Positions 1 to 37,935 of a DNA stretch of 37,935 bases are shown here, piece after piece. A program made the position numbers and the translations under genes. The DNA comes from Cytophagales bacterium Ga0077538 (GTDB taxonomy: Bacteria; Bacteroidota; Bacteroidia; Cytophagales; Cyclobacteriaceae), in contig LNEN01000179.1 in assembly GCA_001464155.1 (NCBI GenBank), positions 1 through 37,935 of the forward strand. The letters are read 5' to 3'. Under the pieces are notes generated by a model, which made no database searches, had not been told where the DNA came from, and worked only from the letters and a program-made list of their open reading frames with translations. Position 1 is the stretch's first letter. The number at the start of each line of letters is the position of its first letter.

Positions 1-430
1 ACTCCGTGATAATGAAGTCATACTGGTCACCTTCGCCCAACATCATGATGTTGCGCTTGATTTCGTCAGTAATGTGTGGGATTACCTGAACCGTCTTTCC
101 CAAATACTCGCCTTTGCGCTCTTTGGTGATGACGTTGTTATAGATACGGCCCGTAGTAACGTTATTAGCCTGAGAAGTAGGCACATTGAGGAAGCGCTCG
201 TAGTGACCTAAGTCAAGGTCGGTTTCGGCTCCGTCATCGGTAACATAGCATTCCCCGTGTTCATAGGGGTTTAATGTACCCGGGTCAATATTAATATAAG
301 GATCAAACTTCTGAATAGTTACGCGATAGCCCCGTGCCTGCAGTAAACGGGCCAGGGAGGCAGCAATAATGCCCTTGCCGAGGGAGGAGGTTACACCCCC
401 GGTTACAAAAATGTACTTAACGTTAGACAT
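1..430 (-). CDS. pyrG: CTP synthase, 5' part (runs off the window)
   Basis: This frame is missing from the ORF track because it is open at the window edge; I translated it from the reverse complement. It makes CTP from UTP, ATP and glutamine in the cytoplasm. The 143 visible residues begin [13 protein letters not shown] and carry the P-loop-like segment [17 protein letters not shown]. They continue with the conserved [19 protein letters not shown] and [16 protein letters not shown] blocks that bind ATP, Mg and UTP in the synthetase half. The glutamine amidotransferase half lies outside the window. The ATG sits 32 bp downstream of a TACCTTTG promoter box. The gene is divergent from the giant adhesin gene across a 762-bp gap. 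The identification is very secure. Confidence 0.97.
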
Positions 431-462
431 GCGTAGTGGTGAAGCCGGTAAAAAATCGCGTG

Positions 463-470
463 CAAAGGTA
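463..470 (-). promoter_or_regulatory. Putative -7 promoter box of pyrG
   Basis: The reverse strand reads TACCTTTG, an exact match to the Bacteroidota -7 consensus TAnnTTTG, ending 32 bp before the pyrG ATG. I see no clear TTTG at -33. The call rests on motif and position only. Confidence 0.55.
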
Positions 471-572
471 GGCTTTTACGGGGAATGGGGAAACTGAAAT
501 TTGGGGTAAAAACGGGAATAAAGACCTTTTATTGATTCATTGAGCGATTTGGGGAAGGAGAGGAGGTTGGGT

Positions 573-967
573 GCAGAAGCATATGTAATGGTACGTATGC
601 GACCTTGTGCTACTGCGTATATAAACTTGTTCTATTGCGCACGGCAACTTATACAGATATGTATGCGAACTTATACTGGTTGGAAAGGGGAGTAGGATTG
701 CTGCGTACGGTTACTCGGACTGGTTCGTTCGCCAACTCATAATACTTAGCACGGGCACTTGGATCACTGCGTAGGGGAGGTCGGACTACTTTGCAAGTGA
801 GGACGCACTACGTTGTATGCGGACTTGTACAAATGTGCAGCTCTACTCTGACTACTTTGTATCCCCGTTGAAGTACTCCGTATGTGGACTTGTATTGCTA
901 TGTGCAGGAGCTTGTTCTTCTTTGCACTGCAAGTCATAAACGGCTGCTTAGTAGACGGATGGGAAGG
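573..967. repeat. Degenerate 22-bp phased tandem array (about 18 units)
   Basis: Cutting the sequence every 22 bases from 573 gives about 18 consecutive units. Each starts with G, then usually T or C, then usually A, followed by a loose core. The approximate consensus is GTATGCGRACTTGTACTACT plus two bases. The clearest copies start at 595, 617, 639, 661, 815, 880 and 902. Unit starts are 573, 595, 617, 639, 661, 683, 705, 727, 749, 771, 793, 815, 837, 859, 880, 902, 924 and 946; only the 859 unit is a base short. Copies are strongly diverged, yet the phase holds for almost 400 bp. The period is not a multiple of three and no ORF covers it. It lies between divergent pyrG and the giant adhesin gene. 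Function is unknown. Confidence 0.8.
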
Positions 968-1192
968 TAGTCGGGTCTGTTTTATTCTATAAATTGTGTC
1001 AGCTGCCTTAGAAGGTAGTCTGTCTCCTGATAGGCTACAAACTCATATGGCTGGGTTGACCTTAAACCATTCGTAGTATTTGAAGTCATTTTGGCGTTAA
1101 ATATGACTTCTTTCAATTATCTTGGTGGATTGTTTTGGTTACACTGTTTCCCTATTACCTATTAACCACTCGTAAACCTGTTCTGAAACCGC

Positions 1193-4100
1193 ATGAGATT
1201 AGCTGTCTTCCTTATTAGTATTTCTCTTTTTAGCTTAAACTCGAATAGAGCATTTTCACAAGCTGATTTTACACAGGCAAGGCATGAGACTCTTTCTCAG
1301 CAAGATATAGATGTGTCTTTTGATCAAGCTATCAGTTTTTCTCCACTACCAGCTACTTCCGTAGGATGGTCAGTAACAATTGGTGGAACGGCTGTCCCGA
1401 TTACTTCTATAGGCACTTTTGGGCCAACCACAGTCCGTATTACCTTCGATGCCAGTGGAATAGCCGGTCATGGCGGAACTCAAGCATATCTTAAACCAGG
1501 TGAAGTACTCAGAGTAAGCTATAATGGCACTGGAAATTTAACTTCAATAGGCGGTGTCACCGCTTTTGCGAATCAGCAATCTCTTAATCAATGGGTATTT
1601 ACCTGTGATGATGTAGAATTTAAAACTCAGGGCATTATACCTGCAGACAGTCAAGACAATTGTGTTCCTGTAGTAATGGACTTTTACCAGTGGCAATTTT
1701 CTATGTCGCTCAGAATGCGAAACAGCTCCAACTTTACCACGGCTTTGGATGGATCGGGCCGTACTATAAACTCCAATTTCTTTTATAATTTTAACTGGGG
1801 TGATGCTACGGGGACAAGCGTTAATCCCTATTTATCCGATGTGACAGGGGCTTCGGCACCAAGTCTTATTGAGAATACAGTTTTCAGTGGAAGTCCAGGG
1901 GTATACTTTACTTCAAGACCAACAAAAAATTATCCTGCTACTACAACTCCTGCCCCAAATATTTGTAGTTGGGACGTGGTGGTTCGTCCTTTTTGGATTG
2001 GTATTCCTAACTGTAATGGTGATTCACAAACAACCATTTTTAACAACTGGGATACTGATAATGCAAACACAGGTGTATTAAATATGCCATTCAATCCTCC
2101 AGGAGTGGGGGAAACAAGTGACAGAATTTGCCTTGGTAATAATGTGAACATGCGTTTCACAGACCAAACCCAACTTAACTGTCGTCTTGCAGCTCCTGAA
2201 GCGAACAATCCTAACCAAGCAGTTCGTCATATTCGTATTGTTTATGGAAGTACTAATTATGCTGCCCCTGGAAACATCCCGGATATACATGTTGGAGGAG
2301 TACAGGTTACCAACTCCACTACAGGTGCGTTGCTGGCTCCCTATAATGCCAACCCAATTCTTGGAGGAGGGACCGGTTATGTGCCAACCGGAGCCGGGGG
2401 TGTAGGTGTACCAGACTTTAATGGAGTCATTCAACTACCCACACCGGTTTTAACATCCACATTGACAACCTACATGCAACAAATCACCACCTTGGTTGCA
2501 ACAAGTCAAGTTGTGGGCCAGCGTTTTTATGTTCGATTAGATTACTGGGATATTTGTAACCCTTATAATCCAATAAGTCCAGATGTCAATCGCGTTTCAA
2601 TTGAAAATTATGATGAAATTATTGGCAAACCCGTTGCACTAACAACAGCCGGACAATCCATCTGCTACACAACTCCCAATACTACTGCATTCAACTTTAC
2701 AGTCGCAAGTTCTATTGGGGGTTTGAGAACTGGCGTAAACTGGTACGCATCCCTTGCCAATGTTAGCTCAGGTACACGCATTACAAATCCTAACGGCACA
2801 AACAGTTTGACTTTTCCAGCATCCTCCTATACAACAGCAAATGGCACTGCCGTAAATTTTAGATCCGATAATGTTGGAGGGAGGTACTATTCCCTTTGGG
2901 CAACTCAGGTTCAAGGTGGAACAAATGCCTGTGAGAGTGATCCAATCGAAGTGGTGATCTATCAGCAACCTCAAATTAATGCGGGTGCTGATAATCCAAC
3001 AACACCTGTGGGTAGTACCCAAGTTTGTATAAACGATGTACAGGTATATACAACCAGTGCTCCTGGTGTCAAAACAATTGCAGCTAACAACTCTACCAAC
3101 GGAGCAGCATTAAATTTTCAGCTTGAAAATCTCTGGAGCGATGTGTTTGGTGCTGATGTTTCTGTTTCTCCAACAAATACAACAGGCACCACAACTTCTG
3201 CCACTTTTAGCTTCGCGGCTCAACCAAATCCCTCTACAACCAATAACATAAGTGTACGTAGACGTTACCGAACGACCGACCTTGTTTCTGTAGTAAGCCC
3301 TTTACCGGCACCTTTTACACTACCTACCTATACTATAGCGCCTCAAACATGTCAGAACAATAATGTTAGTTTGGCTGTCACTGTTTTTGGAGAGAGCAAT
3401 GGAGGTACCATTGCAGGAAGCCCCACAATTTGTGATGGATCAAGTACTGGAAACATGATATTGAGTGGTCACCGTGGATCAGTCCTTCAATGGGAGAGAA
3501 GTTATGATGACCCAGGACCAGCCCCTGCAGGTGCTTTTATTGCTATTGCTGGTACTGGTGGCTTAACCACCTTCTCTGAAATTCCTCCTAATGGACCGGG
3601 TACTTACAAGTACCGCGTCCTAGTTCAAAATCAAAATATTACAGGACCTTGTCCAAGTGCTACCACTATCGTTGCTAACCAAAACACAGTTGTCGTTAAC
3701 CCCGTCCCACCAAAACCGACAATCACACCTACCGGTGCCACCACTTTTTGTTTTGGAGGAAGTGTAACCTTAACCTCAAGTACGGTTGATGCGGCACGAT
3801 ATGATTGGTATAGAGGAGCAACTTTGGTGCAAAGTGGCGCTAGCAATACTATTGTACTCACCACTGTTGCTCAAAGTGGTAGTTATACAGTACAAACCTT
3901 TGGTATAGCGCCTTCTAATTGCCCAAGCATAGCTTCAGATCCTGAAGTTGTGACGATTAATCCATTGCCTGTTGCTGCAAATCCTACCGGTGGAGGGGCA
4001 GTTTGTTCAGGTAATCCGGCACCCGATATTGAATGGGCAATTTCTAATGGTACAGGACCTTATGCGGTAACCTATACCATCACTAAAAATCCTGGAGCAG

Positions 4101-7100
4101 TAGTTTCAGGTCCTTTTGTTGTTAATAATGTTACGAGTCCATTTCTTATAGATGATCCAAATCCAGTTGGAATAGGAGGAGATACGTTTGATTATAAGAT
4201 TACAAACATCCAAGATGCGAATGGCTGTTTTGCTAATCCAATTACACTGGCAGCCGTTCCTGCAGGGCAAGTTTCTATTGGAGGAACCGCACCCGTACTG
4301 GATGGACCTGTTAGCTTAAGTTTAAGTGCTGCCTGCGATGATGGAGGCAGTACTTCCAATCCACAGTTGGTTTTTGGACTTACAGTTGCCTCAGCTAATA
4401 CTGCAGGATTTATTCTAAACTATACCGTTGATGGTGGCGGTAACCGAACAAAAAATTTTAATACGGATGCGGCTGGTGATCCTACTGTAGGTACTCAGGT
4501 TATCTTTTCAGATGCGGAGTTGAATACCCTATTACCTTCACCCCATGTGATTCGAATTGTATCGATCATTTCACCATCCACTTGTCAACTTCTTATAGGT
4601 CAGAATTTAAATTTTACAGTTAATCCTCGACCGAGCCCACCAGTCAATCCAGGTAACGTAATTGCTTGCTCTGATGTAGTTGGAACTACTTCTGTTTTGG
4701 TAAATAATCCTGGAGCAGGATTAACGGTAGACTGGTATGATGTTCCTGCCCCCGGTGGCGTGCTATTGGCAAACGGTGTTCTTTCATTTGTTCCTGGAGC
4801 CGCGGGAACCTATTATGCCGAAACCCGAAATACTACTACTGGATGCACGAGCACATTACGCACGGCAGTAACGCTCACCTCTGATCCACTTCCATCACCT
4901 GCAAACGCAGGAGCATCTTTTTCAACCTGTAGTACCAGTGAAACTCTTTTGGGTGTGCCAGCATTTCCAGCCAGTGCAACAGGTACATGGTCTGTAGGCT
5001 CTGCTATTTATTATCAGACCTTTTCATCAGCTGATAACAATGCGGGCTTCACAGCCGGAGGCTCCTTTATTCCACCCAAGGATTTAAGTTGGACATTGAA
5101 TACTTCTAATGGTGTTTTTGCTGATCCTGCAACTGATTACATCAGAGTTAATGCTGGAAGATTAGAAGCACAGGATGTGGATGATAATGTAGGAGGTCAG
5201 TTTGTAGATTGGCAGTCCACTTCCATTAATATTTCAGCCTTCCCTGGTGGGGTAGATGTCTCTTTAGATTTAAGTCAAAGCGGAGCAAATGCCGGAGATG
5301 GAGTATCTTCTTTTTACCGTATAAATGGTGGTGCCCTTACACCTTTTTCAGTTAACCCATCACTACTAGGGGCCTTTGCGGCCTCCACAGCATCTGCACC
5401 TGGATTAATTGGAAATACACTGGAGATTGTTGTACGAATAGAACTTGCTGGGAATGGACAGTTTATTTTTCTTGACAATGTTTTTGTAAGACCTTCCGGA
5501 GTAGTCTTACCGAGTATTACTGATGTTAATCTGGCTACCACAACGGTGAGTAATTTGCAAGTTGGAGCAAATGTATTTACCTGGACTGTTAGCAGTCAGT
5601 TTGGAGTTTGTTCTCCCACTACTTCATCTGCAACGATTACCAGAAACCCTCTTCCAGTAGCGTTAGATCCGAATCCTGCTGTGTGTGAATCATCTTTTGG
5701 ATTAACAGAGGCAAATGGTATTGATTTAACCGTTTATAATGATGGAGTAACAGGAATTATTGGATCAGCAAATAGAACTATTCAATATTTTTCTGATCCC
5801 GGCCGAACAATCCTTATTGGAGCACCTGTTAACAACGTTACCCATAATGAAGTTTTTTATACAAGAGTAACGAAGACTGATCTCGCACCTAATTGTACAC
5901 AAGATGGAATTATTACCATTCGTGTTAACCCTCTCCCTTCCACTAACGATCAAGTATTTGAAATTTGTGAGGAAGCAGTAAGCAGTGCAGATAAAGACAA
6001 TAATAATTTACCTATTCTCTTCAATGATCTGGTTACAGGTATTGCAGGTTCTACCAACAGGACAGTGACTTGGTATGTCGATCCAGGTGTGCCGGTTAGT
6101 CTACCCTCTGATTTAGTTACGCTTGTACCTACCCCTAGCGATGTAGATGATGTTACGGATGGAGAACGCTTTTATGCCGTTGTTGAAAACACATTAACGG
6201 GTTGTGAAGATGTAGCCTTTGTAGAATTTGACATCCGACCACGACCCGCTGCCAATCCTATATCAGGATCAGCGAGTGTCTGCGCAGGTACAAATATTAT
6301 CTTATATCAAATCGGTACTGTAGTGCCAGGCTCTACCTATTCCTGGAACTTGCCTCCTGATGGAGCCGGCTTTGTGCGCTTTGCCGGGGGTGGACCGAAT
6401 GACTTCTTTGTATTGCTTCAGTTCCCATCAGTAATAACACCACCGAACGATTCCTATAATATTAGTGTAACAGAAACCTCTCCCAATCCTGATGCTTGCA
6501 CGGGTGTAGCAAACTCCTTAACGATTACCGTTGAAACAAGTCCATCTCCAAATCCTATCATTGGACCCAACCCAGTTTGTAAAACGGAAACGGAAGTTTA
6601 TCAGGTAACCACTATCGATCCGTTGAACACCTACCAGTGGTCGATAACGGCCGGTGATGCGGCCATTGTAGGCCCCGCCAGTGGTACAGGTCTTGGTTCT
6701 ATTACAGTTGATTTCGGAACGTCCGCTTCGTCTACCATTCGCGTAGTGGAACAAAGTCCAACGGGTTGTTCGATTGCAGGAGGACAAACCTTGGTGGTGA
6801 ATGCCAATGATCAACCTACCATGACATCACCGGCTACGGCCACCGTATGTAGTGGTTTGGCGGTATCCACAGCATTAAACTTTGTAGCGAGTATTCCATT
6901 ATCAACTTTCAACTGGCAAGTAATTAATGTTACGGGAACAGTTACAGGAACAGCACTGGGTAACACAGGTTCAGGAAATATTGGACAAACGATTGTCAAT
7001 ACAACAGGGGGTGTAGCATCTGTCACCTATCGTGTAACACCAACTTCACCTGATGGCTGTCAAGGTCCTTTTCAGGATGTGGTGGTATCCATTACTCCTC

Positions 7101-10100
7101 AACCCGTTATTGTTACGGGACAAGCACCCATTGCTTGCAGTGGTGAACCTGTAAACAGAGAAATTTTCTTAACACCGCTTAATCAGCCGGTGGCTACCAT
7201 TTTTGATTGGCCGGCACCTGTTATGTCAGATGCTTCTGTTCAAGGCACTGCGAAGAACGTAGCGGCAGGAATTGCCGGGACTTTCCACATTACGGATGTA
7301 CTGGTCAATCTTTCCAATGCACCCATCACAGCCACCTATACAGTTACGCCATCGAACGGTCTGTGTAATGGAGCTCCAGAAACAGTTATTGTTACTGTAA
7401 ATCCTGAACCAATCGGTGTCGATGACAACACCCCAATTATTTGCAGCGATGCACTTGTCAATTATAACCTCTCCAACAATATTGCTACGCTGGGCAATAA
7501 CTTAATAACAGGAACAACCTATTCCTGGATAGCCACCGCCAATCCGAATGTTACCGGGGAGAGTGTAGTAGCGCAAAGTGGCGCCACCATTACGGATGCG
7601 TTGAGTAATACTACCGCATCAGATCAGGTTGTGGTATACACCGTAACCCCTACTAGTTCTTTAGGCTGTTTAGGAAACACCTTTACGATTTCCGTTACTG
7701 TACGCCCTGAACCGGTTGCGACTAATGATGTACTGACCATTTGTAGTGATAGTCCGCTAACGTACAACCTGCAGAACCGGGTGAACTTATCGGGCAATGG
7801 ACTGGCTTCTAACTTTACATGGCTCGCTGCTTCTAATGCGAATGTCACAGGAGAAAGTACAGCCCTTCAAAATACCGGAGTCATTACCGATGTTCTTACC
7901 AACGTAACCAATACCGATCAGGTGGTGGTATATACCATCACGCCTACGGGTACTAATGGTTGTGTGGGTTCTTCGTTTACCTTGACAGTAACCGTTCGTC
8001 CAGAGCCTGTAGGTGCAGATGATTCCTTCACTACCTGCAGTGATGTTGCTTTAAGCTATAATCTGACCAACAACATTACTACGCTGGGGAATAACCTGAC
8101 GGCTAGCTTCTCATGGGTGGCTTTAAATAATCCAAATGTTACAGGGGAGAGTACCACGCCTCAAGCGGGTAATATGATCAATAACACACTTACCAATATT
8201 ACTAACAGCAATCAAGTGGTGGTGTATACCGTTACTCCCACAGGGACTAATGGTTGTCCTGGAGATGATTTCACCGTGAGCGTTACAGTTCAGCCGGAAC
8301 CGAGAGGTGTAAATGATGGCCCCATCGATGTGTGCAGCAATGTCGCCTTTAACTACTCTTTGCAAAATAATGTTAACACCTTGGGGAATAGCGTCACGGC
8401 CAATTTTACCTGGTCAGCCGCAGCCAATGGAAATGTTACTGGTGAGAGTACTGCCCTTCAAGCCGGTGGAACCATTACCGATGTACTGAGAAACGTAACT
8501 AACTCAGATGAACTCATCACCTACACTGTTACGCCAACCGGCACGAATGGATGTGCAGGAAATTCGTTCACGGTTACTTTTAGAGTGCAACCTGAGCCAG
8601 TGGGTGTCAACGATGTAAAAACGATCTGTAGCGATGCTACCGTTAGTGTTGATTTGCAGGATAACGTTACCACGCTGGGAAATAACCTGACTTCCAATTT
8701 TAGTTGGCAAGCGGCCGCTAACGGCAACGTAACTGGTGAGAGCACCACTCCACAGGCATCTTCTATGATTACAGATGCCTTGAGTAATATCACAAACTCA
8801 GATCAGGTAGTGCTCTATACCGTAACACCAACCGGCACAAACGGGTGCGCAGGTGTACCCTTTACCATTTCGGTAACGGTTCGCCCAGAGCCCATTGGTG
8901 TGAATGATGCAAAAACAATTTGCAGTGATGAAATTGTTACGTATGATTTGTTAAGTAATGTGACATCCTTAGGAAATGGCTTGCCAGCCACCTTCTCCTG
9001 GATTGCCGCCTCCAATGGAAACGTATTAGGAGAAAGTACATCCGCTCAGGCAGGTGGTATGATTACCGATGTTCTTAACAACGTCACCAACACCGATCAG
9101 GTAGTCGTTTATACCATTACACCGACCGCCTCTGGTAGCGGTTGTGTGGGGTCACCATTTACGATTACAGTAACGGTACGTCCGGAACCCAAGGGCACGG
9201 ATGCACCGAAAACGATTTGTAGTGATGAAAGCGTAGCCTTTGATTTACAATTGAATGTTAATACACTTCCCGGTAATAGTCTCCCCGCTACCTTTAGCTG
9301 GGTAGCAGCCTCCAATGGGAATGTTACTGGCGAGAGTATCGTTCCGCAAGCAGGCAACACCATTAATGATGTATTGAATAATGTGACCAATGCTAATCAG
9401 GTGGTGGTGTACACGGTTACGCCAACGGGCACGAATGGTTGTATAGGTAATCCTTTTACAATTACAGTAACTGTACGCCCGGAGCCGTTGGGTGTAAATG
9501 CTACGAAGTCTATCTGTAGCGATGAAAATGTTAATGTAGACTTGCAGAATAACGTCACGACTCTTGGCAATAACTTACCGGCCACGTTTAGTTGGATAGC
9601 TTCACCGAATGCCAGTGTGAGTGGTGAGAGCACTTTACCACAAGCGGGTGCATCCATTAATGATGTACTTACCAATGTAACGGGTAGTGATCAAGTGGTT
9701 GTGTATACCGTAACTCCCACGAGTCTTTTAGGTTGCCTTGGAAACTCTTTCACGGTTACAGTAACTGTACAATCAGAACCTACTGCGCCTACCGGTACAG
9801 GTCTTATTTGCAGTGATGCGACTGTCAATTTCAATTTACAGAATCATGTGATTTCGGTTGGAAATGGTCAAGCCTCTACCTTCTCCTGGATTGCCACCTC
9901 TAATGGATCGGTAACAGGCGAAAGCACAAGCCCTGTAGTGGGAAGCACCATTACAGATGTACTCAACAATATCAGCAATGTTGATCAAGTGGTGCGCTAC
10001 ACGGTTACCCCAACGGGTACCAATGGTTGTATAGGCAATGCTTTCTTTGTCGATATAACGGTCCGCTCAGAACCAAGAGGTGCCAATGCACCTGCCACCA

Positions 10101-13100
10101 CCTGCAGTGATGTAGCATTGAATATCGATCTTCAGAATAATATTTCAACGCTAGGCAACAGTCAGGCTTCAACGTTTAGCTGGGTTGCTGCTGCGAATGG
10201 TCTGGTAACAGGTGAGAGTGTAGTGCCGCAGGCCTCTGCTTTTATTACGGATATACTGACTAATAAAACAGGTGTTGACCAGACAGTCGTGTACACCGTT
10301 ACCCCCACAGGTACCAATGGTTGCGTGGGTGATAATTTTACGATTACGGTTACTGTGCAGTCAGAGCCCACAGGAGATGATGATGTGGTGCCTATTTGCA
10401 GTGACAGTAACGTTAACTACGATTTACAGAATAACAATGTGAACGTATTGGGTAATAGCCAGGCGGCTACCTTCACTTGGATTGCCACCGCAAATCCGAA
10501 CGTAACGGGAGAGAATACAGTCCTGCAGACAACCAGTGTGATTAACGATGTACTGAACAATGTGACGGGTGTTAATCAGACAGTGGTGTACACAGTTACA
10601 CCAACCGGTACGAATGGTTGTCTTGGAGATGTGCTTACGGTTTCGATTACTGTACGTCCAGAACCTTTGGGTGTAAATGACACGAAGACGATCTGTAGCG
10701 ACAATAACGTGAGTTACAATCTTCAGGATAATATCAACAACCTGGGTAACTCGCTTATATCCAACTTTACCTGGGTGGCAGCCGCAAATGCGAATGTCTC
10801 AGGCGAAAGCACGATTGCTGTTGCCGGAAATGTGATCAATGATAACCTGAATAACGTAACCAGTATCGACCAGGTGGTTGTTTACACCGTAATACCCACC
10901 GGTACGAATGGTTGTGTAGGAAACTCGTTTACTGTTCAGGTTACTGTTCAACCCGAGCCACAAGGCATTGCAGGTACAAAGACTATTTGTAGTGACCTCG
11001 CTGTTAATTACAATCTTCAAACTGATAACATCAATGCGGGAGGAAACAATGTTGCCTCTACGTTTAGTTGGATTGCTGCAGCCAATCCGAATGTTACAGG
11101 GGAGAGCACAACAGGCCAGAACACAGGAACCATTAGTGATGTCTTAAATAATGTTACCGGTATTGCGCAAACCGTTGTCTACACCGTTACTCCGACTGGT
11201 GTCAATGGTTGTTTGGGTAATGATTTCACGGTGACCATTACGGTGAATCCGGAACCTGTGGGTCAGAATGATACCGACACTTCGTGTAATGTTCCTTTAA
11301 GCTACGATATACAGGCCAGCAACATCAATGTCTTTGGTAATAGTGTAAGCAGTGTCTTCACCTATACGGTGCTTTCATCGGATCAACCGAATGTACCAGC
11401 AGGACCTGATAGGGTAGGAGCCAATGCATTACCGATCACGGATAGCTTCACCAACAGTACTGGGGTGGATGTGTTCATGACGTATACGATTACACCCATC
11501 AGTTCACCTAATGGTTGTGCCGGAAACACCTTCACCTACATCGTCACCATTAAATCAAGACCTATTGGTGCAGATTATACAGAAACACCAAATGTTTGTT
11601 CGAGTGTTCCGTTTGTGGTGAATCCTCAAACCCCTGGTATTACAAATGGTGTAGTCAGTACTTTTACCTGGACTGCTGCGTATGCGCCCGGACTCACCGG
11701 AGGTGTAGGAGCGGGTGTTGGTACCATAGGGGAAACCTTATCGAATGTAGGGGCAGTACCTCTGAGTGTTATTTATACAGTAACGCCAAGTGCTGGTCCT
11801 TGTCAGGGACCTGATTTTGATATTACGGTGATCATCGATCCACAACCGGTAACAGATCCTTCATTAGCGACAAAGACTATTTGTAGTGATTTGATTTCGA
11901 ACATACTCTTAAATACAAATGGTATTTCAGTAGGCGCTACCAATTGGGATGTAGATGTAGTGAGTGTGGATGCTAACCTTGTACCGAATGCAGGCAATGC
12001 TGTTGATCCAGGACTTGCGGAAGTGGCTAACTACATTCAAAACGACAGATACACGAACGTTTCGTTTACTCCTGGCAATGTGATTTATAAAGTTACCCCT
12101 ATTGGTCCACCCGCTACCAGTTGCCGCGGTGTTGACACGTTTGTAACCCTAACTGTAAATCCAGAGCCGGTGATGAATCCTGCTTTGGCTACTCCAGCCC
12201 CTGTTTGTAGCGATGAGATCATCGGTGTTTCCTTAAGCACCAATGGCACCTCAGTGGCAGCGGCCTCTTACATTTTTGTTAGCGTATCAACATTCCAGGC
12301 AGGTAATGCGGCAGCGGATCCAGATGAGACGGGTCCGGGTGACAGACTCGCCTCGGTAATTCAAAACGACAGCTATACAAACCTGACGACAGCTGCCTTC
12401 ACCAGAACGTATCAGATTAAGCCAAAGAGTGCGGCTGGTTGTTTGGGTGATTTATTAAATATACCCGTGCAAGTACTTCCTGAACCAGACTTTACTTTCA
12501 CGATACCACCTCCTATCTGTAGCACTGATTTAATTGGTTTGCAATTGGATACTACGCCAGGATCGGTTCAGGTAGATGAGTATGAAGTAACCTTTATCAA
12601 TTGGGAAACCATTCCAGCTCCGGGTCTCTTACCAGGCGGAAGCAACATTGCTATCGGATCTATCTTACCAGCAGTGGCCGGTTCTTTCACCATTAACGAT
12701 AGCTACGTGAATGGGCAGAACGTATCGCTGAATGCGACTTATTCTATTCGTCCTTATGCTCCTACTACATTAGGCAAGCGTTGCGTGGGCGATGTGAAGC
12801 AAGCTGTAGTGGGCATTCGTCCGTCACCCATTGTATTGGAAGACCTGGACGAAATTGTATGTAACGATGCGACCAACGGTATTTTGATAAACACAAAAAC
12901 AAGCAGTGCGCCAGCAAACTCTTTTGAAATTGTTCGCCCGGCTCTTCCTGCTGGTTTGAGCTTAGGATCATACGTTCCAGGCACAAGTGTGGTAACTGGA
13001 AATTCCACTACGGCCATTGCGAATGATCGTTTTGTGAATACAACCAACAATCCTATACCGGTGATCTATACGGTGCGTGCGAACACTGATGCGGTGCCTG

Positions 13101-16100
13101 CCAGTGGTTGCTTTGGTCCTGCGGAGCAAGTGCAAGTATTGGTAGAACCTCAGATTTTGGTAACACTTGATGCTACTACGAATTTGAAACCAGATATCTG
13201 TGGTGGGACTGACATGACCAACATTGACTTAGAGTCACCATCCAATCCATCTGCAGGAGCAGTGACCTTTAACTTTACGGTGAGTCCTTCTATTTCAGGT
13301 GCCGTACCAGGCACTAACTTTAGTGAAACGGATTTCATTGAACAGGCCTTACTCAACACGACCAATGCTCCGATTAATGTTACCTATTCTATTACACCAC
13401 GTGCTAATAGTGCAGCAGGTGGTTTAGGATGTGTAGGTGTACTGAATACAACGGTTGTAAGTGTTCGACCTTCTCCGAAACTCACACCAACTCCTGCCAA
13501 CTTTACGATTTGTGAAGGCGAACCCTTGGGTGTTGACTTTGCGACCCCTACGACCACCGGTGCCGGTACCAGTGCCGTTGCGTTTGAGTTGATTCGGGTG
13601 GAAGATCCCAATCTGGCGCCTGCAGCTCCGGCTAATGGCATTAGTGGATTCAATAATGTCTTCCCTAGTAACTATGCGATAGGAGCAAATGTATTGAACG
13701 ATGTGCTGACCAACAGCAACGTAGATGGTTTGCAGCACAGCATTCGCTACGCTTTTATTCCTAAGTACACCATTACCTCTAGAGCCTTCGAATGTCGTGG
13801 TGAAGAATCTTATGTGACAGTATTGGTAAGTCCTCGCGCTACCATTACCGGTTTCGATGACATCAATGATGCCATTGCCGAAGGTGATCCGTTGAACTTA
13901 CTTCCGGGTATTCCGGTAGAAGTGTGTTCGGGTGAACCTTTCGATCGTAAGATCCTTTTCACAGGAGCCGATGCGGGTTCTACCAATCTTTCCTGGACTC
14001 GTGTGGCTGATGCCGGAGTAACCGGTTCATCAGGCGGGGCAGGCGATATTTTATCGCAGGTACTCTTTAACTCCACGAATACTGATGTGAGCCTGGTGAC
14101 CTATACGGTCACTCCGAAATCCTTTAACTGTACAGGAGCTCCGGTAAATCTGGTGGCAATTGTATTGCCCGTTGCTAAAGTGGGAACCCTGGCCAGCACC
14201 TTTAAGATTTGTGCCGATGGTACTTTTGAAGTTGATCCAATTCCTTCGCCTACTGTAAATGCGAATTTCTATTGGGCAGTCGACAATCCAGATCCAACCT
14301 TTGTGACACTACAATCAACAACGGCACAACCTGGTACTGTTATCAGTGACACCTGGTTGAATCAGTCACCTACCTTTGACCTGGCTTCGCTGACCTACAC
14401 AATCTCACCTTTTGTGAGCAAGACCACAGGACAAGAATGTTTTGGCACTGATAAGTTTGTAACCGTGAATGATGCCTTTATCTGCGAAGGCGATGAGGAA
14501 CTCTTAACCTTCCTCAACAATGGCTTGAGCAAGTTTAGCCTGAAGTATAGTGAAGGTGGAAGTGAGGTAGTTGTGAACAACGCAGGTGCTGTGGTCAATC
14601 TTTTTGTAACGCCTGCCGCTACCACTACTTATACACTACTTTCTGTAACCGACTCTTACGGATGTGAGCAGACTACCTTTACAGGAAATGCTGTAGTAAC
14701 GGTAAACGTTGCCAATACCAATGCCGATTTCACTGTGCCGGGAGCAGCGATTTCGTGTAGTCCTTTCCCTGTTGATTTTGAGTACGATCAACAAAATGGA
14801 ATTGAATATACCTGGCGCTGGGCCGATGGTGAGTCTGACTCTGTATATGTGGCAGGGGCCACCGTACCAAACGAATCCGTGCGTCACATCTTTACCAACT
14901 TGTCTACTTCGTCCACCAGAAGTTTCAAAGTAGAATTAGAAACCCGTATACCGGATGGCGCTGATGCTGACAATAACTACCCAGGTGGTTGTGCCGATCG
15001 TTCTGACAAAACCGTTCAGGTACACCCGGTAGTGGTGGCGGCTGTTACGGTAGATAAAGATGCTATCTGTAGTGGTGAAACTATTCAGTTTAGAAATTCA
15101 TCTCGTGGTGTGAAGAGCGACACCTGGTTCTACCGAGTTCAAGGTTCTACCGGTCAGTTAGATGTGCGCACTGATACCTATACCGGATCAGAAAGACCAC
15201 CAAGCATTACCTCCTTTACAATGGAGAATCTGATCAGCAACCCTTTGGTGTTTGAAGTGGTATACCAGGCAAGAAACGAAAATTGTTCTGCTCCGGATTC
15301 TGTTACAAGCATTACGGTTTACAGAGGCATGACGGCCGACTTTACCGCTGCTGTGCTAGGACCATACATTGGAGGTCATGCGTATGTGAATGTCACCAAT
15401 ACTTCGAATCCTATTGATGCCGTTGACTTTACCTACGAATGGAACTTTGGTGAGGATGCTGTGCCGGCTGAATTTAATGGCACCACACCGACTAACCCAT
15501 TGGATTATGTGACACCGGGTCAGAAGGAGATTTCGTTGTTGGTTACAAACATTCTGGCTTCGACTGTAGGCTTGTCGTGCAGTGATCTTGTCATCAAAAC
15601 AATTGATATTGAGGTTCCTCCGCTGCAAGCAGACTTTGATGCCATCCCGCTGGCAGCCTGTTTCCCGACAGATATTACAATCGTAGACAACCGAGCCACA
15701 GGCGATGTGTTTGAATGGGAAGTAATTGATGAGGGAGGACGTACCTCTGCTACCTCCAATGCCAACTTACCTGTCTTTGCGATTCCAAATCCTGGTAAGT
15801 ATACCATTTTCCTCACCACCCGAAATTCGTTTACGGGTGATGCAGAAAGTACTTCGAAGGAATTGGAGATTTTTGAATTGCCTACGGCTTCTTTTGAGTT
15901 AAGACCTACCGTGGTATTTATTCCCGATCAGCAAATCACCACGTTCAACTTTAGTGATGGAGCCAATCAGTATGAGTGGGATTTTGGTGATGGCAATACG
16001 TCCATTGACTTTGAACCCACCTTTACGTACCGAGTGGAAGGTGAATACCCCGTTACCTTGGTGGCTGGATTCAATAATGGCTCGCACGATGTAGATGGCG

Positions 16101-16474
16101 ATGGGGTAACGGATGGTGCCATCATCTGCTACGATACCTTAACGCGTACCGTACAAGCAAAGGATGGAGGAGTGACGAGAATTCCTAACTCATTTACGCC
16201 TAACCCGAATGGACCGAACGGAGGCAATGCCGGGAATGGTTCTTTCAACGATGTATTCTTACCAATTACAAAAGGAGTGGAAGAATTCCTGATGCAGATT
16301 TTTGATCGTTGGGGTAACCTGGTGTTTGAAAGTCGTGATAAGAACCAGGGCTGGGATGGCTATCATCAAAATGGTAGTCTCATGCCTGCGGGTGTGTATG
16401 TGTATAAACTGGAGTTGCGCTTGTCGAATGGACAGCGAACGAACCAAGTTGGAGATGTAACCCTCATTCGTTAA
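1193..16474 (+). CDS. Giant multidomain secreted adhesin-like protein, T9SS type B sorting domain
   Basis: This 5093-residue protein is probably a cell-surface adhesin, exported by Sec and then T9SS, of the general SprB-like class. Residues 1-23 form a signal peptide (MRLAVFLISISLFSLNSNRAFSQ). Residues about 30-140 resemble an Ig-like/SWM-type domain. The next roughly 1900 residues are mixed Ig/PKD-like domains, with a jelly-roll-like insertion near 1273-1436. Residues 2071-3352 are 13 closely related units of about 99 residues, each with an ICSD cysteine and a second cysteine in NGCxG; more diverged units follow. Four PKD-type domains lie near 4530-4960 (for example YEWDFGDGNTS). Residues about 4997-5093 are a gliding-motility-associated C-terminal domain (IPNSFTPN, IFDRWGNLVFES, GVYVYKLEL). 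A PorP/SprF gene starts 9 bp later, the standard partner. No enzymatic domain is evident and the ligand is unknown. Confidence 0.93.
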   Translation: MRLAVFLISISLFSLNSNRAFSQADFTQARHETLSQQDIDVSFDQAISFSPLPATSVGWSVTIGGTAVPITSIGTFGPTTVRITFDASGIAGHGGTQAYLKPGEVLRVSYNGTGNLTSIGGVTAFANQQSLNQWVFTCDDVEFKTQGIIPADSQDNCVPVVMDFYQWQFSMSLRMRNSSNFTTALDGSGRTINSNFFYNFNWGDATGTSVNPYLSDVTGASAPSLIENTVFSGSPGVYFTSRPTKNYPATTTPAPNICSWDVVVRPFWIGIPNCNGDSQTTIFNNWDTDNANTGVLNMPFNPPGVGETSDRICLGNNVNMRFTDQTQLNCRLAAPEANNPNQAVRHIRIVYGSTNYAAPGNIPDIHVGGVQVTNSTTGALLAPYNANPILGGGTGYVPTGAGGVGVPDFNGVIQLPTPVLTSTLTTYMQQITTLVATSQVVGQRFYVRLDYWDICNPYNPISPDVNRVSIENYDEIIGKPVALTTAGQSICYTTPNTTAFNFTVASSIGGLRTGVNWYASLANVSSGTRITNPNGTNSLTFPASSYTTANGTAVNFRSDNVGGRYYSLWATQVQGGTNACESDPIEVVIYQQPQINAGADNPTTPVGSTQVCINDVQVYTTSAPGVKTIAANNSTNGAALNFQLENLWSDVFGADVSVSPTNTTGTTTSATFSFAAQPNPSTTNNISVRRRYRTTDLVSVVSPLPAPFTLPTYTIAPQTCQNNNVSLAVTVFGESNGGTIAGSPTICDGSSTGNMILSGHRGSVLQWERSYDDPGPAPAGAFIAIAGTGGLTTFSEIPPNGPGTYKYRVLVQNQNITGPCPSATTIVANQNTVVVNPVPPKPTITPTGATTFCFGGSVTLTSSTVDAARYDWYRGATLVQSGASNTIVLTTVAQSGSYTVQTFGIAPSNCPSIASDPEVVTINPLPVAANPTGGGAVCSGNPAPDIEWAISNGTGPYAVTYTITKNPGAVVSGPFVVNNVTSPFLIDDPNPVGIGGDTFDYKITNIQDANGCFANPITLAAVPAGQVSIGGTAPVLDGPVSLSLSAACDDGGSTSNPQLVFGLTVASANTAGFILNYTVDGGGNRTKNFNTDAAGDPTVGTQVIFSDAELNTLLPSPHVIRIVSIISPSTCQLLIGQNLNFTVNPRPSPPVNPGNVIACSDVVGTTSVLVNNPGAGLTVDWYDVPAPGGVLLANGVLSFVPGAAGTYYAETRNTTTGCTSTLRTAVTLTSDPLPSPANAGASFSTCSTSETLLGVPAFPASATGTWSVGSAIYYQTFSSADNNAGFTAGGSFIPPKDLSWTLNTSNGVFADPATDYIRVNAGRLEAQDVDDNVGGQFVDWQSTSINISAFPGGVDVSLDLSQSGANAGDGVSSFYRINGGALTPFSVNPSLLGAFAASTASAPGLIGNTLEIVVRIELAGNGQFIFLDNVFVRPSGVVLPSITDVNLATTTVSNLQVGANVFTWTVSSQFGVCSPTTSSATITRNPLPVALDPNPAVCESSFGLTEANGIDLTVYNDGVTGIIGSANRTIQYFSDPGRTILIGAPVNNVTHNEVFYTRVTKTDLAPNCTQDGIITIRVNPLPSTNDQVFEICEEAVSSADKDNNNLPILFNDLVTGIAGSTNRTVTWYVDPGVPVSLPSDLVTLVPTPSDVDDVTDGERFYAVVENTLTGCEDVAFVEFDIRPRPAANPISGSASVCAGTNIILYQIGTVVPGSTYSWNLPPDGAGFVRFAGGGPNDFFVLLQFPSVITPPNDSYNISVTETSPNPDACTGVANSLTITVETSPSPNPIIGPNPVCKTETEVYQVTTIDPLNTYQWSITAGDAAIVGPASGTGLGSITVDFGTSASSTIRVVEQSPTGCSIAGGQTLVVNANDQPTMTSPATATVCSGLAVSTALNFVASIPLSTFNWQVINVTGTVTGTALGNTGSGNIGQTIVNTTGGVASVTYRVTPTSPDGCQGPFQDVVVSITPQPVIVTGQAPIACSGEPVNREIFLTPLNQPVATIFDWPAPVMSDASVQGTAKNVAAGIAGTFHITDVLVNLSNAPITATYTVTPSNGLCNGAPETVIVTVNPEPIGVDDNTPIICSDALVNYNLSNNIATLGNNLITGTTYSWIATANPNVTGESVVAQSGATITDALSNTTASDQVVVYTVTPTSSLGCLGNTFTISVTVRPEPVATNDVLTICSDSPLTYNLQNRVNLSGNGLASNFTWLAASNANVTGESTALQNTGVITDVLTNVTNTDQVVVYTITPTGTNGCVGSSFTLTVTVRPEPVGADDSFTTCSDVALSYNLTNNITTLGNNLTASFSWVALNNPNVTGESTTPQAGNMINNTLTNITNSNQVVVYTVTPTGTNGCPGDDFTVSVTVQPEPRGVNDGPIDVCSNVAFNYSLQNNVNTLGNSVTANFTWSAAANGNVTGESTALQAGGTITDVLRNVTNSDELITYTVTPTGTNGCAGNSFTVTFRVQPEPVGVNDVKTICSDATVSVDLQDNVTTLGNNLTSNFSWQAAANGNVTGESTTPQASSMITDALSNITNSDQVVLYTVTPTGTNGCAGVPFTISVTVRPEPIGVNDAKTICSDEIVTYDLLSNVTSLGNGLPATFSWIAASNGNVLGESTSAQAGGMITDVLNNVTNTDQVVVYTITPTASGSGCVGSPFTITVTVRPEPKGTDAPKTICSDESVAFDLQLNVNTLPGNSLPATFSWVAASNGNVTGESIVPQAGNTINDVLNNVTNANQVVVYTVTPTGTNGCIGNPFTITVTVRPEPLGVNATKSICSDENVNVDLQNNVTTLGNNLPATFSWIASPNASVSGESTLPQAGASINDVLTNVTGSDQVVVYTVTPTSLLGCLGNSFTVTVTVQSEPTAPTGTGLICSDATVNFNLQNHVISVGNGQASTFSWIATSNGSVTGESTSPVVGSTITDVLNNISNVDQVVRYTVTPTGTNGCIGNAFFVDITVRSEPRGANAPATTCSDVALNIDLQNNISTLGNSQASTFSWVAAANGLVTGESVVPQASAFITDILTNKTGVDQTVVYTVTPTGTNGCVGDNFTITVTVQSEPTGDDDVVPICSDSNVNYDLQNNNVNVLGNSQAATFTWIATANPNVTGENTVLQTTSVINDVLNNVTGVNQTVVYTVTPTGTNGCLGDVLTVSITVRPEPLGVNDTKTICSDNNVSYNLQDNINNLGNSLISNFTWVAAANANVSGESTIAVAGNVINDNLNNVTSIDQVVVYTVIPTGTNGCVGNSFTVQVTVQPEPQGIAGTKTICSDLAVNYNLQTDNINAGGNNVASTFSWIAAANPNVTGESTTGQNTGTISDVLNNVTGIAQTVVYTVTPTGVNGCLGNDFTVTITVNPEPVGQNDTDTSCNVPLSYDIQASNINVFGNSVSSVFTYTVLSSDQPNVPAGPDRVGANALPITDSFTNSTGVDVFMTYTITPISSPNGCAGNTFTYIVTIKSRPIGADYTETPNVCSSVPFVVNPQTPGITNGVVSTFTWTAAYAPGLTGGVGAGVGTIGETLSNVGAVPLSVIYTVTPSAGPCQGPDFDITVIIDPQPVTDPSLATKTICSDLISNILLNTNGISVGATNWDVDVVSVDANLVPNAGNAVDPGLAEVANYIQNDRYTNVSFTPGNVIYKVTPIGPPATSCRGVDTFVTLTVNPEPVMNPALATPAPVCSDEIIGVSLSTNGTSVAAASYIFVSVSTFQAGNAAADPDETGPGDRLASVIQNDSYTNLTTAAFTRTYQIKPKSAAGCLGDLLNIPVQVLPEPDFTFTIPPPICSTDLIGLQLDTTPGSVQVDEYEVTFINWETIPAPGLLPGGSNIAIGSILPAVAGSFTINDSYVNGQNVSLNATYSIRPYAPTTLGKRCVGDVKQAVVGIRPSPIVLEDLDEIVCNDATNGILINTKTSSAPANSFEIVRPALPAGLSLGSYVPGTSVVTGNSTTAIANDRFVNTTNNPIPVIYTVRANTDAVPASGCFGPAEQVQVLVEPQILVTLDATTNLKPDICGGTDMTNIDLESPSNPSAGAVTFNFTVSPSISGAVPGTNFSETDFIEQALLNTTNAPINVTYSITPRANSAAGGLGCVGVLNTTVVSVRPSPKLTPTPANFTICEGEPLGVDFATPTTTGAGTSAVAFELIRVEDPNLAPAAPANGISGFNNVFPSNYAIGANVLNDVLTNSNVDGLQHSIRYAFIPKYTITSRAFECRGEESYVTVLVSPRATITGFDDINDAIAEGDPLNLLPGIPVEVCSGEPFDRKILFTGADAGSTNLSWTRVADAGVTGSSGGAGDILSQVLFNSTNTDVSLVTYTVTPKSFNCTGAPVNLVAIVLPVAKVGTLASTFKICADGTFEVDPIPSPTVNANFYWAVDNPDPTFVTLQSTTAQPGTVISDTWLNQSPTFDLASLTYTISPFVSKTTGQECFGTDKFVTVNDAFICEGDEELLTFLNNGLSKFSLKYSEGGSEVVVNNAGAVVNLFVTPAATTTYTLLSVTDSYGCEQTTFTGNAVVTVNVANTNADFTVPGAAISCSPFPVDFEYDQQNGIEYTWRWADGESDSVYVAGATVPNESVRHIFTNLSTSSTRSFKVELETRIPDGADADNNYPGGCADRSDKTVQVHPVVVAAVTVDKDAICSGETIQFRNSSRGVKSDTWFYRVQGSTGQLDVRTDTYTGSERPPSITSFTMENLISNPLVFEVVYQARNENCSAPDSVTSITVYRGMTADFTAAVLGPYIGGHAYVNVTNTSNPIDAVDFTYEWNFGEDAVPAEFNGTTPTNPLDYVTPGQKEISLLVTNILASTVGLSCSDLVIKTIDIEVPPLQADFDAIPLAACFPTDITIVDNRATGDVFEWEVIDEGGRTSATSNANLPVFAIPNPGKYTIFLTTRNSFTGDAESTSKELEIFELPTASFELRPTVVFIPDQQITTFNFSDGANQYEWDFGDGNTSIDFEPTFTYRVEGEYPVTLVAGFNNGSHDVDGDGVTDGAIICYDTLTRTVQAKDGGVTRIPNSFTPNPNGPNGGNAGNGSFNDVFLPITKGVEEFLMQIFDRWGNLVFESRDKNQGWDGYHQNGSLMPAGVYVYKLELRLSNGQRTNQVGDVTLIR
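7403..11248 (+). repeat. 13 tandem ~296-bp repeats encoding PKD/Ig-like domains
   Basis: Residues 2071-3352 of the giant protein divide into 13 units of 98-99 residues. Each runs from PEP or SEP, through ICSD, a LGN segment, FSWIAA, VTGEST, INDVLNNVT and QVVVYTVTPTGTNGC, to FTVTVTV. The first unit starts at 7403. The 14th unit, at 11249, and the next two, at 11555 and 11840, are visibly diverged and mark the edge of the tight array. Codon choice differs between units even where residues are identical, so the array is not a fresh duplication. Confidence 0.9.
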
Positions 16475-16483
16475 TTTTCAGAG

Positions 16484-17515
16484 ATGATGAAGCGTTTACT
16501 TGTTGCTTTACTTGTTTTGATAGGAGTGGAGAATGTGATGGCTCAAGACCCTCAATTTTCTCAATACTATCAAGCTCCGCTTTATTTAAATCCGGGCTTT
16601 GCCGGAATTACACCGCAGCAACGCTTGGTGGTAAATCATCGTGTGCAATGGCCCAATCTGCCTCAGGCTTTTTCTACCTATGCCGCTTCGTACGACATAT
16701 TCGTAGAAGAGCTTCGCAGTGGTTTTGGATTCTTAGCGACTACGGATAAAATGGGTTCTGCCGGTTGGCGCACGACTACGTTCAATGGCTTGTATTCCTT
16801 TAAAGTAAAGTTGACGGAGAAAATTGTTTTCTCTCCGGGCTTAAGTTTTGGCTACGGCATCAATGGACTGGATCGAAACAAGTTGACCCTTGGGGATGGC
16901 TTAGAGTTTGAAGGACAATCCTTAGATCCGGATCTTAACAAATTGGGTAATCAATCCTATTTTGATTTTGGATCGGGCTTTATCTTTTACAGTCGTAACA
17001 TTTGGCTAGGGGCTGCCTTTCATCACATGAACCAACCCAACCTTTCGGTACTGAATGATGTAAGCCGTTTGCCAATGAAAACCTCTATTCATGGTGGGGC
17101 GAAATTGGCCTTGTATAAAGGTCCGCGAACCATCGCGCGAATGTCTTACTTAACACCTTCTTTTATTTATCGCACCCAGGGCAAAACGTTTTCCCAATTG
17201 GATGTGGGGATTAATTATCACATCGATCCTGTTTCAGTAGGTATTTGGTACAGAGGTAAGCCCTTTCAGCAAACGGTTATTAACAGTGTAACGCAAGATG
17301 CTATGGTTTTTTCTTTGGGAATGTATCTCAAGAATCTTTCTGTAGGCTATAGTTATGACTTCACTGTTTCAGAACTTCAAACGGCTTCAGGGGGTGCGCA
17401 CGAGATATCCCTTATCTATGAATTTGTAGCCAAGCCGCTTAACCGAAGCGTAAAGCGCAAATACAGATTGATCCCTTGTCCCTCCTTCAATAGCAAAGAA
17501 GGGTTCTGGAATTAA
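16484..17515 (+). CDS. PorP/SprF family type IX secretion membrane protein
   Basis: This 343-residue outer-membrane protein is the usual partner of type B T9SS cargo, needed for cargo export or surface attachment in SprF/SprB-type pairs. It has a signal peptide ending near MAQ, followed by the family hallmark DPQFSQYYQAPLYLNPGFAG. It then shows alternating beta-strand-like segments, including GFGFLATTDKMG and NIWLGAAFHHMNQPN, and a basic tail with a CP motif near the C-terminus (KRKYRLIPCPSF). Length fits the family. The gene starts 9 bp after the adhesin stop, so the two are almost certainly co-transcribed. The family is clear, but which member it is orthologous to cannot be told. Confidence 0.93.
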   Translation: MMKRLLVALLVLIGVENVMAQDPQFSQYYQAPLYLNPGFAGITPQQRLVVNHRVQWPNLPQAFSTYAASYDIFVEELRSGFGFLATTDKMGSAGWRTTTFNGLYSFKVKLTEKIVFSPGLSFGYGINGLDRNKLTLGDGLEFEGQSLDPDLNKLGNQSYFDFGSGFIFYSRNIWLGAAFHHMNQPNLSVLNDVSRLPMKTSIHGGAKLALYKGPRTIARMSYLTPSFIYRTQGKTFSQLDVGINYHIDPVSVGIWYRGKPFQQTVINSVTQDAMVFSLGMYLKNLSVGYSYDFTVSELQTASGGAHEISLIYEFVAKPLNRSVKRKYRLIPCPSFNSKEGFWN

Positions 17516-17684
17516 GTATTTTGCTAATCTGCTATCTTACCAAATGGTTTAACTATCTGGCTGGGTTTACTTCAGCGAGGGTAGGTGCGTAATCATGCTT
17601 TCATTAGCCTTTTGAAACATCCTTTGATTACAGAAGGTTAACTAAACTGCGTTGATTTTGAAAATCACAAGCCTACTAAACATT

Positions 17685-17706
17685 AGACTTCTCGGAAGAC
17701 AAGTCT
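17685..17706. promoter_or_regulatory. Inverted repeat AGACTT-N10-AAGTCT upstream of cca
   Basis: Perfect 6-bp arms (AGACTT and AAGTCT) are separated by 10 bases and abut the putative -7 box at 17707. The position would suit an operator or a transcript-start hairpin, but this is inferred from sequence symmetry alone. Confidence 0.35.
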
Positions 17707-17714
17707 TACTTTTG
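17707..17714 (+). promoter_or_regulatory. Putative -7 promoter box of cca
   Basis: TACTTTTG matches the Bacteroidota TAnnTTTG consensus and ends 30 bp before the cca ATG. The -33 box is weak. Confidence 0.5.
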
Positions 17715-17744
17715 TAGGGTTGTTAACCGTCAGTTCTTTAAGGC

Positions 17745-19163
17745 ATGAACCTTTCTTCTTCTCTTAGCCATCCTGTGTTTAAAACAGTTTCTGCTTGTGC
17801 CGCTCAACTCGGCCTGGAAACGTATGTGGTAGGAGGGTACGTGAGGGATATCTTGCTGAACAGACCCTCTAAAGACATTGATTTTGTTTGTGTGGGTAGC
17901 GGCATAGGCTTGGCGGAAGAAGTTGCCAAAGCACTGGTACCCAAAGTGCGTGTGAATGTGTTTAAGAATTTTGGTACGGCTCAAATTCCCTTCGATGATT
18001 TTGATCTGGAGTTTGTAGGGGCCCGAAAGGAGTCCTATCGAAGCGAATCGCGTAAGCCTATTGTAGAAGATGGAAGTTTGGAAGATGACCAAAAGAGGAG
18101 AGACTTTACCATCAACGCACTCGCCATCAGTTTGAATGAAGACACCTTTGGTGAATTGATTGATCCCTTCAACGGTGTGGAAGATTTAAAGAATAAAGTC
18201 ATCCGCACTCCGTTAGAACCCAGCATCACTTTTTCGGACGATCCCTTGCGCATGATGCGCGCCATTCGCTTCGCGAGTCAGCTTAATTTTGATATTGATG
18301 CTAATTCCTTTGAAGGGATAATACAACAAGCGGATCGACTGACCATTGTTTCGCAAGAGCGGATCATTGATGAATTAAACAAGATCATTTTGAGCCCGGT
18401 GCCTTCCTACGGCTTTAAGCTATTATTTCAGAGCAAACTCTTGCATCAGTTTTTTCCAGAGCTAGTGGCCTTGCAAGGCGTAGAGTATGTGGGCGGCAAT
18501 GCACACAAGGATAACTTTTATCACACATTGCAAGTGCTGGATAATGTTTCTAAAATGTCGAACGACCTGTGGTTGCGGTGGGCGGCCATCATGCACGACA
18601 TTGCCAAACCAGCCACCAAGCGATACGATCCTAAAGTAGGCTTTACTTTCCACGGTCATGAAGAGAAAGGTGCTCGGTGGACACCTAAAATTTTCAGAAG
18701 ATTAAAATTGCCCATGAATGATCGCATGGACTTTGTGCAAAAGTTAGTACGCCTTCATTTACGTCCCATCTCCCTGGTTAAACAAGTAACAGATTCTGCC
18801 ATCAGGCGTTTGCTATTTGAAGCAGGAGACGATGTTGATGCACTCATGATGCTCTGCCGGGCCGACATCACGTCTAAGAATCACGAAAAGGTGTCGCGCT
18901 TTCTTCAGAATTTTGACAGGGTTGAATTGAAGATGAAAGAGGTAGAGGCAAAGGATAGTATCCGTAATTTTCAGCCGCCTATTTCTGGAGAAGAGATCAT
19001 CCGCACCTTTAACCTGGCACCTGGTCCGCTGATCGGACAAATCAAGGAATATATAAAAGAGGCTATTTTGGAAGGTGAGATCCAGAACGATTATGAGCAA
19101 GCGCGTACGCTTATGTTAAAGTTTGCGGCAGAGAAGGGCCTTACGCCAGTTTCACAGGCTTAA
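17745..19163 (+). CDS. cca: CCA-adding tRNA nucleotidyltransferase with HD domain
   Basis: This 472-residue cytoplasmic enzyme adds or repairs the 3' CCA of tRNAs; a poly(A) polymerase role within the same superfamily is less likely. The class II nucleotidyltransferase head shows VVGGYVRDILL near residue 30, the metal-binding DIDFV near 48, then RRDFTINALA and DPLRMMRAIRFASQL. A C-terminal HD phosphohydrolase-like domain begins near residue 255 (HKDNFYHTLQVLDNV, MHDIAKP). The ATG start fits the promoter box 30 bp upstream. The next gene begins about 70 bp downstream on the same strand. Confidence 0.93.
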   Translation: MNLSSSLSHPVFKTVSACAAQLGLETYVVGGYVRDILLNRPSKDIDFVCVGSGIGLAEEVAKALVPKVRVNVFKNFGTAQIPFDDFDLEFVGARKESYRSESRKPIVEDGSLEDDQKRRDFTINALAISLNEDTFGELIDPFNGVEDLKNKVIRTPLEPSITFSDDPLRMMRAIRFASQLNFDIDANSFEGIIQQADRLTIVSQERIIDELNKIILSPVPSYGFKLLFQSKLLHQFFPELVALQGVEYVGGNAHKDNFYHTLQVLDNVSKMSNDLWLRWAAIMHDIAKPATKRYDPKVGFTFHGHEEKGARWTPKIFRRLKLPMNDRMDFVQKLVRLHLRPISLVKQVTDSAIRRLLFEAGDDVDALMMLCRADITSKNHEKVSRFLQNFDRVELKMKEVEAKDSIRNFQPPISGEEIIRTFNLAPGPLIGQIKEYIKEAILEGEIQNDYEQARTLMLKFAAEKGLTPVSQA

Positions 19164-19232
19164 TCGAGCTATCGTATCCAGGTATTCCTGTCAAAATAAA
19201 TACCTTGACCATGCAACCCTGGTCTTCGTACC

Positions 19233-19802
19233 TTGTCTTTGTATACAAATCCTGTTGTGAACGAGGTTACCGTCAACTTACATGAAGAACTGATAGAGCG
19301 TTGCAAGCATGGCGATGGCAAGGCTTTCCAATCCCTGTACAAGTTGTATGCTAAGTCGATGTATAACGTCAGTTATCGCATTACCGGTAGGGAAGAGGAC
19401 GCGCAGGATGCTGTACAAGAGTCGTTTATCAGTGCTTATCGAAACCTGCATAGCTACAGGGCCGATGCTACTTTTGGTTCGTGGTTGAAACGAATTGTTG
19501 TGAATCGATCCATCAACCTGATCCGTGCTCGGAGAATGGAGTTATTGCCGGAAGATGGTTCCTTCGACCGGATGGAAGAAGAGCCCGAAGAAGTGTATAG
19601 AGAAGGATTGTCTATTGAAAGTGTCCGGAAGGCAATTTTATCCTTGCCAGACGGTTATAGAAGTGTGTTGAGTTTGTATTTAGTAGAAGGGTATGACCAC
19701 GAAGAAATTGCCGCAATCCTCGGTATTTCAGAATCCACCTCTAAATCCCAACTTAACAGAGCCAAAGCAAAGCTTAGAGAACAATTAATAAAAACGATAT
19801 GA
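19233..19802 (+). CDS. RNA polymerase sigma-70 factor, ECF subfamily
   Basis: This 189-residue protein directs RNA polymerase to a specific promoter set. Region 2 is visible (AFQSLYKLYAKSMYNVSYRI, then EEDAQDAVQESFISAYRNL), as is the region 2.4-like WLKRIVVNRSINLIR. Region 4 carries the helix-turn-helix (LSLYLVEGYDHEEIAAILGISESTSKSQLNRAKAKLRE). The start is uncertain. The track uses TTG at 19233, which overlaps a promoter-like TGTCTTTG (19234-19241), so the in-frame GTG at 19257 is a reasonable alternative. The stop overlaps the next start as ATGA, so this is an operon with the putative anti-sigma gene. Confidence 0.93.
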   Translation: MSLYTNPVVNEVTVNLHEELIERCKHGDGKAFQSLYKLYAKSMYNVSYRITGREEDAQDAVQESFISAYRNLHSYRADATFGSWLKRIVVNRSINLIRARRMELLPEDGSFDRMEEEPEEVYREGLSIESVRKAILSLPDGYRSVLSLYLVEGYDHEEIAAILGISESTSKSQLNRAKAKLREQLIKTI

Positions 19803-20311
19803 AGGACGAGTTGAAGGATTTTGTACAAATGCACCGGAGTGCTTTTGACGACAAGGAGGTTCCTGCACAGGTTTGGGAAAATATTGATCAGTCGTTATTT
19901 AAAAAGAGTTTTCAGATCAGGCCCATACAGTACTGGCAGGCAGCAGCCGTTGTATTTTTTGCGTTGTCTTCCTTTTTGTTGGTGCGCAATGTACTTCCCC
20001 TAGCGAAGCCCGGTGAGGCCAAAGAATTTGCAGACACCGAAGCCTTTTACACACAACAAATTCAGGAAAAGGTAGCCTTGATTCATTCTGTTAATACCAA
20101 TGATTTAAGTGCCTTTGGACAAGACTTACAGCAACTGGAAGCCATGTACGCTGTGCTTAAAGAAGAGCTGGAAAAAAGACCTAGCGAGAAGGTGAAGGAT
20201 GCACTGATTCTTAATCTAATGGTGCGTACAAATTTGTTGAATAAGCAATTACAGGAATTGGACAGCGCACAAGAGTCTACCGACCGCGAAGAAGCACCGA
20301 TCAATTCATAG
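19799..20311 (+). CDS. Putative anti-sigma factor, single-pass membrane protein
   Basis: This 170-residue protein is not recognised by a specific motif. A cytoplasmic N-terminal stretch of about 42 residues precedes one transmembrane helix (YWQAAAVVFFALSSFLLV). An outward-facing, charged and probably helical region follows (QDLQQLEAMYAVLKEELEKR). No zinc-binding HxxxCxxC motif is present. The anti-sigma role is inferred from its start overlapping the ECF sigma stop by four bases and from its topology. Its 3' end overlaps the convergent permease gene by about 11 bp. Confidence 0.6.
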   Translation: MKDELKDFVQMHRSAFDDKEVPAQVWENIDQSLFKKSFQIRPIQYWQAAAVVFFALSSFLLVRNVLPLAKPGEAKEFADTEAFYTQQIQEKVALIHSVNTNDLSAFGQDLQQLEAMYAVLKEELEKRPSEKVKDALILNLMVRTNLLNKQLQELDSAQESTDREEAPINS

Positions 20312-21135
20312 CGTTCACCAACTTCTTGCGTAGTATGCCGTGACTTGGGGAAAAGAGAAAGGCCAGCGCGAAGACTACACCACTGCAGGAAGCTATGGCT
20401 GCAGCGATCGAACCATCGATCCATAGCAACACATGCATAGACAAGCATGCGCGGAAAGGAATCTGTTAGCAAGTAGGCTGTAGCGGCCGGAACAATCAAC
20501 AAAGCCACCACAAGGATGGCTCCCACCGATTCAAAAGATGCCACAGTAGTAGTAGAAACAAGGGCCATGATAAGGTAGTGCCACAAGGCAGTAGAAAAGC
20601 CCAGGGAGGCAGCATAACCAGGATCGAAAGAAGTGAGTAGAAGTTCTTTGAAGAAGAGTGCGAGCACCAGTAGAATTAGCACCAGCACCAGGCTCATCAC
20701 CACAACCGCTTTGGGTGCGAGTACAAAGCCACTGTCCAGTATAATCATGTCTAGTGGTGTGTAGGCTATTTCGCCATACAACACACAATCTTGATCTAAG
20801 TCGACCTTACCGGCAAATAGTGATATCAGCACCACCCCAATGGCAAAGAGCCAGGTAAAGGTTACACCAATGGCAGCATCACTTTGCAGTCGTGCTTTTT
20901 TATGAAAGAATTCGATTAGGAAAGTGGTGAACACGCCTAACACCCCAGCCCCAATTAACATAGTTACTGAATCACGACTACCGGAGAGCAGAAAGGCGAT
21001 CACAATTCCGGGTAGCACTGCATGGGAGATGGCATCACCTATAAGCGCCATTCGTCTAAGGATTAAAAAGCATCCCAACAAGGCACAGCAAATGGATACG
21101 AGAGAGGCGGTGAGTATAATCCAAAAGTCGTTCAT
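20301..21135 (-). pseudogene. Metal ABC transporter permease (Znu/Mnt/Tro type), frameshifted near the C-terminus
   Basis: This is the second membrane permease of the metal-uptake operon (ABC-3 family). The first 238 or so residues are normal: RRMALIGDAISHAVLPGI, several TM helices, then ILVVALLIVPAATAYLLTD. After FPRMLVYACV the track frame degrades to non-membrane sequence and runs on to 20083. The +1 frame instead gives LLWIDGSIAAAIASCSGVVF, then ALAFLFSPSHGILRKKL and a stop at 20301-20303, exactly what the family has. Compared with the sister permease here, about 13-15 residues are missing at the junction (20415-20445). A non-triplet deletion of about 40 bases explains both gap and frame change. 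It could be a real mutation or an assembly error. Stop to stop, it overlaps the convergent putative anti-sigma gene. Confidence 0.8.
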
Positions 21136-21138
21136 ACT

Positions 21139-21173
21139 ATCAGTTATTCGTTATCAGTTGTCCGTTATCCGTA
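21139..21173. repeat. Heptanucleotide tandem repeat (5 units)
   Basis: Five contiguous 7-mers, ATCAGTT ATTCGTT ATCAGTT and GTCCGTT ATCCGTA, fill the gap between the two permease genes. They also cover the last three codons and stop of the upstream one. On the coding strand the unit reads roughly AACTGAT. This resembles the short tandemly repeated repetitive (STRR) heptamers known from other bacteria. Confidence 0.7.
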
Positions 21174-22454
21174 AGGGCTTTGCGTCTTGTGCGGATATAC
21201 GGTTGGGTAATTGAGTATACGTTCAAGGTCTGCTTCCAATTCAGGAGTCAGAAAGTGTTCAATGGTTTCGGCATCTTCATGCACGTGATCAGGAGCAATG
21301 TTGACATGCGTTGTCAGGTACAACTCCCATAAACGATGAATCTTCACGATGCGCTGTGCTCTTGTTTTTCCTTCTTCTGTCAACCCCCAGAGTTTACCAC
21401 TTCGTTCCACATAGCCTTGTGCAAACAAGCGATGTAAGGAGGCCATCAGTCTTTGGGGATGTAGTTTTCGTTTACGGATAATCTCATCGATGTAACGCTG
21501 CAAGTAAAAATTCTTGTTTTCTTCTCCCAGTTGATAGAGCGCTTTTAAAACATTTTCGTCCTGTATGGTTCGTTGAAAACGCTTCTGTTTAAAATGCCTG
21601 TTGAGTATTCCTTTTCGGGGTGCCAGAAAAAAAGAAAGTAAGGCAAGTGTTGAAACAACAATGACGATCCAGGGACCCGTGGGCATAGAAGGAGCCGTAT
21701 ACGAAATGTAGGCACCCGCCAATCCGCTGAAAGCACCTACCGAGGCAGCCACTATGAGCATGGCGCGAATAGAGGTAGTCCAGAAGCGTGCGACTGCAGC
21801 AGGCGTAATGAGTACTGCCGCCATCAACACCACGCCTACTGCTTGGATGCCAATCACTACCGCCAGCACAATCATGGAAGTCATCAGTAATTCAATTCGT
21901 TTTACAGGAAGTCCTAAAGACAACGCGTAGTTTCTATCGAAAACCACGAGCTCGAATTCTTTCAGAAAGAGAATCGTCATCACGATTAAGATGATGGCTA
22001 CTACGGAGAAGACTATCAAATCATTCCCCACTAAAGCGGCTGCTTTTCCAAAGAGAAAATGATCCAAACCAGCTTGATTGGCATTGCCACTTTTTTGAAT
22101 GACCGTCAGCAACAGAATACCAATTCCAAAGAAAACAGAAAGCACCATGCCAATGGCGGTGTCTTCTTTAATGCGACTACGGGTAGTGACTACCTGAACT
22201 ACTTGCAACGAGAGCCAACCTGTTATGAAAGCGCCCAGAATAAGGTAAAAAGGATTTTTGGTGCCCGAAAGCATAAACCCTAAGCAAATGCCCGGTAGTA
22301 CGGCATGCGCAATGGCATCGCCCAGCAAAGACTTCTTATTTAAAAAGGTAAAGGAACCTACTAAAGCAGAACTAGCAGTAATCAGAATAGAGCCCAGCGT
22401 AACGTAGCGCACGTTGGGATCGGCAAAAGAGAAAAACTCTGTGAAGTTACTCAT
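21165..22454 (-). CDS. Metal ABC transporter permease fused to a DtxR-like C-terminal domain
   Basis: This 429-residue inner-membrane protein is two modules in one chain. Residues 1 to about 285 are an ABC-3 metal permease (KSLLGDAIAHAVLPGICLGF, many TM helices, VLMAAVLITPAAVARF, FFLAPRKGIL). Residues about 295-429 resemble an iron/manganese-dependent DtxR/MntR repressor. They include a winged-helix segment (RLMASLHRLFAQGYVERSGK, LWGLTEEGK) and a dimerisation/metal segment (HRLWELYLTTHVNI, DHVHEDAETIEHFL). The stop codon lies in the heptamer repeat. The start overlaps the ATPase stop (ATGA). The tail may sense cytoplasmic metal and gate transport rather than bind DNA; that is inference. Confidence 0.9.
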   Translation of the reverse strand: MSNFTEFFSFADPNVRYVTLGSILITASSALVGSFTFLNKKSLLGDAIAHAVLPGICLGFMLSGTKNPFYLILGAFITGWLSLQVVQVVTTRSRIKEDTAIGMVLSVFFGIGILLLTVIQKSGNANQAGLDHFLFGKAAALVGNDLIVFSVVAIILIVMTILFLKEFELVVFDRNYALSLGLPVKRIELLMTSMIVLAVVIGIQAVGVVLMAAVLITPAAVARFWTTSIRAMLIVAASVGAFSGLAGAYISYTAPSMPTGPWIVIVVSTLALLSFFLAPRKGILNRHFKQKRFQRTIQDENVLKALYQLGEENKNFYLQRYIDEIIRKRKLHPQRLMASLHRLFAQGYVERSGKLWGLTEEGKTRAQRIVKIHRLWELYLTTHVNIAPDHVHEDAETIEHFLTPELEADLERILNYPTVYPHKTQSPYG

Positions 22455-23254
22455 ACGGCTTTGTCTTCTCTGTTCGGAAAATCTTCTCTGCGTATTAAGT
22501 CGCCTACATCGGACAAGAGAGTAAGCTTACCACCATACGTCTCTTGTAAGTTATGCTGCGTGAAAACTGTTTCGGTAGGACCGTGCGCAATTAAGCGGGT
22601 GTTCAAAAGAATGACCCAATCAAAATAGGAAGTAACCGATTGTAGATCGTGATGAACTACAATAACCGTTTTGTTCGCGGCCGTCATACTTTGCAGCAGT
22701 TGTATGATGGTCTTCTCCGTAGCCGCATCTACACCGGCAAAGGGTTCATCCATAAAATAGATGTCTGCTTGTTGTGCTAGTGCGCGTGCTAAAAAGGTAC
22801 GTTGTTGTTGTCCGCCAGAAAGTTGTGCAATCTGACGATTGGCAAAAGATTCCATTCCTACTTTTTTCAAGCAGTCCATCGCCACATCCATGTCGGCCTT
22901 TCGCGGACGTTTCACCAAGCCTAGTTTTCCATAGCGTCCCATCATCACTACATCCAGCACGGATACCGGGAAATCCCAGTCGACAGATTCGCGTTGCGGA
23001 ACATAACTAATGCGCGATCGAACAGCCGAAAGTTCCTGATCATATAATTTGCAATAGCCGCTGCTCAAGGGAAGAAGCCCCATCACCGATTTGATAAGAG
23101 TTGATTTTCCTGCACCATTCGGTCCGATAATGCCGACTAGTTTTCCTTGCGGAATGGTAAGGTCAATATTCCATAGTACCGGCTTGCGATCGAAGGCAAC
23201 AGTCAAGTCGTGTACTTCTAAGGCAGGGTGTGCTGGTGTAATGTGCTTTTCCAT
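22451..23254 (-). CDS. Metal ABC transporter ATP-binding protein
   Basis: This 267-residue cytoplasmic ATPase powers metal import with the neighbouring permeases. Walker A is GPNGAGKST near residues 44-52, the signature is LSGGQQQR, Walker B is DIYFMDEPF, and the H-loop is VVHHD. The Q-loop region reads ISYVPQRESVDWDFPVSVLD, typical of the Mn/Zn/Fe (MntB, ZnuC, TroB) branch. Length is normal. It starts 5 bp after the binding-protein gene and overlaps the next permease start by four bases, so translation is probably coupled. Confidence 0.95.
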   Translation of the reverse strand: MEKHITPAHPALEVHDLTVAFDRKPVLWNIDLTIPQGKLVGIIGPNGAGKSTLIKSVMGLLPLSSGYCKLYDQELSAVRSRISYVPQRESVDWDFPVSVLDVVMMGRYGKLGLVKRPRKADMDVAMDCLKKVGMESFANRQIAQLSGGQQQRTFLARALAQQADIYFMDEPFAGVDAATEKTIIQLLQSMTAANKTVIVVHHDLQSVTSYFDWVILLNTRLIAHGPTETVFTQHNLQETYGGKLTLLSDVGDLIRREDFPNREDKAV

Positions 23255-23259
23255 AGGAA

Positions 23260-24273
23260 TTATTTCAAAGACTCTACAATCGTGCTTACATTTTTATGAA
23301 CCATTCCAATATAGGTACCTTCCTTAGTGTTGGCTGGTCCCATGGCATCGGAATATAAACTTCCGCCAATGCGCACTTGCCAGTTTTGTTGCAGGCAACC
23401 TTCAATGACCGCGTTGATCGATTTTTCGGAGACAGATGTTTCCACAAAAATGGCTTTGATTTTTCTGTCAATAATAAAGTCCACTAACGCTGTTACATCT
23501 TTCAGTCCAAACTCTGCTACGGTTGAAATCCCCTGCAAGCCACGTACTTCTACTCCATAGGCATCGCCAAAGTAACCGAAAGCATCGTGGGCAGTAATCA
23601 ACACGCGTTGCGATTCCGGTATCTCCTTAATTTTTTCCTGGATGGAAGCATGTAAAGAGTCTAATTGCAGAAGGTAAGTGCTAGCATGCTCAGTATACTC
23701 TGCAGCGTGGATTGAATCAGTGTTTGCCAACGTAGTGGCGGCAACTTTCACTGCTTCTTTCCACAAGGCCACATCAAACCAGATGTGTGGATCGTGTATA
23801 CCATTTGCTACACTCCGCAGACGCGCTGTGTCAATCTCACCACCTACAGCAACCACCGTTTTTGTTCGGGCGAGTTTCTCTAGGACTTCACCCATTTTAC
23901 CCTCCAGGTGTAAACCGTTATAGAAGATAATATCGGCATTCGTTAATTTTTCCAGGTCACCTTGTGTGGCTTTGTACAAGTGCGGGTCTACACCAGGACC
24001 CATCAACGCGACAACGTCTGCATGATTGCCCACAATATTCTTAACCGCATCCGCGATCATTCCTGTTGTGGTAACGATGCTGAGCTTATCACTCTTTGCT
24101 GTTTCAGCTTTAGGGGAGCAGCTGGAGAGGATACTAAGTAGAATCAAGGCTAGCAAGTAAATTATGGAAGTAGGGTTACTAGCTACTAGCTTCGAGCTAC
24201 TAGGTTGAGGCTCGAAGCTTGAGGCTTGAAGCTTGTAGTTTACTATGAGATGGTTTTCTGATTTTATATTCAT
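23260..24273 (-). CDS. Metal-binding lipoprotein of ABC transporter (TroA/ZnuA family)
   Basis: This 337-residue substrate-binding lipoprotein captures Zn, Mn or Fe outside the inner membrane. Likely ligands are three histidines and one aspartate: His in GVDPHLYKATQGD, His in HDPHIWFD, His in TAHDAFGYFGDAYGVEV, and Asp in LYSDAMGP. The HHHD set is as in TroA and unlike the Glu of PsaA/MntC. The lipobox is ILSSC. It is odd that about 36 residues precede the hydrophobic signal core. A heptamer repeat array (24178-24240) encodes most of this extension (KLQASSFEPQPSSSKLVAS). I see no downstream ATG before the signal core, so the array seems to have lengthened the N-region. It starts two bases after the regulator gene. 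Confidence 0.92.
   Translation of the reverse strand: MNIKSENHLIVNYKLQASSFEPQPSSSKLVASNPTSIIYLLALILLSILSSCSPKAETAKSDKLSIVTTTGMIADAVKNIVGNHADVVALMGPGVDPHLYKATQGDLEKLTNADIIFYNGLHLEGKMGEVLEKLARTKTVVAVGGEIDTARLRSVANGIHDPHIWFDVALWKEAVKVAATTLANTDSIHAAEYTEHASTYLLQLDSLHASIQEKIKEIPESQRVLITAHDAFGYFGDAYGVEVRGLQGISTVAEFGLKDVTALVDFIIDRKIKAIFVETSVSEKSINAVIEGCLQQNWQVRIGGSLYSDAMGPANTKEGTYIGMVHKNVSTIVESLK
24178..24240. repeat. Heptanucleotide tandem repeat inside the lipoprotein signal region (9 units)
   Basis: Nine contiguous 7-mers run ACTAGCT ACTAGCT, TCGAGCT ACTAGGT, TGAGGCT CGAAGCT, TGAGGCT TGAAGCT, TGTAGTT. On the coding strand the unit is roughly AGCYTCA or AGCTAGT. The 63-bp length is in frame and gives a seven-residue periodicity in the protein. 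It is the second heptamer array in the same operon, with a different unit. Confidence 0.75.
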
Positions 24274-24275
24274 AC

Positions 24276-24932
24276 TTATTCTTTTACTAAAATGTTTTCA
24301 GCCGCTTCACGCGAAATCAGTTGAGGGTTATTGTCTTTGATCGAAACTTCCAGGGAGCCATCAAATTCGATACGCTCTGTTACGAGCACCTTGGCACCGA
24401 TTTGTACCCCAATTTTACTGAGGTATTGAAGGAAAGATGGAGAGCCATTACGAACAGCGCAGACATAGAGTGTTTTGTTGATAAGTGCATCCTTCAGCAC
24501 TACTTGTTTCTCCTGCTTAATGCGTCCATTCTTGTCTGGTATCGGATGTCCATGAGGATCTGCCGTGGGATGTCCCAAGAACTCATCCAGCTTTTCGATG
24601 AGCAGGGAGGAGTGAATATGTTCTAATTGTTCGGCCACCTCATGCACCTGGTCCCATTGAAAATTTAGCTTTTGCACGAGAAAGGTTTCCCACAAGCGGT
24701 GTTTGCGCACAATACTCAGGGCGAGTTGCTTCCCTTTTTTGGTGATGTTTACGCCATAGTACTTTTCATACTCAATTAACTCCTTTGACGAGAGTTTCTT
24801 AATCATGTCCGTCACCGTAGCTGCCTTCGTGTTCAAAGAGGCTGCGATTTCATTGGTAAGCACGGCTTTGGTACCACCTTCAGAAAGATGGTAAATGGAT
24901 TTCAGGTAGTTTTCTTCCGTGTAACTAAGCAT
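24276..24932 (-). CDS. DtxR/MntR-family metal-dependent transcriptional regulator with FeoA-like domain
   Basis: This repressor of about 218 residues heads the metal operon. An N-terminal winged helix (EENYLKSIYHLSEGG, SLNTKAATVTDMIKKL) is followed by the dimerisation/metal domain (VRKHRLWETFLVQKL, DQVHEVAEQLEHI, HPTADPHGHPIP). A C-terminal FeoA/SH3-like domain covers about the last 70 residues. The track starts at TTG 24956, but that codon lies inside the TATTTTTG promoter box. The ATG at 24932 (MLSYTEENY) is the sensible start and matches the family N-terminus. A palindrome just upstream of the -7 box suggests autorepression. It is co-transcribed with the transporter genes. Confidence 0.93.
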   Translation of the reverse strand: MLSYTEENYLKSIYHLSEGGTKAVLTNEIAASLNTKAATVTDMIKKLSSKELIEYEKYYGVNITKKGKQLALSIVRKHRLWETFLVQKLNFQWDQVHEVAEQLEHIHSSLLIEKLDEFLGHPTADPHGHPIPDKNGRIKQEKQVVLKDALINKTLYVCAVRNGSPSFLQYLSKIGVQIGAKVLVTERIEFDGSLEVSIKDNNPQLISREAAENILVKE

Positions 24933-24953
24933 ACCGTACGGATTAACGATATG

Positions 24954-24961
24954 CAAAAATA
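24954..24961 (-). promoter_or_regulatory. Putative -7 promoter box of the metal-uptake operon
   Basis: The reverse strand reads TATTTTTG, an exact TAnnTTTG match, 21 bp upstream of the ATG at 24932. It overlaps the TTG that the ORF track used as a start, which argues against that start. Confidence 0.6.
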
Positions 24962-24965
24962 AAAG

Positions 24966-24981
24966 TTTAGATTAGTCTAAA
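24966..24981. promoter_or_regulatory. Putative DtxR/MntR operator palindrome
   Basis: TTTAGATTAGTCTAAA is a perfect 6-bp inverted repeat with a 4-base centre. It lies immediately upstream of the -7 box, where it would occupy the -33 to -7 spacer. DtxR-family sites commonly carry TTAG and CTAA half-sites, so the adjacent regulator is the likely binder. Binding itself is inferred. Confidence 0.65.
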
Positions 24982-24987
24982 AAATAA

Positions 24988-26097
24988 TTACAGAGACTTT
25001 ATTACTTGGCTGAGGGCTGTTGTCTCTATTTCCCATAAAAACTCACTTTTTGATGTTTTTGGAGACTTTACCTCCTGCATTTGTTGAAACCAGCTTGTTT
25101 CTGCCACGTCTTCAAAGATCACCAATCCCATGCCCGATTCTTTGATTTTTGCATCCAGTACCGAATTGGGCGTGGCCAGAATGCGGAGGCCTAAGGCCGC
25201 ATATTCAAAAAATTTGGTGGGGATTCTTCCTCGCGTGCTCACATTGTCTGGGTAGCAGATAAAACCAAAATCAGCACGACTTATTTCCTGTATAATTTGA
25301 TGATGGGGTACATGCTTATCCACTCCAATCAAGTTGATGAAAGCATGCGTGTCTGCTTCGTGCTTAAGTCGTTGTTGACATTCTTGTTGGGCTGCATAGC
25401 CGATAATGGTGAGCTCTATTTTCGAATCAAGTTCGTGTAAGCGTTTGGTGAGATGGATGGCCGTAAAGACACCCGTTGTTTCGGCCAGGGTGCCCGTGAA
25501 GAGCAGGCGGTGAAAACCTGTTTGAGTATTGACGTCCTGATCTTTCTCGAGCAAATGCTTGTTTTCAAGTATGGTAAATCGTGTGCCGAGGAAGTTCAAT
25601 TGCCGTGCATACACCTGCTCCGCTAAGAGAAAATGATGGATAAAAGGAGACGTTAGGTATTCGATACTGCGAACATAAAGTGCTAGCGGCCAGCGTACTA
25701 AAACAGGGAAGGCGTTAGTATGCAATAGATTTAAATAGTAATTCTCCCGGACATCGTACACGATTTTTGTACCGACCAAAGCGCGCAGCAAGATAGCACC
25801 GACTAAAAGTTCATGAGAGGTTATAATCAATACAGCTGGCTTTAAGCGTAAGCATTGCAGAAAGATGCGAGCGGGTGCCAGGAGGCGCTGAAGGCTAAGT
25901 CGCGGAAAGGGCCCTATGGGATATAGGGCTATGGGAGAGTTAGAAGGAGATTGCTTTTCGGCAGGGGCAAAGCCAATAATGCTCACCTCACAAGTATCTT
26001 TAACCAACGAGGCACCTAATTTCGAAAACATGCGTGTTTCATCGACTGGTTTTAGCACCGAGGCAATAACTATTTTCTTTTTTTCTCTTTCTTGCAT
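24988..26097 (-). CDS. GT-B fold glycosyltransferase (GT4-like)
   Basis: This glycosyltransferase has 369 residues from the preferred start and probably acts on a cell-envelope or surface glycan; the acceptor is unknown. The N-terminal Rossmann-like half includes IVIASVLKPVDETRMFSKLG and IVYDVRENYY. The C-terminal half has LLFTGTLAETTGVF, LTIIGYAA, and the nucleotide-sugar/acceptor segment RGRIPTKFFEYAALGLRILA. The track starts at ATG 26103, but a TACCTTTG box ends only 2 bp before it. The second ATG, at 26097, is therefore more likely, on a leaderless or nearly leaderless transcript. It is divergent from dapD. The 3' end sits next to the metal-operon operator but the genes look unrelated. 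Confidence 0.85.
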   Translation of the reverse strand: MQEREKKKIVIASVLKPVDETRMFSKLGASLVKDTCEVSIIGFAPAEKQSPSNSPIALYPIGPFPRLSLQRLLAPARIFLQCLRLKPAVLIITSHELLVGAILLRALVGTKIVYDVRENYYLNLLHTNAFPVLVRWPLALYVRSIEYLTSPFIHHFLLAEQVYARQLNFLGTRFTILENKHLLEKDQDVNTQTGFHRLLFTGTLAETTGVFTAIHLTKRLHELDSKIELTIIGYAAQQECQQRLKHEADTHAFINLIGVDKHVPHHQIIQEISRADFGFICYPDNVSTRGRIPTKFFEYAALGLRILATPNSVLDAKIKESGMGLVIFEDVAETSWFQQMQEVKSPKTSKSEFLWEIETTALSQVIKSL

Positions 26098-26105
26098 GTT
26101 CATTT

Positions 26106-26113
26106 CAAAGGTA
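26106..26113 (-). promoter_or_regulatory. Putative -7 promoter box of the glycosyltransferase gene
   Basis: The reverse strand reads TACCTTTG, an exact TAnnTTTG match lying 2 bp from the first ATG and 8 bp from the second. The geometry implies a leaderless or near-leaderless mRNA starting at the second ATG. Confidence 0.5.
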
Positions 26114-26123
26114 CACTAGCACA

Positions 26124-26930
26124 ATGAAAGAACTAATAGAAAAGGCTTGGGAAAACAGAGCGCTCCTGCAGGAAAAAGAAACACAACAAATCATCCGTGA
26201 AGTAATCGATCAGTTGGACAGAGGGGTGCTGCGGGTAGCGGAACCGATGGGTAATGAGTGGAAAGTAAATGATTGGGTAAAGAAGGCGGTGATCATGTAT
26301 TTTCCCATACAAAAAATGGAAACCATTGAAGTAGGGCCTTTTGAATTTCACGATAAAATGGCTTTGAAACGCAACTATCAGGCGCTGGGCGTACGGGTAG
26401 TACCGCATGCGGTGGCTCGGTATGGTGCCTACCTGAGCAAGGGTGTTATCATGATGCCTTCGTACGTAAATATTGGTGCTTATGTAGACGAGGGCACCAT
26501 GGTGGATACTTGGGCAACGGTGGGCAGTTGCGCACAGATTGGGAAGAACGTGCATTTAAGCGGAGGGGTGGGTATTGGCGGTGTATTAGAACCTGTGCAA
26601 GCAGCACCCGTTATTATTGAAGACAATGCCTTTTTAGGGTCACGAAGTATTGTAGTAGAAGGTGTGCGCGTTGGGAGAGAGGCTGTTTTAGGGGCTAATG
26701 TGGTGTTAACTGCTAGTTCTAAAATAATTGATGTAACGGGCAGTACACCAGTCGAATACAAAAGTTATGTGCCTGAACGTTCAGTAGTCATTCCGGGTTC
26801 TTACACCAAGAAATTTCCGGCTGGTGAATTCCAGGTGCCATGTGCCCTGATTATTGGAAAACGCAAAGAAAGTACAGATAAGAAAACTTCGTTGAATGAT
26901 GCCTTGCGCGAAAACAATGTGGCCGTGTAA
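26124..26930 (+). CDS. dapD: Tetrahydrodipicolinate N-succinyltransferase
   Basis: This 268-residue cytoplasmic enzyme transfers succinyl from succinyl-CoA to tetrahydrodipicolinate in the succinylase route to meso-diaminopimelate and lysine. The N-terminal helical domain ends near residue 95. A left-handed beta-helix of hexapeptide repeats follows: GVIMMPSYVNIGAYVDEGTM, then VDTWATVGSCAQIGKNVHLS, then GGVGIGGVLEPVQAAPVIIE and DNAFLGSRSIVVEGVRVG. The C-terminus, ending in KKTSLNDALRENNV, closes the active site. Length is typical. It is divergent from the glycosyltransferase gene. I saw no other lysine-pathway gene nearby. Confidence 0.97.
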   Translation: MKELIEKAWENRALLQEKETQQIIREVIDQLDRGVLRVAEPMGNEWKVNDWVKKAVIMYFPIQKMETIEVGPFEFHDKMALKRNYQALGVRVVPHAVARYGAYLSKGVIMMPSYVNIGAYVDEGTMVDTWATVGSCAQIGKNVHLSGGVGIGGVLEPVQAAPVIIEDNAFLGSRSIVVEGVRVGREAVLGANVVLTASSKIIDVTGSTPVEYKSYVPERSVVIPGSYTKKFPAGEFQVPCALIIGKRKESTDKKTSLNDALRENNVAV

Positions 26931-27014
26931 GAAAGGAATAACAGGTAAAGGAGTAACTACGAACACGTTAGCGATATTGGCATTTGCTTTGTCTTACAGG
27001 ATAACAAACCCTGG

Positions 27015-27032
27015 TTTTCAGTGTACTGAGAA
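27015..27032. promoter_or_regulatory. Imperfect palindrome upstream of the DUF3108 gene
   Basis: TTTTCAGT, GT, ACTGAGAA forms an 18-bp inverted repeat with 7 of 8 arm positions paired. It lies 4 bp before a weak promoter-like TAAATTTA (27037-27044) and 23 bp before the ATG. It is a candidate operator by symmetry only. Confidence 0.3.
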
Positions 27033-27055
27033 TCCTTAAATTTACAGTTGATCGT

Positions 27056-27871
27056 ATGCTTCGCTTAGTTGTTATCCTTCTCTACGCCACACTTTTATTC
27101 GGATTTACCTCCGAGAAGGAAGAAATCTATCCATTCGTGAAGAATGATAGCTTTAAAAGGGGAGAGTATATTAAGTACAAGTTAACCTACGGCTTTTTCA
27201 CAGTAGGTAAAGGGCATGCCATCATCAACGAAAATTACCACGCAGTAAACGGCCGCAGCTGTTTTAAATTGGATGCCTACGGAAGCACGGTGGGTATGTT
27301 AAGTTGGGTAACCGATGTGGATGATCATTGGGGCGCTTACATTGACACCCTTTCTATTTTGCCAGAAGTATCCTATCGCATCATTCGGGAAGGGCGCTAC
27401 AAGTTGGATGAGTACACCTATTTCGACCATGAGAAGAAGAAGGTTACCGTGAAAGTGATTGACCATAAAACGGGTAAGTTCAAAGAACCCAAAGAATACG
27501 AAACCAACTTGCATACACGCGACATGGCTGCAGGCTTCCTTTTTATGCGCACTCTCGATTTCTCTAAAATCCAAAAGGGAGACACTATCGTGATCAAAGG
27601 TTTTTTTGAAGACACCTTCTATAAACAGGCCATTGTTTACCACGGCAAGGATGTCTTGAAAATGAAGTTTGGAAAAGTGCGGGCACTCAAGTTTAAACCC
27701 GTGATGCCAGCTAATAAATTGTTTGATGGTGAAAACTCCATCACTGCCTGGTTTTCAGACGATCGCAACCGAATACCCCTTCGCATTGATGCTGAGATGT
27801 TTATCGGTAGTGCGGGAGTAGAATTAACGGATTACGGACGACTCAAGCATCCTCTTAATTTAGTTCGTTGA
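27056..27871 (+). CDS. DUF3108 domain-containing exported protein
   Basis: This 271-residue protein has an N-terminal signal sequence (MLRLVVILLYATLLFGFTS) with no lipobox cysteine, so it is probably periplasmic or outer-membrane facing. The rest fits the DUF3108 pattern: FKRGEYIKYKLTYGFFTVGK near the start, then SWVTDVDDHWGAYIDT, the region KKKVTVKVIDH, a GFLFMRTLDF segment, and ITAWFSDDRNRIPLRIDA near the end. The biochemical role of the family is not established. Its stop overlaps the convergent response-regulator gene by 12 bp. Confidence 0.85.
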   Translation: MLRLVVILLYATLLFGFTSEKEEIYPFVKNDSFKRGEYIKYKLTYGFFTVGKGHAIINENYHAVNGRSCFKLDAYGSTVGMLSWVTDVDDHWGAYIDTLSILPEVSYRIIREGRYKLDEYTYFDHEKKKVTVKVIDHKTGKFKEPKEYETNLHTRDMAAGFLFMRTLDFSKIQKGDTIVIKGFFEDTFYKQAIVYHGKDVLKMKFGKVRALKFKPVMPANKLFDGENSITAWFSDDRNRIPLRIDAEMFIGSAGVELTDYGRLKHPLNLVR

Positions 27872-28282
27872 TTGTTTGCCAAGGGAAAGCAACAATTTTT
27901 GATAGCCCTCTTTTAGAATTGGTTTGATCAAATAATCAGACACATTCGCATTACTTTTAGCCCTGTTCATGTCAGAAGGATCAATGGACGAACTCACCAT
28001 GTAGATAACGATTTTCTTCGCCAATTGCTTTTTCAATTCTGCATAATCATTTAAGAAAGCCCAACCATCCACATAGGGCCTGTTGATGTCGAGCAGAATA
28101 ATATCTGGTAAATTTCCTTCCTGACTGGCATTCGCTAACAAATAACGCAAAGCCTCTTCTCCATTGGAGAATTGCAAGATCGTAGGCTGCTCACCGGTGG
28201 AGCGCAACATGCGTGAGGCGGTTAGTTGAAAAATGGAATCATCATCCACTAAGGCAATGGTAAGGGGAGTCGAATTGCTCAT
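27860..28282 (-). CDS. Single-domain response regulator (CheY-like)
   Basis: About 140 residues form one receiver domain with no output domain. The acidic pocket is VDDD near the N-terminus, the phospho-acceptor Asp is in DIILLDINRPYVDGW, the switch residue is in YMVSSS, and the conserved Lys is in YLIKPI. The track begins at 28324, but the first 14 residues look spurious. The ATG at 28282 (MSNSTPLTIALVDDD) is the normal start, and a TACCTTTA promoter-like sequence lies just upstream (28288-28295). No kinase is adjacent, so its partner is unknown. The tail overlaps the convergent DUF3108 gene by 12 bp. Confidence 0.92.
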   Translation of the reverse strand: MSNSTPLTIALVDDDSIFQLTASRMLRSTGEQPTILQFSNGEEALRYLLANASQEGNLPDIILLDINRPYVDGWAFLNDYAELKKQLAKKIVIYMVSSSIDPSDMNRAKSNANVSDYLIKPILKEGYQKLLLSLGKQSTN

Positions 28283-28443
28283 ATAAATAAAGGTACAAAA
28301 AGACTCAAAGAAACAAGTACCCAAAAACTAGGGTGTTTCTACTCACAGTTAAAAACCGAAGATTACTATTCAACAAACTAAAAGAGCCTTTGTTTATTGA
28401 CTTTATTTTACAAACTTTCTTACTAGACCTAAACAAAACAAGT

Positions 28444-28818
28444 ATGCTTAAAGAATTTAAAGCCTTTGCCATGCGCGGCAATGTGGTGGACCTGGCAGTG
28501 GGCGTAATCATTGGTGCTGCTTTTGGAACCATAGTCTCCTCCTTCATTAATGATGTTTTAACACCTTTGTTGTTAAAGCCTGCTTTGGATGCGGCTCATC
28601 TCAGTAAACTGGAAGATCTGACTGTTTTGGGTGCTGTTAAGTATGGAAAATTCTTGTCGTCTACGATTAATTTCTTGATTGTGGCCTTTGTACTATTTCT
28701 AATTGTTAAGGCCATGAACGCTGCTAAGAAGAAAGAAGAAGCAACTCCAAGCTCTCCGCCAGAAGTACCTACTGACATTAAGTTGCTTACAGAGATAAGA
28801 GACCTGCTGAAGAAGTAG
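28444..28818 (+). CDS. mscL: Large-conductance mechanosensitive channel
   Basis: This inner-membrane channel of 124 residues opens on hypo-osmotic shock to release solutes. MLKEFKAFAMRGNVVDLAVG followed by VIIGAAFGTIVSSFINDVL is the classic N-terminal helix plus TM1 pore. TM2 is INFLIVAFVLFLIVKAMN, and the C-terminal helix ends in LLTEIRDLLKK. The track's start (GTG 28333) would add 37 residues with no counterpart in the family, so I use the ATG at 28444. It is followed 23 bp later by a lipoprotein gene on the same strand. Confidence 0.96.
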   Translation: MLKEFKAFAMRGNVVDLAVGVIIGAAFGTIVSSFINDVLTPLLLKPALDAAHLSKLEDLTVLGAVKYGKFLSSTINFLIVAFVLFLIVKAMNAAKKKEEATPSSPPEVPTDIKLLTEIRDLLKK

Positions 28819-28841
28819 ACTACGCTAACTTATTTCTGTTT

Positions 28842-29486
28842 ATGACGAGTCTTCGGTTGACAGCCTTGTGTTTTTTAAATACTTCCGTGGCAGCAAGCCT
28901 CCTGTTGGCAGCCTGTAATTCTTCACACGAACAACCAGAAACAAAAGATACCATTGTCAAAGTAAGTGAAGCAAGGGACCCCTACATTCAAACGGATTTA
29001 TTATCTCTGGTAGCGGATACGGCAGAAGTACCTGCAGATCTACCTTCATCAGAGCATTTGTTTGGCAAGTTCTTTAATGACAGAGCAGAGTTCTTTATTA
29101 TTGAAAGCCCTTCGAATACCTTATATCAATCCGGAATTCATTCGATCACTCTTTTCCACCTGGACGGACGACTTCAACAAACGAAATACGTGGTAGAAGA
29201 AAATATCGAATCAAAATTGCTGCAACACCTTGGTCCCTGCAAAATCATTCCGTTGGATAGCATAAGTAAAGTAGTGGCCGCTTCACAAAAAATAGTTACA
29301 TCTGAGAAGGGTGAGTTGGTTTTGAATCCCTTGCTTACTCATTACGAATTGAAGTGGATAGACGAAGACAAGCTCATACGCTACCGGGTGCGCAGAGATC
29401 AGACAAAAGAGACATTCACCTACATCGAGAGCTCTAAAAATTATGAGCAGGAGATGAAGGAGATTGAAAGGGCTGCCATTTTTTAA
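28842..29486 (+). CDS. Putative lipoprotein of unknown function
   Basis: I do not recognise this 214-residue protein. It has a signal peptide ending in a plausible lipobox (SLLLAACNSS), so it is probably lipid-anchored. A Ser/Glu-rich linker of about 40 residues follows, then a mixed alpha/beta body (EFFIIESPSNTLYQSGIHSI, LFHLDGRLQQTKYVVEEN) and a charged C-terminal end. It may be co-transcribed with mscL, 23 bp upstream. Its stop is followed directly by the palindromic element at 29489. Confidence 0.7.
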   Translation: MTSLRLTALCFLNTSVAASLLLAACNSSHEQPETKDTIVKVSEARDPYIQTDLLSLVADTAEVPADLPSSEHLFGKFFNDRAEFFIIESPSNTLYQSGIHSITLFHLDGRLQQTKYVVEENIESKLLQHLGPCKIIPLDSISKVVAASQKIVTSEKGELVLNPLLTHYELKWIDEDKLIRYRVRRDQTKETFTYIESSKNYEQEMKEIERAAIF

Positions 29487-29488
29487 CA

Positions 29489-29580
29489 CAATGTTGTTTA
29501 GTTAATCCTTTTTTAATAGACTCACCTCCAGTCCTCTCCAAAGGAGAGGATGGCCATGGAAGCTTAACTAAACGACATTG
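29489..29580. repeat. Nested palindromic element (REP/MITE-like), 92 bp
   Basis: Two 17-bp terminal arms, CAATGTTGTTTAGTTAA at 29489-29505 and TTAACTAAACGACATTG at 29564-29580, are inverted copies with one mismatch. Inside is a perfect 8-bp hairpin, TCCTCTCC-AAA-GGAGAGGA (29532-29550). The inner hairpin resembles a C/T-rich palindrome I recall as recurring between Bacteroidota genes. It contains no ORF. It could also terminate the lipoprotein transcript, although no U-tract follows the inner hairpin. Confidence 0.65.
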
Positions 29581-29680
29581 ATTTTTTAATAGGTGAATTC
29601 ATCCCTTTTCATATCAAGGGTTTAACAATTTATTGAAATGCATCTGAACAGTTCATCCCCGATTCTGGTTAATAAGGCAT

Positions 29681-30121
29681 ATGAAATGGACTGATGTATT
29701 AACATTTGCTACAAAGGGAAATTTGACCCCACCCAAACGCGTTGAAAAAACAGATGAAGAGTGGAAAGCACTCTTAACAAGTGAAGAGTTTGTGGTGACA
29801 CGCAAGCACGGGACAGAACGAGCCTGGACAGGCGAGTATTGCGAAGCACACACCCCAGGCTTGTATGCTTGTCGATGCTGCGGAACCCCATTGTTTGATT
29901 CACGCACTAAGTTGGAGTCTGGTACCGGCTGGCCAAGCTTTGCCTCCTCCGTAGAAGAAAACGTGATCAAGTATACAAAGGACACAAGCTATGGCATGAC
30001 ACGAGTAGAAGTTGAATGCAGTGTCTGCGATGCTCACTTAGGTCACGTCTTTCCGGATGGTCCTCCTCCAACCGGGCTTCGTTATTGTATTAATTCAGCT
30101 TCTATCAAATTGATGGAATAA
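29681..30121 (+). CDS. msrB: Peptide-methionine (R)-S-oxide reductase
   Basis: This 146-residue enzyme reduces methionine-R-sulfoxide in oxidised proteins; no export signal is visible. Two zinc CxxC-type pairs are present (CRCCG and CSVCD). The substrate pocket is SGTGWPSFAS, followed by HLGHVFPDGP and the catalytic cysteine in LRYCINSASI. The N-terminal lead-in (DEEWKALLTSEEFVVTRKHG) is typical. Length is normal. It stands alone between the palindromic element and the permease cluster. Confidence 0.96.
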   Translation: MKWTDVLTFATKGNLTPPKRVEKTDEEWKALLTSEEFVVTRKHGTERAWTGEYCEAHTPGLYACRCCGTPLFDSRTKLESGTGWPSFASSVEENVIKYTKDTSYGMTRVEVECSVCDAHLGHVFPDGPPPTGLRYCINSASIKLME

Positions 30122-30239
30122 GATCCCATCACTACAACTTTTTAGCGGTTCACTACATCTTTAGCCCAATTGGTCTAATTCGGGCGGTCTCTTTGCCTGA
30201 TTTATTCTAAGTTTAACGGGTTAATAAACTGACACCAGC

Positions 30240-32643
30240 ATGCTAAAAAGTTACCTGACCATCGCGTTTCGTTCCCTCTGGAAGAATCGCTTGCACACCT
30301 TCATCAACATGTTGGGATTAATGGACCTTTGATACCCTTCATACAAAAGCAGATCGAATTTACCGTGTTTATGTAAAGGAAAATTGGGGTAAAGACCAGG
30401 AGTTTTTTAATACAGTTACCCCATACCCAATGGGCCCCGCCTTGGTTGAGAATTTTGAAGAAGTTGAAAAGCAAGTTCGCATACTGAACATCAGCGGAAT
30501 GGTGAAGAGTAAGGATGAGCTGATAGCGGAAAGTCTTACAATAGCCGGGCAAGATTTCTTTTCGGTGTTTGATTTTGAGATCAAAAGTGGTAGCAAGAAA
30601 AATGCATTGGCTGCTCAAAATGGAATTGTACTTACAGAAACGCTAGCCACCAAATATTTTGGAGAGGTTGATCCTGTAGGGAAAGCATTGAGCATTCAGG
30701 TAGGGCCAGATGTAGAGGAATTTGAAGTAACAGCGGTTGTGAAAGATCTGCCCACCAATTCCAGCATTCAGTTTGGAATTCTTTTATCCGATCTTTTCTT
30801 ACCTAAAATCATCGATGCACAGACACTGACTTCAGCTTGGTTCAATGTAAATCCAGAAACCTATGTTTTACTGAGGGAGGGAACGGATGCCACAGAACTG
30901 CAGAGTAAATTTCCGGCTGTCTTTAAGGTCTTACTGGGCGAAGCGGAATTTAATCAAAGTAAATACCGGCCCGGTTTACAAGCGCTGACTTCCATTCACT
31001 TAGATACTTCCTTTCCTGCTGGCATTGCCCCAGTAAGTAATTCTCGTTATGCCTTTATTCTGGCAGCCATTGCTACTCTTATCTTGCTGGTGGCCTGTAT
31101 TAATTTCATTACACTTTCTATTGGAAGGTCCATCAAGCGCGCGAAAGAAGTGGGCATTCGTAAAGTAGCAGGAGCCATGCGTCAGCAATTGATTTTTCAA
31201 TTTATTGGTGAAGCATTTATGATCACAGTAGCCTCTCTTTTGATTGGCTATGCACTCGCCTTTCTCAATCTTCCATTCTTCAACGATTTATCTGGAAAGC
31301 AATTAAGCATGAATCTGGATGGCTTCATGATCCTGTTAGCCTTTGTCTTGCTTGGCATTATCGGATTGATGGCAGGAAGCTATCCAGCTTTTGTGCTGTC
31401 TTCTTTCAAGCCCATTGCGATTTTAAAAGGGCAAGTTTCTGCGGGGAATAACAAACAAACCTTGCGTAAGGTATTGGTGGGCATTCAACTCTCCCTTTCT
31501 ATTTTTTTAGTCAGCAGCACACTGATTATGCAAGATCAATTGAGTTTACTGCAGAACAAAAATCTTGGCTTTAATAAAGAACAATTGGCTGTATTTCCCT
31601 TGAGTATTCCGCGAGGAGGAGGTCTTTCTGAACGGGTACAAAAGGGTTTTGACATAGCGGAACAGTTTAAAATTGAATTGGATAAAATTCCGGGTATTCA
31701 AGGTGTTTGTACCTCTTCGCATGACTTTGGCAATGGCGCCTGGGTGGCTCTTGGCTATACAGATGACACGAATGTGTACCGAAACTTTAGCATGAACGTA
31801 GTGGACGATGACTATATCCCAGTGATGAAAATGGAATTAGCAGAAGGGAGGAATTTTTCTGATGCTGTGCCAGCTGACAAAAGAAGATCGGTTCTTGTAA
31901 ACGAAGCCTTCGTGAAGGAATATGGGTGGACAAGTGCTTTGGGGAAGAGAATTCCAGGAAAAGGATTTGGCGAACATGAAATCATAGGGGTGGTAAAGGA
32001 TTTTAATTTTTCTTCCCTCTACAAACGTGTACAACCTTTGGTGATGGTACAAGATCCTGGGATCATCATGCAAGGAGTACAAAACATCAGCATCGATAAT
32101 TCACCCATGCCTAAACTCGTAGTGCGGTTAAAGCCTGGAGAAATGATGACGACTCTGGATGAAGTGAAAAACGTTTGGTCAAGTCTTTCAGGTGAGGCCG
32201 CCTTTTCTTTTACGTTCGTTGATCAGGCGATGCAAAATCAATACCGTAGTGAATTTAATTTGGGAAAAATAGTCAGTACGGCAACCGCCTTGGCTGTGGT
32301 GATTGGTAGCCTTGGTTTATATGGTTTGGCACTCTTATCGATGCAAAGCCGGATTAAAGAAATCAGTATACGAAAGGTACTGGGTGCCACCGAAAAGTCT
32401 TTGCTAGTACTCTTATCGAAAGAGTATGTATGGTTGATACTCCTGTGTTTAGTATGCTCGGTTCCGGTAACCTATTATTTAATGGAACAATGGTTATTGT
32501 CTTTCGAGTACCGAATTCATATGGGTGCGGGTGTATTTTTAATGGCGGGCGGTATATCCCTTGTCATCGCTTTACTCACCATTGCTACTCAAACTATTAA
32601 AACAACATTAACGCAGCCTGCGGAGACGCTTCGGTGCGATTAA
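30240..32643 (+). pseudogene. FtsX/MacB-type ABC transporter permease, broken near the N-terminus
   Basis: The ORF track shows only 737 residues from 30430, but the gene really begins at ATG 30240 (MLKSYLTIAFRSLWKNRLHT, then FINMLGL). That frame stops at 30330. The next frame continues with WTFDTLHTKADRIYRVYVKE and joins the long ORF. The intact paralogue at 33066 has 17 extra residues at this point (GL then SIGLCFCMLIYLFIEDE), so TM1 is missing through a deletion of about 50 bp that also changes frame. The remainder is intact: a MacB-like periplasmic core, three TM helices around KEVGIRKVAGAMRQQL, a second core, and TM helices around IKEISIRKVLGATEKS. An intrinsic terminator follows the stop. 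No ATPase gene is adjacent. It may be a real mutation or an assembly error. Confidence 0.8.
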
Positions 32644-32647
32644 GCAG

Positions 32648-32675
32648 AGAACGGCCTTGTGCCGTTTTCTTTGGT
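32648..32675 (+). terminator. Intrinsic terminator after the first permease
   Basis: The stem AACGGC / GCCGTT with a 5-base loop begins 7 bp after the permease stop and is followed by TTTCTTTGG and more T-rich sequence. The short stem and interrupted T tract make it moderate in strength. Confidence 0.6.
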
Positions 32676-32706
32676 TTATTTATATAACAATTGTCAAACA
32701 TATACG

Positions 32707-32720
32707 TACATTGAGATGTA
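32707..32720. promoter_or_regulatory. Short palindrome upstream of padR, candidate operator
   Basis: TACAT-TGAG-ATGTA is a 14-bp inverted repeat ending 10 bp before the PadR ATG. PadR-family regulators often bind AT-rich ATGT/ACAT-type dyads near their own start. Binding is inferred. Confidence 0.4.
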
Positions 32721-32730
32721 ATCAATCAAT

Positions 32731-33063
32731 ATGGGTAAAGAATATCTCGGTGAATTTGAAGAACTAGTATTAACCATGGTGGGTATTCTTCAAGAAGAAG
32801 CTTACGGTAATGCCATCGTTACAGAAATGAAAGAGAGACTGGGACGTGACGCCAACCTAAGTGCCGTGCACGTCACATTGTATCGCTTGGAAGATAAAGG
32901 ACTTGTGAAGTCAAGCATGGGCGGAGCCACCAATAGCAGGGGAGGAAGGCGTAAGCGCATCTTTATGATTACCAATGCTGGCTTGGCAATGCTTCGTTCA
33001 ATCAAAGAAAGCAAACTGGAATTGTGGAAACTGGTTCCTCAACTAAAAATCATAGGGATCTAA
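32731..33063 (+). CDS. PadR family transcriptional regulator
   Basis: This 110-residue winged-helix repressor has the PadR pattern: FEELVLTMVGILQEEAYGNA at the start of the DNA-binding domain, and VHVTLYRLEDKGLVKSSMGG for the recognition helix and turn. A basic wing follows (NSRGGRRKRIFMITNAG) before a short C-terminal helix. It sits between two FtsX-type permeases, and the next permease starts 2 bp after its stop. In Bacteroidota this pairing of a PadR gene with a permease-prefix protein is common. It probably controls the downstream permease; the effector is unknown. Confidence 0.93.
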   Translation: MGKEYLGEFEELVLTMVGILQEEAYGNAIVTEMKERLGRDANLSAVHVTLYRLEDKGLVKSSMGGATNSRGGRRKRIFMITNAGLAMLRSIKESKLELWKLVPQLKIIGI

Positions 33064-33065
33064 GT

Positions 33066-35741
33066 ATGACATCCCATCAACCCACCCCACCTCAATGGCC
33101 AAGGCGCATTTTACACTGGTGCTGTCCCCCTTCTTTGCTGGAAAGTATAGAGGGAGATTTGCAACAGCAGTTTGAGGAGGATGTAACAATCTTGGGTGAG
33201 AAAAAGGCTCGCAGAAATTTTGTTTTCAATTCACTTCGATTTGTACATCCTGAAATAATACTCCGCAATAAGTTTTCACGACAACTCTTTTCTACTATGA
33301 TGTTGAATAACTATCTCAAAGTGGCAGCCCGCAACATGGCCAAGCGTAAATTGTATTCTTTTATCAATGCTTTTGGGTTAAGCATTGGCTTATGCTTCTG
33401 CATGCTCATTTATCTTTTTATAGAAGATGAGCGAAGTTTTGATCAGTTTCATGAAAACAAGGAGCTCATTTACCGAATCGAAGAAAAGAGCTTTGATACC
33501 TGGCTACACGATTCTGATAAACCGTTCCGTAAATCAGCCTGGATACAAACAGCCCTGCAGCCGGCCTTGAAAACGGAGCTTCCGGAAGTTAAGTATGCGA
33601 CCCGTTACAACAGTGGCTCGCGTGGCATTGTGCGTTATGAAGATAAAGTAATGACGGAAACGTTAACCTATGTAGATGCCGACTTCTTTAAAATCTTTTC
33701 CTTTCACTTGCTGCTTGGAAATGGGGAAAAGGTTCTTCAAAATAAAACGGATGTAGTGATCACTCCCTCCATTGCTACTAAATATTTTGGCAGCAATGAA
33801 GAGGCCATGGGTAAAACCCTCCTTATTAACGAAGAGCGTGAACAGTCTTACACTGTAGTGGGTGTTATTGAAGAAGCTCCAGCGAATTCAAGTATTTCTT
33901 TTCAGATTCTACTACCCCAAGAGAATCGTCCCTATTATGAGCGCAATGTATCTAATTGGGGCAATTTCAATACACCTACTTTTGTTCAGCTAAACCCCAA
34001 TACGAACCTTGTTTCTTTTAAGGAGAATCTCTATGCCCTCATACAAAAGAACATGGGCGATAAGTTGGAAAAGTGGCGCAAAGAGGCAGCCGTTCCCATT
34101 CCGGACGATGTGAAAATGTTGGAGTATGAATTCACACAACTACCCCATTGGCATTTAAATACTGAAATAAGTTGGGATAAAGTAAGCGACCCTAAATACT
34201 CCTGGATACTCGGAGGCATGGCTTTTTTGATCTTGGCGATTGCGTGTATCAATTACATTGCGCTTTCGCTGACCACTTCCGCTTCTCGCAGAACAGAGGT
34301 TGGCATTCGTAAAGTGGTAGGAGCACAGCGTAATCAACTCGTATATCAATTTGGATTTGAATCCTTGCTGCTGGCTTTTTTCTCTATGTTCATTGCGTTT
34401 GCTTTGTTGTTTCTTTTTTTACCCACCTTCAATGACTTTACGAATAAAGAAATCACACTTAATCTGAATAACCTGCCTTACCTGTCAGGCATGAGTTTCT
34501 TATTGATGTTGGTAGTAGGATTGTTGGCTGGAAGTTATCCCTCTTTCTTTCTCTCGCATTTTAAACCTGTAGCTGTTTTAAAAGGAGGCTTTACTTCCAA
34601 ACTGAAAGCTGGGTTTACCAAACCGCTTGTGGTGATGCAGTTCGCACTCTCTGCTTTCCTGATCATCAGTTCTATCATCATGTTCAAACAGATGAATTAC
34701 ATCACCACCAAAGAGCTGGGGTATGACAAGGATCAACTCTTAGTTATTCCGACACAATCTGGCTGGAGCAGCGAAGCAGATAAAGTAGTAGAACGCTTTC
34801 GTCAACGCGCAGCACAAGAATCGCTAATTGTTTCAGTGGGAGGAACCAGTAGTTCTTTTAATCAAGGGTATTCTCGCTATGGTTATAAAATAAATGGAGA
34901 GCAAAAGGCAGCCTATGTTTATGCAGCGGATCCGTTCTACCTTCCTACGTTAGGAATTGAATTAGTAGAAGGAAGAAATTTTGATCCCTCAATTGCCAGC
35001 GACTCGTCTGCGGTAATTGTCAATGAAGCACTCGTAAGAGATATGAAATGGACTGATCCGCTGAACGAACACTTAAATTGGACAGAGGATACCGTGGGCT
35101 TAGGGGCTCAGGTAATAGGGGTGGTTAAAGACTATCACTTTCTTTCGCTCGAGCAATCTTTTGAACCGATGTTTCTTTCTATGAACAAGTATCATGTGGG
35201 ACACCTCACGACCATGCTTGTTAAAATATCTTCCAACGATGTACCAGCAGGGTTGGAGCGGGTACAAACGTTATGGAAGGAACTGAATCCGAATAAGCCT
35301 TTCGATTATACTTTTCTGGACGAAGATGTGGCCAGACAATACGAGTCCTATCAACGCTGGATGAGCATTATGACCTTCGCGACTATTTTTGCCATTATTA
35401 TTTCTTGCCTGGGGCTCTTTGGATTGGCCGGTATTAATGCTGTTAACCGTACCAAAGAAATAGGCATCCGCAAAGTAATGGGGGCGGAGCTTTCCAGTAT
35501 TTTCTTCTTACTCAATAAGCAGTATATCTGGCTGTCCTTGCTGGCTTATTCTATGGCGATTCCATTCTCCTGGTATGTAATGGAAAAATGGTTATCAGAT
35601 TTTACCTTCAAGATAGAGATGAGCTGGACCTTGTTTGGCTTGGCAGTCGCTGGCGGATTATTGATTGCCTTGGCTACCGTCAGTTACCATGCGATTCGGG
35701 CCGCTACGATAAATCCTGCAGAGACATTGAAGTACGAATAA
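33066..35741 (+). CDS. FtsX/MacB-type ABC transporter permease with permease-prefix domain
   Basis: This inner-membrane protein has about 891 residues. An N-terminal prefix of about 80 residues (PRRILHWCCPPSLLESIEGD, LQQQFEEDV) matches the prefix seen on Bacteroidota permeases paired with PadR genes. TM1 follows (FINAFGLSIGLCFCMLIYLF), then a MacB-like periplasmic core, TM helices near RRTEVGIRKVVGAQRNQL, a second core, and TM helices near RTKEIGIRKVMGAELSS. The tail ends in the family's NPAETLKYE. The track starts at 33024 inside padR; ATG 33066 removes that overlap. Substrate is unknown, no ATPase is adjacent, and a role in efflux or envelope stress is inference from the family. Confidence 0.9.
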   Translation: MTSHQPTPPQWPRRILHWCCPPSLLESIEGDLQQQFEEDVTILGEKKARRNFVFNSLRFVHPEIILRNKFSRQLFSTMMLNNYLKVAARNMAKRKLYSFINAFGLSIGLCFCMLIYLFIEDERSFDQFHENKELIYRIEEKSFDTWLHDSDKPFRKSAWIQTALQPALKTELPEVKYATRYNSGSRGIVRYEDKVMTETLTYVDADFFKIFSFHLLLGNGEKVLQNKTDVVITPSIATKYFGSNEEAMGKTLLINEEREQSYTVVGVIEEAPANSSISFQILLPQENRPYYERNVSNWGNFNTPTFVQLNPNTNLVSFKENLYALIQKNMGDKLEKWRKEAAVPIPDDVKMLEYEFTQLPHWHLNTEISWDKVSDPKYSWILGGMAFLILAIACINYIALSLTTSASRRTEVGIRKVVGAQRNQLVYQFGFESLLLAFFSMFIAFALLFLFLPTFNDFTNKEITLNLNNLPYLSGMSFLLMLVVGLLAGSYPSFFLSHFKPVAVLKGGFTSKLKAGFTKPLVVMQFALSAFLIISSIIMFKQMNYITTKELGYDKDQLLVIPTQSGWSSEADKVVERFRQRAAQESLIVSVGGTSSSFNQGYSRYGYKINGEQKAAYVYAADPFYLPTLGIELVEGRNFDPSIASDSSAVIVNEALVRDMKWTDPLNEHLNWTEDTVGLGAQVIGVVKDYHFLSLEQSFEPMFLSMNKYHVGHLTTMLVKISSNDVPAGLERVQTLWKELNPNKPFDYTFLDEDVARQYESYQRWMSIMTFATIFAIIISCLGLFGLAGINAVNRTKEIGIRKVMGAELSSIFFLLNKQYIWLSLLAYSMAIPFSWYVMEKWLSDFTFKIEMSWTLFGLAVAGGLLIALATVSYHAIRAATINPAETLKYE

Positions 35742-35835
35742 CGATGATCGGGATGCTGGCGGTCGCCAAGCGATGGCAGATTTCTTATCTTCGTTGTAAA
35801 GTACTGACAATGCCATTAATGGATCAGATACCTGT

Positions 35836-36231
35836 ATGACATCTACTCCCTTTGAATATAAGCTGCAGGTTCAGTCTGCTGAAATTGATGCGATGAACCA
35901 TGTCAACAATGTGGTATATCTCCGTTATGCCCAAGAGGTGGCAGAGGCACACTGGTATGCGAAAGGAAGTGAGGCCTTGCGTCAACAATTTGTATGGGTG
36001 GTGTTACGGCACGAGATTGATTACTTGCATCCTTCTCTGTTAGGGCATGAGTTAGTAGGTACCACTTGGGTTGAAGCGCCTTCCGGGCCTAAGATCATCC
36101 GAAACGTTCAACTCTTTAACACCACCTTGGGTAAAATTACCGCCAAGGTACGGACCACGTGGTGCCTGTTGGATGCTGCTACACTGCGTCCGAAAAGGAT
36201 TGAGGGAGAAATGATTAGCTTATTTCTTTAA
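35836..36231 (+). CDS. Acyl-CoA thioesterase, hotdog fold (4-hydroxybenzoyl-CoA thioesterase-like)
   Basis: This 131-residue cytoplasmic protein most likely hydrolyses an acyl-CoA thioester. The family signature is AEIDAMNHVNNVVYLRYAQE, where the Asp in EIDAMNH is the likely catalytic residue and HVNN forms the substrate pocket. The rest follows the hotdog pattern (EIDYLHPSLLGHELVGTTWV, RTTWCLLDAATLRP). Length is usual. It starts 94 bp after the permease, with a promoter-like TATCTTCG at 35786. Its substrate cannot be told from sequence. Confidence 0.88.
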   Translation: MTSTPFEYKLQVQSAEIDAMNHVNNVVYLRYAQEVAEAHWYAKGSEALRQQFVWVVLRHEIDYLHPSLLGHELVGTTWVEAPSGPKIIRNVQLFNTTLGKITAKVRTTWCLLDAATLRPKRIEGEMISLFL

Positions 36232-36269
36232 TTTCTAAACGATAACTCTAACCAACTCTTTTCATCCTT

Positions 36270-36277
36270 TATCTTTG
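36270..36277 (+). promoter_or_regulatory. Putative -7 promoter box of folC
   Basis: TATCTTTG is an exact TAnnTTTG match ending only 7 bp before the folC ATG, which predicts a very short 5' leader. Confidence 0.5.
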
Positions 36278-36284
36278 CCCCCGC

Positions 36285-37586
36285 ATGAAGCGGATCGAAA
36301 CCTATCAAGAGGCAGTGGAGTATTTGTACGCGAACCTTCCCATGTTTCAACGCGTGGGAGCAGTCGCTTATAAAAAGGATTTAACCAATACATTAGCTTT
36401 ATGCGAAGCCTTGGGGAACCCACAACACACTTTCAAATCAGTGCATGTGGCAGGGACCAATGGAAAGGGAAGTACCTCGCACATGCTGGCTTCTATCCTG
36501 CAGGAAGGGGGCTACAAAACCGGTCTCTATACTTCTCCGCATCTGAAGGATTATACAGAGCGAATCCGAATCAACGGTGTCACCATTTCACAAGATTTTG
36601 TCATCCGTTTCTTGAACAAGATCCAGCCGGTGATTGAAACCATTCAGCCATCCTTTTTCGAGATCACCGTGGCGATGGCCTTTGCTTACTTTGCAGAAGA
36701 AGGTGTCGACATTGCCGTGATCGAAGTGGGCCTGGGAGGACGACTGGATTCTACCAACATCATCAAACCAGAAGTCTCGGTCATCACCAACATTGGCTGG
36801 GATCACATGGAGATGTTAGGCGATACGCTTCCCAAAATTGCTTTTGAAAAAGCAGGCATCATCAAGCAAAATGTACCCGTAGTCATCAGCCAACGGCAAG
36901 CAGAGACAACGAATGTGTTTGCTCACAAGGCCGAGCTGGAAGATACTAATCTTTGTTACGCAGAGGATTTTTATAAGGTGAACTGGCAAAATGCTAGCCC
37001 ATTTGAAGGCTTTACTGCACATTGGAATGGGGAAGTATTCTTTGAGTGTAAGCATTTCCCCCTGGGAGGACTTTATCAGCAGCGGAATATACAAGGGGTG
37101 TTGATGACAGCAGAAATTCTGCAAGAGCAGGGTTTCGTCCTTCCGGTAGAGGCGATTCAAACGGGAATAGAAAAGGTAGTGATCAATACAGGCTTGAAAG
37201 GTCGTTGGCAAAAATTGCAAGACAGTCCCTTGATGATTTGTGATACAGGCCATAACAAGGATGGCATCGAACAAGTACTTCAACAATTAAAAGCCACTCC
37301 ATACGCAACACTTCACATGGTGATGGGGATGGTAAAAGAAAAGGATGCCGTCAGCGTTTTGAAACTGCTACCCACTGATGCGAAGTATTACTTTTGTCAG
37401 GCCAATATTCCAAGAGCAGAAGCGGCAGAAGTATTGGCGGCCAAAGCACTGGCTGTTGGATTACAAGGTGTGGTGATTAAGGATGTAAACAAGGCCATAG
37501 CCGAAGCGAAGCGCCATGCCACGAAGGATGATTTGATTTTTATTGGGGGCAGCACCTTTGTAGTGGCAGAGATTGAGCAATTATAA
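36285..37586 (+). CDS. folC: Folylpolyglutamate synthase / dihydrofolate synthase
   Basis: This 433-residue ATP-dependent ligase adds glutamate to dihydropteroate and folates. The P-loop is VHVAGTNGKGSTSHMLASIL near residues 53-72. The region GLYTSPHLKDYTERIRING follows, then the Mur-ligase-like core VIEVGLGGRLDSTNII and SVITNIGWDHMEMLGDTL with FEKAGIIKQN. The C-terminal glutamate-binding domain is complete (ICDTGHNKDGIEQVLQQL). Length is typical. It lies downstream of the thioesterase gene with its own promoter box, and trmB starts about 40 bp later. Confidence 0.96.
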   Translation: MKRIETYQEAVEYLYANLPMFQRVGAVAYKKDLTNTLALCEALGNPQHTFKSVHVAGTNGKGSTSHMLASILQEGGYKTGLYTSPHLKDYTERIRINGVTISQDFVIRFLNKIQPVIETIQPSFFEITVAMAFAYFAEEGVDIAVIEVGLGGRLDSTNIIKPEVSVITNIGWDHMEMLGDTLPKIAFEKAGIIKQNVPVVISQRQAETTNVFAHKAELEDTNLCYAEDFYKVNWQNASPFEGFTAHWNGEVFFECKHFPLGGLYQQRNIQGVLMTAEILQEQGFVLPVEAIQTGIEKVVINTGLKGRWQKLQDSPLMICDTGHNKDGIEQVLQQLKATPYATLHMVMGMVKEKDAVSVLKLLPTDAKYYFCQANIPRAEAAEVLAAKALAVGLQGVVIKDVNKAIAEAKRHATKDDLIFIGGSTFVVAEIEQL

Positions 37587-37627
37587 ATAGTAGTTTATAA
37601 ATAATTAGAACGAATAGTCTTTGTGTT

Positions 37628-37935
37628 GTGAAGCGAAAGAAAGAGCGATTTAAAGTCATTGAAGAAAGGGCCAACGTCATTGAGCCCATGAAGGAGAACT
37701 ACCACGACATCAAAGGCGTGTGGGGTCAACAACATTTTAAAAACAATCATCCGATAACGCTGGAGCTAGCCTGTGGCAGAGGCGAGTACACCGTTGGCTT
37801 AGCTGCTATTTTTCCTAATAGAAATTATATTGGTGTGGACATGAAGGGCGAGCGCATCTGGAAGGGAAGTGGTTGGGCATTGGAGAGAAATCTGACCAAT
37901 GTAGCTTTCCTGCGTACGCACATTCTAATGAGTGA
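37628..37935 (+). CDS. trmB: tRNA (guanine-N7)-methyltransferase, 5' part (runs off the window)
   Basis: This frame is not in the track because it is open at the window end; I translated it directly. It makes m7G46 in tRNAs using S-adenosylmethionine. The visible 102 residues start VKRKKERFKVIEERANV. They include the SAM-binding motif ITLELACGRGEYTVGLA, the acidic YIGVDMKGERIWKG, and ALERNLTNVAFLRTHI, all characteristic of TrmB. The start is GTG; no ATG occurs in frame until residue 21. A TA-N3-TTTG promoter-like sequence lies only a few bases upstream. The catalytic C-terminal half is outside the window. Confidence 0.92.
   Translation, partial: MKRKKERFKVIEERANVIEPMKENYHDIKGVWGQQHFKNNHPITLELACGRGEYTVGLAAIFPNRNYIGVDMKGERIWKGSGWALERNLTNVAFLRTHILMS

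Follow-up and report, generated by a model that had tools for sequence, protein, structure and literature searches.

A giant T9SS type B cargo, probably an adhesin, and its PorP/SprF-family carrier with a single tail cysteine, encoded beside pyrG in a member of the Cyclobacteriaceae

The window analysed here is a stretch of 37,935 nucleotides from contig LNEN01000179.1 of Cytophagales bacterium Ga0077538. At its left end lies the 5' end of pyrG (CTP synthase; 2..430, minus strand), a divergent upstream neighbour which was named by eye from the sequence and serves as a marker of the locus. The main feature is a pair of genes on the plus strand, identified from their ORFs and profile matches: the first (1193..16474) specifies a 5093-aa T9SS type B cargo and probable adhesin, and the second (16484..17515), separated from it by 9 bp, a 343-aa carrier of the PorP/SprF family. 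The coordinates and lengths of the pair in the initial annotation are exact. The next gene after the carrier is a CCA-adding-enzyme-like ORF at 17745, which is followed by an RNA polymerase sigma-factor-like ORF (both named by eye); reading of this downstream neighbour gave no PorE-like gene adjoining the carrier gene. The intergenic region of ca. 760 bp ahead of the adhesin gene (431-1192) includes short recurring words, e.g. GTATGCG and CTGCGTA, and a search for promoters and terminators in it gave nothing above chance. Further along the window a metal ABC transporter permease ORF (20083-21135, minus strand) has an apparent frameshift near 20430; the natural C-terminal part lies in a different reading frame, and the listed ORF instead extends antisense into the gene beside it, which indicates a sequence error or a pseudogene.

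The cargo opens with a probable Sec signal peptide, recognised by eye (residues 1-22, MRLAVFLISISLFSLNSNRAFSQA; 1193..1258, plus strand, as are all features of this protein). Residues 23-625 (1259..3067) form an N-terminal head which is conserved in orthologues and lacks a family match. It had been described as SWM-like, a label that could not be upheld: Pfam gave no match to the head even at E=10, solved structures yielded nothing in a profile search, and the structure predicted from six sequences is poor (mean pLDDT 42). Next comes an Ig_7 domain (PF19081, by Pfam match; residues about 1147-1232, 4631..4888). The Ig-like stretch is split into two halves by an insert at residues 1272-1434 (5006..5494), itself without a Pfam match, for which AlphaFold2 and Foldseek back the earlier suggestion of a jelly roll at the level of the fold. 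The model, built from three sequences only, has a pLDDT of 66 and a pTM of 0.69, and its top Foldseek match is the galactan-binding module CBM61 (2xom; E 2.2e-5, TM 0.55-0.62). Further matches are to Eph ligand-binding, CBM22, CBM4 and MAM domains and to the gingipain cleaved-adhesin domain; together these predicted-structure matches support a jelly-roll or CBM-like fold without indicating a ligand.

The stalk consists largely of PKD_5 (PF19406) domains. The thirteen tight repeats noted initially (residues 2082-3355, 7436..11257) are real, with a spacing of 98-100 aa and a mean DNA identity of 61%, but rather than standing as a block of their own they form the homogenised central part of a run of about 22 PKD_5 copies from residue 1884 to 4428 (counted at E < 1e-3 with a model built from the adhesin gene). 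A genome scan yielded 20 PF19406 matches over the cut-off, all within the adhesin gene and none in any other gene of the genome. A PKD-like region (14480..16150) precedes the sorting domain; of the four PKD domains claimed there, the last (approximately residues 4922-4966) alone scores over the Pfam cut-off, and more are visible by eye. No family of SprB repeats was found among the Pfam matches to the protein at E 0.1, and a search of the literature on the domain and on gliding in the family found nothing relevant. Its architecture suggests that the protein is probably an adhesin.

The C-terminus (16181..16468) carries the type B T9SS sorting domain (TIGR04131/CHU_C) that the initial annotation had proposed. 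The match to TIGR04131 is marginal (36.3 bits against a cut-off of 35; 39.8 bits in the genome scan), that to PF13585 (CHU_C) stronger (49.4 against 27). The downstream gene likewise proved to be of the PorP/SprF family, with 249 bits to TIGR03519 (cut-off 90.55), 1e-64 to PF11751 and coverage of the full barrel; by sequence the carrier showed no resemblance to solved structures. In the genome as a whole there are nine matches to TIGR04131 and nine to PorP, seven of the latter over the cut-off. Profile searches of the genome also detected core genes of the secretion system: SprA (2459 bits), GldM (272 bits), a fragment of GldL at the start of contig C266 and, in addition, a short form of GldJ (614 bits). 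The presence of these core genes and the match of the C-terminal domain above the type B cut-off, if a narrow one, both support the original reading of the pair as a T9SS type B cargo and a PorP/SprF carrier of its own. GldK was not found in the draft genome, the short-form GldJ being the top match of both the GldK and the GldJ models. All nine relatives searched (9/9) have GldK above the cut-off, in several just downstream of the core PorP. Since contig C169 stops soon after a core-type PorP and C266 begins inside gldL, gldK was probably lost in the assembly gap between the two.

Orthologous proteins of 3847-5660 aa occupy the same place in other genomes. Most of the relatives in which the head was detected have a protein of 4463-5660 aa beside pyrG, and an orthologous carrier follows wherever the contig continues; pyrG adjoins the adhesin gene in G001, G002, G003, G004, G015, G021, G068 and G098. 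As these orthologues are of similar size, chance is excluded as an explanation of the observation. The pyrG-adhesin-porP locus has been passed down throughout the family. The head occurs in congeners and in other genera of the family, including records titled Cyclobacteriaceae and Flammeovirgaceae, and heads of orthologues have 49-63% identity to that described here. In two genomes of the same genus (G001 and G002) the position of the gene, the sorting domain (72-73% over the final 150 residues) and the carrier are the same; their heads are strongly diverged, with only a weak match of 28% over residues ~300-460. For most genes in the comparison, tight repeats are closer to their own neighbours than to the repeats of the orthologue, a pattern which fits expansion within each lineage. 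Against G003, residues 901-1200 have 92.7% DNA identity, compared with 73-81% for pyrG, porP and cca, and much of the adhesin gene is without DNA similarity; the near-identical stretch likely stems from exchange between species. In the sequences compared, the anchor and sorting signal are thus fixed and the outer parts (head and stalk) change.

The only cysteine of the carrier sits in its periplasmic C-tail (approximately the last 27 residues, ...RLIPCPSFNSKEGFWN; 17432..17512, plus strand), which ends ...IPCPSFNSKEGFWN and is nearly invariant in orthologues. A type B cargo requires its cognate PorP/SprF carrier, and in Flavobacterium johnsoniae some cargoes are mobile and others static, the mobile ones having no PorE gene nearby (PMC12618676). 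Both cysteines of the Cys-X-Cys in the C-tail of F. johnsoniae SprF are needed for gliding; Cys326 bonds Cys343 of GldK, and substitutions of the SprF cysteines spare export and disrupt sustained movement (PMC12635249). The tail of the present carrier lacks Cys-X-Cys, its single cysteine lying in IPCPSF. In relatives, GldK retains a cysteine, within the motif GNVSEWC, that may correspond to GldK Cys343.

C-tails were surveyed in 188 PorP/SprF proteins, some belonging to relatives and others to a class-wide sample, drawn partly from among the matches listed, with linkage defined as a PorE gene within 1 kb downstream. The tail cysteine is absent in 31/33 carriers beside PorE (the proposed static anchor) and present in 83/155 without such linkage. 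In the same genome, the carrier on contig C214, which is followed by a PorE-like gene, has the tail VSPRYF, and core PorPs upstream of gldK in the relatives read end in the cysteine-free RTPR[FY]RH. No Cys-X-Cys tail occurred (0/188, class-wide sample included). Many genomes of the class have a PorP/SprF gene immediately upstream of gldJ (L271-L290). All 20 carriers fetched from this position have the tail cysteine, mostly as CPSF, the tails being CP[ST]F or similar, and most have a further cysteine ~12 residues earlier. The association of cysteine with PorE linkage gives a raw Fisher value of 1.5e-7. A tree from which the tail was left out places the carrier in a clade of 71 (support 99); 67 of these have Cys tails, two have PorE neighbours, and the 20 gldJ-linked carriers are all included. 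On the tree the tail cysteine changes eight times and PorE linkage twelve times. Both tail class and PorE linkage largely follow clades, and the correlation is not phylogenetically independent; since a test on independent pairs was not significant, the raw value is not used as proof.

By membership the gene pair belongs with the T9SS type B cargoes and their PorP/SprF carriers, and it may work like SprB/SprF of F. johnsoniae, with which it shares a giant type B cargo, a PorP/SprF-family barrel, the lack of an adjoining PorE and a cysteine in the C-tail. It differs from that system in its stalk, which is PKD_5 and has no family match to SprB repeats, in the one cysteine (CPSF) of its carrier tail where SprF has Cys-X-Cys, and in its position beside pyrG. 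Fjoh_3952, which is static, with its carrier Fjoh_3951 and PorE-like Fjoh_3950, and PG1035-PorP-PorE of Porphyromonas gingivalis likewise combine a type B cargo with a cognate PorP-like carrier, but PorE is lacking here and PorE-linked carriers nearly always lack the tail cysteine. PorG of P. gingivalis, whose outer-membrane barrel co-purifies with PorKN (PMC12635249), also has one cysteine in a periplasmic C-tail; unlike the carrier it serves as a T9SS component, comes from another family and has no cargo. The core PorP of the porP-gldK-gldL-gldM-gldN cluster shares the TIGR03519 family with the carrier but not its cysteine.

From these data we would picture the gene product as a long rod, rich in cysteine and built of about 50 Ig/PKD-like domains, which Sec would carry across the inner membrane and the T9SS translocon SprA across the outer one. 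The barrel encoded 9 bp downstream would collect it by its type B sorting domain, and the adhesin would stay on the barrel with the N-terminal head outward. That the protein is exported and displayed by its cognate carrier in this manner is, judging by homology, very probable. The single cysteine of the barrel's C-tail could then form a disulfide with GldK in the gliding track, whereby the adhesin would be towed along the cell as SprB is. We lean, with modest confidence, towards such a coupling to the moving track because no PorE follows, the tail cysteine is kept, and the clade of the carrier holds the Cys tails linked to gldJ. Against it stand the one cysteine here, where F. johnsoniae SprF needs both, the lack of Cys-X-Cys in all 188 carriers, the clade-bound distribution of tail class and PorE linkage, and the absence of GldK from the draft genome. 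More tentatively, we suggest as a general rule that the C-tail decides attachment: a single-cysteine CPxF tail might suffice, with no second, resolving cysteine, to bond the moving GldK track, and a cysteine-free PRYF tail might mark PorE and a fixed anchor.

A different outcome, to which we give some weight though it is not our preferred one, is that the protein is exported and displayed by its own carrier but held still for attachment to surfaces or between cells, the cysteine having another use or none. The existence of static type B cargoes in F. johnsoniae (PMC12618676), the requirement of SprF for both cysteines (PMC12635249) when there is a single one here, and the clade-bound occurrence of the tail cysteine would all agree with a static adhesin; the lack of a PorE gene after the carrier, and a tail which resembles those of the gldJ-linked carriers rather than the PorE-linked ones, speak against it. 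It seems improbable that the rod is no adhesin at all and serves as a long scaffold, be it a matrix or cell-coat protein or a carbohydrate-gathering arm. Here the likeness of the insert model to carbohydrate-binding modules and a head without recognisable family or structure match have to be set against a head that diverges while its anchor stays fixed and a stalk whose repeats vary, which is the usual arrangement in adhesins. We reject the notion that collapsed or joined repeats produced the long ORF as an artefact of assembly, for although the gene is rich in repeats and the draft genome comprises 323 contigs, repeats at 61% DNA identity are easily separated in assembly and the long orthologues occur at the same place in other genomes.

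The pairing of a type B cargo with a PorP/SprF carrier is already known. What the locus adds is a sequence feature, the C-tail, which can be read in any genome of the Bacteroidota and may predict which adhesins the gliding motor pulls and which stay fixed. If track coupling is true, the pyrG-linked giant would be a main gliding adhesin of the family, presenting diverging heads on one motor-coupled anchor; a conserved sorting domain and carrier combined with a changing head and stalk also make the locus a useful case for learning what the heads bind.

Two further observations concern related genes. In G110 and G021 the carrier is followed by another gene with a type B C-terminal domain, of about 1250 aa (L069 and L070). 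The genome described here encodes a second giant type B protein of 4452 aa on contig C112 (L071), followed by a carrier with the cysteine tail RGLECPSYY and no detected PorE gene, and by these sequence features it is another candidate track-coupled adhesin.

Follow-up and report, generated by a model that had tools for sequence, protein, structure and literature searches.

The nine degenerate heptads at the beginning of a ZnuA-type lipoprotein gene in Cytophagales bacterium Ga0077538 are most probably a heptad insertion that was tolerated at a permissive gene border and captured as a disposable extension of the signal peptide, rather than an on/off switch. The array is one of the 7-bp-periodic arrays that are spread over this genome and are mainly located where two genes adjoin. 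In the very tight space between DtxR and ZnuA, it appears to have entered just downstream of the start codon, and it would have been retained as a lengthening of the signal-peptide n-region by approximately 21 residues because its orientation and unit order leave it stop-free in the gene's frame and its 63 bp are divisible by three. The array-encoded segment would then be discarded on cleavage by signal peptidase II before Cys 52. Translation from the ATG, this cleavage and the near-neutrality of the array are what we infer. The features concerned have the following positions in the window, i.e., the whole stretch of DNA that was analyzed (37,935 nt):

24276..24956, minus strand: DtxR/MntR-type metalloregulator with an FeoA domain, the upstream gene of the operon
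24271..24273, minus strand: ZnuA start codon, 2 bp past the regulator stop, at a position conserved in congeners
23260..24273, minus strand: gene of the ZnuA-type metal-binding lipoprotein (PF01297), with the ATG at 24273, the lipobox ILSS-C and Cys 52
24178-24240, minus strand: heptad array of nine degenerate AGCTNNN-type units, gene nt 34-96, in frame in ORF 24273-23260
22451..23254, minus strand: ABC ATPase of the metal transporter
21165..22454, minus strand: ABC-3 permease 1 with a C-terminal Fe_dep_repr_C domain (PF02742), its stop codon lying within the second heptad array
21138-21172, minus strand: second heptad array, TAACNNN type, filling the junction between permease 1 and permease 2 and supplying the stop of permease 1

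The array and its host gene

The array consists of the heptamers AACTACA, AGCTTCA, AGCCTCA, AGCTTCG, AGCCTCA, ACCTAGT, AGCTCGA, AGCTAGT and AGCTAGT, which make seven different words in a tract of 63 bp with a 7-bp period, and, counted from the A of the ATG, it begins 33 bp downstream, on the border between the regulator and ZnuA. Its identity to itself was 0.70 at lag 7 and 0.71 at lag 14, but only 0.19 at lag 6 and 0.20 at lag 8. The best periodicity was matched by none of 20,000 shuffles, and within the 38-kb window no other 63-bp stretch, apart from shifts by a few bases, equaled its lag-7 identity. The array was also detected by TRF. It encodes residues 12-32 (YKLQASS/FEPQPSS/SKLVASN), which have an imperfect seven-residue period and are followed by the signal core IIYLLALILLSILSSC.

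The remainder of the protein contains the ZnuA domain (PF01297, E 2.4e-76, 257 bits, residues 66-334). A lipobox, ILSS-C, is present, the Cys column is invariant in an alignment of eight sequences, and cleavage by signal peptidase II is predicted. The initial annotation had described nine 7-bp units encoding a peptide of seven-residue period before the signal core of a metal-binding lipoprotein, with no ATG between array and core, and all of this was confirmed: between the initiator ATG and the lipobox Cys, in-frame codons of the start type are limited to a pair of TTGs inside the core, at gene nt 118 and 127. These TTGs are available for a start downstream of the array, which would turn the latter into an untranslated leader. 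Such a mis-assignment of the start is extremely unlikely, as it would leave a signal peptide of only 12 or 9 residues before the Cys and no basic n-region, and the position of the ATG relative to the regulator stop is conserved in the congeners. Moreover, the ATG frame is open across the entire array, and both other frames carry stops inside it or just behind it (gene nt 72, 75, 86, 89, 93 and 96).

Further down the operon, the second array occupies the permease junction, which reads CCTTAC-GGATAACGGACAACTGATAACGAATAACTGATAGT-ATG in the window and CCTTAC-TGAC-ATG in the congener G001; the latter is a clean, array-free orthologous site. In permease 2 (20083-21135), the ABC-3 match ends at profile position 219 of 258. 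The remaining domain appears to go on in a different frame, which makes a frameshift or an error of the assembly likely. Positions 1193-17515 we take to encode a 5093-residue repetitive secreted protein and then a PorP/SprF-like protein.

Homologues of the lipoprotein

Most homologues lack the array. In the congeners G003, G002 and G004, the ZnuA ATG lies 3-4 bp past the regulator stop and the core follows directly, without any extension (N-termini MNTKLTLHQLYYYSICLALLLGAC, MKLKLYLSLTFISLLILSC and MKLKLYITLTFISLLMVSC, respectively). The ZnuA start of G090 is also placed directly before the core. In the DNA alignment, the start context of ZnuA in G000, as we call the genome of the window (a single fragmented draft assembly), is the same as in the congeners, and the distance from the first ATG to the Cys is mostly 14-31 residues among approximately 30 homologues of the family vs. 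51 in G000. Since the congeners start at the same ATG directly before the core, the repeat entered the n-region of the signal peptide. The initial annotation had likewise placed it between the start codon and the signal peptide and had proposed an alignment of homologues as a check; the alignment supports this placement, with G003, G002, G004 and G090 all beginning directly before the hydrophobic core.

A different heptad array is found at the homologous place in G001, where 3.7 exact TTTCAAA units (AATTTCA/TTTCAAA array) follow the ZnuA start (MLYKFQISNFKF...) and give MLYKFQISNFKFLNATLPFFLVFTLVIAC. Among more distant relatives, weaker, heptad-like tracts accompany long extensions in G091 (64-73 residues, degenerate AGTTGGC-type tract) and at locus L152 (about 72 residues, AGAACTC units). 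In a tree built on four proteins (ZnuA, the regulator, the ATPase and MenC), G001 and G003 are sisters with 94% support, and G000 falls outside. Since G003 is array-free, this branching order would call for two gains at the ZnuA site or, alternatively, for one gain combined with one loss and an exchange of the word. Heptad arrays at one site in two congeners could also be a sign that the site offers some use and is not just permissive.

Phase variation and RNA structure as alternatives

The array had also been read, in the initial annotation, as a candidate phase-variation switch for metal uptake. In such a switch, one or two units gained or lost by slippage would change the frame, and part of the population would no longer make the lipoprotein. 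The frame argument itself is sound: both non-gene frames, and thus a shift by one unit, meet stops in or just after the array. In addition, 7-bp repeats govern phase-variable genes elsewhere, such as hmw1A of Haemophilus influenzae (PMC8262952), and the 3.7 units at the same place in G001 are perfect. However, seven of the nine units in G000 differ, and the longest exact runs are 7 bp at lag 7 and 9 bp at lag 14; with units this degenerate, efficient slippage is not expected. In the hmw1A constructs considered here, the tandem copies number 13-24 and their effect is on the promoter (PMC8262952). Moreover, similar degenerate arrays occur genome-wide at gene junctions and are mostly noncoding, and a metabolic enzyme has one in its linker; they are not confined to surface genes and are also present at sites for which the frame is irrelevant. 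The switch is thus unsupported, and we regard it as very unlikely.

Capture as a signal-peptide extension was further weighed against a role of the array in mRNA, where a hairpin near the start codon would tune translation of the lipoprotein relative to the co-transcribed regulator. The array does fold into a 10-bp stem (z of -3.5 as RNA and -3.4 as DNA), and a heptamer array is also present at this site in G001. A regulatory element of this kind nevertheless seems unlikely, considering that the array is missing in G003, G002, G004 and G090 and that G000 and G001 do not share its words. For the TAACNNN elements, arm complementarity was 15.4 within elements and 14.9 between elements (sd 2.9); since the arms of one element are no more complementary to each other than to those of other elements, the stems seem to follow from the shared vocabulary. 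Selection for a specific hairpin was considered as well and found to be unsupported, as covariation of the arms, tested in the TAACNNN elements, was not found. A search against Rfam gave no match. The strong hairpin in the array RNA could still have a role in expression.

Heptad arrays across the genome

Arrays with a constant tetramer and a variable triplet (AGCTNNN, TAACNNN) are spread over the genome, mainly in intergenic positions and often 0-10 bp from a stop or start codon. A blind scan for tetramers recurring four times at lag 7 gave 11 occurrences in G000 (493 kb scanned) and 17 in G001 (790 kb scanned), compared to 0-4 for each other lag from 5 to 16, making 7 the commonest period; the same scan of 200 kb of G003 gave none at lag 7. 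With overlapping matches counted separately, AGCTNNN arrays in G000 had 38 matches vs. 2 for the reversed pattern and TAACNNN arrays 225 vs. 43, the reversed pattern being no neutral control because it spells a heptad word itself, CAATNNN, which is common in some genomes. Across the family, exact TAACNNN arrays were found in 41 of 119 genomes and exact AGCTNNN arrays in 21 of 119, again with a reversed control that is itself a heptad word.

Junctions shared by G000 and G001 were compared in a small synteny sample of 45, for which the array-bearing loci were partly picked for having arrays: 40 were array-free in both genomes and one carried arrays in both at a strict threshold. By inspection, both genomes carry heptad arrays, with differing words, at three shared junctions (regulator-ZnuA, L305 and L317), and junction L306 has an array in G000 but not in G001. 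In the comparison with G003, one junction was found at which G000 alone carries an array.

A number of TAACNNN loci (L294-L313, partly picked for having both orientations) are bi-oriented, with a GTTA arm first and a TAAC arm second, an order that yields hairpins and offers stops to readers of both strands.

Capture in coding sequence and origin of the arrays

The lipoprotein is not the only protein with a heptad-encoded segment. In G000, the interdomain linker of the fused methylmalonyl-CoA mutase contains an AGCT-type array, KLQASSYKLRASSLELQTSN (L334, G000:C149:30078-30115), and the mutase linker of G001 (L335) has an array of the AATTTCA type in this position, LKFQISNLKFQIPNF; the linkers of the G002 and G004 enzymes are shorter and array-free. 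The arrays captured in coding sequence are stop-free in the frame used, and the stop-carrying TAACNNN arrays sit at gene ends, as exemplified by the permease 1 stop in the window. The same argument about stops was already made for TAACTGA by MacGregor (PMC4679880). As a side observation, a short insert of the TTGACAA type distinguishes the MenC (L286-L290) of G000, G001 and G003 from that of G002 and G004.

A copied element was also considered as the origin of the ZnuA array. A search with a 21-mer of the array type, allowing up to three mismatches, found no match besides the array itself, and matches of the full array elsewhere are partial. The best of those beyond the window is located in G001, with 90% identity over 29 bp, and the mutase linker of G000 matches with 83% over 36 bp. 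In view of the missing close copy, an element copied as a whole is unsupported. As a tentative explanation, which we consider possible rather than probable, some process in this Bacteroidota family may write arrays in which the period and a tetramer are retained but the complete word is not, and this at the same gene junctions, signal peptides and linkers of different species. The arrays would then be assembled or rewritten on site instead of being copied, and stop-free word families would repeatedly become protein.

Comparison with known systems

Direct repeats of the heptamer TAACTGA have been described from Beggiatoaceae, Cyanobacteria and five Bacteroidetes (MacGregor, 2015; PMC4679880). 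They are mostly located at gene borders near start codons, and some of them reach into the ends of reading frames and are translated there in the orientation that contains no stops (PMC4679880). The second array, which contains the word TAACTGA, is a near relation of these repeats. The ZnuA array shares with them the 7-bp period and the location on a gene border close to a start codon, but it is of the AGCTNNN type instead of being built from one invariant word. The best-studied TAACTGA genome is dominated by a single word, and repeats of related heptamers are rare in it (PMC4679880). The arrays described here, in contrast, combine a constant tetramer with a triplet that changes from unit to unit; they fall into several coexisting word families, and homologous sites of congeners carry different words. 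Although intergenic heptamer repeats were thus already known, here the same sites bear different words in related species and have array-free orthologues in other congeners, which makes the origin of heptad arrays testable by comparative genomics. The ZnuA signal peptide and the mutase linker are cases of heptad arrays becoming protein sequence.

The (ATCTTTC)n tract of hmw1A resembles the ZnuA array in its 7-bp unit and gene-proximal location. In comparison, it is a long tract of one unit, located in a promoter and shown to vary (PMC8262952), and the ZnuA array consists of nine degenerate units within coding sequence and is known from one assembly. With respect to ordinary lipoprotein signal peptides processed by signal peptidase II, the h-region and the lipobox (ILSS-C) are of the usual type, but the n-region, of approximately 36 residues, is largely repeat-encoded. 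Overall, the array seems to work like a captured intergenic heptad array and is not classed here as a phase-variable locus.
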